A stretch of 64,000 nt of DNA, taken from NCBI GenBank assembly GCA_022749755.1, contig CM040448.1, forward strand, positions 7,190,481 through 7,254,480, given 5' to 3'. Positions 1 to 64,000 of the stretch are shown in pieces (within the stretch, counting starts at the first letter, position 1; the number at the start of each line of letters is the position of its first letter). Origin of the DNA: Azadirachta indica. Lineage: Eukaryota; Streptophyta; Magnoliopsida; Sapindales; Meliaceae. The notes under the pieces were generated by a model. It saw only the letters and a program-made list of their open reading frames with translations. It had not been told where the DNA came from and did not search any database. The position numbers and the translations under genes were made by a program.

Positions 1-65
1 CAAAATGTCGGAGAACTATACAATAAGTCGTCAAATCGGGCTGATTTCTTGCTTAACAGAGGCAA
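1..65. repeat. Left copy of 65-bp direct duplication flanking a truncated gypsy element
   Basis: Positions 1-65 match 3021-3085 at 63 of 65 bases by eye; the two differences are single G/A transitions. The copies sit immediately outside the truncated retroelement at 61-2983. The last five bases, GGCAA, are also present in the element at the break, so the left junction carries short microhomology. The duplication may extend beyond the left edge of the window. It is far longer than the 5-bp duplication made by LTR-element integration. Confidence 0.85.
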
Positions 66-2136
66 TTTGATAGAAGGGTGTTACATAATGGTTTTACAAA
101 TCATTATACTTTTGAGAAGGATGAGAAGAAAATTACTCTTGTACCATTTTCACCTAAAGAAGTTTATGAAGGTAAGTTTAGAAGAATGCAAAGTCAGAGA
201 GAAAACAAAAGTGAGAAAAAAAGAGTGAGTGAAGGTGTAACAAAGGAGGGTGAGTTTTCAAAAGAAAAGAGTGGCAAAAATAATGAGAAAGAAAAAAAAA
301 GTGAGTTCGAATGGAGAGGGGCAGAATTCAAATGAGGGAAAAAGAGTGGAGGAAAAAGAAACAATTGAGTGTAAAAAGAAACAAGTGAGCTTTTATGCAA
401 AAAGGAGTGATATTAGGGCAGCTTGGTTTTCCAACAAAAGTACACTTGTACTTATGTACAAGGAACTTTACTTAAACACTAATGACCTTAATACTTCTTT
501 GCCTACTGTATTTGTTTCTCTTTTACAGGCTTATGAAGATGTTTTTCCCGATGAGGTACCCAATGAATTGCCGCCTATTAGGGGTATCGAGCATCAGATC
601 GATTTCATTCCTGGATCTTCAATTCCAAATAAACCAGCCTATAGGAGTAATCCTGAGTAAACAAAGGAGCTTCAAAGGCAAGTTAAGGAGTTGTTAACCA
701 AGGGATATGTTAGAGAAAGTATGAGTCCATGTGCTGTTCCTGTTCTGTTGGTACCTAAGAAAGATGGCTCTTGATGTATATGTGTTGATTGTCGTGCAAT
801 TAATAACATTACGGTAAAATATCGCCATCTTATTCCTAGGCTAAATGATATGCTTGATGAATTATATGGTTCTACTATCTTTAGCAAAATTGATTTGAAA
901 AGTGGATATCATCAAATTCGCATGAGAGAGGGTGATGAGTGGAAAACTGCATTCAAAACAAAATATGGTCTGTATGAATGGTTAGTTATGCCTTTTAGTT
1001 TAATTAATGCACCTAGTACTTTTATGAGGCTTATGAACCATGTTTTGAAAGATTTAATTGGAAAATTTGTTGTTGTATACTTTGATGATATCCTTGTGTA
1101 TTTCAAAAATTCGAATGAACACGTAGAACATTTAAGGGCTGTACTTGATATTTTGAGGAAAGAAAAGTTATATGCTAACCTTAAAAAGTGTTCTTTTTGT
1201 TTAGGTCGAATTGTGTTTTTAGGTTTCGTGGTAAATGCTCAAGGCGTTGAAGTTGATGAAAAGAAGGTAAGTGTTATAAAAAATTAGCCTACTCCTAAAT
1301 CGGTAAGTGAGGTAAGAAGTTTTCATGGATTGACTAGTTTTTATAGACGGTTTGTAAAAAATTTTAGCACCATTGCGGCACCCCTTACAGAGGTAATTAA
1401 AAAGAATTTTACTTTTAAGTGGGACAAAGAACAAGAGCATACATTTACTTTATTGAAAGATAAGCTTTGAAAGGCACCCATTCTTGCTTTGCCTAACTTT
1501 GCTAATACTTTTGAACTTGAATGTGATGCATCAGGATTGGGCATTGGGGCTGTTCTTATGCAGGAAAAGAGGCCAATTGCCTACTTTAGTGAAAAACTCC
1601 ATGACGCCTCATTGAATTATCCTACTTACGACAAAGAGCTTTATATTTTGGTTAGAGCTTTGAAAAATTGGCAGCATTACTTATGGCCTAAGGAATTTGT
1701 TATTCATACTGACCATCAATCTTTGAAGTTCATTAAAGGGCAAGGTAAGTTGAACAAATGACATGCCAGATAGGTCGAATTTATTGAGACTTTTCCTTAG
1801 GTGATTAAATACAAGCAAGGTAAAGACAATGTTGTGGCTGATGCACTTTCAAAGAGGTATACTTTACTTAATGCTTTAGATGCAAGAATGTTTGGATTTG
1901 AACATATTAAAACTCTTTAAAATGATACTGACTTTTCTAGCATTTTCAAAGCATGTGAGAAAGCTGCATATGGTAAGTTCTATAGAATGGATGGGTTTTT
2001 GTTTAAAGAAAATAAATTGTGCATACCTATTTGTTCTCTAAGAGAATTGCTTGTAAAAGAGTCTCATGGCTGATCTTTCTCCTTTTGATGTAGATGGTGA
2101 AGATTCGTGGATGAATCATCTTGAGGAGCGAGGGAA
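61..2136 (+). pseudogene. Ty3/gypsy pol fragment (RT, RNase H, start of integrase), truncated and decayed
   Basis: This is the same family as the element at 27018-34146, entered at the end of the protease region and running through reverse transcriptase (YFDDIL box near 1078-1097), RNase H (residues TDHQSLKFI near 1710-1735) and the first residues of integrase. At about 2072 the sequence jumps roughly 1.0 kb relative to the sister copy, removing nearly all of integrase and rejoining at its last residues. In-frame stops include 658-660, 772-774, 1285-1287, about 1468, 1759 and 1918. The 5' LTR, primer site and gag are absent, so this copy cannot move by itself. It usefully shows the unmutated codons at two sites (about 30347 and 31973) where the sister copy has stops. 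No host function is implied. Confidence 0.9.
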
Positions 2137-2983
2137 TGATGCAAATATGGATGCACACAAGAGCAATGATCCAATTCAGCTACCTAATGGTCCTGTTACA
2201 AGAGCAAGAATGAAGAAATTCAAAATGCATTGAATGGGATGATTCAAGGTTTGTGGGATGATCTTGCAACAATTCAAGAGTGTAAGAAAGAGTCAAATAT
2301 CAAGCTTGGACTTCAAGACAATAATTAGAGCTTGGTAACATTGACACAAGTACAAGAAGGCAAAACTTGAAAATTAAAGTTTCTACGGAATTTAACTTCT
2401 CAAATTTGTATAAGGCCATATTCGAATGATGTCTCAAGGCTAAGCCAGCATGTTCAAGTCTTTTAATTGCAGTTCGAATTAGATTATCATCATGATGTAA
2501 GTTTCGAATTTCATGTGCCAGTTTGGGCTAAGTTGTTGTTCAAGCCCATTATCTATTTTAATCTTATTTATAAACATATATTTATAGTTTGTTATGTATT
2601 TGGGCTGTTAACGCTAATTATTAAGCGCAAATTCAATTTATTTTATTTTAAGTTAGAATAAATTTAATTTTGTGGTCAAACACTCCAATTAGGGTTACTT
2701 ATTTTTTATACCCTTATATATTCAGCCACATGCTCCCATGGAGGCATGAATTACTTTTTCAAATGAAATAAAATTGAGAGTGTTTTCTCTTGTTTTGATT
2801 CTTGCTTGAATCAAGGTTCTTACAATCAAAACTAATTACTTTGAGGGTATTTATTCTAAGGTTCTATTTCACAAGTTGAAATTGGGTTGCAGACTTGGGT
2901 GAATCTGATTTAGCTTTCCAAGAGGTTGCTTCCATGCGTAAAGATATTAGGTCTCAAATTTAATATACTCAGGGTTCATATCA
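2137..2983 (+). mobile_element. 3' LTR of truncated gypsy copy
   Basis: It begins TGATGC directly after a purine-rich tract (GAGGAGCGAGGGAA, 2123-2136) and ends CATATCA, with TG...CA termini. It aligns along its length with the LTRs at 27018-27867 and 33297-34146. The first part continues the pol reading frame (LPNGPVTRARMKKF), followed by untranslated LTR with a CAAT-like CCAATTAGGG and a TATA-like CTTATATATTC near 2685-2725. With the left LTR missing, no target duplication can be assigned. Confidence 0.9.
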
Positions 2984-3020
2984 GATATAGTAGATCTATG
3001 TTTCAAACCCAAAAAACCCA

Positions 3021-3085
3021 CAAAATGTCGGAGAACTATACAATAGGTCGTCAAATCGAGCTGATTTCTTGCTTAACAGAGGCAA
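3021..3085. repeat. Right copy of 65-bp direct duplication
   Basis: This copy continues into unrelated flanking DNA (ACAATCAATCGCTGG...), so it is probably the original site and 1-65 the duplicate. A 37-bp stretch (2984-3020) lies between the LTR end and this copy. An open frame across it (2926-3186) has no recognisable family and begins inside the LTR. Confidence 0.85.
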
Positions 3086-3621
3086 CAATCAATCGCTGGA
3101 GGGAAATCAACTGCATTTTCACGCCAATTCAACACCTGAGTAGTATACATGCAGTGAGACAAATCCATTTGCAATGTTGGGCTTGAGTTGGTTCTTTCAA
3201 GGACAATTGTTTACCTAGCTAGGTCGAGTCCAAGCAAGCAAGGGCAATCGTTTACTTAAGGCATTATTAATAAGCTAGTAAGAATTTAATTTACAACTTT
3301 TGAGGCTTCATATTTTGGCTATATCGATGATATGTTGGGTGATTCACTTGTGATATGCATAAACATGCTGACGTGTTTGATATTGCGACCTGCATCTCAA
3401 TGGGTTTGTGTGAGTATTAATTCGCTTAAGAGGCTTAAGTTTTGGACTTAATCATGCTATTTTGCTTGTTAAGGCTGCTGGTTTTTTTCCATTTGTTAGA
3501 TTTTATATGGATTATATGGAAAATTTTTAGTTTTGGCCACGAACATTCCTTGCTGTGCGCTTATGTTGGATTTTCCATTCGAAGCTGTATCATGTGACAT
3601 TGGTGATGATGGCCATGGGTT

Positions 3622-3955
3622 ATTTATTGTATTTTAGTGTTACTCTTAAGTGACTCATTCTTTTTAATTCCTTTATTAATTTTTTCTTCATGCTATCATG
3701 TAAACATCCTACATAATTATGTAACTATCTTAATTCTAGTAGTTGAAGAGTCTGATGCTTTGCAAAATTGACAAACTTATAGTTGGATTATTTCATTGTA
3801 TTTTTAATGTTACTCTTAATTGACTCATTCTTTTTTAATTCTTTTATTAAATTTTTCCTCATGCTATCATTTAAAAATCCTACATGATTATTGAACTATC
3901 TTAATTCTAATAGCTGAAGTGCCTGACGCCTTGTAGAATTGACAAAATTCTAGGT
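3622..3955. repeat. Tandem duplication of about 166 bp
   Basis: Two adjacent diverged copies, about 3622-3787 and 3788-3955. Both carry TGTTACTCTTAA, GACTCATTCTTTTT, CATGCTATCAT, AACTATCTTAATTCTA and AATTGACAAA in the same order. Divergence by eye is roughly 15-20%. No coding potential is seen. Confidence 0.8.
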
Positions 3956-4454
3956 GGGTTAAAAGATTTCTTATTATCTGAATAGATGAGAAGAATTATA
4001 AATAACAGCAAGTAGCTTCTAGCAAATGGCTTGTTGCTAAGACAACTCAAAAGCAAAAGATATATTAGGAAGATATTCAAATCTATGCACTATAATTGTT
4101 CATCAAACTTTGGATTCTATTTAGCAATATCAACAACCTGTAAATGATTGGTAAAAACAGCTTTTCAAGTCTCTCTTGTAAATATATATACATAATATCA
4201 TCATTTACTCTCAATCTTCTTTAATCATTATGTTTAGGTTAATAATATATCTTTCGTACAATAAACTCTCATCCTGACCAGTGCTAGTGATACTATGAAG
4301 GAATTGGGTTCTTCTACTTAATAAACATATCTGAAAATTAAAAATATTATTGGAAAATGCTTTCCATTTGGCAAGAGTAATTGGTGGTAACTGTTTGTAC
4401 AGATAGCAATACTTTAGACCCTGATTTTTCTAGGTCTTTACCTATATATGCATA

Positions 4455-4461
4455 TGCATAG

Positions 4462-4501
<40 letters not shown>

Positions 4502-4503
4502 TA
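4455..4503. repeat. Heptamer microsatellite (TGCATAC)n
   Basis: TGCATAC is repeated about five and a half times from 4462, preceded by the related CATATGCATAG. The unit contains TGCAT, but no neighbouring gene supports a regulatory reading. Confidence 0.85.
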
Positions 4504-5181
4504 CCTTAGCTAGGTTAATTTGCGTCAAATTAATATCAATTATGTTAGTCATGTAATGTCAAGTCCTTGTGTAACAATTATGATTTCCATATTCTTTTGG
4601 CAATCATGTCATTTCCATTTCTCAAAAAGCATATATATAATGAGAAATATTGGTACAGATTACAAAATATTGCCTAAATTTTTCTAAGATACAGCTTTAG
4701 AAGCGTTTGTCGGCGAGGCTAACCAGCATAGAGGAAAGAAAGACTTTCTGGTTTCCAGTTTCTAATTAATATGGTACTTGATATCATAGCTTGCCAAATA
4801 AAATTGAAAATGAGGAACAATAGGGCCCATAATAGACAATTTAAAGGAAAATGAAAAGAAATTACAACTTTTCTCTTGTTCAAAAATTAGAAAATGGAGG
4901 GCAAATTAAGATTTTTATTATAATTGGATGAACTTGGATGGAGTGAGGGGAGGTATGTGTTCCTTTCCCTATACTTTCTCTGTAGGTGTCAAAAGGCCAA
5001 ATCTCAAGGGAGATATGTGTTAATTCTCGTTAAAGTATATAAATGTTTGAGTATAATTAAATTAAAAATTTTAATTAATTTCTTAAATCTGAATCACCAA
5101 ATGTGTGAATGAATTAAATATTTTATTTATCAATAATACTTTTAGTTTATTACTTAACATTTATATATGTTAACAATTTAA

Positions 5182-5982
5182 TGATGCAAACGAAGTTGCA
5201 CAACTACGTAAACAAGAGGAGAAACTCATACATAAGGATGGAGACACTCAATTGCAGTATCTGTATGATTCTTTAAGCGTACCGAATAGACTGATTACAA
5301 GAGTTAGAGCTAAGATATTGGAAAGTGCCTTAAATTGACTAATTAAAAAGATGTGTGATTCAAATACAATTCAAGATACACGTCTTGAAAGATTAGACTC
5401 AATGAACATCATTTAAGCAATCAGAGTCCAAGAAGAGTAATGTGGATATGTTTGAAAATTATAGCCCATTTGTGTAATTTTTAAGAATTTTAAAATGATG
5501 TAATCACTTACATCATACACATACGACGTCATTGCTTACGTCATATATATACAACGTACATTTTCATGTTTAAAATTTTTAGTTTTTAAAAGTCATAAAA
5601 TTTGTATTTATTTTATCAAGTTGTTAGGTAGGATTGTTGGCCTAACTTTTGACATTTTCCCTTTGTATTTGTCTATAAAAAGACTTTCATTTTTTAAATA
5701 AAACAAGCAATTTTGAGTGTTAAATTATCTCTTACAAGTTCTTGTTCTTAAGCTCTTCAAGTTTAATTTCTTGTGACATTCAAAACAACCAAACTTATTA
5801 TCTAAATTCTTAAGTGTTTTCTTAAAGATTCTTGGTATGACGTTTGAGTAAATCATAGTCTTGGTTCTTATCTAAATAAGTATCAAGTCAAGGCTCAATA
5901 AACTTAAGTCTTGGGAAAATTTTGGGGTTCGTTACTACATTCAATGTTAAGTTTCGTCATGTTATTGGCGAGATTCGTATCA
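5182..5982 (+). repeat. 5' LTR of the 5.2-kb gypsy element
   Basis: Starts TGATGCAAACG and ends GATTCGTATCA, two bases before the primer site. It has a TATA-like CTATAAAAAG near 5673. It keeps a block of TGACG-type motifs, including the as-1-like pair at 5527-5543, part of which the 3' LTR has lost by a deletion of about 25 bp. The first 260 bases correspond to the coding tail of pol in the 3' LTR. Confidence 0.9.
5527..5543 (-). promoter_or_regulatory. as-1/ocs-like tandem TGACG motif in LTR
   Basis: On minus the 17 bases read TGACGTAAGCAATGACG: two TGACG half-sites with 7 bases between them. That spacing matches the classic as-1 element bound by TGA-class bZIP factors in salicylate-, auxin- and stress-responsive plant promoters (established knowledge). 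A weaker related stretch (TGATGTAATCACTTACATCA) lies just upstream at about 5496-5515. The motif sits about 130 bases before the TATA-like box. Activity is inferred, not shown. Confidence 0.6.
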
Positions 5983-5984
5983 TT

Positions 5985-5996
5985 TGGTATCAGAGC
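5985..5996 (+). other. Primer binding site (initiator Met-tRNA type)
   Basis: TGGTATCAGAGC follows the LTR end after two bases. This is the usual plant LTR-element primer site, complementary to the 3' end of initiator tRNA-Met. Confidence 0.93.
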
Positions 5997-6492
5997 TTTG
6001 GTTCTAAGGTAAGTTTAAATTATCTTTTACATCTTTATTGTTCCTTTACTTTTTCAATTAGAATTCTAAAAACAACAAAACAAAAAATTATATTGTGGCC
6101 AAATTCCTCCTTGATTGGTCCAAATTCAAATTTTGTGTTTTACTTCCTTCAATTTATTTTGAGCTTATACTTTCATTTTTAGTTCCTAAAAAAAAAAGAG
6201 AAATAGAAAAAAAAAAGAATTGTTATTTTTTATTATATTTATAATTTCTTATAGTATTAACCTAATATTCCTTACTCTTGACCCAATATTGTCATTGCTT
6301 GCATCAATTTCTTAAGAATTGCTTATTAAATCTTGTGATTTGTTTTGGTTGCTTCTCATCTTAAATGGCCACTTAAATTTTGATTAAAAATGTGCAAATG
6401 CCAAAATATTTGAGTGCTCAAACACGAGAGTGAGTGAAAACACGTGATGGAGTGCTTGTGAGGTTTCTAACTTTGTTTTGCAGATTTTAAAT

Positions 6493-7691
6493 ATGTCCAC
6501 AATCAAGAAGAAAATTCAACCTCAAGGGTACAACAAACAACCACCCCAAACCTACAATTGCAAGCATTATCGGGAGAGATAAGACAGATGATGAGCGCTG
6601 AGTTAGAACCAATCCATGAGAGGATGGATAGGTTGGAAGAAGAGACACCAAGAGGGCAACATCAAATCTCTTTCGTTACACAACCACATAGGCAAGTGCA
6701 ACCAAGAATACAATGGGGTAATGTTGAGGATGATGAGGAGTTATGAGAATAGAGAAGCTAGGTTGGGTAGACCTAAGTTGTTGGATGATGATTTAGAAAA
6801 CATTAAAGTAAAAATTCCACTGTTTCAAAGTAGAAACGATCCTGAAGCTTATTTAAAGTGGGAGAAGAAAATAGAGATAATTTTCGATTGTCACAACTAC
6901 TTTAAGATCAAAAAGGTAAAACTTGCGGCAATTGAATTTACTAATTATTCTATTATTTAGTGGGATCAATTGTTGAAGGATAGAAGAAGAAATCAATAAC
7001 GTCCTGTTGAGACGTGTGACGAGATGAAGACAATAATGAGAAGACGTTTCATTCCGAGTTACTACCATCGAGAGTTGTTCAACAAATTACAGCGTCTAAC
7101 TCAAGGATCTAAAATCGTAGATGAATACTACAAAGAGATGAAGGTTGCTATAATCCGAGCAAATGTAAATGAGGATAGAGAAGTTACCATTGCTAAATTC
7201 TTACATGGTTTAAACGTAAGATCGCAGATGTGGTAGAGGTGCAACATTATGTAAAGTCGACAGATATGGTACACCAAGCCATCAAAGTTGAACAACAATT
7301 GAAGCGAAGAAACATGGCTAGGAGAGGAGCAAGCATAACTACTACAAACTCATGGAGATCAACTCTTAATTAGCAGGAATTTCCATTAATAAAGTTTAAT
7401 TTTGAAGCTTTTAAGAATGCTAAACAAGTTGTGCCGCAAAAACAAGGTAACGTTGAATCCACCGCTTCTAGAAATCGTGATATTAAATGTTTTAAATGTC
7501 AAAGCAGGGGTCATATAGCTAGCCAATGCCCAAATAAAAGGGTAATGGTGATCAATGCTCAAGGAGAGATTGAGTCGAAAGGAGAAGAAGAAGATGACAT
7601 AGAAGACATGCCACCTCTTGAAGATAACTACGAAGGGCAATATACTACGGAAGCAGAATTATTAGTGGTAAGACAAGCTCTTAGCGCATAG
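6493..7691 (+). pseudogene. Gypsy gag remnant with CCHC knuckle
   Basis: A start at 6493 opens a frame that shifts within about 70 bases. Pieces then lie in shifted frames: a coiled-coil-like N-terminal part (about 6558-6746), the capsid-like region with residues EAYLKWEKKIE (about 6840-6880) and RRRFIPSYYHREL (about 7039-7077), and the knuckle CFKCQSRGHIASQC (about 7488-7530), a CX2CX4HX4C motif for nucleic-acid binding in particles. Stops near 6744, 6958, 6997 and 7234 prevent a full product. Acidic residues follow the knuckle, as in related gag proteins. Confidence 0.85.
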
Positions 7692-9357
7692 GTTAAGGAA
7701 GAAGAAAATGATCAGCGAGAGAACTCGTTTCATACTCGGTGTTTCGTCAACAACAAAGTTTGCAACGTTATAATTGATGGAGGAAGTTGTACCAATGTGG
7801 CCAACACCCAATTAGTGGAAAAATTGTTGTTACCTACCATAAAACATCCACGACCGTACCGGCTTCAATGGCTAAACAATTGTGGAGAAATCAAGGTAAC
7901 AAAACAAGTGTTAATGGTATTTTATATTGGCAAGTATAAGGATGAGGTCCTTTGTGACGTGATTCCTATGCACGCATGTCACATCCTATTGGGCAGACCA
8001 TGGCAGTACGATCAACGAGTCACACACGACGATTCACCAATAGATACTCTTTTACCATCAAAAGGCAACCTATATCACTTGTACCATTGACTCCAAAACA
8101 AGTTCTCGAAGACCAATTAAAGATGCAAAAAGTTAGTGAAAAGAGAACAGAAAATGAGAAAGGCAAAAATGTGAAAGAGAGAGAGGAAAAATAAGAGAGT
8201 TGCAACGTTGATGTGTGAGAGAGAGGAAAAATATAATTTTATTGTAAAAAAAAGTGAGATCAAGAGAGCTTTACTTTCACAACAGCCCCTTATAGTACTT
8301 ATGTACAAAGAGGCTTTTTTGTGTACTGACGATTTTGCCGAGTCCTTGCCGAGCAATGTTATGTTTCTTTTATAGGAATTCGAGAATGTCTTTCTTGAAG
8401 AGGTGCCACCTGGTTTACCTCCAATTCGAGGAATTAAACATCAAATTGATTTTATATCCGGTGCAACAATTTCGAACCGACTAGCTTATAGAAGTAATCT
8501 CGAGGAGATAAAGGAACTTCAACGACAAGTTAACGAGCTAATGGAGAAAGGGTATGTCAGAAAAAGCATGAGTCCTTGCGCAATTCCGGTGCTACTAGTG
8601 CCTAAAAAAGATGGGATATGGAGGATATGTGTTGATTGCCGAGCTGTCAACAATATTACGGTAAAGTATCGACATCTCATTCCTCAATTAGATGATATGT
8701 TAGATGAATTGCATGGATCTTTTGTGTTTTCTAAAATTGATCTTAAGAGTGAATATCATCACATTAGGATGAAAGAAGCGGATGAGTGAAAAACTGCATT
8801 TAAAACAAAATATGGTTTGTATGAATAGTTAGTTATGCCTTTTAGATTAACTAATGCACCTAATACTTTCATGAGACTTATGAACCATGTTTTGAGGGCT
8901 TTCATTGATAAATTCGTAGTAGTCTATTTTGATGATATTTTGATTTATAGCAAAAACTTGAACGATCATGTTGAAACATTTAAAACTTGTTTTCAATGTT
9001 TTAAGGAAAGAAAGGCTATTTGGTAAATTTAAGAAATGTACATTTTGCACGGATAAGTTTGTGTTTCTTGGTTTTGTTGTAAGTGCTAAAGGGATTGAGG
9101 TTGATGAGGAGAAGGTGAAGGCAATTCAAGAATGGCTAACGCCTACTTCGACGAATCAAGTAAGAAGCTTTCATGGATTGACCAGTTTTTATCGGTGCTT
9201 TGTTCGAAATTTTAGTAGTATAACTGCTCCCTTAACTGAAGTCATAAAAAAGAATGTTCCGTTTAAATGGGGAAAAGAGCAAGAAAAGGCATTCAAACTC
9301 ATCAAAGAAAAATTAACTAATGCACCTTTACTTGTTTTACCTGAACTAAGAGATTAG
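7692..9357 (+). pseudogene. Gypsy protease and reverse transcriptase remnant
   Basis: The protease region has the catalytic Asp in IIDGGSCTNVA (about 7770-7802) and LLGRPWQYD (about 7987-8013). After a decayed linker, reverse transcriptase runs from about 8384 (LPPIRGIKHQIDF) through KIDLKSEYHHIRM to the YFDDIL catalytic box (about 8917-8945). Lesions include TGA near 8787, TAG near 8826, a frameshift near 8968 and TAG at about 9355. RNase H breaks off after its first residues because the internal deletion joins it to the integrase C-terminus. Confidence 0.88.
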
Positions 9358-9840
9358 GTTTGGTTGCATATGACGAAAGATCGTTTTCCCGAGGAAAGAC
9401 GATCTAAACATCTACTAAGAGGAGATGGCCAATTTCAAGTAGTGGAACGCATCAATGATAATGCCTACAAACTTGAATTATTAGGTGAGTATGGGGTTAG
9501 TACAAGCTTTAATGTTTCTAATTTATCTCCTTTTTATGTAGGTAGCGATTTGAGGACAAATTCTTTTCAAGAAGGGGAGAATGATGTAAACAAAATTGCA
9601 CAACCACGTAAATAAGAGGAGAAAATCATACATAAGGATGGAGACATTCAATTGCAGCATCTATATGATTCGTTAAGCATGCCGAATGGACTGATTACAA
9701 GAGTTAGAGTCAAGACATTGGAAAGTGCCTTAAATGGACTAATTAAAAAGATGTGTGACTCAAATACAATTCAAGATGCACATCTTAAAGGATTAGGCTC
9801 AGTGAACATCATTCAAGCAATCGGAGTTCAAGAAGAGTAA
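9358..9840 (+). pseudogene. Integrase C-terminal tail reading through the polypurine tract into the 3' LTR
   Basis: The frame encodes the end of integrase ([23 protein letters not shown]), crosses the polypurine tract (9569-9581) and enters the 3' LTR. Apart from one TAA near 9613 it continues to 9838 with MPNGLITRVRVKTLESALNG, which resembles LPNGPVTRARMKKFKDALNG in the other gypsy family here. Two distinct families share this arrangement, so an LTR-encoded pol tail is probably ancestral. Such overlap is known in CRM-type chromoviruses. Confidence 0.75.
9569..9581 (+). other. Polypurine tract
   Basis: AAGAAGGGGAGAA lies immediately before the TGATG start of the 3' LTR, the expected plus-strand priming site. 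Confidence 0.9.
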
Positions 9841-10361
9841 TATGGAAATGTTCGAAAATTATAGTTCATTTGTGTAATTTTTAAGAATCTTAAAATGATG
9901 TAATTACTTACATCATACAATACGACGTCATTGCTTAAGTTTTTATGTTTGAAATTTGTAGTTTTTAAAAGTCATAAAATTTATATTTATTTTGTCAAAT
10001 TGTTAGGTAGGATTGTTGGCCTAACCTTTAACATTTTTCCTTTGTATTTGCCTATAAAAAGGCTTTCATTTTTGAAATGAAACAAACAATTTTGAGTGTT
10101 AAATTATTTCTTACAAGTTCTTGTTCTTGAACTCTTCAAGTTTAATTTCTTGTAGCGTTCAAAACAACCAAACTTATCATTTAAATTCTTAAGTGTTTTC
10201 TTAAGGATTCTTGGTGTGGCGTTTGAATAAATCATAGTCTTCGTTCTTATCTAAATAAGTATCGGATCAAGACTCAATATACTTGCATCTTGAAAAAATC
10301 TTGGGGTTCGTTACTTCATTCGGTGTTGGGTTTCGTCATGTTATTAGCAAGGTTAGTATCA
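9582..10361 (+). repeat. 3' LTR of the 5.2-kb gypsy element
   Basis: Starts TGATGTAAAC and ends GTTAGTATCA. It aligns with 5182-5982 but lacks about 25 bp after ATTGCTTA (9930s), which removes the second TGACG half-site. Only one of the two LTRs therefore keeps the complete as-1-like pair. Confidence 0.9.
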
Positions 10362-10894
10362 CTTAACATATTAGTTTCGTATTATTTAGGACTTACATTT
10401 TGACATATTAGTTTTAGATTTTTTATTTTTATAAAAGCAAACAAACTTAACATTTATATTCAAAGTTTTAAAATAAAAAAATATATATATCAATCATATT
10501 CAAATTTCAATTAAATTCATATTTTAGTTATATTTAAACTACAAACATAAAAAATAAACATTACCTTAAACATAAGAGAATTTGAATTTTATCACTACAA
10601 ATCACACACATTCAACAACCACCAGCTATAGTTCACACAAAACTAGCAAATACATTTGCATTTGCAATCTTAAACTAAATCAAGACAAATTTAAATTTAG
10701 AGTTTTAGTTTCACAATTTTAGAAAATAATAACAACATATGATGAAGGGTTAAAAGTATGCATGATGATATTATCTTGTGTATGGACGTATTCTAAAAAT
10801 TTTTGGTAAAATTATGCACATCTAAAAAGGATTCAAAAATGAATGATCCTAAAGTCAAGTTGTATAACTCATCTAAATTCTTGTTACAACTTGA
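10362..10894. other. Non-coding AT-rich interval
   Basis: No coding domain, RNA gene or clear repeat terminus is visible. Confidence 0.6.
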
Positions 10895-12289
10895 TATGTT
10901 CATTATTTTATATATATTTACGTCATATATGCATTAGTCTTCCTAGTTAGCTCTTAAATTTTGTAGTCAGTTACTTTAGTTGTTTTATAAGTCCTTATAA
11001 GCAAAAGTAAAGAGAGTAGATTAAAAGATACATCTTTTAAGATTTTCTTATTTCATAAACATTGAGATAGTTTTTTCTAATGGAAAGAGGAAAGCTTTCA
11101 AGGTTTATTTTGGCAAGAGAAAAATAAGTCATTATTTAGGGAATAAGGAAAAACAAGTGACAGTGGAGGTCAAATCATAGTCAAGATAGGACTTATGCAA
11201 ATCTTACTTTGAAAGAGGAAAACCATACTATATGTTAGCTTAGCTAAAGCTAACAAAGAAAGTTTAGCTAACAAATGACATAATGAAAACAAATAAGATG
11301 CAAGAAAGGGTCATAAAGATAGAAAAATAAAGTACGATATACAATATATGCTTAGAGACAAACTCACTCTCACTTGATTGCCAGCTTGTTGTCTTAAGCT
11401 CCTACCATGACCTACTTATAGTTACATGTTTACAATTAACACCATTGGTTGCTTAGAAACAAATTTATCACCTATACACTGCCACCTAATGTGTTTACTA
11501 AGTTCAAAGAGTAAGTAAAGCTATATTGTGTGCTTATCCCTGATTCAATGAGCCACCATGCCACTTTCATAGAGACTAGGTCCTTTTTTTGCCATCTTAA
11601 GAAGACCAAGTCTACCTTACATCACTTCCAGCAAGTGGATCCCTTTATGGGCCTTTTCAAGTTCCCCTGCCCATTGTCTTTAGACACTAGTCTCATAACC
11701 TACGTCTAATTGAACCCTCATTGTTATTTTCTATTGACATTGTGTTTTCTAAACACCAACATGTTTCCGAAAGCTTTGTGTGGCCCCATATTTTTTTGGC
11801 ACATGCCTTCATCTTTAACTTATGAGAACACAAGTGTTGCCTCTGTCTCTTTGTGACATCCCGACTTGGTGCAAGGCCTCAAAACCAAGTCTATTTGTGC
11901 TAGGAGAATTAAAGGTCTAAAAGTAATCCTGACATGGTTTTGCTCTTTGAAAACAGGATTTGCATTAATTCTATCTTGTCAAGAATTTTACCTCCATTTT
12001 CACTTATTTTTTCTTATCTTACAAGTAATCATTTATTTTCCTCTTGCCAAAATAATCTTCAAAGATGGCCTCCACAATAAGTTTTCCTCTTCCCAGTAAG
12101 AAAAACTAGCTCAATCTTTATAAAGTAAAGAAATCTTAAAGAATTAATCTTTTAAGCTCCTTTCTTTTTTATTTTTCTTTTTAAGGCCTACAAAATAATA
12201 AAAGCAAGTAAAAGACTACAAAATTCAAGAATTAGCAAGATTAAGGATATATGATGTAAATATATATAAAATAATGAACATCTCACAAT
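10895..12289. mobile_element. Long inverted-repeat element (MULE/foldback-like), non-autonomous
   Basis: About 240 bp at 10895-11135 is inverted at about 12035-12289. Reading inward both arms carry GATGTTCATTATTTTATATAT, a GTAGTC or GTAGTCTTTTAC-type stretch, ATCTTTTAAGATT-like sequence, a GGAAAGAGGAAA-type stretch and TTTTGGCAAGAG. Related single arms occur at 35800-36049 and 36060-36235. The interior shows no transposase. A GAGATGTTC-type terminus suggests a MULE-like element, but I found no convincing 9-bp target duplication, so class and ends are tentative. Confidence 0.5.
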
Positions 12290-14460
12290 TTAAAGTGGAT
12301 AAAGAGTTAGTCTATAGGGAAGTTAAGACATCACAATGTTATATGTGATGGTTCAATAAGTCATAAAAGTTCTGGAAAGCTGTAGATTATGCAACAAGTG
12401 GTAATGAGTTCGATAATGACCAAGAGGCCACTAAGTCAAATTTATAGAGGATTATAATGGGTTTGATGAGGACCAAGAGGACACTTAGTCAAATTGATAA
12501 AGGCAATTTATAGTTAAACATTCATGAGATCAACGCTTCATCAAGTGAGATGATAGACTGCCATATTTGCCTAAGAACTATACATCGAACACATCCATCA
12601 AAGCAGTGAAACAAGTGTCCAAAATTGTAAATTTGTTAAAGTTAATATTATATAATTTTCACCTATTACATTATTGATTACTATAACATCAACTGATCGC
12701 ATTGAGCTATGTTGGTCAACATATCTCGACATGTTGATGCTTGTACATATGCAATTGAGTTATAAATCAATTGTTCAGGCAATTATATCCTAAAGATTAG
12801 AGAAAAGATCAAAAGATCGATAACATGAACGACTAGATTAATAAAATTATAAAGTTGCATGAGAATTTTTTGTTAAGTTTATGTGTAAAATAACATCATA
12901 TAATCTACAGTTATACACGATATAATATATTTAAATATTATATCTTCTTAAAATTGAAAATAAATGTTAATTTTTTTTTTCTTAAATGCAGATTGTGCTA
13001 GGAGATGATGAAATGACTTATATCACAACCTTTGTGCCAAAATCACAGTTAATAATTAATTCCAATGAGGTAAATGCAAATAGAATGAGAGATGATATTA
13101 TCATTGTATCATCCATGTTAGCACGGACACCTAAAATTGATTTACTAATGAAGTAATATATAAAAAGGAAGTGAATTAGAAAGGAATCAAGACTTCTATG
13201 TACGTTGTTATTGTAAAATTCTAATTACTTTAAAGTAAGTATTCTAGAATCCAAATTAAAACATGGAAGTATATGACTAAATTGTAGTATGATAAGTATT
13301 CCCATTAGATGATCTTTTAGAGAATATGTTAAACCCTAGACTAAAATTAATAAAAAAACTTTAATATAAATGTAAACTAATAATAACATAAAGTTTAACT
13401 AAACTAAAATAAAAACAACAAACAAATAAAATAGAGAGACTACCAAAGAGCAAACTTAAGAACACGAAATTAAACAAGGCAAAGATATTATGTTTCTATG
13501 AATTCACCACTAATTATCACTTTCATGGCATATTTGTATATTCAAGAAATTCTAATAGATTAATATGGTAACTATTCTATTAACGTGTAATGGCACTCCT
13601 CAAACTATAAAGGTCAAAGAATGATCAGACTTAACAAATTATATATTTGATTGCAAAAATTCAATACTCTTTTTGAAAAAAAAAGATCATAACATCTACT
13701 CAAATGATCTCCAACATCATCAGTTTCATGTCAGACAAATAGTAAAGTTAATTAAACTAATCAATTAAATACAATGTCAACTTCCTAATCCTAGGGAACC
13801 GAGGGACAACAAGAGCTCCACCAAATTCGCTACACTTATAGATCTTCACTTGTCTACGAATACAATTAACTATAATGAGTATTAAACTCAATAGATATAC
13901 TAGTTTTTCATACATAAAATAAATGTGTACTATATATAATGATGAGCGTGATATAAAATATGATACAAACCATGATCATTTTTAAAAGAAGTATATCACG
14001 AAATTACTTTTAAACTTGTACATATCATAAATCACTTTCAAACTTCCATTCAAATTTTAGTAGAAATCTCTTTATTGAATTATTACTTCATAAGAATTCA
14101 CTTATTACTTATCACATATTAAGCTTGAGTTACTCATCGATGACTTTTCATATGTGGATTAACTACAAATGGGCATAAAAATTCACTTATATAAACCACA
14201 CTTATGCCTAAAGGTAAGAGCCAAACCCTTGCCCTGATCATCAGCAAGTCTTCCCATATGTGAAAGTATGTTGATGCATGAATCTCAATGACTCAAAAGT
14301 CTTAAGGGTACCAAAGGTCTCTCTTGTATCATATGAAATAAACATCACATATACCAAACTTGAAGCATTGCATAACTAAAACAACGTGGTTTAACTCTTC
14401 AATTCATTATGCAGTGACTAAAACAACGTAGTTTAACTCTTCAATTCATTGAATAGTGAT
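12290..14460. other. Non-coding repeats; part shared with 35460-35760
   Basis: The stretch 13205-13500 (TTGTAAAATTCTAATTACTT through GAACACGAAATTAAAC) matches 35483-35740 in order and orientation, marking a dispersed repeat. No coding domain was recognised. A short imperfect tandem (AAAACAACGTGGTTTAACTC / AAAACAACGTAGTTTAACTC) lies at about 14379-14440. Confidence 0.55.
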
Positions 14461-14674
14461 TAAACAATGTAATTTACGATAACTTTTTCTTTCAAACAAA
14501 AAGAACAAATCAACCCTAAAATTTCGTGCAAGTGTCCGAAGGATTCTTTTGTACTATTGACAGTTCTTTGACTTACTCCTCCAATCTTTTCCTTTTAGCA
14601 CTCAATGAGACTATCACTCAACTTTCTCCTCCAATCTTTAATACCTCACCTTTTGCACCAATAGTATCACTTAG

Positions 14675-14778
14675 TGTCAGTTGTTGGAACAAGAAATCCC
14701 ATTTTTAAGAGCTATGCTTTGGTCGTTGTTAGATCATTGAACCAGAGGGCTTTTAATCATGCTTGTGAGAAAGCCGAG
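14675..14778 (+). CDS. Candidate host-gene exon (unrecognised protein)
   Basis: An open stretch between a possible AG acceptor (14673-14674) and a GT donor (14779-14780) encodes SVVGTRNPIFKSYALVVV followed by RSLNQRAFNHACEKAE. Base and codon use look more gene-like than the surroundings. I do not recognise the family. The gene context rests on other exon-like pieces at 14937-15031, 24509-24580 and 25150-25243, all on plus. Phase across the first two could not be reconciled, so this is a candidate only. Confidence 0.25.
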
Positions 14779-14936
14779 GTAAACTTATTTGTTCTTTTTC
14801 TTGGTTTTATTGTCTAATTATAGTAATTATTTTTGTGTCTCAGAGTCAGTTTGAGGATTATATTCATTTTGCAACAAATTGCAATATATAAACACTTTTT
14901 CATTTTTGGCTTTCATTTGGTTTTTACCTTCTTGAG

Positions 14937-15031
14937 TGGTTGAAATGCAAGATATTCTCAACCAACAACTTACTGAGGAAGCAATAAAAGTTGAGGGAGG
15001 CAATAATTGTTGGAACAACTACTATGAAAAG
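14937..15031 (+). CDS. Second candidate exon upstream of the copia insertion
   Basis: After a pyrimidine-rich stretch ending CTTGAG, an open frame encodes QDILNQQLTEEAIKVEGG and NNCWNNYYEK and ends at a consensus donor, AAG|GTAAAG (15032). Good donor context and the lack of transposon similarity argue for a host exon. The frame does not join cleanly to 14675-14778 or to 24509-24580, so at least one boundary must be wrong. No function is assigned. Confidence 0.25.
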
Positions 15032-15469
15032 GTAAAGTGCTTGAGGAAATGCCTATTAGTTAAGTTTTAATATTATTATTTTAGGAAATTATTACAAAGT
15101 TCGTAAAGCATGACTACTGTGGGTTATATGTTTTTGTTTATGTTCTTAATTGATCATGAATTTCTTTGTTAATAACCATGGTTATTTGAAAAAATCCAAA
15201 AGCTCTCTGATAATTGTTCAAATCTTCACTACTGCTTAGTGCAAATTATTTTTTGGAGTTGCGTTTCTTTTACTGTTGTTGGCTTTCTGAAGACGCTTTT
15301 TGGATTGTGGCTGTGTTTCTACTACCTTTAGTGACTATTACTTCTACTTTGGTTTGGTTTTGTCCAAGGTTGCTTTTCTTTTATTGGTTTCTGATGCAAC
15401 TTATGCTATTGGTTGTTGGTGAAGCTTATGTGTTCTACTTCAGCTTGTTATTTTTTCTATTGTTCTTTT
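15032..15469. other. Presumed intronic or intergenic sequence
   Basis: T-rich, with no recognisable domain. A 101-residue open frame (15214-15519) is hydrophobic only because the DNA is T-rich, and it runs into the adjoining LTR. Confidence 0.5.
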
Positions 15470-15945
15470 TGTTACCCTTAAGGCTTATAACCTATTATTT
15501 CGATGATAACAAATGTTGATATCCTTCACTAACCAAATTTTTCTTATAGTATTTATTGTGATATTTCTAGTATGAAGAATTGGAATGTAATTATAAAGAG
15601 TCAAAGAACATTCAAAATCAAAGATTTCAAGAAAAGCAAAGTGGATCTCCTTAAGCAAATGGAAGAGAGCTCAAACGAAGCCTCAAGACACAAGTGCGGT
15701 ATTTCATTATATATTTGTACTTGTAAACTTGTGTATATAAATGTTATGATGTTTGTGTCAAGCTAAAGAGTTTTTCAAAAACAAATGTTTTGAGTTTTGA
15801 AAATCAGACCACAATATAAGTTTTTAAAACCTAGAATATGGACCAAAATGCAGAATTTTGAAACCTTGGAAATGGACTAAAATACAAAATTTTCAATCTA
15901 TGAAAAATACCCATTGTCAACCAAGTGCACCAACTTCGTCAGCCT
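15470..15945 (+). repeat. Copia LTR fragment (left)
   Basis: TGTTACCCTTAAGGCTTATAACC onward matches 23066-23500 closely, including GAAGAATTGGAATG, AGTCAAAGAACATTCAAAATC and GACACAAGTG. After about 15945 the match stops and the sequence instead resembles the internal region 22790-23065. The LTR has therefore lost its 3' half. Confidence 0.8.
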
Positions 15946-16345
15946 AATTTTCTTTGATGATAACAAAAGGTGAAGAAGGTTTATTCTATATTATTTGATT
16001 GTATACTACTCAAAATTTTTAAGAAGAGCTTTCTTTTTGAAAATTCTTCAACATTTCTCTTAAATTTGCCTCTAAATTTTGTTATCGTATACTTATATAT
16101 ATTTTTTTTATGATAACAAAAGTGGGAGAAGGATGATTGATTGCCAAATGCTTAAATTAAATGCCTACTTGTGTGAATGCTCATAAGCTTATATGTTGAA
16201 TTGATGCATGAATATTGCATTGCATTAAGAATCTTTAATTTATGATTTATTTGTAAATTATTTTTATTGGCAATCAATGGTTTGTCATCATTACAAGGGC
16301 GGAGATTGTTAGCCTTAAGGTTATAAGCCATTGTTTTTATGGTAA
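15946..16345 (+). repeat. Copia 3' internal piece, polypurine tract and start of a second LTR
   Basis: 16130-16306 shares TTGATTGCCAAAT and GGCAATCAATGGTTT with 22905-23065 and ends in ACAAGGGCGGAGAT before TGTTAGCC at 16307. Only about 40 bases of that LTR remain before gag begins, so another deletion joins LTR to gag here. Confidence 0.7.
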
Positions 16346-17087
16346 CAAATAGGTAGTGAGGGGCCTAATATTCCTATGAAAAGAAATAAAAAAGGAAAGC
16401 TTAGTAGTGAGTGGAATGAGATTAATAAGAAGAACACGACCTTAAATGCCAAGGCTATAAATTTTCTTTATTGTAGCGTTGATAAGAAAGAATTTCATAG
16501 AATTTTCAAATGTGAAACAACATATGATTTATGGCATATTTTAGAAGTTGTTTATGAGGGAACCAACCAAATCAAGGTGTCTAAGATAAGTAGACTCACT
16601 AAGCAATATGAATTTTTCAAAATGGAATCTTATGAAACCATTCACAGCATATATACTAGATTTACTGATATTGTAAATTCTCTTAAATCTCTTGTTAAAT
16701 CTTTTGCTAATAGTGAGATATTAAAGAAAATTCTTATGTCCTCGCCTAAAAAATGGAGAGCAAAAGTGACGACAATAGATGAGGCTAAGAATCTTAACAT
16801 ACTACATCCTGATGACCTCATTGAATCACCAATAGACTATAAAGAAAAGATGTATATTGATATGTATAAAGTTCAAAAGAAGAAACTCATTGCTTTCAAA
16901 TCAGCAAAGTATGATAATGATGATGAAAAGGATGATAAAAGTGATGGAGATGAAGATAAAGAAATTGCTTTGACAAGAAAGTTCTTAAAACTTTTAAAGA
17001 ACTCAAAAGGCACAAAGCAAGGGAGCTTAAAAATGAAAAAGAAAAGAAATTAAGTAATTTGCGTTTAGTGCAAAAGACCTAGGCATG
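16346..17087 (+). pseudogene. Copia gag (UBN2-type), 5' part
   Basis: A 225-residue open frame (16376-17053) has the plant copia gag layout: LNAKAINFLYCSVDKKEF, then TTYDLWHILEVVYEGTNQIK, KISRLTKQYEFFKMESYETI, FTDIVNSLKSL and an acidic region before the knuckle. These are the landmarks of the UBN2/retrotransposon gag family, which forms the particle. After a stop at 17051 the knuckle begins (CKRPRHVK) and is cut at 17087-17092 by the inserted repeat. The frame resumes at 19857. Pol is absent. Confidence 0.85.
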
Positions 17088-17092
17088 TTAAA

Positions 17093-19851
17093 TGATATGT
17101 AAATTTTAAATACTCGCAAGTGCACGAATCATTAATAACTGACTATAAGTTCATTCAGAGATCGATCTCTCTGGGAATTGTAATTATTTAAATCCTTATT
17201 GTTTCCTTTTAATTACTAATTTAAGCATATATAAAATTGTAAATGCTCTAATGCAATCAAATGACAATTTCAGATTATTCCAAATGAAGTGATTAAATAG
17301 ATAACTTACAAGAAGCTGAAAACAATGAAATTGTGTTGAATTCAACGAAATTAGATAGGAGTTAGCTAGTTATCTAATCTGGTATTGAAATATTAAGTGA
17401 TCAAACAACCATTATGTAATTTAGATTATTGGTTTTTCCACTAAAGATAGAGAATTCTAATAATCATAGTAATTTTCACTTACAATTAATTAAATATATC
17501 CTTGATATGAGGGTTCTACTTAATTAATTGTATTATTACAAGAAAATCATTTAACCATTTAAATCAAATCAACTCAATGGATTCAATTTAATACTTGTTC
17601 AAAAGAGTTTAATAAAGGTAAGATAATGTTTCTAACACCTTAATTTTTAAATTAATTTCAATCACAAATAATAGATAGCAAATCCACAATATAATCAAAA
17701 TTATACAAATCAATGAACAAGAAATAATTTCAACCTCTAATTAATCACATTTCACAAAATATTCAATACCATTTCAATATTAAAGGCAAACTCTCAAAAT
17801 ATGTTTACACTTCCATTCTTAAATTCAAAGTTATGAATCTAATTACAAAAGTTCTAAACATATTTGGAAAATAAATAAACTTAAAGAAAGATTCCCTTTT
17901 TTAAGGTTCACCTAGAAGTTCTTAAGAAGATGATAGTTCTGCACAACAAGAATGTCCTCCTCTTTAATCTAGCAATCTTTCTGATGTGCAAATTTTAAAT
18001 ACTCGCAAGTGCACGAATCGTTAATAGCTAACGATAAGTTCACTCCTAGGTAAATCTCTCGTGGAATTGTAATGGTTTAAATCTTTATTGTTTCTTATTA
18101 ATTACTAACTTAAGCAAATATAAAATTGTAAATACTTTAATGCAATCAAATGAAAAATTCAGATTATTTCAATTGAAGTGATTAAATAGCTAAATTATAA
18201 GAACTTGAAATCTATAAAATTCTGTTGAATTCAATGAAATTAGATGAGGTTTGGCTAGTTATCGAATCTAGTATTGAAATATTAAGTGAATTAAACAACT
18301 ATTATGTAATTTAGATTATTGGTTTTTCCACTAAAACTAGACAATTCCAATGATCATGGTAATTCTCACTTACAATCAATTAAATATGTTTTTGATATAA
18401 GGCTTCTACTTAATTAATTGTATTATTACAAGGAAATCATTTAACCATTTAAATCAAATCAACTCAATGGATTTAATTTAAATACTTATTCAAAAGAGCT
18501 TAATTAAGGTAAGATGATGTTTCTAACACCTTAATTCTCAAATTCATTTCAATCATAAATAATAGATAACAAATCCACATCAAATAATCAAAATTATACA
18601 GATCAATGAATAAAAAATAATTTCAACCTCTAATTAGTCACATTTCACAAAATATTCAACACCATTCAATAGCAAAGCCAAACTCTCAAAATATACTTAC
18701 ACTTCCATTCTTAAATTCAAATCTATTAATCTAATTACAAAAGTTCTAAACATATTTGAAAAATAAAAAAACTACAAGAAAGCTTTCCTTTTTGAAGGTT
18801 CACCACCAAATTTTTGAAGAAGATGATAATTCTGCCCAGTAAGAGTGTCCTCTTTAATCAAGCAGATTCCTCCCCCTTCAATGGAAAACTCACTCTTTAG
18901 AAAACCCTATTATTCATCAAATTCTTCCCCAATTCGTTCTCAACCCAGCAGCTTCTCCAAAAGTCATCCCTCTTACTCATTTTGTCAACAATTTATTCAA
19001 AATTCACTCCCACATGTCAAGGAAAGTCTGTCTCCCAGTTGTCTTCTTTCTAGCTGGAGTTTTGACCCTCAAAACTTCAACATTTGCTTTCTTTTTGAAA
19101 TATAGGGTTGTAAATTATTATTTCTAGTTTTCAAATTATTTTATATCACCCAAATACGAGTATTGAGAACAAAGTTATGCTAAAAAATACGGACTATGTT
19201 TAGCAAATACGGGCCTTCCAGCATCTTGGGTTTGTTTTTGGGCCTTCTACAATAATTCCTACAAGTAATAAAAAGAAGCTCAAAGTAATAAAATTTTAAG
19301 ATAAAATACATGAATAAAGGACATAAACATAACAAAATATTAGGACAAATATTGATTTATCACTTTCCCCTCCAATGGAAAACTCACTGTTTAGAAAACC
19401 CTCTTATTCATCAAATCCTTCCCTAATTCATTCTCAGCCAAACAGCCCTTCCAAAGCAATCTCTTTTTACTCATTTGGTTAATAACTTATTCAAAATTCA
19501 CTCCCACATGTCAAGGAAAGTCTGTCTTTCCATTATCTCCTTTCCAATTGGAATTTTGACCCTTAAAACTTCAACATTTTGCTTTCTTTTTTAAATATAG
19601 GTTGTAAATCATTATGTCTAGTGTTCAAATTGTATTACCGAAATACGAGTATTGAGGACAAAGTTATGTTAGAAAATATGGACTATGTTCAGCAAATACG
19701 GACCTTCCAGCATCTTAGGTTTGTTTTTGGGTTTTTTACAACAATTCCTATAAATAATAAAAAGAAACTCAAATTAATAAAATTCTAAGATAAAATACAT
19801 AAATAAAGGACATAAACATAACGAAATACTAGGACAAATATTGATTTATAA
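17093..19851 (+). mobile_element. TG...CA repeat inserted in copia gag, containing a second copy of itself
   Basis: The insertion starts TGATATGTAAATTTTAAAT, ends TATTGATTTATAA and is flanked by TTAAA on both sides (17088-17092 and 19852-19856). Inside lies a complete second copy, 17982-19362 (1381 bp), starting TGATGTGCAAATTTTAAAT and ending GATTTATCA. It is flanked by CTTTC at 17977-17981 and 19363-19367. The outer copy is therefore 17093-17981 plus 19363-19851. TG...CA ends and 5-bp duplications fit solo LTRs of an unidentified family. No protein is encoded. Confidence 0.85.
17982..19362 (+). repeat. Inner, complete 1381-bp copy of the TG...CA repeat
   Basis: All of the outer copy can be aligned with it: 17093-17981 against its first 885 bases and 19363-19851 against its last 490. 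Shared landmarks are CTCGCAAGTGCACGAATC, GGTTTTTCCACTAAA, TCAATGGAAAACTCACT and CAAATACGAGTATTGAG. GCAAGTGCACGAATC is a motif I associate with dispersed plant repeats. A relative may occur at 13205 and 35483. Confidence 0.85.
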
Positions 19852-19856
19852 TTAAA

Positions 19857-20640
19857 CCCGAGTGCCTTATGCTTAAGTGCAAGAAAGGAAAGAAGAAAGC
19901 AATGGTGACAACGTGGGATCATAAAAAGGAGAGTTCATATGATGAAAACTTCATCAATAAGGTTACCAACACGTGCTTTATGGCTTTTAGTGATGATGAA
20001 AGCGATTTTGAACCCTTTTTTTTTATGATGAATTGTCACATGCATATGAGGATTTATATGAAAATTTTGAAAAAATGATTTCTAAAAATTGAACCCTTAA
20101 AAGGAAAATTGAGGCATAATACATAAAATCATTTCTTTAAAAGAATCAAATCATGAATTCATTAGTGAGAATTGTCCCTTAAAAGAATTGCATAATACAT
20201 TTGAAAAAGAGAAGGATTAAAACAAATAGAAAAGCTTAAGAAACAAGCTTTTGACCAAAATAAATTTCTTTTAAAATTTACCAGAGGTCAAAAGAATTTA
20301 GAGCTACTTCTTGGCTCTCAAAATGTGTTTTTGATAAGAGTGGCATTGGCTACAAGCCACATTATAAACAAACAAAAGTTTCACAAAATTTATTTTGTAA
20401 AACATTCTCCTAAACTTGAAAAAAATTCCACATGCACTTATTGCAATATTTATTGGCATTAAGTCATAAATGTCCAATCAAAGTGAATACATTTAGTTAC
20501 AATATGAAATGGGTTCCAAAAAGAACCAAAACTAACAATCAAAGACCCAAAGCCTTTTGGGTGCTAAAGTGCAAAACTTGAATATTTTTTATAGGTACCT
20601 AAATCAAGGAATAATGAGTGGTTCCTTGATGAAAATGAAA
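19857..20640 (+). pseudogene. Copia gag, 3' part
   Basis: The reading picks up the interrupted knuckle (PECLMLKCKKGKKKAM) and continues with the acidic region (TNTCFMAFSDDESDFEP, 19960-20020). A decayed C-terminal part follows: LLLGSQNVFF near 20300, a second Cys/His cluster CTYCNIYWH near 20435-20460, and a KPFW/VPK-type stretch near 20545-20600. Multiple stops are present. Joined with 16346-17087 it covers most of gag, which shows the 2.76-kb insertion is the younger event. Confidence 0.75.
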
Positions 20641-23065
20641 GACAAGTTGAACACTTAAATTTTTGCTAGTCTCCCCAAATGATAATAAAAGCATTTTACA
20701 CTTGAAGAAATGAAAAAGGCTCATGTATAAGCAAAAATTGGTATCAAATTCTTAGCTCATCCTTTTGGTTGCTTAATTTATTTTTAGCATATGTTGCGCT
20801 TTGAGTTGATAAGTTTGTTTTGTTTGAAATATACATGATATTAGTTTATGGAAAACATATCTTATTTCTTTATGCTTTGATAAACATTTGTCATTGATTG
20901 ATTTGCATGATATATGCTTGATATTTTGATTCAATTCATGCATTCATTCATCATGTCAAAATAGCTTTCAAATGAAATTTGATCACTTTATGGCTAATAT
21001 TTCAATTCCATTTAAGCCAAATACCATTTATCTAGAATCAAAAATGGATACTTTAGCATTAGGAAACGAAAATGACTACCTCTACCCTTTGAGAAATTGG
21101 CAACCAACTTTAAAGTAATTCTAGGACTAACTGGTGCTATTGTATAAGAAAAATGACATATGGATGAAAGCTACTGATGTCTATATTTTCCAAAATTTTA
21201 TAGAATCTAATTCGAACATTATTACAAGTAGCTATGCAAGAATTAATACATAGAGGTCACAACTATCGGAAAGATGTAGCAGGCCAAAATTTTAATTTTT
21301 TTGGGTTGAATATGATGGATAAAATGGTGCAAAATGAGTATAGATCGAAAGTCCTAGAAGTCACGAGTTCATAAAATTTTATGGTACTCTTTGGAAATCT
21401 CCATGGAAAGATATGACTCTATAAATAAAGATTGGTCAGAAAACAAAACAAAAACAAGGCAACCTACATGAACTGAGTCAAGAGGATTTTGTCTTCCAAA
21501 TTCCTTAAATTGGTTGACTGAATATTTAAGGTTTTTTGGCTCCATATTAGTAGTTCATTAACTAAAACAAGTGACAGCTCTAAAAGAGGATGAGTCATTG
21601 GAAAACAAATAGAAGCAAGTTTACGAACCTAAACTATCAATAGTTTGATCCTAGAGATATGTCATTTTAGTATGCATTTTTATTTATTTATGTTGTATTT
21701 TGGATTATAATTAATAATTTAACTCACTTTTTCTTCTCATTGCATAAGTGCATTTTTTTCTTTTTTTTTTAATGGTTTGTAGTATTGACTAAGGATGCAT
21801 TTGCTGTTTTGACGATTTATATGATATACGATGTATTAAAATGGAGAAGTGATTATCACTTATGTTGCATTAGAATGCATTTTCATCAATGCATTAAACT
21901 ATTTTGGATTATCTATATTGTTTTGAGGCTATGAATAGAAGAAAAAGGAGAAGAATATGTAACGTGGAATAGTGATTGCGTATAGAAGTGCTCTTGCTCT
22001 TTGTTTTGTTGGATGTATTTATTGTTTTGATGATAAATGCTGCAGATGATTTCTCTACGCTATTCATTGGATGAAGTTTATGGAAACATTTTTTCTTCTC
22101 TTTACATAGCGAAAGTGGAAGAAGAATATGCATACATATTATTTTCATATAAGAACACACCTTTGCATTATATCTACCGTTATATTCTTAAGTCTTGATA
22201 ATAATAAAGCATGTGCAAAAGGGAAAGATACGGAAATTTTGCAAAACAAAGATAATTTTGTTTTTGCTTGTTGTTTCTATTAGTGCCAAAAAAGAGAGAT
22301 ATGGAAATTTTGCTAAGTGTTCTTTGTTGTCAAAAAAAGAAAAATTATGCAATATTTTCATTTTTCCAAGTTTTGATGCATAAAAAAGTGGGAGAATCAT
22401 ATGATATACAATACACTTTGAAAGAAAATTGTTTTATCCTTTTGACTTGCATTAACATGACATGATATGCACATTCTAATCTATGCATAACTTGGATTGA
22501 TTTGTCGTCTATAATGCATACTTTTGGTATACAAAAGGGGAGAAACAAATTACTGGTTTGATCTTTTTTATTCCAAGTTTTTAATGTATGAAAGGAGGAA
22601 ATATCCTATGGTATGCAATACACTTAAGGAGAAATGTATTCTATTTTTTATGTGTTTGCATTAATTTCACATAATGAGTGCATTTTAATTTGTGCGTAAG
22701 TTATTATGATTTAAATATTTCATTGTGTGGACTTTTGAAACAAATGGGGAGAGAAATATTTTCTACCTTATTCTTATATTCTTCTATCATTTGATTCCAT
22801 TTGCTCAAAATTTCAAGGGAAGCTGCTACTTTGAAAATTCTTCAAAATACCTTTAAAATATATTTTCAAAAATTGTTATCATGACCTTTCAAAAGAGGGA
22901 GACATGTAATTGATTGCCAAATACTTGAATTGAAATGCCTAATTTGAATGCTCTTGTGATCAAAGGTTTCATCTATACTATGATTAAGGGAGAGCATGAT
23001 TTTGGATCTTATTCAAATTTTCTACTTGGCAATCAATGGTTTCTCATTATCAAAAAAAGGGAGAT
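20641..23065 (+). other. Decayed copia 3' internal region
   Basis: No integrase, reverse transcriptase or RNase H motif is visible, so pol has been deleted. The stretch up to 23050 shows repeated variants of AAAGTGGGAGAA and TTTTGATGATA-type sequence, and its end matches 16130-16306. A polypurine tract (AAAAAAAGGGAGAT, 23052-23065) precedes the LTR. Confidence 0.6.
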
Positions 23066-24297
23066 TGTTAGCCGTAAGGCTCATAACCAATTTTTTAATA
23101 ATAACAAACACTGATAATATTCACTAACCAAATTTTTCTTATAATATTTATTGTGATGTTTCTAGCATGAAGAATTGGAATGCAATTGTAAAGAGTCAAA
23201 GAACATTCAAAATCAAAAATTTCAAGAAAAGTAAAATGGATCTTCTTAAGCAAATGGAACAGAGCTCAAATAAAGTCTTAAGACACAAGTGTGGTATTTC
23301 ATTGTGTATTTGTATTTGTATACCTATGTATGTAAATGTGCACGATATTTGTGTCAGGCTTAAGAGTTGAAATTAGACCAAAATGCAAGTTTTTAAAACC
23401 TAGAATATGCACTAAAATGCATGATTTTGAAACCTTAAAATTGAAATAAAATACAAAATTTTAAACATATGAACAGTGTCTGTGGTCAACTAAGTGCATT
23501 AACTTGGTCGATCAAAGTGGAGGTAGTGGTAACCAAATGTATCAACTTGGTCAATCGAACTAGAGGGAAAATGCCTCTCAAGGTTGGTTGCATCATTAGT
23601 TGACCAACTTGAGCCAGTTGGTCGACCAACAAGGCTAACTTAATCAACCGACCTTTGGAAAAATTGAATTTCTAAGTCTCTAATAGCTAGTTTTTTTGTT
23701 AAACTATAAATATGACTCATTTTACTCATTACAAGAGATTTTTTGAACATTTGCAAAAGATCCTAAAAGTTTATATGCATCATTTAAGTACCAAAATCAT
23801 ATCTTGAACTTACAAATTGCCACATTCATCTTCTACACACCTTATTCTTTCATTTGTAAACCATTTGAAGGTGTAAATATTGTTACCACTTTTGTTTTAC
23901 TTGAAATTGAGGGAAAAAAGTGAGTCTTTCACTTGAGTTGTAAATTGAGTTATTTGGTAAGGAATTAATTATGCTGAGAGTTGAGTGATTTGGTTGAAAT
24001 CACTTGTAAAGCTTGAAGAAGTGCCAAAAATATCTTTGGTGTATTTAAAATCTTAGGTGTTCAAGGTTTGCTGATAGTGAAATTCTCAAGGAGTACTTGA
24101 AGAAGTAGATATAAGCAAGGTTGTGCCAAACTACTATAAATTCTGGTGTGCCTGCTATACTTACTCTCTTTATCTTTTAATTTTGCACACTTTTGATATT
24201 ATGGTTGTTTTCAAATTTTAGCTTGTTGTGGTTAAAGTCTTAAAAACCCAATTCGCTCCCCTCTTAAGTTGCTTAATAGTATTTCAGTTTCCTTGCT
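23066..24297 (+). repeat. Copia 3' LTR
   Basis: Starts TGTTAGCCGTAAGGC and shares about 430 bases with 15470-15945. The later part includes GGTCGACCAAC-type repeats near 23500-23650 and a C-rich end (AATTCGCTCCCCTCTTAAG, about 24249-24267) typical of such LTRs. The exact 3' end is uncertain. Confidence 0.7.
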
Positions 24298-24508
24298 GCA
24301 TTTTACTACTATAACTACAGTTTGCTGCCATTCTGTTTTAGAGATATTTTTGGCTTGCTATTGTCTGTTATATTTCCTATGATTGTTGTTACTTCTGTTT
24401 TGGTTGGTTTTGCTCTTATATGTTGTGGTAGTTTGACTGGCTGATTAGATCAAGTTGCTTGGTTGATTATAATTGCAAGTTAGTTATGAAAAATAATTTC
24501 AATGTCAG

Positions 24509-24580
24509 ATGCAGAAAGAGGACTATTGGTAATGCTTTACAAGATCATGATAATCTGCATTTTTTTCTACTTTCTGAGAG
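24509..24580 (+). CDS. Candidate penultimate exon of an unrecognised host gene
   Basis: Bounded by a CAG acceptor (24506-24508) and a GTAAGC donor (24581). It encodes CRKRTIGNALQDHDNLHFF and LLSE and ends two bases into a codon. That partial codon is completed by the first base of 25150-25243, keeping one open frame across a GT-AG intron of 569 bp, which is the best support for a real gene. I do not recognise the protein. Confidence 0.35.
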
Positions 24581-25149
24581 GTAAGCAAGATTAATTATTT
24601 AGTTACTTTGATGAACTCTCTTTATATCTTTCTCACTCGATCTTTTTAATTAATTATTTAGCATTATAGTTGTATTACATCGCATAATTTTGACTATATC
24701 TACAACTATCTCATCTATGCAAATATAAGCTTTATTGACCGGTAATGTCATCGCATCTCATATACATAATTCAATTTTTTTTTAACTTTTAGCTTTTGTA
24801 GGCATTATAAATCTATAATTTTGTTTGGAAGTGAGATCCTATTTATTAGTTGTATATTTTGGATTGAGATGTTATGATTTTGAAGTATTGAGTGTTATGA
24901 TATCACAGTTTAAGATATGAAATCTTTGTTGTAAAAAATGAAATAAAAAAATTTAATTAAATTAACTTTGTACTTATATTTAATCTCTCATGATTCTATA
25001 CCAAAATAGTTGTGCCTTTGGAGTTATAATAATTTAATAATAAACAAAACTTAAATGTATAAATAAAATGAGTGATGGGAACTTATCAAACACTTAGCAT
25101 TTAGGACTAATTATCTCTTATTGATGTAATCACTTCTAATTTTTCTTAG

Positions 25150-25243
25150 CAATTATGAGGATCTAGGTCCACATAGAAAAGAGAGTTATATCGAGGAGGA
25201 GTTGGATGAAATCAAAGCTGGAGTAGACCAATTCTGTTTATAA
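25150..25243 (+). CDS. Candidate last exon of the same gene
   Basis: It follows TTTTTCTTAG. The first base completes the Ser codon begun in 24509-24580, then NYEDLGPHRKESYIEEELDE and IKAGVDQFCL run to TAA at 25241-25243. The region is less AT-rich than its surroundings and has a plausible acidic C-terminus. With the exon-like pieces at 14675-15031, it suggests a gene whose intron received the copia insertion. Confidence 0.35.
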
Positions 25244-26041
25244 GAAATTTTAATTGTCATTTCTGGATTAGAATGCTAGATTTGTAAACTCTGAATTTGG
25301 ATAATGGTATTTATGTGAAAATATTTATAATAATTGATTTATTTTGGCAATAATATTTATTATTATAATTTTATGTTATATTTGTTTTATTCTAGTTATA
25401 TTGGTAACTAATAATTTCTCAAATTACGTAAAAACTTGAAAAAAAAAGGGAAAAAAACTACAATAACGGATGATTCAAAAAATAACAATAAAAAACTAAA
25501 AAATATTAAATATTAAGATATTAAAAAATTCGGACAAAAAATGGGATAAATAGGAAAACTGAGAAAACAATAAACCGAATCGCCAAAAAGTCAGTAATTT
25601 TTTTATGAAAATATATCTAGAATTATTGATAAATGTTTGACAGAAATAATATCTAAAATATTTTCGTGATAATCAATATCACTTAATTGTGATAAAGAAC
25701 GCTTTTGTCACATAACAACAATATCCAATTATTATCAATAGTTTATGAATTGACTTTCTTTGACAGTAAAGTGTTATCACAAGAGGTCCTTCTTAACATA
25801 TATTACCTATCTAGTATGACCCTTTTAGTAGTAGTGCAACCAAAAACTAATAAAACATGAAGAAAACTTATGTGTTATCTTGGATTTTCTGCAATTTGTC
25901 CTAAGTTCTAAAATTTCTCCTTTCTCTATCTTTGTCTCTCTTTTCTTACCTATCCAATTTCTAATGAATCAAGAAAATCATTTATTCTCGTATAATTAGT
26001 CATTATCTATTCTACGACTATGAAAGGACTGATTGGGATTA
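25244..26041. other. Non-coding AT-rich interval
   Basis: Probably 3' flank of the candidate gene. No domain, RNA gene or defined repeat is recognised before the MULE terminus. Confidence 0.55.
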
Positions 26042-26379
26042 TTTGAGCAAGGAAAAGACACCATTTCCCCCTTAATAGAATTTGACTTGACTCATTACCC
26101 CTTGTTGGATCAAAATACCTTAGAACCCCTTTGCCGTAAGAAAAATTTAAGAGATCAGGAGGTTCAAACCCTTGCACTTCAATAAAAATGTAAAGGTTCC
26201 AACAATTATGCCAACCTATATATTACCATTATAATTTTCAATATTATATATATGTAGTATTTTTATATATTAGATTTATGTTAATACAAACCGTCCTATT
26301 TAAATGAACGTTATAAATTTTTAGTCATTTTTCTTTTGTAAATTTTTAAAATATTTAGATAGAAAAATTAATATTTGTT

Positions 26380-26960
26380 AATTTTGTATTAAACTAGTAC
26401 ATTTTTTGTAAAAAAAATTGAATAAAAATTAAACTAACAATTATTTTGTAACAATAAAATCACAATTATTTATATAAATTTAGAAAAATAAAATCTGTAT
26501 TCTAGTTAAGTAATCAAATCAATTTATAAAAATTACAAATAAAAATATATTTCTTTGTAACATTAAACTAGTAATAATTTTGTAGAAAAATTGCATAAAA
26601 ATCATAATAATTATTATTTTGTAACAACAAAAAATTAAATATAAATTTGTAAACTCAAATTAATTAATAAAAATTCCAAAAAAAATATATAATAATAATG
26701 AAGATTTTGTGAAAAATTTGTATAAGAATTAAAAAATAATAATTATTTTATAATGAAAAATTAAATTAATTGATAAATTAAATTAATTGATAAAACGTAC
26801 AAAAAATATATTTTTGTAGCATTATTTTAATAATAATTTTGTAAAAAAAATTGCATAAAATTAAAATAATTATTATTTTGTAACATTACAAAATTAAAAT
26901 AGAAATTTACAAACTGATATTAATTCATAAAATATATTATAAAGAGAAAAATATGCATGT
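26380..26960. repeat. Degenerate AT-rich tandem repeat inside the MULE
   Basis: A unit of roughly 120-130 bp recurs about four times with variants of AATAATTTTGTA(G/A)AAAAATTGCATAAAA, ATTATTTTGTAACA, and AAATTTA(C)AAACT followed by AATTAATAAAA. The copies are strongly diverged. The gypsy element inserted just beyond this array. Confidence 0.6.
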
Positions 26961-27017
26961 TAATATTATATTTAAAGCATATTTATATAAATAATGTATA
27001 CATAATATCACCAAATG

Positions 27018-27867
27018 TAATGCAAATACGGATGCACACAAGAGCAATGATCCAATTCAGCTACCTAATGGTCCCGTTACAAGAGCAAGAATGAAGAAAT
27101 TCAAAGATGCATTGAATGGGATGATTCAAGGTTTGTGGGATGATCTTGCAACAATTCAAGAGTGTAAGAAAGAGTCACATATCAAGTTTGGACTTCAAGA
27201 CAATAATCAGAGCTTGGTAACATTGACACAAATACAAGAAGGCAAAACCTAAAGATTAAAGCTTATACGGAATTCAACTTCTCAAATTTGTATAAGGCCA
27301 TATTCGAATGATGTCTCAAGGCTAAGCAAGCATGTTCAAGTCTTTTAATTGCAGTTCGAATCAAATCGTCATCATGATGTAAGTTTCGGATTCCATGTGT
27401 CAGTTTGGGCTAAGTTGTTGTTCAAGCCCATTAGCTATTTTAATCTTATTTATAAACATATATTTATAGTTTGTTATGTGTTTGGGCTGTTAACTCTAAT
27501 TATTAAGCCCAAATTTAGTTTATTTTATTTTAAGTTAGAATAAGTTTAATTTTGTGGCCAAACACTCCAATTAGGGTTACTTATCTTTTGTACTCTTATA
27601 TATTCAGCCACATGCTCCCATGGAGGGGGAATTATTACTTTTTCGAATGAAATTAAATTGAGAGTGTTTTCTCTTGTTTTGATTCTTGCTTGAATCAAGG
27701 TTCTTACAATCAAAGCTAATTACTTTGAGAGTATTTATTTTAAGGTTCTATTTCACAAGTTGAAATTGGGTTGTAGACTTGGGTGAATCTGATTTAACTT
27801 TCCAAGAGGTTGCTTTCATGCGTAAAGATATTGGGTCTCAAGTTTAATATATTCGGGGTTCGTATCA
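27018..27867 (+). repeat. 5' LTR of the 7.1-kb gypsy element
   Basis: Starts TAATGCAAATACGG and ends GTTCGTATCA. A promoter-like region contains CCAATTAGGG (27568-27577) and CTTATATATTC (about 27595), consistent with CAAT and TATA boxes. A 64-residue frame inside it (27349-27543) is not considered coding. Confidence 0.92.
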
Positions 27868-27870
27868 GTT

Positions 27871-27882
27871 TGGTATCAAATC
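27871..27882 (+). other. Primer binding site, diverged
   Basis: TGGTATCAAATC lies three bases after the LTR end and matches 10 of 12 bases of the Met-tRNA-type site seen at 5985-5996. Confidence 0.75.
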
Positions 27883-28709
27883 TACGGCTCTAAATCAGGT
27901 TATATCGTCTTTCAAATTTGTCTATTTATTTCTTTAGTTTCTGAGTCTGTTTTGCTTCAATTCCATTTATTTTCATTTTTTTGTGTCTATTATATCAAAA
28001 AAAAAAAAAAAACAAGAAGAGAGTTTCCTTTCAATTCACAGCAAGTCAAGTTTGGGTTATATCAATCTCCAATTCGGTTGATTTAGTCTTTGTCTAATTC
28101 GTTTCTTTTGTGTCTCTTTTTATTTATTTTTGTTTGGTCACTCCTACGTGTTTGGAAGTAAAAAAAAATAAAAAAAAAAAAGAAGAGAAAAGCAGAGCAT
28201 TTGGCCAAGAGAAGGAAAAAAAAAAAAGGGCAGGTGTTGAACGAAAATAAGGAGAATAAAAAAGAAAAATCAGATTACTTCAAGGAGTTTGACCAAATCA
28301 GGCCTACATTCCAAAATAAGATAGGATTTGCTTCCTAATCTTTCCATAATTTTTAGTTGACTTTCTTATTCCTGTACTGAATTCTTTTTTTTTCTTTGGT
28401 CTTAATATTTCGTTTATCATTTCTAAAATCTATTTCCTAGTCCTTGTGCTTACCCAATTTGTTGCCTATCTAAATTAGTTTTATTTTACTTTTCATTGTA
28501 TTTAGTAAGTTTGTATAAATTTTGATTTTTGCAACTAATCTTAATAAGAGAATTAGAGTGAAAAAAGGCTTAGTGTGAGCTTATCTAGAGAAAAGTCATA
28601 AATTAAGTGTGAAACAGGAGCGAACTTGAGTAATAACATTACCTGAGTGAAACACGTGAGGGAGTGAAGTGAGGAAATTATTCTTTTGCTTTACTAACTG
28701 TCTTGTAGG
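27883..28709 (+). other. Untranslated leader of the gypsy element
   Basis: Purine-rich and A-rich stretches (about 28000, 28155-28225) separate the primer site from gag. No open frame of note is present; this would contain the packaging region in an active element. Confidence 0.7.
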
Positions 28710-30349
28710 ATGAGTGGACAAGCAAGAAATCCACAAGGTGAGATAAATCGATTTCAAGCCTTAACCGAGTTGTTGCAAGCCATGGATAAAAAATATGGAG
28801 AGTTGGTTGATAGAATGGAGAGGCTGGAGGTTTCAGCCACAAGAGGGCAGCCACCTAATGCTCCTAATCCAACCATGCAAACTAGGCGAGTTCCGAGAAG
28901 AGTTCAATTAGATGATAGCTTTAATGATAGTGAATCACTTGATGACAATGGAGAGGAAGAACAGGTGAGACCGAGGGTAAGAAACAATAACAATAGCAAT
29001 AGTAGGGTCAAACTGAAAATTCTACCATTTTATGGAAGAATGGATTCTGAGACATACTTGGATTGAGAAACGAAGATTGAATTAGTGTTTGATTGCAATG
29101 ACTACACTGAATCCAAGAAGTTAAAGCTTGCCGTGGCTATTTTTGAAGCTTATGCTATTACTTGGTGGGATGATACTAAGCAAAAGCGAAGGAGAAATAA
29201 GGAAAAGCTCATTGAAGAGTGGAGAGATCTAAAATCCATCATGCGCAAGAGATTTGTACCAAGCTACTACTATAGAGAATTGTATAATCGACTTCAAAAT
29301 CTCACTCAAGGGTCTAAGATGTTGAGGAATATTACAAGGAGATGGAGGTAGCAATGATAAGAGCAAATGTAGAGGAAGATAATGAAGCTACAATGGCAAG
29401 ATTTCTCAATGGTTTGAACAAGGAGATTTCTAATGTGGTTGAATTGCAGCCATATATGGAGCTAGAAGACTTGCTTCACCTTGCATTGAAGGTTGAGAAG
29501 CAACTGAAAAAGAGAGGTCGTACAAGTCAGTTTTCCTCATATACTTCTTCATTCAAATCAAATTGGAGAAAAGATGATAAAGCTTCATCATCCAAGCCTA
29601 AAATTGAATCCAAAAAGTTTCCCAAAACATCCAACTCAAGCAAAGACAAGGGTAAGCTTGATTCTACTACTAACACCAGAAATATTAAATGTTTTAAATG
29701 TCAAGGTGTAAGACATTACAAGCGGGATTGCCCAAATCAAAGAACCATATTCATGCTTGAGGGAGAGTACTATTCGGCCAGTGAAAAGGAGAATGAACAA
29801 GAGACGATACCAACTCTTGAAGATGCAAGTGATGAAGAAGGGGATGATCAATTTACTATGGCAGAAAGTGGTAAGGCTCTTGTATCAAGAAGAGTTTTGA
29901 ATATGCAAGTCCAACAGGAAGAACGTGATCAAAGAGAGAATCTCTTCCATATTAGGTGTCTTGTAAAGGATAGGGTTTGTGATGTGATAATTGATGGTGG
30001 CAGTGTAACTAATGTTGCTAGTACTACTCTTGTAGAAAAGCTGGGGTTACCTACTTTAAAACATCCACATCCTTACAAGTTGAAGTGGCTTAATGATTGT
30101 GGGGAAATTAGGGTGACAAAACAAGTTCTTGTTGCCTTCAAAATAGGCAAGTATAGAGATGAGTTGTTGTTTGATGTAGTGCCCATGCATGCTGATTATC
30201 TCTTATTGGGACGCCCTTGGCAATTTGACAGAAGGGTGTTATATAATGGTTTTACAAATCATTATACTTTTGAGAAGGATGGGAAGAAAATTACTCTTGT
30301 ACCACTTTCACCTAAAGAAGTTTATGAAGGTGAGCTTAGAAGAATGTAA
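28710..30349 (+). pseudogene. Gypsy gag and protease, broken by stops and one frameshift
   Basis: The start at 28710 follows the leader and opens MSGQARNPQGEINRFQALTE, a coiled-coil-like segment. TGA at 29065-29067 replaces the Trp of the YLDW motif. A 1-base deletion near 29325 shifts the frame. From 29342 the frame holds the capsid C-terminus, the knuckle [14 protein letters not shown] (about 29691-29732, CX2CX4HX4C) and an acidic linker. The aspartic protease follows, with [12 protein letters not shown] (about 29988-30023) and LLGRPWQFD (about 30203-30230). A TAA at 30347-30349 closes it where the copy at 61-2136 has CAA. The product would be the virus-like-particle protein and its processing enzyme. 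Confidence 0.92.
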
Positions 30350-33270
30350 AGTCAGAGAGAAAACAAGAGTGAGAAGAAAAGAATGAGTGAAGGTGTAACA
30401 AAGGAGGGTGAGTTTTCAAAAGAAAAGAGTGGCAAAAATAATGAGAAAGAAAAAAAAGTAAGTTCGAATGGAAAGGGGCAGAATTCAAATGAGGGAAAAA
30501 GAGTGGAGGAAAAAGAAACAATTGAGTGTAAAAAGAAACAAGTGAGCTTTTATGCAAAAAGGAGTGATATTAGGGCGGCTTGGTTTTCCAACAAAAGTAT
30601 ACTTGTACTTATGTACAAAGAACTTTACTTAAACACTAATGACCTTAATACTTCTTTGCCTACTGCATTTGTTTCTCTTTTACAGGCTTATGAAGATGTT
30701 TTTCCCGAGGAGGTACCCAATGAATTGCCGCCCATTAGGGGTATCGAGCATCAGATTGATTTTATTCCTGAAGCTTCAATTCCAAATAAGCCAGCCTATA
30801 GGAGTAATCCCGAGGAGACAAAAGAGCTTCAAAGGCAAGTTGAGGAGTTGTTAACCAAGGGATATATCAGAGAAAGTATAAGTCTATGTGCTGTTCCTGT
30901 TCTGTTGGCACCTAAGAAAGATGGCTCTTGGCGTATGTGTGTTGATTGTCGTGCAATTAATAACATTACGGTAAAGTATCGTTATCCTATTCCTAGGCTA
31001 GATGATATGCTTGATGAATTATATGGTTCTACTATCTTTAGCAAAATTGATTTGAAAAGTAGGTATCATCAAATTCGCATGAGAGAGGGTGATGAGTGGA
31101 AAACTGCATTCAAAATAAAATATGGTCTGTATGAATGGTTAGTTATGCCTTTTGGTTTAACTAATGTACCTAGTACTTTCATGAGGCTTATGAATCATGT
31201 TTTGAAAGATTTAATTGGAAAATTTGTTGTTGTATACTTTGATGATATCCTTGTGTATTCCAAAAATTCGAATGAACACGTAGAACATTTAAGGGCTGTA
31301 CTTGATATTTTAAGGAAAGAAAAGTTATATGCTAACATTAAAAAGTGTTCTTTTTGTTTAGATCAAATTGTGTTTTTAGGTTTCGTGGTAAGTGCTCAAG
31401 GCATTGAAGTTGATGAAGAGAAGGTAAGTGCTATAAAAAATTGGCCTATTCCTAAATCGGTAAGTGAGGTAAGAAGTTTTCATGGATTGGCTAGTTTTTA
31501 TAGACGGTTTGTAAAAGATTTTAGCACCATTGCGGCACCCCTCACAGAGGTAATTAAAAAGAATTGTACTTTTAAGTGGGACAAAGAACAAGAGCATGCA
31601 TTTACTTTATTGAAAGATAAGCTTTGTAAAGCACCCATTCTTGCTTTGCCTAACTTTGCTAATACTTTTGAACTTGAATGTGATGCATCAGGATTGGGCA
31701 TTAGGGCTGTTCTTATGCAGGAAAAGAGGCCAATTGCCTATTTTAGTGAAAAGCTCCATGGCGCCTCATTGAATTATCCTACTTACGACAAAGAGCTTTA
31801 TGCTTTGGTTAGAGCTTTGGAAAACTGGCAGCATTTCTTGTGGTCTAAGGAATTTGTTATTCATACTGACCATCAATCTTTGAAGTTCATTAAAAGTCAA
31901 GGTAAGTTGAACAAACAACATGCCAAATGGGTCGAATTTATTGAGACTTTTCCTTATGTGATTAAATACAAGTAAGGTAAAGACAATGTTGTGGCTGATA
32001 CACTTTCACAGAGGTATACTTCACTTAATACTTTAGATGCAAGAATGCTTGGATTTGAACATATTAAAACTCTTTATGATGATGATACTGACTTTTCTAA
32101 CATTTTCAAAGTATGTGAGAAAGTTGCATATGGTAAGTTTTATAGAATGGATGGGTTTTTGTTTAAAGAAAATAAATTGTGCATACCTATTTGTTCTTTG
32201 AGAGAATTGCTTGTAAAAGAGTATCATAGGGATGGTTTAATGGGACATTTTGGCATTACAAAAACTTTAGATACTTTAGATGACCACTTCTATTGGCCTA
32301 AAATGAAAAATGATGTGCAAAGAGTTTGTGATAGATGTGTTGTGTGCAAACAAGATAAATCCAAAGTTTTAAATCAAGGTTTGTATACTCTTTTACCTGT
32401 TTCTAGTGAACCTTGGACTAATATTTTCATGAATTTTGTTTTGGGTTTACCTAGATCGAAAAAGGGGAAAGATTCTATTTTTGTAGTGGTTGATAGGTTT
32501 TCCAAAATGTCACACTTTATACCTTGTAATAAAACTGATGATGCTACTAATATTGCAAATTTGTTCTTTAGGGAAGTAGTGCATTTGCATGGCATTCCAA
32601 AAACTATTGTTAGTGATAAAGATGTGAAGTTTCTAAGTCATTTTTGGAAAGTTTTGTGAGTAAATTGGGTACAAAATTGTTATATTCTACTACTTGTCAC
32701 CCACAAACTGATGGTCAAACAGAAGTTGTGAATAGGACTTTGGAAACTTTGTTACGTGCTATTATCCAAAAGAATTTGAAGAATTGGGAAAAGTGCATTC
32801 CATTTGTTGAATTCGCATATAATAGAGTTGTGCATTCTACTACTGGTTTTTCACCGTTTGAAATTGTTTATGGCTTTAACCCACTAACCCCTTTGGATTT
32901 AGTTCCTTTACCTTGTGATGAAAGAACTAGCTTAGATGGGAAAACGAAGGCAGAATTGGTGAGAAAACTACATGCAGATGTGCGCAAGAACATTGAAAAG
33001 AAGAATCAACAAATTACAAACCAAGTAAACAAAGGACAAAGGCGTGTTGTATTCGAGCCTGGTGATTGGGTTTGGGTACATATGCGAAAGGAAAGGTTTT
33101 CAACTCAAAGGAAGTCAAAGCTACATCCAAGAGGAGATGGTCCCTTTCAAGTTGTTGAGAAGATCAATGATAATGCCTACAAATTGGATCTTCCTGGTGA
33201 TTATACTGTGAATGCAACTTTTAATGTGACTGATCTTTCTCCTTTTGATGTAGATGGTGAAGATTCGTGA
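30350..33270 (+). pseudogene. Gypsy pol: reverse transcriptase, RNase H and integrase
   Basis: The longest open piece (30383-31975) holds RT with [26 protein letters not shown] and the YFDDIL box (about 31234-31254), then RNase H (LECDASG near 31673; TDHQSLKFI near 31866-31892). TAA at 31973 replaces the CAA seen at 1811. Integrase (31991-33270) has the HHCC zinc finger (HRDGLMGHFG ... CDRCVVCKQDK, 32224-32357). Of its DDE residues the second is seen in IVSDKDVKF and the Glu in [11 protein letters not shown], but the first appears as MNFVLGLP where MDFVLGLP is usual: an Asp-to-Asn change. A 1-base deletion near 32657 shifts the frame. The C-terminal part ([25 protein letters not shown]) runs to a TGA at 33268. 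Confidence 0.92.
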
Positions 33271-33530
33271 ACGAATCATCTTGAGGAGAGAGGGAATGAT
33301 GCAAATACGGATGCACACAAGAGCAATGATCCAATTCAGCTACCTAATGGTCCCGTTACAAGAGCAAGAATGAAGAAATTCAAAGATGCATTGAATGGGA
33401 TGATTCAAGGTTTGTGGGATGATCTTGCAACAATTCAAGAGTGTAAGAAAGAGTCAAATATTAAGCTTGGACTTCAAGACAATAATCAGAGCTTGGTAAC
33501 ATTGACACAAATACAAGAAGGCAAAACCTA
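33262..33530 (+). pseudogene. pol tail continuing into the 3' LTR
   Basis: Past the TGA at 33268-33270 the same frame stays open through the polypurine tract and about 230 bases of LTR (LPNGPVTRARMKKFKDALNG, then GLWDDLATIQECKKE) to a stop near 33528. In the copy at 2095-2370 the first stop is absent and the frame crosses without interruption. The LTR-encoded tail therefore looks like a genuine part of pol, now cut off here by a CGA/TGG-to-TGA-type change. Confidence 0.7.
33282..33296 (+). other. Polypurine tract
   Basis: GAGGAGAGAGGGAA ends directly at the TGATGC start of the 3' LTR. Confidence 0.92.
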
Positions 33531-34146
33531 AAGATTAAAGCTTCTACGGAATTCAACTTCTCAAATTTGTATAAGGCCATATTCGAATGATGTCTCAAGG
33601 CTAAGCAAGCATGTTCAAGTCTTTTAATTGTAGTTCGAATCAGATCGTCATCATGATGCAAGTTTCGGATTCCATGTGTCAGTTTGGGCTAAGTTGCTGT
33701 TCAAGCCCATTAGCTATTTTAGTCTTATTTATAAACATATATTTATAGTTTGTTATGTGTTTGGGCTGTTAACTCTAATTATTAAGCCCAAATTTAGTTT
33801 ATTTTATTTTAAGTTAGAATAAGTTTAATTTTGTGGCCAAACACTCCAATTAGGGTTACTTATCTCTTGTACCCTTATATATTCAGCCACATGCTCCCAT
33901 GGAGGGGGAATTATTACTTTTTCGAATGAAATTAAATTGAGAGTGTTTTCTCTTGTTTTGATTCTTGCTTGAATCAAGGTTCTTACAATTAAAGCTAATT
34001 ACTTTGAGGGTATTTATTCTAAGGTTCTATTTCACAAGTTGAAATTGGGTTGCAGACTTGGGTGAATCTGATTTATCTTTCCAAGAGGTTGCTTCCATGC
34101 ATAAAGATATTGGGTCTCAAGTTTAATATACTCGGGGTTCGTATCC
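33297..34146 (+). repeat. 3' LTR of the 7.1-kb gypsy element
   Basis: Starts TGATGCAAATACGG and ends GTTCGTATCC. Differences from the 5' LTR are about 17 transitions and 4 transversions by hand count. Confidence 0.92.
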
Positions 34147-34564
34147 AAATGTCAACCTAACTTGATGGTATAACCCTTTCACTCTTACATGGAAGGCAAA
34201 GGGTTTGAATCTTAGTGATCAAAATTTTTTCTCATGGATATTGGCCCTAACCCAACCTAAACCCATTAAATTTGAATTAAAATTCAAATCCAAAGAATAT
34301 AATAGCAATTTCACAAAAATTCTATTAAAAATAACAACCATGAGGGGGTTTTGGGGTATTTCATTCCAATTAGGGGGTACAAAGTCAAGTCAGATTCTAT
34401 GAGGGGGATAATGGTGTTTTTTCCTTTAAGCAACTCACATAATTGTTGACCCCTTGCCAATTGATTTTGAGTAGTTTTATCAAGATCAAAAGCAAATTGT
34501 GCAAAGGCTTCTAATTCAATAGTTAGCGTATAGTTTATGGACCAATTTGAGCTTATGTTAAATT

Positions 34565-35090
34565 GGGGGTGGCAATGTTTGGCACAGTTGATCAATCTGA
34601 CACAAACACAACACGAAATTAACAGTTCAAGTTCACTTAAAATGACACGATTACTAAATGATTCATAATGATGTAACATAATTAATAACTGGGTCGAGTT
34701 CGAGTTTAAAGGTCTTGACACGTGAACTCATTTATAATAAATTAACTATTCGAATAATCATTTCATTTACTCATTTGTAATTTAATATATTTACTTTATG
34801 ATTTTCACATTTTAAAATATTTAATTATATTTTTATTATTTCAAAAAGTATTTAATACTATTTAAAATGAAATTTTTAATATTTTGGATGGATAATATTT
34901 TAAATATTTTAGAACATATATTATAATGTATTAAAAAATTTAAATAGGTGACATGCTTATTAAACAGGTCATATTAAAGTTTTAATTCTTGACATGCTTA
35001 TTCAATTGATTTTATATGAGTTAGCCTAAAATATATTACCGTTTTATTTGATACAACATGAATACAACACAATAATTCAAATTGCCACCT
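34565..35090. mobile_element. Candidate short TIR element (GGTGGCAAT ends)
   Basis: The left end GGGGGTGGCAATG and right end ATTGCCACCTT are inverted, with GACACAAACACAACACGA inside one end and the related ACAACATGAATACAACACAA inside the other. Flanks ATGTTAAAT and ACATTAAAT agree at 7 of 9 positions, which would fit a MULE-type 9-bp duplication. Non-coding. Confidence 0.45.
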
Positions 35091-35459
35091 TTACATTAAA
35101 TGGAATCCAATCTTTACTTAGTGGGCTACATGCTAAATGCACCCAATTCTCAGCACCATAACATGAATAATGTTTTCAATGTTATATGCCACTTAATTCG
35201 TAGAAATCTTGATAAATAACATTATATTTATATACTACTCACTACATGGTATAAAAAAATATACTACTTACTATATGGGTGCATTACTATTTCTTCCTTC
35301 CTCAAAAGAATTTTATTCTCGAAATTCACATATCTTTCATATGTTCTCTTAATAATGAAATCCAAGTATTACATTGAAGCTAAACACATGTATTAATTTT
35401 CTATTGATTTTGAATCTAATCTTGGTATAAGATTTAAACTCACATTTATTAAAATAAGT
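35091..35459. other. Non-coding interval
   Basis: No domain or terminus recognised; short imperfect repeats of ATACTACTCACTA type occur near 35230-35290. Confidence 0.5.
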
Positions 35460-36235
35460 CTTCAATGATAGTTTTTTGTTGTAAAATTCTAATTACTTTC
35501 AATTAAGTATTCTGAAAATCAAACTTAATTTCATAAGTATGAGAATCAATTGTAATATGATGAATATTTTCACAAGGTCGATCCCTTAAAGAATAAGTTA
35601 GATTATTGTTTGTTTTATTACCAAATCTATAATGAATGAACACAAAACATTAATATGAATAAACTAAGATTAACAAATAAAATAAAATAAAATAATCACT
35701 CAAGAGAGCACAAATTAAGAACATGAAATTAAATGAGACAAAGGCATTAGGTTGTCAATCTTGTGCAATAAGATTGGTTTTTCTTATCTCTGAAGAAATT
35801 CTTACTTTTCTCTTGCCAAAATAGATCTTAGATGATGGTTTCTAAAATAAACTTTTCTCTTCCCATTACTAAAAACTAGCTTGATCCTTAAGAAATAAGA
35901 AAATCTTCAAGATACATCTTTTAAACTCCTTTATTCATTTTTACTTGTAAAATCCTACAAAAACAATAAAAACAAGTAAAGACTTAAAATCCGAGAACTA
36001 ACTAGCTTAAGGCATAATAATATAAATATATGTAAAATAATGAATATCTCAGTTTCCACGATAAACTTTCATGTTTCCTTTAGGTATAACTATCTTAATC
36101 CTCAAGAAATAAGAAAAATTTCAAGAATATATCTTTTAAACTCATTTCTTTATCTTTATTTAAAAAGAAGTAAAAATAATAAAAATAAGTAAAAGACTAC
36201 AAAATTGAAAAATCAACTAGTAAGATCAATACATA
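35460..36235. repeat. Dispersed repeat with two tandem 3' parts
   Basis: 35483-35740 matches 13205-13480. 35800-36049 matches the right arm of the inverted-repeat element at 12035-12289 (CTCTTGCCAAAATAG, AAAACTAGCTTGATC, AATAATGAATATCTCA). 36050-36235 is a second, shorter copy of the same 3' part. No coding capacity is seen. Confidence 0.65.
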
Positions 36236-36728
36236 TATATTTTTATTTTACCCCCAATTATTATTGACAAACATCAACTCACCCCCAACTTTATCAAAAG
36301 TCCTTACTCCACCCACAGACATTATCTTTTTCTACTAAAAATCACACTTGATCGTAGTTGACTAACAAAAATATGATTTTACCCTTAGATAATCAAAATG
36401 CTTTGCGTAATGACAAAAAAAATGGGAAAAGAAAAGGCATCTTTAGAATCATTTCACTAACAAAATTAGTGACTATTAATGTATTTAATATACATACGTT
36501 TAAGACACTATGATTGATGGCCTGAAATTGATTTAAATTTAAATGAAATAATAAAAATAGAATGATAATAATTTTTTACTATGGAAACAGTAAAATATAA
36601 TTAAAAACTCCCATCAAACCATTCTCCACTCAATGAAATCAATCTATTTTTTATCGTTGCACAATGACCCCATAAAAACTCCGAGAACCAGCCTTGTCAT
36701 GTTTAGAACAAATTTTTATTCCCCCAGA

Positions 36729-37148
36729 ATGCCAACATTTAGTGACTCAGCATCAGAATTTAATGAGATGCAAGATCAGAAAGTTAATAGAGGTGTGCTC
36801 AAGTTTATGAACAAAGTTTATGATTGTGGAATCAAAGCTATGGTTAAGATATCTGAATCTTCAAACAACCCACATCGGTTATATTATTGTTGTTCCAATT
36901 ACGGGGATAAATGTTCATTCTATAAGCAGTGAAGGCCAAGTTGCGAAGAAAACAAAATTGTTGCTGCTGGATTAAACTATCTTGCATTCAACCGTAGTGA
37001 ATCGAGGAACCAACAACAAGAAGAAAAGAAGTTGGAAGTCTCTGTTAATGATATTAAATTGATGGTGAAGGCAAACAAAAAAATATTGAACATAATTGTT
37101 ATTCTGCTATTTGTTTGCTTGTATATGAATGTTAGAAAAAGAATGTAA
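36729..37148 (+). pseudogene. GRF-type zinc-finger protein with C-terminal membrane segment (one in-frame stop)
   Basis: Residues VYDCGIKAMVKISESSNNPH then RLYYCCSNYGDKCSFYK form a GRF zinc finger (Cys/Gly start, paired aromatic and Cys later), a nucleic-acid-binding fold common in plant transposon-linked proteins. A TGA at 36930-36932 stands where Trp is expected. The same frame stays open beyond it for 72 more codons: an acidic, Gln/Glu/Lys-rich probable coiled coil, then a hydrophobic segment ILNIIVILLFVCLYM and a basic tail ending at TAA 37146-37148. A single base change would thus explain the break. An upstream in-frame Met exists at 36633, but 36729 better fits the family's short N-terminus. 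It faces the transposase within the same MULE and was probably mobilised with it. Confidence 0.7.
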
Positions 37149-37481
37149 CTAGAATGCATGTAAACAGATAAAATGTCTAAAAATAGTAATTTAAGGTATC
37201 CATAACATGTTCTTTTATTGTTCATTTTCAAGTTTAAATATCATTGTGGCCATATGTTGACTAGAACTGGAAATATAAATGGTGGAATTATCATCATTAG
37301 CTTTGCAACACAACGTAAACACTGAAGACTGCCCAAAAACACATCATCATTGACAATAAACAAAGGCTCAATATAAGTTCACGTATACAATTACAAAAAG
37401 GACATAATCATTGACAATATCAAAGTTAGAAAAAAAGATTTAACACAATAACTTACATATGTTGTCAAACATCCGTCATCC
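37149..37481. other. Non-coding interior of the MULE
   Basis: Sequence between the GRF gene and the minisatellite; no domain seen. Confidence 0.5.
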
Positions 37482-37910
37482 TACAAAATCCAATATCAAA
37501 GCTTACTAATCCTTGTACCACATATATACCGAAAAGTGTCAATGCTTTGGTTTTTTCCTATAAAATCCAATATCAAAGCTCACTAATCCTTGTACCACAT
37601 ACATACCAAAAAGTGTCAATGCTTTGGTTTTTCCCTACAAAATCCAATATGAAAGCTCACTAATCCTTGTACCACATACATACCAAAAAGTGTCAATGCT
37701 TTGGTTTTTCCCTACAAAATCCAATGTCAAAGCTTACTAGTTCATTTTGTATCCTATACCCTTGTACCATATATATACCAAAAGATGTTAGTGCTTTGGC
37801 TTTTCCCTACAAAATCCAATATCAAAGCTTCCGAGTCCATTTTTTATCCTATATCAAAGCTTACCAGTCCATTTTTTATCCTATATCCTTGTACCACATA
37901 ATCAATCATT
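37482..37910. repeat. Minisatellite of about 78-bp units
   Basis: About five units share AAAATCCAATATCAAAGC, CTTGTACCACATA, TATACC and TGTCAATGCTTTGGTTTTTC. The later units gain an inner repeat TCCATTTTTTATCCTATAT. The copies are near-identical at first and diverge to the right. Confidence 0.85.
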
Positions 37911-38573
37911 TCACCTGCAAGACAATGAAAACAAGTTTGTAAGTAGGTTATAATTTCATTACCATTGACAGCCTCTAAAATCAGACTCCTTGAGGCATCG
38001 AGTTCTTTAAGAACCACCACAAATAATATTACCTTTCTATAAGATAAGACTACAACCTTTCCCTTTGATCTGGTGGTATTCGTTTGACTACGTTGTGTGG
38101 ACTACTCACAATTCTTTCTGCTTGCAAACTAACCACACCACCGGCCATTATCCTCTTGCCCTGTACTCCAAACCATTCATTGTTATTACTTGGATTTTCT
38201 CTATTAACTTCACTTGTTGAAGCTTTGCCCCCAGAAAACATGCCCTTTGTTCCCCTCACTTTAGTTTGTTGGTTCCATGCATCGAACTAGTGCTCTGTGG
38301 TCCTTTGTGCATAAGGCATTCTATTATCTCTTAAAAGTGTATTAGGCATTCTAGTTTCAGTAGCAAATTGTGCCTGAGGGAGATTTTGATTCCTTGATGA
38401 AGGTTCACCTATCAAGAATGAAACAAAGATAAATGTTAGCTCATAAGTAACCTGAGAAAAACTTCACCATCTAACAATTTCACCTATCACACATGCATCA
38501 GTTAATGCCCTTTGGTGCAAAGCCTTTTAATGGTTATGTATAATTGTGACTCAGTTAGCATCTCAACTTCAAA

Positions 38574-41500
38574 TCATACACAATGCATGAACAGGAAACA
38601 ACAATAAATGTAAGTGAAACTCACCTTGTATGTTCTAGTTCGTTTGTTTGAGTTCGATGGATTGACAGGACATCCCCATTTATTATGGTCATATTGTGCA
38701 CAATGACCACAACAAAGGGCATACCTCCTTCTCTCTGGTGGTATGTCATCATTTTCCCTTCTTCTGTTCATCTTAGGCCTTTCTGGTAATCTCTTTATCT
38801 TTGGTAGGTTGATTACTTCTCAACTTCCTTTTGGCCATAAACTCTTGTTAGGCAAAAGATGAATCATTCCCCCATATGCTTTAAAATACATTCTTTTTTT
38901 AAGAAATCATCAACAAAATCAAGATGCTTGCCTCCAATGTAGGATATGCATGGCATATTATAGACACACAAGATGCCACTCACACCCCACTCACCATAAT
39001 CACACTGTTCAGTGGCTAAGTCAACAACAAAAGTCCTTCCTTTATCATCAACTTCAAACATGCTATCGTTTGCTGGATTATAAGACAATTCCTGCCAACA
39101 TTCATTGCCAAAGACATTCTTTTTTGTATTTTTTTATTAACATCAGTTTGCCATTCTGTTGCCTTCCTCCTTCTACTAACCAGTCTCTTCATAAGCTTTT
39201 TTTGAATGAATTCAAGCAAGTGAATGATTGGAAGCTTACTTTGATCTCTTAACCAGCCATTGAAACACTCGGTCATGTTCTTTATAGTATGATCCAACTT
39301 GCAAATCTGGTCAAATGCATGTCTTGATTAGAACTTAGGATTAATTTAGCACAAAGTCTTATAAACTCAAATGTCAATACCTTTAATCACTTCCATCGCA
39401 ACATCAAAATCTGTTTTGTTCATGGCTCTTGCAACAGCCCAAAATGGCCCACTAAACTCTACTCTAGGATGTTTTCCTTTAACATTAGCAAGAATATGTC
39501 GCGCACAATGCTTAACGTGTGCATGAGGGAACTCAAGTTACAAAGCTCCAAGAATACCCTTCTGTCTATCATACATATAGGTAAGTTGTCTCTTCTCAGC
39601 CAACTAACTTCTCAAGTTCTGAAGAAACCATGTCCGTGTTATGGTGTTCTCAACATCGCAAATATATATGACTAACGGTAAATTCCAATATTCCCATCAA
39701 GGAAAATTGCAAACAATAGCATACCCTTGTAAGGAACCTTCAAGTGGCATCTATTAAGGCCGATGAATGGTTTACAATCTTGATTAAAGCCACTCTCACA
39801 GCAGGAAACGATATCATGATTCTTTCGAAGTAGGTTGTCTCTTCCCTTTCCATGACAATGTAAACCTTTACACAGCTAAAGCCTGTGGCATCTTATTTAG
39901 GATTAACTAGGCATAATCTCTTACCCTTTTATATGATTCATCATAATCGACTCCACCTGCTGCTAGTGCCTTTTTCTTGGCTCTATATACCTTCTACTTG
40001 ATCACATGTGCACCCAAATTTCTTCTTAAATCAACTTGCAATGCTGCAACTCCAATTTCCAAATTTGCTAATATTGTCTCCATATGTTGCTCGGCAATCC
40101 ATATGTTGGTGCATTCTAGGTTCTTGAGTAACTTTTTGCAATCATGGTCTTCAACAAGACGTCTAATTTGGAACATATACCCTTTCCTTGTCAATGCTGC
40201 ATGAAGTCTAAAAGGGCATGTGGAGGTAAAGCATCGCACAAACACTCTTTTTTTTTCAAACTTATTTCTCCTCATTCTAAAACCTCCTTTAATGGTGTAA
40301 CCTTTAAGAGCAGTAGTAAACTCTGTTATATTTTTGAAGTACATGCCAACCTTAGGATGAAAAGGCTCATCACTTGGCTTATACAATAGCTTCTGTACAT
40401 CAACACTCATTTTGCCATAGCATTGTCATCGTCAGAATCTGAATACAAGCCTACTTCATCATCTCCACTTGCATAATTAGAAAAATGCATCTTCATTGTC
40501 ATATTCACTGTTACTTCTATGCCCAACATCTCGGGTCATATCATTCTGCTTGCTAATATTGGCATTATCATCGTCTGAATCAAAGTATGCATTGTCTTCA
40601 TCTATAAAAGGATCAACTCCAAAAGCTAGTGTTACTTCAAAAGGTGCTGCTGATTTAGAAGGCCTACCCCTCTCACATATATCACTTGTTCATTCCTCAA
40701 GTTGTTGTGCTTAGAACACTTGAGATTGTAGGTCCTCAGTAAAGAATTTAGCATTTCGTAAACTTGGTGAATCTGTTGACATAGATAGGTTAACAATAGG
40801 GATAGTGTAAGATGACATGTTAGTTTGAATGTACTGAGTTGGTTGTGATACATTCGAACCACCTATAGTTGGTAAAGTATTTGGTAAGTTCTAGTAGGTA
40901 CTTTCATTTGGTGTTTGACTTTGGCTTGTGGTGATGAGGTACTATATATATGCATATTTGAAGCATGTAAGTCAACCATAAGAACCTGGTTTTCAACCGA
41001 TTAACTCCTATAGGACTAGGTAAAGGGAGTGGACTGAAATCACTTCCCATTTGAACATCAACAGTAACATTTCCAGAACATCCAAAGCTTTCATGAGGGG
41101 TAGCGGGTGTTGGCTTGAAGGCTGCTTGCGATTGTGTAGGGGAATGGAAAGGTGTTGGTTCTAGATATCGGTATTCTAAAGTACCATGTTCATTGCTATC
41201 TATATAGCATCTATGTTCATTATCTTCTAGGAATAAAACTCTTCTTAATGAGGGTAACACTTCCAATGGCAAGATTTCCAACACAAGCTTTATGGCCAAC
41301 AACCAACTCTGATTATGTATTTTCCACGATCTAAAAAGATCATCATCACTTCTCACAACCATTTTTCCCTCCTCTTCTCCACTAACCACCTCAAGCTTGA
41401 ATTTTCATCATGCATCATTTTTCTTTCACATGTTATCATTAACACACAATTGATAAGCGAGACTCGACTACACTTATCAGGATCTTGCCAACCCAAATGC

Positions 41501-41643
41501 AACTTCCAACCCATGAAATTAACGGACAACTTTAGGGATTGAATATCATAAGCCATTCTGTCATCATTATGGATTTTAAGCAATGACTTTGTTTTACATA
41601 ATCTAGAAGTGACAACACAAAATTTCCAAGCCCAGAATGGCAC
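38574..41643 (-). pseudogene. MuDR/MULE transposase, inactive
   Basis: Read from 41643 leftwards: an N-terminal domain (KLHLGWQDPDKCSRVSLINC), a linker, then the MuDR DNA-binding region (PKVGMYFKNITEFTTALKGY, about 40270-40350; RCFTSTCPFRLHA, near 40210-40240). The catalytic domain follows at about 39400-39820. There CKPFIGLNRCHLKVPYKG has Asn where the first catalytic Asp of the family's IGLDGCHLK is expected. The second Asp is kept in YDRQKG and the HCARH motif is present. Next come NMTECFNGWL, a SWIM zinc finger (about 38950-39030) and a CCHC knuckle CGHCAQYDHNKWGC (about 38680-38720). Stops and frameshifts split it into pieces of 60-160 residues. It would have cut and inserted the element in the nucleus; it is now dead. 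Confidence 0.85.
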
Positions 41644-42110
41644 AACGACTCAAATAAATTGAATAATCAATATAATGCAACAAATTGAAATTTTGTTTTC
41701 TTAACAAAACACATGCATTATGGGTTTATTGATGGGTTTGGTTACGGGTACAGTACAGAAAGAGGAAAATCAACAACAATAGAATTTAATCTTCAAGTTC
41801 GCATTATAAATGTGGTGAAATACAAACATGAAGTAATGAACTTACTTGTCAATGTCTCCTTCTCTCTTGTAGTTTCAACAAACAACCTCCTTCAGTTAAC
41901 CGTTCATCTGCCTTCAATGAAACTTCAACTAAATAAACTAGCAATTTTTCCTTCTATTTACATTATTAAGAATCAAATGTGATGGACGAAAATGATTATC
42001 CAAACATAAAGTAAACAAAGATTTATCAGTAATGGTGATTAATGGAGCCAAATAGTGCAAATTTAGTCCTTAAATACTCTGTACATTTGATTTGATTTTG
42101 TATAATACGT
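41644..42110. other. Non-coding end of the MULE upstream of the transposase
   Basis: Lies between the transposase start and the right inverted terminal region and should hold its promoter. An open frame at 41713-41982 shows no family features. Confidence 0.5.
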
Positions 42111-42306
42111 CATTGCGCAAGGCTCAAAATAATTTTCTGTTTAAAATTGAATTTATCTTACAAAATATTCATTTTACCCTTCAAGTTGTGATTTTTAACA
42201 AACAAAGATAACGTTTGGGGGTGGAGTGAAGATTTTTGATAAAATTGGGGCAACTGTAATGTTTATGAATAATAGTCGGGGTAAATTAAAGATTGCCATA
42301 TATATT

Positions 42307-43053
42307 ATATATATGTGTGTGTGTAAAACATAAAAACATGTAAATGAATAAATCAACTACTATTGGACCTGAAGCCCAACTCTCCGGGCACTCATGATGG
42401 GCTGATTAACCAATTTGATCCATGATGTTAGTAAATAGTTTATTTCTAATAAGCATGATCTTTCTCTCTATGGATACAAACCACCCGATGTGAAGATAAA
42501 ATGTTAATTATGTTGTTCAAATTTAAAAAGAAACGTGTCCGAAAATATAAGTCCAAAATATTACGGCACAAGAATACCAAGAAATTTTGAGTAAAAGTTG
42601 CAGTTATTATGTTGTGAACTAAGTAGAAACATTCTATCTGTGATCTACCTCTGATCTTTTCACGATGACAGAGATTTGATCTAGAAAAACATGTTTTTCT
42701 ATTTTTTTGACAAAAACTCATGAAATCATATTTGGACGTGTTTCAATTAGTCTCAATAATAGCAAATTAATGCTTAGACCCACGTCAAGAAATTGTAATT
42801 TACTCTGCACGCTAGAAGTTGCAGTGAATTAATAGTTGATGCCAAGTCAAATTAATTAATAAGGGCACAAAGGCTCATGAAGGTATTGATCTTTGATGTT
42901 GAGTCTCACAGACAGAATTGTTCATTCGATGCTAAGAGATCCTCGTCAGCATAAAAACAATGAAACCTTTTTTATTCCAAGCTAATATATATACATATGT
43001 AGAGAGAGAGAGAGAGAGAAATTAATAGGCACTGTTCATAATTACTTTGATCA
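42307..43053. other. 3' flank of the glutaredoxin-like gene
   Basis: Non-coding. Contains (TG)n beside the MULE end (about 42313-42324) and (AG)9 at 43001-43018, likely in or near the 3' untranslated region of the minus-strand gene. Confidence 0.6.
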
Positions 43054-44193
43054 TCAGCAGCAGCAGCAAGAACGGCATCTTGCCAAGCCATTTTCATTGC
43101 AGCGAGGACACCTCTTCAGCCTGTCTTCTTCTTTATCAAACACCTTTCTACTTCCACAACAATTTGGACATGGCACAAATCTGGCATCCCCACAACTGTT
43201 GCAAACAGATGTCGGATTTATAAGTACTGGAAATCCCTGCAAGAGCTTACCCTATTCACCTGCTTCATTAAGCTGTTTAATCTCCTCAGCTCCACCAATG
43301 TGCTCTTCCCTTATAAAAACTTGTGGCAAACTAATTGTTTTTCCTCCAAGCAAGCTTTGCAGTTCTTTTCTGTAAGTTGAGTCCATTGAAATGTCTCGTT
43401 CATCAACTGCAACTCTATAGGTCTTGAATATCATTCTTACTGAGCAACAATCCTCATATGTCTTTCGAATTCCTCTCAAACTTGTAAAATATATCACTAT
43501 CAAAATCTGATTTTGTGTGGCTGATAGTACTGATGGATCATGTGAAGCTACAGGACTTGAACCCAAATAGCTTGACCTTGAGCTTGCTTTTCTAACCTGA
43601 TGATGATGATATTGATAACCAGGTAGTTGCTTGGATGATAATGCTCGTCTATAACTTAAAGCAACGTTTGGGTCCATATTTGATAGCAATGATTCCTCAG
43701 ATAAATGCTTCCACAATGGCTTTTTCAATCCAAATGATGAATTAGTACCTGCAGCCTGCAGTCCCATATCACAGTCATGGGAATAAAAGTCAAAATCGTC
43801 AAGACCGTCCATCAGTTCCCAAGTGTTAATAACAGAATCAGAATTATCACCCGGGTTTGTTGCTGCTGTTGGCAATGTTTGATGATCCTGGGCTGTGGTG
43901 TCAATAAGGATGAGAGAGCTGTATCCGTATGTGGTGGAGGTGAGAGATACCAGATGATGAGTATCACCTTTTCTTGAAGGTGGATGATGAACTAATAACG
44001 GAGTGGGCATTGGCAATGAAAGAGCTCTACTCACTACTGTTTTTGCCTTTGGTGAAGAAGACGAAGAAGAAGAAAATTTACTTGATTCTAATGTGTAACA
44101 AGAACAAGAAGGATTAATATTATCTTCTGCTGGGCTGTTCTGATGTTGGCCTTTTGTGAAGAAATTGTTGGGTCTTGAAGCTGAGGAACCCAT
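43054..44193 (-). CDS. Glutaredoxin-like protein with Cys-rich zinc-finger tail; in-frame TAG
   Basis: The start at 44193 gives MGSSASRPNN, a possible N-myristoylation signal of the MGxxxS type. A long Ser-rich low-complexity region includes INTWELMDGLDDFDF. The glutaredoxin fold begins at IVIYFTSLRGIRKTYEDC and continues with VDERDISMD, KELQSLLGG, SLPQVFIREEHIGGAEEI and KQLNEAGE. TAG at 43252-43254 then interrupts the frame. The same frame resumes at once and encodes the family's tail with four Cys pairs (CNSCGD, CPNCCGSRK, CPRCNENG, CRSC) to 43054. The CPYC redox motif is replaced by SLRG, as is normal for this plant-specific, single-exon class (At5g39865-like). Either the gene is truncated by one base change (TTG to TAG would suffice), or the stop is an assembly error. 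Confidence 0.88.
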
Positions 44194-44511
44194 AGTGATC
44201 GAATTGATACAATCAAATCAATCAAATGTACTGTTTTGCTTTTGAAGAAGAGATTTTTGAGCTTTGTTTGCTTATTTCAAATTCAAAGAAAATTCTAGAG
44301 GTTGAGGGAAATTGGATATGGATTTTGATTTAGAAGGCTTTGATCGAAAGGAAGAAGGAGAATTATTGTGTTGTTGAGAAGGAGCTTTCAGGAGAATAGC
44401 TGTAGCTTGGATGGAGAGCAAGTGGACATCCAGGAATCGGACGATGATAATGATATTAATGCTGTACATAGGCGGGCCCGTTGCAGAGAAAAAGAAAGAA
44501 ACCAAAGTTAA
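44194..44511 (-). promoter_or_regulatory. Presumed 5' leader and proximal promoter of the glutaredoxin-like gene
   Basis: Only about 320 bases separate the start codon from the target duplication of the palindromic MULE. No unambiguous TATA box is seen at a typical distance. An open frame on minus (44272-44505) has no family features. If the core promoter lies further out it would fall in or beyond the transposon. Confidence 0.4.
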
Positions 44512-44520
44512 AATTGGAAT

Positions 44521-46295
44521 GGGAAAGTGACATATTTTCGTTTAATGATTCGTACAAATATTTCTTTACGTTTCGTAAAAGAAAAATATTTTTCTTACGT
44601 TTAAATAGACAGGTAAATAACCTTAAATTTTTATTTTTTATATTTGATCAATTAATTTATTATCATTTATATCTCTTATTTTTTATATAATAATATTATA
44701 ATATATATTTTATTTAATTATAATATTTTACTTTTTATTTTAATATTTTTTACAATATTTTTTTATAAATATAATAATTTAGTCCATATTCATAATATAT
44801 TCAAGACTAAATATATTTTCAATTTATTATTTCAATAGAAAATTTAGAAAATAAAATATTATTAAAAAAATTTAAATAATAAGTTAAATTAAATTTATAT
44901 TAAAATATTTTAAACTCATATTAAAATATTTATATATTTTTTTTTTTTTTTTTACAATAAATTTTATATTTAATTGTTAAAAGAATTTTAAAATATATTT
45001 TAACATTTTATTCTTATATTAATATTTTTATTTAAAATATTATATTAAATTTATTATATTTTCTTAAGAAAATTATGAAAATATAAATAAAAAAGTTAAA
45101 AAAAAAAAAATAAATTTAGTATCATTTGCTAATAAAATTAGTAATTAAATATATTCTATATTCTTATTAACCAATATAATTTAATTTTAATTAAAAAAAA
45201 GAAAATTTCTTATTATTTTTATTTGTAATATATATAACATGTATTTATTATTTATATTTTTATATATTTTTAAAAAAATTATAATAAATTTAACATAATT
45301 TTTTAAATAAATATATTACATGTAAAAATAAAACGTTAAAAAATATTTCAATTAAATTCTTTAATAATTAAATATTTATTATTATAAAAGTGAAAGTAAA
45401 GGATTAAAAATATATTAACATATGAGAATCACTTATTTTATTATTTGAATTTTTTTAATAATTGTATTTTTAAAATTTTTTATTAAAATAACAAATTAGA
45501 AAATTTATTTATTCTTGAATATATTGTAAAAAAATATTAAAAATATATGAAAATATAACTAATAAATACATGTTATATATATTACAAATAAAAATAATCA
45601 AAAATTTTCTTCTTTTTCTATTATTTAATTAAAATTAAATTATATTAGTTAATAAGAATATAAAATATATTTAATTATTAATTCTATTAACAAATAATAC
45701 TAAATTTTTTCTTTTTTTATCTTTTTTATTTATATTTTCATAATTTTTCTCAAAAAAAAAATAAATTTAATATAATCTTTTAAATAAAAATATTAATATA
45801 ACAATAAAATGTTAAAATATATTTCAAAATCTTTTTAACAATTACATATCAAATTTATTGTAAAAAAAAGAAAAAAAAGATATAAATATTTTAACGTGAT
45901 TTTAATCAAACTCATTGTTCAAATTTTTTTAATAATATTTTATTTTCTAAATTTTCTATTGAAATAACAAATTGAAATTATATTTAATCTTGAGTATATT
46001 GTAAAAAAAATATTAAATATAGACTAAATTATTATATTTAAAAAAATTATATTATGAAAAATATTAAAATAGGGAGTAAAGTGTGATAATTAAAATAAAA
46101 TATATATTATATTATTATTATATAAAAAATTAGAAACACAAATAATAATAAACTAACTGGTCAACTAATAAAAATAAAAGTATAGGACGTTATCTGACTA
46201 TTTATCCAAATATTAAAGGGCATCTATTTTTTCTTAAACATTAAGGAGTATCTTCCTATTAGACTAAACATTAGGGGAGAATATGTCATTTTCCC
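44521..46295. mobile_element. Palindromic non-autonomous MULE (1775 bp, very long inverted repeats)
   Basis: The ends GGGAAAGTGACATATT (left) and GGGAAAATGACATATT (right, complement) are inverted, and similarity continues inward through almost the whole element. For example 44940-45290 mirrors about 45540-45890, and ATTTAGTCCATATTC-type sequence mirrors ATAGACTAAATTATT. Flanks AATTGGAAT (44512-44520) and TTTTGGAAT (46296-46304) agree at 7 of 9 positions, fitting a MULE duplication. It is over 80% A+T by eye and encodes nothing. Such a structure can fold into a long hairpin and is a potential source of small RNAs (inference). Confidence 0.75.
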
Positions 46296-46304
46296 TTTTG
46301 GAAT

Positions 46305-48060
46305 TTAGTTAAGATTGCATAAATTTTGTTTCTTGAATTTCTTGATTTTCTTGCATTTGTTTTACTATTGTGTTTTAGCATTACGGCTAGTATTTGATTA
46401 ATTGATTTTTTTTTTTTTGAAATGATAGTCTAGAATTCAAACCTCACTCACATGTCAGAAAATAATATTTATAAAAAAAACGTATTTTATATTTAAAGTC
46501 AATAATATTGTAAGATGAAAATAATATATATCATATTAAATATAAATGAAAAAAATGAATGATTTAGTTATACTAAAAATATGATTTTTACCAAATTTTT
46601 TTAATTTTATTTTTAAAGTATAATAAAATCATTATATAGTTTTTTATTTTAAAAAGAGATTTTATATTTATTAAATAAATGATTAATTTTTAAAAGTAAT
46701 AATTTTTAAAAATATTTAATCTTATTAAAGTCAAGTGTTGTTAGAACTTAGTTTATTTGATTCCATGAGGATAAATTAGGCATTTTAATTTTCACATTAA
46801 AAATGAAAATATTTGGTTACATAATTTTTATATGTTCTTTTTCTATTGGTAGCCCAACCAGCAACATCCTGCATCTGACAACAAAAACACTCCATCTCCA
46901 TCCAATTTGGAGAGTTTGAAACTACCAGAAGCCTAACTAATTTGAATTTGGTACAAATGTGTTTCTTTTAATTCACTTCCTTCTCATCGTAAAATAATAA
47001 ATTCTGGTTTAAATTTTTAAGTGGTTCATTTTGTTAAAAAGAGACGTGGGAGTTTGATTTTAGAGAGAAATTTTTATCAAACTAAAATATTATTACTTTG
47101 TTAATTATTTAAAAGGGATGTATTTAGAAGAACAATTTTAAATTAGCTGAGGATAATTGAGGATGAATTATTTTTAAAGCGTCACCAATAAAGCATCGAT
47201 GATATATGTAATGTACCACAACAAGTGTTGGCAGATTGAAATCGACATATGATAAACGTGGAGGGCCACGGTGCCGCTAATTTAAAAATCAACTGCTTTT
47301 CACGTGGGGCCGAACTGATCTTCTTATCTTCGTGTCTTTCTACGCACCACTTTGTTGCCCTTCCTTTTCAATTTCCATATCATAATATAAGAAATTTTAA
47401 TATTAAATTTGATTAATACAGTTTTTATTTATCCAAAATTGAAACCAAGGTTAAATTTTATATACTTTATATTCATATTTTTATTAGAAAAATAGATGAA
47501 CTATTAAAATTAGGTGAAATACATATTTTAGTCTTACTAATTTAAAAGATATTCATGCGGACTCTATTTATTAGTTTAAATTTATGCATTTGAAGTAAAA
47601 TAAAAGATAATTTGATACCTTTAACTCTTAAGATGATTGAATTAAAATGCCTTTTACAGTAATTGTAAAAAAACACAAAAAAAAAAAAAAAACCATCCAA
47701 ACTAATAAAATATTTTAATAAACGAGGGTCTATATAGTTGTTTTAAGAATTAATGAAACTTGCGCGTCCTTTTAATCAAACTTTAGGATACATATTTTCT
47801 TTACCCTTTCTTAACTCTTAAGATAATTGAATTAAAATGTCTTTTACAGTAATTGTAAAAAAAACACAAAAAAAAAAAAAACCATCCAAACTAATAAAAT
47901 ATTTTAATGAACGTCTATATAGTTATTTTAAGAATTAATGAAACATAGGTGTCCTTTTAACCAAGATACATATTTTCTTTACCCTTTCTAATATAAAGGC
48001 AAACACACACTACACAAATAAAGAGTAGGCTTAATTGAAATTGTATGCCAAATGCAGATA
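46305..48060. other. Non-coding AT-rich interval
   Basis: No coding domain. Contains the tandem duplication at 47619-47995 and a few less AT-rich stretches (about 47160-47370). Confidence 0.55.
47619..47995. repeat. Tandem duplication of about 190 bp
   Basis: Copies at about 47619-47811 and 47812-47995 share AACTCTTAAGAT, ATTGAATTAAAATG, TTTTACAGTAATTGTAAAAA, CCATCCAAACTAATAAAATA and TACATATTTTCTTTACCC. The second copy has a few small deletions. Confidence 0.85.
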
Positions 48061-50631
48061 TCCTACACATCTATATTAAATATATTTTCAATGAACTATA
48101 AAAGTAAAACCCATATTTAATAGGCAAACTTACCAAATTAAGTAAGCAAACATAAATAAATAAATCCAATCCCTCTTTCAGCTTCACCCATTTCAAAAAC
48201 ACTGCTAACATCTTTAAATTTCTGTACAATTCGGCCAACCAAGTAATGTACATTATACAAGAATCATACCTCAGTAACCTATAAAAGGAAAACCAAACCA
48301 CATAGCTTTCTAGCATATCTGCTTTAATGTCAAGGCCCGATATCAAAGTGGGTATGAAAACCAATTACCATGATCAAGCAAGAAAAAGAACAGCACAAAT
48401 AATAACACACTTGACACTCTTGATTCCGACCCAGAAAACCAATTACCAATCTGTACATAACAGCTTTTGACTGAAATTAAAGATGGCTCTGGATCTTCAC
48501 AGTCCATATTTCGCTCTCCTTTTCCACTTCTCCAGGTTATGGTCTGCAAAGTTGAGAAAAGAAAAAGGGAACATCAATGTTCTGATGGGATACCAGAATA
48601 ATAAATACAAATTACAAGTTCTTCTACTGCTGCCATACTCAAAGGGAAAGAGCAAAATAAAAGTTAGAAATGAAACAAAATTAGTTTTTCCTTGCAATGG
48701 ACAGTTTTAAGAATATGCATTTACTGATGCCAGCTCATGGACTCATTTCTGGTTTGACCTTGTTGTGCTTATAAAGCCAATTTACTGGTTCTTTTGCTTG
48801 CCTAGGGTAGGCTTAGTCCAATAATGTCAAAAATCTCTTCTGTAAATCTAAACTCCAAAATTTCTAATTTTATTTCAATGAAGGAGAGGGAGAAAACGAT
48901 GAGAACTACTATGGGCAACGCTATACATAACTAGAAGCACTAGTAACAGCCATGCAAAAACATTAAGAGTCAAAACCTCTTAACACGTTAAATACACTGA
49001 TAATTGTTCTCTTAGCTATCAGCAAAACAGACAATACTCGTTAGGAAAACATGTGTTTTCATAGAACACTCATAATCTGCACTTTGTTCCTAAGAGGTCA
49101 GTGTTAAACAAACTTAACTGCAGAATAGTTTAATAGGATTTCACATAATCTATATTTGGATACAGATGAATTTTGCCAGGCTTATTTTCTCATTAGAGAC
49201 TAACAAAAAAAGGTTGCAGTAGAGAAGGTCCAAAGAGGCAACAGTTGGCTAAAAACTTAAATGGGCTTAGTTGAAGTAGGTCTAGCCAACCAAGGAAACT
49301 GTACAAAAGTTGAAATCCCTCTAGGCCATCAGTAAACTGACATATACTCGCACTAGCAATCCCTCATAGTAACCAGCTTCATTAAAATATTAACAGATTA
49401 TTTGTTCATAATCAAATCAGCAATAGTTTGCCCACTAAACTTGCAGTAACCCAGAAAAACTATGTTGATAAACAGTAGTAAAGGACGTTACAATCAATAA
49501 ACTCCATCCCTGGCAGAGAATTACTCATAGGAAAACAGTAAACCAGGGACAACATTGCAGCTTTACTTTGAATATCTTGGATCGTAATCTCCAAAATAGA
49601 ATTTTAAGAATTTGGATTAAAGAAGGGAAAAAGGAATTGCAAGTCATTAAATTTCGCTGCAAAGGCATGAGACAGATAATTATTGCACATGCAGTCAGCA
49701 TACAAGTCAAATAAGATTCCTCAGAGTGTGCATAAGTGTCACCATAATAAAATGACAACAAAGATAATATATGGTCAAAATTAGGCACTATGGGATACTT
49801 TGTAAATGTCTCAATCCCTTTTGGAAAAACAGCAGAGAACTAACCAGCTGTGTAGAAAACTAGCTGAAATGAATCCAAGCCCATACAATGGCAGCAACAC
49901 CTTTATCTGCATACAGTTCCTTTTCACTTGAAGGACTGAATGAAGTAGGACAAGTTCATTGAGATAAGCAAATGATGAAGAACAATCAAATATATGGAGA
50001 GAAAAGGAGGAATGAAGCAGAAGCAAGAACTTTTCCATTCATAGTTGAATGATGACAGAATGGAGTTAGAAAGGTTTAAGTTTGTAATGCTAACAATGAT
50101 GATAAATGTGAATTCACCTAAATTTCAAATAATTAGCATAACTTTAAACTATAATTTGGAATTTGCAAGCTTTTGTAATGAAATAACCTATGCAAAACCA
50201 ATAATGGGCAATGTTACTACTCTATGGCCTTGCATCAATAACGCCAAGGAGAAGCTAAGGAACCAGAAAGATGTATTTAAAGATTATAGCCAATCTCTTA
50301 ATTATAGCTTTTCCTTTAAGTCAAAATAATGCTATCAACCATTTCTTCAAGAAAAATTATGACCAGTGATTCGATCAGAGTTTGAGCAGCAATCTCCTAG
50401 AGATGATGCAAACATTCAATCACAAAGAAATTGAGATTCCAGAGATAGTTAAACAAAGGAAATACACAGAGGAAAAAAGATATTCAAATTGACGGTTCAA
50501 ATTAACAATACAGCCCAGAATTATTTTGATATTCAAATTCATGCAGCAGTTATCGGTTAAATTTAAAAAATAAAAAATAAAAGAAAAAAGGATTAAAAGT
50601 TTGAAGAAACAACCAGAGGAAAGACGATCAA
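48061..50631. other. Long stretch without a recognised gene; possible spliced minus-strand transcript
   Basis: Base composition here is less AT-rich than the flanks and resembles plant introns or untranslated regions, with pyrimidine tracts readable on minus. One exon-like piece on minus (48497-48543) follows CTTTGCAG and encodes DHNLEKWKRRAKYGL before a stop. I could not connect it to anything. No domain, rRNA or tRNA was recognised. Confidence 0.35.
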
Positions 50632-50778
50632 TCAGCCAACATGGAAAGGACCAATATCGCCGGTTCTTAAAGAGGCAGCAACATCATCAGCAACAGTCAA
50701 GCACGAAGACACCCAACCCCTCAGAGCCATCAACACCATCTTCGCCATCCATAGTGTCATCCCCCATGCAATTCCCAT
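50632..50778 (-). CDS. Short candidate ORF (48 aa), hydrophobic N-terminal half
   Basis: On minus a frame from ATG (50778-50776) to TGA (50634-50632) encodes MGIAWGMTLWMAKMVLMALR, then GWVSSCLTVADDVAASLRTG and DIGPFHVG. The first 30 residues could form one membrane segment or transit peptide and the tail is soluble. The local G+C is clearly higher than in the flanks, as expected of coding DNA in this genome, and the plus-strand frame over it is Ser/Pro/Gln-rich and looks like a shadow. The family is unknown to me. Confidence 0.35.
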   Translation of the reverse strand: MGIAWGMTLWMAKMVLMALRGWVSSCLTVADDVAASLRTGDIGPFHVG

Positions 50779-52419
50779 TTTCGTCTATCTCTGAAACTTT
50801 CTTTTAATTTTTTTTTTATTTAACTGAAACAGAACCCATTTCAGTAAGACAACTCGATCAGTTTTCCAACCTGAAAAGGAAACCGAAACCTGAAAGTCTA
50901 TGGTCCCGATTTAGCGAAATGCCGAAATTAACAGATACCTCCCCTAAAGTTTCCAAAACCATCAGTTGATGGACGAATATAAAAGATATTACAGATGAAC
51001 CCTAAGTAAGTTTACTGTGCATACTTAAGTATAAATTGTTGTCTTCAGCCAAAAACAAGCATAACTCACGAAATGTAATCATTTTACTTGTAATTTTCAA
51101 ACAATTGAATGCCTTAAAGTATGTTAGTATGAGTCTAGTTGAGTCAAACAAAGATCAACGAAAAAAACTAATTTCTTTTTGTAATTGAAGATAGTGTTTG
51201 TATGCCATCTATTAATTGATTTCGGAGGAAATTATAGTGTGTCTCAAACCCGTTTGAAATTGTTGTTTAACAAAGTAAAATTGGTTTTAAATAATCAAAA
51301 AATTATTTTAGATATTTGGTAAAATTTTTTTAAAATTATTTTTATAAAATCATCTATCTTATACCTAATTTTGAGAAGTGGGAGAATAATTGTTTTTCAA
51401 AATTTAATTTTAAAAATCAATTTTATCTTTAAATATAACATCAAATATATCCATTAAAATTACAAATATTTAAAATTAATCCTACAATAATTATTAAATT
51501 TTAATTTTAATTAAGAAATAAAATTTTTTAAAATAAAATATATTTTCTTTTTATAATTTTGTACTTTTATTTTTATTTTATAATTAAAATTTATATAGTT
51601 TTACTATAAATTAGTTTAAGTTAGCATATATACATACATACAATCATACACAAACGTGTAAATTATTATCTAAAATTTAATTTTCATTCATGATTATTTA
51701 TTATGTATATTTTGATCATTTGCCTTATTACAATATTTTAACAATAAAATTTATCAAATCACAAAACTACATTTCAAATTCATAATATTTTTTAAAAAAT
51801 TTATCAAACACTAAACTGATTCTCTTGAAAATTAATAATTTCTACAATACAATAGAAGCAAATTATTTTAATATTTATAGTAATCTTAAACTAACCCTCA
51901 ATGCTTATGATTAAGTACTCATTTGATTTGGTTTTTTCATTGACTAAAAGTGTTTTTATAATGATAAAATCTCTTTTAAAATTTTTAATGTCGTTTGATT
52001 AACAATAGAAAAAGATTTTTTAGAAAAAGCCATTTTACTTTTATTAAAAGAAGTCAAAAAATTGAGTTTTTAGTAGTAAAATTTTTCCAATTTTTTTTAA
52101 AAGATAACATTATCTAAAATACTTTACTTTATATAAAAATTTTACGTTATTTCTTTAAAATAAAACATTAAAATTTTGTCTATTAAAATAATTACTCAAA
52201 TTATTTTCAAAAATTATTTGTGACAACTAAATAATTAATAAACTTTTATTAAAAACTCTACTTATAAAAGCTTTATAGATAAAAAGTCTATTCCAAAAAG
52301 CTCATTTGTAAAGATATATCAAACGGACCCTAAATTTCTTAATTAAGGGACTATGATTGTATTTGGGAAGCTTTTATATTACTCTCATACTATTTTTTAT
52401 CCTTAAAAATTTAGCTATT
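50779..52419. other. Non-coding AT-rich interval
   Basis: No gene recognised. The stretch 51910-52335 ends in ATCAAACGGACCCTAAA, a terminus style seen in small plant TIR elements, but a matching inverted left end was not convincing. Confidence 0.5.
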
Positions 52420-52646
52420 GGAGGCTAACACTACATTCAAGTTTGATTATTTAAGAGAACTTTTGTCATTATTGTCTACTTATTTTTAATCAATGGGAAA
52501 TATTATTGTTTTTCTAGTACTTATCAACCATTGGCTCAAGTCAATAATGGTTAAAAAAATTTTGAACCTCGTATGTTGAGCTATGTTGTACTTATAATGC
52601 TAAAGTTGAATTTTATTTAATTTTATTTTCTTATCTTCTATGAAGT
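52420..52646 (-). pseudogene. hAT transposase (DUF4371/ZMYM1-like), C-terminal piece
   Basis: Reading minus from 52646, the frame begins DFIEDKKIKLNKIQL and, past a stop, continues HYKYNIAQHTRF and LTIIDLSQWLISTRKTIIFP. These are the family's landmarks just before the hAT dimerisation region (usual pattern QLxHY...F...LSTISDLCQWLV.T). The reading then dissolves near 52420, and no clear dimerisation motif follows. The piece starts exactly at the target duplication (GAAGT, i.e. ACTTC on minus) of LTR type A. It continues the middle piece, which ends ...GGACTTC at 60452 on the opposite strand. Confidence 0.75.
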
Positions 52647-53380
52647 TGATAAAAACCCATTGGATGACCTATTTTAAAAACTCTTGAATCAATTGTATGC
52701 ACACCCCAAGAACTAGAAAATAAATTGTAGATGATAAAATTAAAACTTAAGAAAATAAATCCTTAAAATTCCAATCATAAAGATACCACAAAGGTTGATC
52801 ACTCCTTTGATAAGTCAAGATATTGTATTCTACCGAGAACACAAGAAAGTAAAACTATACTTGCTCAAAATTTCTCAATATTATTAATGATGTGATGTTT
52901 TTTCGTTTACATAGCAGTAACCTTTATATAGGCATGTAAACATCATTTCAAAATTAAGTAGGAGAAGAAACCGCAAATAAAAAAGAAAACTAAAATTTTA
53001 ATATAATTAGGAAATATAACAATTCTAAATAAAGTAGGAAACTAATTTTATGTAAAGTAAATAATTTAAACCAAATAAGAAATCTTTAAAGCCTTAATTT
53101 TCCCACGTGGCATTAGGATTTAGTAGTGCAAAGCTATTCTTCTTCTTGCACATAAAGGTAAGTAATTATCTTTGGTGAAGCTTTGAAAATTTTTAGAACA
53201 GCTTTAAAATCTTATATAATAGCTTATTTGTCATGCACTTGGATGATTAAACTTTATAAAGCCTCTTTCATGCTCTTTGTCTTTAAGTTCGTCATTAGAC
53301 CACCAACTCCTTGCAAAGGATCTTAAAAATATTTGGGAATGTTATCTTGAATCATTTGGCCAGTGCTACGATCTCCATTA
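52647..53380 (-). repeat. Gypsy LTR type A, 3' LTR of the minus-strand element
   Basis: On minus it starts TAATGGAGATCGTAGC after a polypurine tract (GAGAGGGAGGAAA, 53381-53393) and ends GGGTTTTTATCA. It aligns with 60453-61208 along its length (GCACTGGCCAAAT, AAATCCTAATGCCAC, TATAAAGGTTACTGCTATG, CAATTGATTCAAGAGTT), but not with the first half of the LTR at the other end of the same internal region. The base after its end gives ACTTC on minus. Confidence 0.9.
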
Positions 53381-56157
53381 TTTCCTCCCTCTCGAAAGGA
53401 TTCGTCCTCGAATCACCTACATCAAATAAAGATAAATCAGCAACATTAAAAGTCGCACTAACATTACCATAGTTATCTGGTAAATCTAGTTTATAGGCGT
53501 TATCATTGATTCTCTCCAAGACTTGAAATGGTCCATCTCCTTTAGGTTGTAATTTCGATTTCCTTTGTGTAGGAAACCTCTCCTTACGCATGTACACCCA
53601 AACCCAATCTCCAGACTCAAAACAATCTTCAAACGCCCATTATTAGCTTGCTTAGCATATTGCTCATTCTTTCTTTCAATGTTAACCCGAACTTTGGCAT
53701 GTAAATCATTCACAAAATCTGCCTTTTTCTTACCATCAAGATTAATATGTTCATTAGTAGGCAAAGGTAAAATGTCCATAGGAGTTAAAGGATTAAAGTT
53801 ATAAACAATTTCAAAAGGTGAAAAAAAAGTAGTAGAATTAATAGACCTATTATATGCAAACTCAATATGTGGCAAACACTTCTCCCATTGCTTTAAGTTC
53901 TTTTGAATGATAGCACGCAACAAAGTAGTGAGTGTCTTATTAACTATTTCAGTTTGACCATCCATTTGCGGACGTACAACAATAGAAAATAAAAAGTTTA
54001 GTTCCTAATTTATTCCATAAAGTGCGCCAAAAATGACTTAAGAACTTAATATCTCTATTACTAACTATTATCTTAGGCAAATCATGTAAACGAACAACTT
54101 TTTTAAAGAATAAGTCAACAATATATGTTGCATCATTGGTTTTAGAACATGCAATAAAATGAGCCATTTTACTAAACCTATCAACAACAAATATACTGTC
54201 TTTACCACTTTGAGACCTTTGTAAACCTAAAACAAAATCCATAGAAATATCAATCGAAGGTTGGGTAGGCATTGGTAAAGGGTTATACAAGCCATGCAAT
54301 TTAACTTTAGATTTTGCTTGCCTATATGTAATGCACTTATTATAAATAAATTGTACATTATGCTTCATATTAGGCTAATAAAAATGCTTACGCAATATAT
54401 CTAAAACCTTTTGTATACCAAAGTGTCCCATCAAGCCGTCTCCATAAGTTTCTCTAACAAGTAACTCACGAACAAAACAAATAGGCACACACAATTTATC
54501 TTTCTTAAATAGAGATCCTTCATGCCTATAGAAATCACTAAACATACACTTATCACATGCACTCCATACTTGGCTAAAATCAGAATCATTAGCATACAAG
54601 TTTTAATCAATTCAAAACCAAGTAATTTAGTTTGCAAAGATGTAAATAATGCGTACCCCTAGATAATGCATCAACAACAACATTTTCCTTTCTATGTTTG
54701 TACCTAATCACATACGAAAATGTTTCTATGAACTCTAACCACTTAGTATGCCTTTTATTAAGCTTACCTAACGATTTCAAGAACTTTAAGCTCTCATGAT
54801 CAGAATGATTAATGAATTCCCTTGGCCACAAGTAATGTTACTATGTTTGAAGAGTTCTCATTAATGCATAAAGTTCCTTGTCATAAGTAGAATAATTCAA
54901 GGCTGGCCCACTTAGCTTTTCACTAAAATAAGCAATCGATTTAGAATCTTGCATTAAAACAACCCCTATTCTAATTCTAGATGCATCATATTCTACCTCA
55001 AAAGGTTTATCAAAGTTAGGCAAATAAAACAAAGGTGCATTAAGTTAGCTTATCTTTCAATGTTTTGAAAGCCCGATCATGCACATCATCCTACTTAAAA
55101 ACAATATTCTTTTTAACAAGTTCATTCAAAAGTGTAGTAATAGAACTAAAATCCTTAATAAACCTTTAATAAAAACTTGCTAATCCATGAAAATTTCTTA
55201 CCTCGTTCGCATTCTTATGTGTAGGCCAGTCCTTTATTGCCTTTACCTTCTCTTTATCAACAGTAATACCTTGCGAACAAACAACGTATCCAAGAAACAC
55301 AACAGATTCCATGCAAAACATGCACTTCTTAAGATTAGCATACAATTGGTGCTCTCTTAACACACTAAAAATAGCATGCAAGTGTTTCACATATTCATCC
55401 AAATTTTTGTTATAAACTAAAATATCATCAAAGTAAACTACCACATATTTCCCTATAAAAGCACGCAGGACATGATTCATTAACCTCATGAATGTATTAG
55501 ATGCATTTGTTAAACCAAAAGGTATTACTAACCACTTATACAATTCATATTTAGTTTTAAATACTATCTTCTATTCATCTCCTTCTTTCATGCGAATTTG
55601 ATAATAGCCATTCTTTAAATCAATTTTAGAAAACAAACAAAAGTCATATAATTCAGCAAGCATATCATCTAATATAGGGATAGCATGTCTATACTCAACC
55701 GTTATTTTATTAATGGTTCGGCAATCCACACACATACACCATGTTCTATCCTTCTTTGGAACTAAGATGACAAGAACCGAACATGGGCTAAGACTCTCCT
55801 TTGTAAAACCTTTTTGCACTAACTCATTTACTTGCCTTGTATCTCCTTTATTTCCTCGGGATTAGCTCTCTAAGCAGGTCGATTTGGTATGGAGGAATCA
55901 GATATGAAGTCTATTTGATGCTCAATACCTCTTAAAGGAGGTAATCCATGGGGAATCTCCTCGAGAAATATGTCTGCAAACTTTTGTAATAAAGACACAC
56001 AAGTATTGGGCAAAGAGGGGTTAAGGTCATTAGTAGAAAAGTAAATATCCTTATACATAAGTACAAGTAGTTGCTGCCTTACAATCATAATAATACTCTT
56101 AACCTCATTTTTTTCAACAAATACACTCATTCCCTTACTTTTCTCTCCTTTTTTCAC
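53352..56157 (-). pseudogene. Gypsy pol (RT, RNase H, integrase), decayed
   Basis: Read leftwards from 56157: linker, [13 protein letters not shown] (near 55900-55950), RT with KIDLKNGYYQIRM and the YFDDIL box (about 55420-55440), and RNase H ([21 protein letters not shown]). Integrase follows with an HHCC region (GHFGIQKVLD ... ), [13 protein letters not shown] (first Asp kept), IVSNRDIKF (Asn where the second catalytic Asp is usual) and QTEIVNKTL. The C-terminal [15 protein letters not shown] and [11 protein letters not shown] precede the polypurine tract. At least seven frame breaks or stops split it, including near 55570, 55166, 54840, 54607, 54375 and 53960. It is the same superfamily as the plus-strand elements but a distinct family. 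Confidence 0.9.
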
Positions 56158-57808
56158 ACTTTCTCTCTAATTTTCCTCTCGACCTCACTCTTTTCACTTG
56201 CACTTTTCCTCTCGATTTCACTTGCTCTCTTTACTTTTACTTGTTCATAATCCTTCTTTTTCTTTTCCTCTAGCTCAGACATTTGTTCTTCTCTCATTTT
56301 ACATTCTCTTACTATCCTAATTCGATCTTCATAAGTTTGCAAAGGTTTAAGAGGGGTTAGTACAACAGTTCGGTTATTTATTATAAAAGAATAAAGATTT
56401 TTATACCTATTATTTGTAACCTTTCGATCAAACTACCATGGTTGGCCAAGCAATATATGACCAGCTTGCATTGGTGCCACATCACATAAAATCTCATCCT
56501 CATACTTGCTAATTGAAAAGGAAACTAAAACTTACTTGGTTACCCTCATTTCTCCATATTCATTTAGCCATTGCAATTTGTACGGTTTAGGATGCTTTAT
56601 AGTAGGTAAATTCAGCTTATCTACCAACAAATACTAGTAACATTAGTATAACTTCCACTATCAATAATCATAGTACATATCTTATCCTTCACATGGCATT
56701 TTATGTGAAAAATATGCTTACGTTACTCCTCATCAACATCATCCTTAGGCTATATACTTAGGGCTCTTTTTGTAACCAACAAATCTCCATGCACAGGTTC
56801 TTTAACTTCAACATCAAATCAATTCTCCAATGGTGGCATCTCATCCTCACTTGAGTTAACACTTTCTATTTCTCCATTCTCCAACACAATCATAACTCTT
56901 TTGTTTGGCCATTAAGAAGCAATATGCCTAAATCTTTGGCACCTAAAACACTTAACTTCACGTGACTTAAAAGAAGTTTTAGTTTCAGTTTTACCTTTAG
57001 AAACAATAACAGAATCCTTTTGCTTTCCATAAAGAACTAGAAACTGATCTAGATCTGAACTTTTTTTATTTGATTTGCTTTTCCATTTTAATGGCTTTGC
57101 GCAATAGCTCCTCCATCTCCATATAGTGTTGTAAATCAACCACATCAGCAATCTCCTTATTTAAACCACCAACAAATCTTGCCATTATTGCTTCTCGATC
57201 TTTTTCTATGTTTGCTCTAATCATAGCTATCTCTATCTCCTTATAATAGTCCTCTACACTCATGGAACCTTAAACCAGCCCTTGCAACTTTCTATGCAAA
57301 TCTCTATAGTAATGGATAGGTATAAATCTCTTGCGCATTATCAATTTCATCTTTTCTCATAACCGAATTGGCCTTTCTCCATTCCTATGCCTATTGATCA
57401 CCAATTGGTCCCACCATATGCTTGCATAATCTATGAACTCTATCGTTGCTAATTTTACTTTCTTCTCCTCGGAGTAATTATAGCAATCAAATATGTGTTC
57501 AACCTTTCTTTCCCACTCTAAGTATAGTTCGAGATCATTCTTTCCTTGAAAGATCGAAATCTTCATTTTTATACTGCCCAAATTGCTATCTCTTTTTAAA
57601 AAACGGCTTTCTTGCCTCATTTAGAACTTGATTCCTCCAAATCTAAGTCATCTTCTTCTTTGTCCTCAAACATACATCTTCTAGTGATTTTAGATGTAGA
57701 TAGGAATTGCAATTCATCCAGTCTAGTATTCAATTTTCTAAATTGTTCATTAACAGCTTTTATGAACATTTTCATGTCAACTTCTTGTGGTTTTCCTTCA
57801 CTACTCAT
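56158..57808 (-). pseudogene. Gypsy gag and protease, decayed
   Basis: Starts with MSSEGKPQEVDMKMFIKAVN at 57808, followed by the capsid region (LYLEWERKVEHIFDC, near 57480-57530) and a stretch with [20 protein letters not shown]. The partial knuckle CFRCQRFRHIAS (about 56910-56950) has a stop right after it. The protease is recognisable by IIDSGSYTN (about 56650-56680). The linker before pol is unusually rich in Glu/Lys/Arg. Several stops and frameshifts are present, so no product is expected. Confidence 0.85.
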
Positions 57809-58724
57809 GTTATGAATTAAAGAAATTTATTTCTCTCACATACTCTCATGTGTTTGGATTGAAATCTGATTGTTATCGCTCGTGTTTCTCATTAATTTGA
57901 TGATGGTCTCACCACTTTCTCCTTTTATCAGTCAAACCAGCCCTCTTTATGTTATTAAAGAATCCAAATCAACAAATCTCATGAGTAATCGGTTAGATAG
58001 TGGTAAATCTCAAAACCAAAACGTTAAACATTTAGTTAAGGTAAACAGCAACAAGAAAGAAAATTAAAAGAGCCAAAAAAATAAGAAAACTTCAAAAGAA
58101 AGTAAAAAGCATGTAAAAGAAATAATTAGAATACAATGAATTGAATAGCAAAGCTAAAAAGACACAAGTGCGCAATTGAACTCAAATAGGATAAATAAAA
58201 TATGGAGTATGAAATTAAATTAATTTAGCCACAGGAATTCTTATTTGATAAAGATTACTACTATTTAAGAAAAAGGAATTCTAACTTGAAAAGGAATATA
58301 CAGGTAGCTTTAAATTAGTCAACTAGTCGATTCCAAAAAAATAAATAGAAAAGAGATTATATTATGACTTACTTAACTAGGAATATGATCTTGTGGTTCA
58401 AGAAATTCTTTTTATACAAAGGATTAAAATTTACAATCTAACCCTTTTTTTTTGCTTTTATTTAATTATTTTTTCTCTTTTTTTTATTTTTTCATTTTTT
58501 TATTTTTTTTAATTGGATCTTTCTTTCAATCTCTCTCTCTCTCTCTTTTTTTTTTTTTCCACCAAACTAAACATACAAGAGAAAATTGAATCTATTAAAA
58601 ATACAAAGAAGACGAAAAAAATTGAAGAAAGCTTTGCAAAGACAACACAAGAATAGAACAAAAGTCAAAGAAAAGCACAAAACAAAGATAAGTAAAGGAT
58701 AAGTAACCTATTTTTAGAGACAAA
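57809..58724 (-). other. Leader of the minus-strand gypsy element
   Basis: Untranslated stretch between the primer site and gag, with a (CT/GA)n and poly-T region on plus (58440-58560). No other feature is seen. Confidence 0.65.
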
Positions 58725-58736
58725 GCTCTGATACCA
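58725..58736 (-). other. Primer binding site of the minus-strand element
   Basis: TGGTATCAGAGC on minus, two bases from the LTR end at 58739; identical to the site at 5985-5996. Confidence 0.93.
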
Positions 58737-58738
58737 AA

Positions 58739-59574
58739 TGATAAGAACCCACTTGACGACTTGCTTTAGGAACTCTTAAATCAATTGTTATACTTTGATA
58801 CCAACTGATGTGAACCTAACTAAAGACGTAACAAAACCCAATACCGAACGTGATTATAAAATCTTGTCAACAATGTGACAGAAACCCGACACCAAATGTG
58901 ATATGCAACCCCAAGATTTTCAAGACGCAAATTTGTTAAGCCTTAACCCGTTACCTAATAAGATAAGAAGTAAGAACTACAGTTGTTTGAAAACGCCACA
59001 CCAAAAATCTCAAGAACCACTAAAGAATCAAAATAATAAGTCTAGTTATTGAACGCCACAAGAATATAATTTTTGATAAGTTCACAAGTTTTTAAAAGAA
59101 CTAAAAAAATAATTTATTTCTCATTGAAAACAATATTGAGAATCAATGTTCTGATTTTCAACACAATGTTAGCCCCATATAAATAGGCTAATAAAAATCT
59201 AAATAAAATAGAAATGTAAAATTAAGTATGAATAGAAAATCCTAACTTATATAAGAATAAAAAATCTTAAATTAAAAAAAAAAACTGTAATCTTAATCTA
59301 ATTAAAAAACATAAAAATAACAATTCTAAACAAATTAGGAAACTAATTCTATATTAAATAAGGTATCTTCAAAAGCCTAAATTATTCATGTAGCATTAGG
59401 ATTTAGTAGCGTAGAGATATTTTATTCTTCTTCTTGCAACCCACTTGAATTCTTGTCATGTATTCAAGCCATCTCTTGTAATTTGGCCCACTTGAAAAGT
59501 TTAATGGATTATATGAATGCAGCCTTAAGTCTTTCCAAGCTTATATGCATGGTTGCACAACTTTGTTCGTATCA
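58739..59574 (-). repeat. Gypsy LTR type B, 5' LTR of the minus-strand element
   Basis: On minus it starts TGATACGAACAAAGTTGTGC and ends GGGTTCTTATCA. It aligns with 61418-62318, not with the type-A LTR at the other end of its own element. It contains a primer-site-like TGGTATCAAAGT (58792-58803) about 55 bases before its end. The outer flank is ACTTG (59575-59579), which does not match the flank of the type-A end at 52642-52646. Confidence 0.9.
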
Positions 59575-60452
59575 ACTTGAGGGTAATGATACGATGGTAT
59601 GAGTGATAGACAAGGTGAGTGGAATGGTTCATAGGCTTCAATTTTGAAAGATTGTCCATATGCTTACTCTATTTATTGTTTAGCATATTGATTATAATTG
59701 TTACTACTTGTAGCATCTTATGAAATTATCCTTAATTAATTTTTTCTTACTAAATTGACTTTTATTATGAATATTATTAATGCTTCATGTAATCACAATG
59801 AGAAGCTTAAATGTGCTTAAGTAACTGAAGTTGAGCATATGGTTGCTATTGGTGAACTTGAGACTAAGAAAGAAATTAATTAGATTAAGACTTTACAAAA
59901 GGCTAGCGACACTCAAGGTTCTCATTTTAGATTAGTTTCTAGTTTAATAAAGATATTCAATGCAACATGTTCTATTTTACTTAATATTATTGATTATGGT
60001 ACTATTGCTTTTCAATGAAGAGATGTTAATGCCACTAATAAGGCAATTACTTCATACGAGTTTGTTTTCATCTTACATCTCATGAAAGATATTATGTCAA
60101 TCATCAATTTATTTTGTCATAGTTTACAATCCCTATCTCAAGACATTCTAAGTGTTATACATCTTGCTTCACCAACCAAAAGATGTATTCAAGATTTGAG
60201 GGATAACGTTACTTGATAAAATGAATTAATTTTTTGAGGCATGCAGTATAGATATTCCAAACATGAATCTCTTTATATTGCAAGATGAGGTGCTTGCAAT
60301 CAATAAGTTAACTTTACAATTGCTCTGAATCATTGGGTAAACATTTTTTATATTACTTAATCTTAGTTAATGTTTAGATCCCAATGAAGGTTATAAGTCT
60401 TTCAAAATTGATGATTTTTGTCAACTAGTCAGCAATTTTTCTCAAGGACTTC
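59575..60452 (+). pseudogene. hAT transposase (DUF4371/ZMYM1-like), middle piece, inverted relative to the others
   Basis: From the first bases it gives the family's GYDG region (TACGATGG near 59591), GEWNG, ILKDCPYAYSIYCLA (about 59640-59690), then VEHMVAIGELETKKEIN and DTQGSHFRLVSSLIKIFN, where DTRWGSHF is usual. NIIDYGTIAFQ, SYEFVFILHLMKDIMSI, SQDILSVIHL and EGYKSFKIDDFCQLV follow, ending at GGACTTC. Many codons are C-to-T or G-to-A stops. The N-terminal piece ends and the C-terminal piece begins at the exact residues missing here, but both lie on minus. So this segment has been inverted. Confidence 0.8.
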
Positions 60453-61208
60453 TAATCGAGATTGAGGCACTGGCCAAATTATTCAAGATAATATTTTCAA
60501 ATATTTTCAAGATCCTTTACAAGAAATCGGTGGTCCAATGATTAGGTCAAAGAGAAAGAGGATGAAAGAGGTTTTACAAAGTTTAATCATGGAAGTACAT
60601 GGCAAAGAAGCTATTATACAAGATTATAAGGTTGTTCTAAAAGTTTTCAACGTCTCACCAAAGATAATCACTTACCTTTATGTTCAAGAAGAAGAATAGC
60701 CTGCGCTACTAAATCCTAATGCCACATGGAAAAATTAAGGCTTTAAAGATTCTTTATTTGGTTTAGATTGTTTACTTTACATAGAATTAGTTTCTTACTT
60801 TGTTTAAGATTCTTATGTTTCCTAATTAAATTAGAATTTAAGTTTTCTCTTTTATTTGGGGTTTCTTTTCTGATGTACGTTAGGATTTTTTTTCCTACTT
60901 AATTTTGGAATGATGTTTACATACTTATATAAAGGTTACTGCTATGTAAACGAAGAAACATTAAATCATTAATAATATTGAGATATTTTGAGCAAGAGTA
61001 ACTTTGCCTTCTTATATTCTTGGTAGTTACAATATCTTGACTTATCAAAGAAGTAATCAACCTTATTGGTGTCTTTATGATTGAAATTTTAAGGATTTAT
61101 TTCCTTAAGTTTTAATCTGATCATTTACAACTTGTTTTCTAATTCCTGGGCTGCACATACAATTGATTCAAGAGTTCTTAAATCAGGTTATCTAGTGGAT
61201 TCTTATCA
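60453..61208 (+). repeat. Gypsy LTR type A (5' LTR, plus orientation)
   Basis: Starts TAATCGAGATTGAGGC and ends GGATTCTTATCA, followed two bases later by a primer site. The five bases before it are ACTTC (60448-60452), identical to the five bases beyond the end of the type-A LTR at 52647 read on minus. The two type-A LTRs are therefore the ends of one insertion, now on opposite strands. Confidence 0.9.
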
Positions 61209-61417
61209 TTTGGTATCAGAGCTTTGGTTTCAAGGTAAATTTGGTTTATTATTTAATTGCTTTATTGTTTCTTCTTTCTTGAATTAAAATTCTAAAAAAA
61301 AATAAAAAATAAAAAATAATGTGAAAAAAAATTGTGGCCGAGTTTTTTCTTTGTTCTTTCTTGTTTGATTTTTGCTAAACTAGATTTGAGGACAAATCTT
61401 CATCAAGAGGGGGAGAA
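61209..61417 (+). mobile_element. Remnant gypsy interior: primer site, leader, pol tail, polypurine tract
   Basis: The primer site TGGTATCAGAGC (61211-61222) and about 160 bases of leader pass directly, near 61380, into the last pol codons (DLRTNLHQEGEN-like) and a polypurine tract AAGAGGGGGAGAA (61405-61417). The whole of gag and nearly all of pol, about 5 kb by analogy, are absent. Confidence 0.85.
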
Positions 61418-62318
61418 TGATGCTAATAAAGTTATGCAACCATACATATAAGATGGAAAACTCTCACATATGCTTGGAAAGACTTAAGGGTAGAGTTCAT
61501 ATAATCCATTAAACTTTCCAAGTGAGCTAAATTACGAGAGATGAGCTGAATGCATGATAAGAATTCAAATGCATTGCAAGAAGAAGAATAAAATATCTCT
61601 ACGCTACTAAATCCTAATGCCACATGAAAAATTTGGGTTTTTGAAGATTCCTTATTTAATATAGAATTAGTTTCCTAATTTGTTTAGAATTGTTATTTTT
61701 ACGTTTTTTAATCATATTAGGATTACAGTTTTTTTTCTTTAATTTAGAATTTTTTATTCTTATATAAGTTAAGATTTTCTATTCCTACTTAACTTTGAAT
61801 TTCTATTTTATTTAGGATTTTTAGTAGCCTATTTATATGGGCTAATATTGTGTTGAAAATCAGAACATTGGTTCTCAATATTGTTTTCAAAAAGAAATAA
61901 ATTATTTCTTTAGTTCTTTTAAAAACTTGTGAACTTATCAAGAATTATATTCTTGTAACGTTCAATAATTAGACTTATTATCTTAATTCTTTAGTGGTTC
62001 TTGAGATTCTTGGTATAGCGTCTTTAAACAATTGTAGTTCTTGGTTCTTATCTTATAGGTAACGGGTCAAGGCTCAGCAAACTTGTGTTTTAAAAATCTT
62101 GGGATTCCATATCACATTTGGTGTTCAGTTTCTGTCACATTATTGACAAGATTTATTATCACGTTGGTTTTGAGTTTTATCATATTGTTGGCAAGGTTTA
62201 ATGTCACGTTCAGTATTGGGTTTTGTCATGTCGTTGACGAGATTCACATCAATTGGTATTAGAGCATAACAATTTATTCAAGAGTTCTTAGAGCAAGTCG
62301 TCTAGTGAGTTCACATCA
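61418..62318 (+). repeat. Gypsy LTR type B (plus orientation)
   Basis: Starts TGATGCTAATAAAG and ends GAGTTCACATCA. A primer-site-like TGGTATTAGAGC lies inside it (62254-62265), followed by a tail resembling the end of type-A LTRs (TTATTCAAGAGTTCTTAGAG). The part before that fossil site resembles the LTR of the element at 5182-10361. The right flank is CAAAT (62319-62323), which pairs with the complement of ACTTG (CAAGT) outside the other type-B LTR. Confidence 0.88.
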
Positions 62319-62950
62319 CAAATATTTTGAATACTTAAATTGTAGTGAGATAATACAAAATATATCCTTTCCTTTAAGGTTGATGCAGAAGTATTAGTGA
62401 CATAAACAAAACCAAAAAAATGTTCTACCACAAAATCTTCTTTGTCAACAAATCTCAAAACTATAGCAATTTATTCTCGCTTTGCTTCATCACATGTTTT
62501 ATCAACAATAAACAAAACTTTGCATCCTTGATTTCTTCACAAATTACTTTCTTTACTCGACTTGAATTTATTCTCGCTTTAAATTTGAGGTGACGTATAA
62601 GAGGCATATTTTAGAGCTTTATCCAACATGATTTTTGCAAGTTTTTGGTTATTTAAAGCAAATGCTTTTAATAATTGAAGAAAATTTCCACATTTAATTG
62701 AACCTTAGTTTTCATTATGACCTCTAAAAGCACACACTAGAAAAACAAGGTATCTAATTGCTTCAATTGAAGTCTTAAGACACATTGATTAATTACAATT
62801 TCTTGAGAAGAATAATGTTTATGTACCTATCTTATATGTTGAAATTGGCACATCAAATTCTTATATGATCTCTCAACAGTTTTGTAAGGTGAGTTAGAGT
62901 CATTTCTACATGATTCCATGAAAGCACAATTTTTTTGTCTTTCAATTTTT
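62319..62950 (-). pseudogene. hAT transposase (DUF4371/ZMYM1-like), N-terminal piece
   Basis: Read leftwards: NSPYKTVERSYKNLMCQFQH (about 62840-62900), frameshifted VCAFRGHNEN (about 62715-62745; FRGHDE is the family motif), KCGNFLQLLKAFALNNQKLA, MLDKALKYA. After decay come VEHFFGFVYVTNTSA and KERIYFVLSHYNLSIQNI, ending in ATTTG at 62319. The order and spacing match the N-terminal half of plant DUF4371 proteins (ERFLGIVHVxDT pattern). The next expected residues (RGQGYDG) are at 59580 on plus. Confidence 0.78.
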
Positions 62951-64000
62951 TCCAAATTTAAATCTCTAAATTATAAAGTTTGCCTAAAATATCTAGATAG
63001 CTTATTAAAAAGATAACTTTATAACAATTCGGTCCTAAAACCAAATAAATATTGTTCGCTTTGGACACACAGTCCGTTATAGGTTTTTTTTTTTTTCGGG
63101 CTTTCAATCCAAAACACTTGTACTCAATTAAAGGAACCCAAGGCTTATAGCCCAATCGCATCTCATTCTTGCAAGCAATGTGAGATGTAACAAACATGAT
63201 AGATAAAACGACGCATCTTTTATGTGAAAATATTCCAACCAAGAAGGAAAAGAATTAAACCATGAAAATCAAAAACTATGAGGATGATTTGTTGGACTTG
63301 ATTTTGGATACTTTAGAAGTTTTGATTGGTATATTTGAATTAGTTGAAAAATATATAGGAAAAATAAAAATTAAAAACAAAGAGCTTTTCAAGTGTAAAA
63401 AGATCACATTTGTTGTATTCATTAATTTATTAATAGAATCCTTTTATGCACATAAAACTATTATTTTTTTAAGAGATAAAGAACAAAGTTTAGTAATAAA
63501 CACGAATTAGTTTGAAGGCATTTTAACGCATACCTCCTCTAAGATTTGTGACTTAGATAAAAAATTTAAGGAAAGAAACACTAACCTCCCTTATGATCAT
63601 CCACCATTGTTAGTCGATCGTTTGAAGTAAAGGTAATTTGATAAAAACACAAGTAGCTTTACTCTTTTATGATAGGATCATTATTCATTTGAGAGAGCAT
63701 TTTGTAGAGAAAAATGGATAAAATATCTTAAAATCCTCCAATATTTTGGTATCTACATGCATGTTTACAAATATATATATATATATATAATGATTCAAAC
63801 CAAGCAAGACAGGATTGGTTCCAATTTAGCTATTAGGATTTGAGATAGCTTGAGGAGCTTTCAAAACTTGTTCTTTCTTTGCATGAAGTGCTTCCACTTG
63901 GCTTCGATTTTTTGGAGTTTGACCCTTCAATTTTCCGGATTCTTTCTATCTTGAAAGTTATCTTTCTTCTCTTAATCCTGTCTACCAATATTATGTTCTT
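62951..64000. other. No confident feature; possible hAT 5' flank
   Basis: The 5' end of the hAT gene would lie here on minus, but I could not recognise its TTF-type zinc finger. Open frames at 62958-63242 (minus) and 63262-63510 (plus) have no family features. An (AT)n tract is at about 63770-63789. Confidence 0.45.

Follow-up and report, generated by a model that had tools for sequence, protein, structure and literature searches.

The window, a stretch of 64,000 nucleotides at C9:7190481-7254480 within a 280.8-Mb assembly of 21 contigs, contains a hAT/DUF4371 transposase pseudogene in three pieces, with two LTR retrotransposon inserts lying between them. Positions 52300-63100 were reread, subjected to repeat searches, and compared part by part with the rest of the genome. 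The best 40 candidates were scored in each genome search, and any absence reported here is an absence among scored matches.

The three pseudogene pieces were delimited by their matches to paralogues: piece 1 at 62319-62950 on the minus strand, piece 2 at 59575-60452 on the plus strand and thus inverted relative to the other two, and piece 3 at 52480-52646, again on the minus strand. An initial annotation of this DNA had read them as one DUF4371/hAT gene in minus, plus, minus order, and that reading held. Without the two inserts, the pieces were collinear at four loci elsewhere in the genome, and alignment to these intact-order paralogues placed all three next to each other and in order; two stretches of piece 1 also matched the Pfam profile DUF4371 (PF14291) in order, at profile positions 64-130 and 157-219. 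The limits of the gene required adjustment. Piece 3 had been drawn from 52646 to 52420, of which the paralogue match sustained the part down to about 52480 but not the remainder to 52420; piece 1 had been started at 62950, which is sound as a hAT piece but not as a limit, the match running upstream to about 63333. This upstream part is interrupted at about 63018-63192 by an insertion of about 175 bp, bounded by short AAC repeats.

Two of the collinear paralogues were located on contig C12, one at 6476032-6477585 (piece 1 at 6476032-6476643, piece 2 at 6476641-6477430) and one at 1479834-1478279 (pieces 1 and 2 spanning 1479834 down to 1478434). The third was located at C14:18418837-18420365 (piece 1 at 18418837-18419412, piece 2 at 18419414-18420204) and the fourth at C1:9353279-9360731 (piece 1 at 9353279-9353884, piece 2 from 9353886 to 9354648). 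In the C1 paralogue about 6 kb separate the parts that match piece-2 positions 775 and 780, away from both joins. A fifth hAT locus, on C8, shows this order too, though broken up and with parts of the pieces only, and at all five loci piece 3 comes after pieces 1 and 2. Because the paralogues carry the pieces in tandem and in one order, the minus-plus-minus arrangement, though real in the assembly, is not ancestral. The piece-2 stretch that was tested against Pfam gave no match. The C-terminal dimerisation part of hAT transposases (Dimer_Tnp_hAT) was present in a C12 paralogue (5.1e-6) and was not found in the window copy, where piece-3 homology ends before the domain; the flank at 51801-52419 had no match at the hAT loci.

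Repeat searches confirmed the four LTR intervals of the initial annotation, and comparison with family members and trees assigned them to two types. The A-type LTRs lie at 52647-53380 (minus; 3' LTR of insert 1) and 60453-61208 (plus; 5' LTR of insert 2), the B-type LTRs at 58739-59574 (minus; 5' LTR of insert 1) and 61418-62318 (plus; 3' LTR of insert 2). Identity was 83.2% (BLAST) within the A pair and 84.0% within the B pair over 58739-59547/61465-62318. Insert 1, on the minus strand, consists of a B-LTR, a primer-binding site, a 5.36-kb internal region, a polypurine tract, and an A-LTR; insert 2, on the plus strand, consists of an A-LTR, a primer-binding site, a 209-bp internal region, a polypurine tract, and a B-LTR. 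Both 5' LTRs are thus in chimeric position. That each insert has one LTR of either type, and that 61209-61417 is a complete B internal region, had been missed in the earlier account of the locus.

The internal region of insert 1 (53381-58738, minus) is a decayed Ty3/gypsy-type region with an A-type leader, as judged from protein profiles and genome comparison. It matched the reverse transcriptase profile PF00078 at 55166-55570 (1.4e-20) and the integrase profile PF00665 at 53949-54374, the latter at 1.2e-4 and 22.7 bits, under the curated cut-off of 32.6; both are on the minus strand, with reverse transcriptase upstream of integrase on one coding strand. A third frame tested by profile (53486-54004) gave no match. 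The internal region of insert 2 (61209-61417, plus) was recognized by genome comparison as B-type, complete, and ending in the polypurine tract. Reading of the sequence located TGGTATCAGAGC, which we take to be the primer-binding site, after the B-LTR of insert 1 (58725-58736, minus) and after the A-LTR of insert 2 (61211-61222, plus).

Copies elsewhere in the genome show the same boundaries for both families. Among 28 A-LTRs fetched from other loci, TAATGG forms the start of 24 and TATCA the end of 19; one (L063) is bordered by GACTC on both sides. Five B-LTRs had no partner within the flanks retrieved, and one of them (L003) is bordered by ATATG twice; on C6, a canonical B element with two B-LTRs shows the target duplications ATGCA/ATGCA. 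The long form of the B-LTR, seen in the window at 61418-62318 (near 62245-62270) and at 58739-59574, contains an inner stretch resembling an LTR end and primer-binding site some 50-65 nt before its end. Other B-LTR copies pass into the internal region at this inner site, at about position 835-848 of 901; the long form looks as if the LTR had been extended.

Each insertion site is marked by a 5-bp target duplication whose halves now lie beside different inserts. For A, ACTTC at 60448-60452 (plus) pairs with ACTTC on the minus strand at 52642-52646; for B, CAAAT at 62319-62323 (plus) pairs with CAAGT on the minus strand at 59575-59579. The initial annotation had noticed that these duplications fit only across strands, and the count agrees: pairing across inserts matched 5/5 (ACTTC/ACTTC) and 4/5 (CAAGT/CAAAT), as against 0/5 and 0/5 for the local pairings within inserts. 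At this base composition a chance match has a probability of about 0.002 for 5/5 and 0.027 for 4 or more of 5. The paralogues carry each 5-bp target once (the B site as a single ATTTG in both C12 paralogues; the A site as ACTTC in the C14 paralogue and ATTTC in C12), so the overlaps at the piece joins are 5-bp duplications. The overlap at the A site was exactly 5 when measured against C14 and 3 against C12, where coordinates were extrapolated across a small indel. A base-by-base tally of the two C12 paralogues (327 differences) was distorted by indels and carries no weight here. Together, the gene order and the cross-matching target duplications support a local inversion well.

The region occurs twice in the assembly. 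The sequence from window position 51636 to 14.8 kb past the window end (78825 in extended coordinates; C9:7269305) recurs inverted at C9:15344725-15371920. This second copy, 27 kb long and 8.1 Mb away on the same contig, is 99.35% identical (119 substitutions in 27.2 kb) and contains the same chimeras; it is bounded by a 100-N scaffold gap (15371921-15372020) and, on the other side, by an abrupt loss of similarity. Between 58749 and 63030, no substitutions and only four one-base indels were observed over 4,281 nt. When 119 changes were placed at random 20,000 times, the longest gap was 3,069. Gene conversion would explain the substitution-free tract, as would an assembly that used one consensus twice. 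Other near-identical, often inverted pairs recur on single contigs (C12:5793126/359421, C4:1802871/527652, C6:9834693/10650241). Such pairs hint at two haplotypes left uncollapsed and scaffolded together, and on that view the second copy may be allelic instead of a product of segmental duplication.

The association of LTRs with internal regions differs between this locus and the rest of the genome. The insert-1 leader had 41 matches. Two of them, in the window and its second copy, have a B-LTR directly upstream; the other 39 include 12 with a scored A-LTR directly upstream, none with a B-LTR, and 27 without a scored LTR. The 209-bp region had 40 matches, with an A-LTR upstream and a B-LTR downstream in the window and second copy; a scored B-LTR borders 13 of the remaining 38 on one or both sides, an A-LTR borders none, and 25 are blank. 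Blanks carry no information, as the LTR tables comprised the best 45 of 418 and the best 45 of 959 first-look candidates. The matches are also partly non-independent, with near-identical copies on one contig (C10, C7, C6, and C3 for A; C8 and C5 for B) and, for B, tandem arrays on C6 and C8; to judge from equal scores, near-identical LTRs, and the tree, the 12 A-leader and 13 B-region matches probably represent about 7 and about 8 independent insertions. Queries spanning the chimeric junctions were matched at full length only by the window and the second copy (2 of 41 and 2 of 40 rows among scored matches), and the other 38 rows of the 40-row search begin no earlier than the final ~55 nt of the LTR (query positions 127-133). 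One candidate for a further A-LTR/B-internal chimera, the only near-complete row (C11:7708889-7709125), was rejected: it is an ordinary A element, with an A leader (75% alike over 260 nt) behind its A-LTR.

Trees were built from the A pair with 28 other copies and the B pair with 8, fetched from the 45 rows of each table. Over 200 bootstrap trees, the two A-LTRs grouped as a clade in 86% (branch support 85/70) and the two B-LTRs in 78% (77/92). The K2P distance was 0.158 within the A pair (median of all pairs 0.163) and 0.128 within the B pair (median 0.153). The two A-LTRs are no closer to each other than to many family members, the copy at 60453 being nearer another copy (0.151), and the two B-LTRs of the window are each other's nearest. 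These distances fit a burst of near-equal age and, with moderate sister support, are supportive of the pairing of LTRs rather than conclusive, as distances alone do not prove it. A substitution rate of 1.3e-8 per site and year, which may not be that of the host (a plant, to judge from the element types and the initial annotation), would put the insertions at about 5-6 million years.

The best explanation of the locus, and one that we regard as very likely, is the insertion of A and B followed by an inversion through the ends of their 5' LTRs and the adjoining primer-binding sites. The reconstructed order of events would be as follows: two related LTR retrotransposons inserted in opposite orientations into one hAT (DUF4371) gene, element A (minus; a coding element of the Ty3/gypsy type) and element B (plus; about 2 kb, with 0.9-kb LTRs and a 209-bp internal region). 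A crossover, or repair by strand exchange, within the stretch of 5' LTR end and primer-binding site that A and B share would then have flipped roughly 2.47 kb (about 58739-61208), a segment with the 5' LTRs of B and of A and, between them, hAT piece 2. This would have left a pair of reciprocal chimeras in which each has an LTR of either type and the local target duplications are mismatched. Finally, the 27-kb stretch with this result would have come to be present twice, either because it was later duplicated segmentally or because a second haplotype was left uncollapsed. On coordinates, turning 58739-61208 back would yield A-LTR/A internal/A-LTR between ACTTC and ACTTC, and B-LTR/B internal/B-LTR between CAAGT and CAAAT. 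The crossover is placed at the LTR end and primer-binding site because only this history starts from two canonical elements.

The two sides of the likely crossover zone are 58721-58788 (minus), with the last 50 nt of the B-LTR plus 18 nt that include the primer-binding site, and 61159-61226 (plus), with the last 50 nt of the A-LTR plus the corresponding 18 nt. These 68-nt segments are 88% alike and inverted to each other at the chimeric junctions. In their middles the A- and B-LTRs show 70-73% similarity across 188-239 nt, and 76% in one 54-nt piece; other A/B pairs of LTR tips are 77-80% alike over 48-50 nt. The most alike A/B stretch therefore coincides exactly with the chimeric junctions (88% as against 70-76% elsewhere in the LTRs), and beyond AGAGCTTTGG the leaders are family-specific. 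Before the event the similarity of the A and B tips may have been lower than the 88% of today, and 68 nt is a short substrate for homologous recombination, which counts against this placement. Both junctions end in the A-like TTCTTATCATTT, and the B 3' LTR ends in TTCACATCA; the exchange was thus not perfectly reciprocal to the base, unless the B 5' end has mutated or been converted. The A-like tips at both junctions suggest that a short conversion tract or a later mutation would be needed. A conversion tract is only suggested, because some B-LTRs (L005, L007, L068) likewise end in TTCTTATCA.

The initial annotation had proposed two LTR insertions into one hAT gene followed by an inversion, and this outline stands, as undoing the inversion restores both the collinearity of the gene and the two target duplications. 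Its breakpoints did not survive. It had attributed the event to recombination between the two B-LTRs, flipping 59575-61417, which would restore gene order and target duplications equally well and would use long inverted repeats of 84% identity, a far longer substrate than 68 nt. The precursor, however, would have had one insertion combining A-LTR, B internal region, B-LTR, and A leader, and a second consisting of a lone B-LTR; these adjacencies occur in no scored match outside the locus and its second copy, and we consider this route unlikely. The A-LTRs at 52647-53380 and 60453-61208 are long inverted repeats too (83%), and recombination between them would turn piece 2 by flipping 53381-60452. 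Its precursor would be a solo A-LTR together with a composite of B-LTR/A internal/A-LTR/B internal/B-LTR, whose junctions were likewise found in no scored match, and we give it only a very slight chance. Both sets of breakpoints were rejected because they require non-canonical precursors: the gene is restored and the elements are not.

An assembly artefact, in which the piece between inverted repeats was laid in backwards, is quite improbable, if a little less so than recombination between the A-LTRs. The region is built of inverted repeats, and the substitution-free tract of the second copy could reflect one consensus used twice. Against this, the window contains no N, and the second copy has the same order. 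This copy is weakened as an independent check, since the substitution-free tract lies over the chimera and the copy is possibly an allele, and it speaks only in part against an artefact. Had the long B/B or A/A repeats been misjoined, LTR and internal types would not have been swapped; a misjoin would presumably have to pass through the 68-nt stretch. We find it barely credible that the chimeric inserts arose by template switching during reverse transcription and were inserted ready-made. Reverse transcription normally gives two LTRs of one type, and the inverted gene piece and cross-matching target duplications, which it would leave unexplained, already contradict this reading. In its favour, mosaic LTR elements formed by recombination during reverse transcription are among the subjects discussed for fission yeast (PMC10085805).

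With inversion at the LTR end and primer-binding site as the preferred history, the locus is an unusually complete record, in that the order of the host gene, the target duplications, and the types of LTR and internal region all indicate the same inversion; the two types narrow the crossover down to about 70 nt. Judging from this locus, two retrotransposon families may be able to recombine via the LTR-end/primer-binding-site region alone. Dating either present insert from its own two LTRs would be wrong. An A-LTR followed by a B internal region, or a B-LTR followed by an A leader, provides a simple signature for searches elsewhere. It is a doubtful but conceivable extension that the LTR end and tRNA primer-binding site, near-invariant across diverged families, form a recurrent genomic crossover point, at which opposite insertions would yield micro-inversions and pairs of LTR-swapped chimeras, and that the inverted structure attracts gene conversion between duplicates, as in the 4.28-kb tract.

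A coding Gypsy-type element at about 5180-10364 of the same window, flanked by TTTAA/CTTAA, has LTRs related to those of B over part of their length. Positions 1-115 of the B internal region match its leader (5983-6097; 79%) and positions 175-209 match its 3' end (9547-9581; 86%); the A leader, too, aligns with this element over its first 72 nt (77%), and no further. From these alignments, B looks like a short, non-coding internal-deletion derivative of the 5180-10364 element or a similar lineage, presumably moved by proteins supplied from elsewhere. Other repeats in the window include a young LTR element at 27020-34145, whose LTRs (27020-27866 and 33299-34145) share 97.8% identity, another fragment of its family at 61-2984, a 1.6-kb AT-rich palindrome at 44602-46204 (78% match to its own reverse complement), and adjoining tandem duplications of about 0.88 kb (87%) and 0.49 kb (87%) at 17093-18864 and 18873-19849.

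The LTRs of TRIM elements are generally limited to a few hundred bp. At 836 and 901 bp the LTRs of B exceed this, and B is therefore filed as a non-autonomous deletion derivative and not as a TRIM. B resembles TRIMs and similar short non-autonomous elements, a topic of PMC6934838, in having two LTRs, a short internal region, a primer-binding site, a polypurine tract, and 5-bp duplications. Element A agrees with Ty3/gypsy elements (Metaviridae) in the order of its domains, with reverse transcriptase before integrase, and in its 5-bp duplications; it differs in that its reading frames are decayed and one LTR has been swapped with B. The host gene resembles hAT DUF4371 (ZMYM1-like) transposases: two stretches of piece 1, in the right order, and a single paralogue stretch match the profile, but the window copy is a three-piece pseudogene without a recognised C-terminal dimerisation part.

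The event is a clear but ordinary genome scar, and the kind of system is not new. A literature search, with most subscription journals outside its reach, found no report of the same case. The type of event is already known, and the locus is a fresh instance of it: ectopic inter-element recombination of LTR retrotransposons was reportedly treated by Devos et al. in 2002. It is also among the topics discussed with REANNOTATE (PMC2672092). As in that discussion, the LTRs of one insertion are found in different elements, local target duplications are mismatched, and the intervening DNA is rearranged. Relative to the cases covered there, the present locus differs in that the recombining partners were opposite in orientation and of different types, and in that the outcome was a small inversion, with both products lying side by side and the crossover at the LTR end and primer-binding site.
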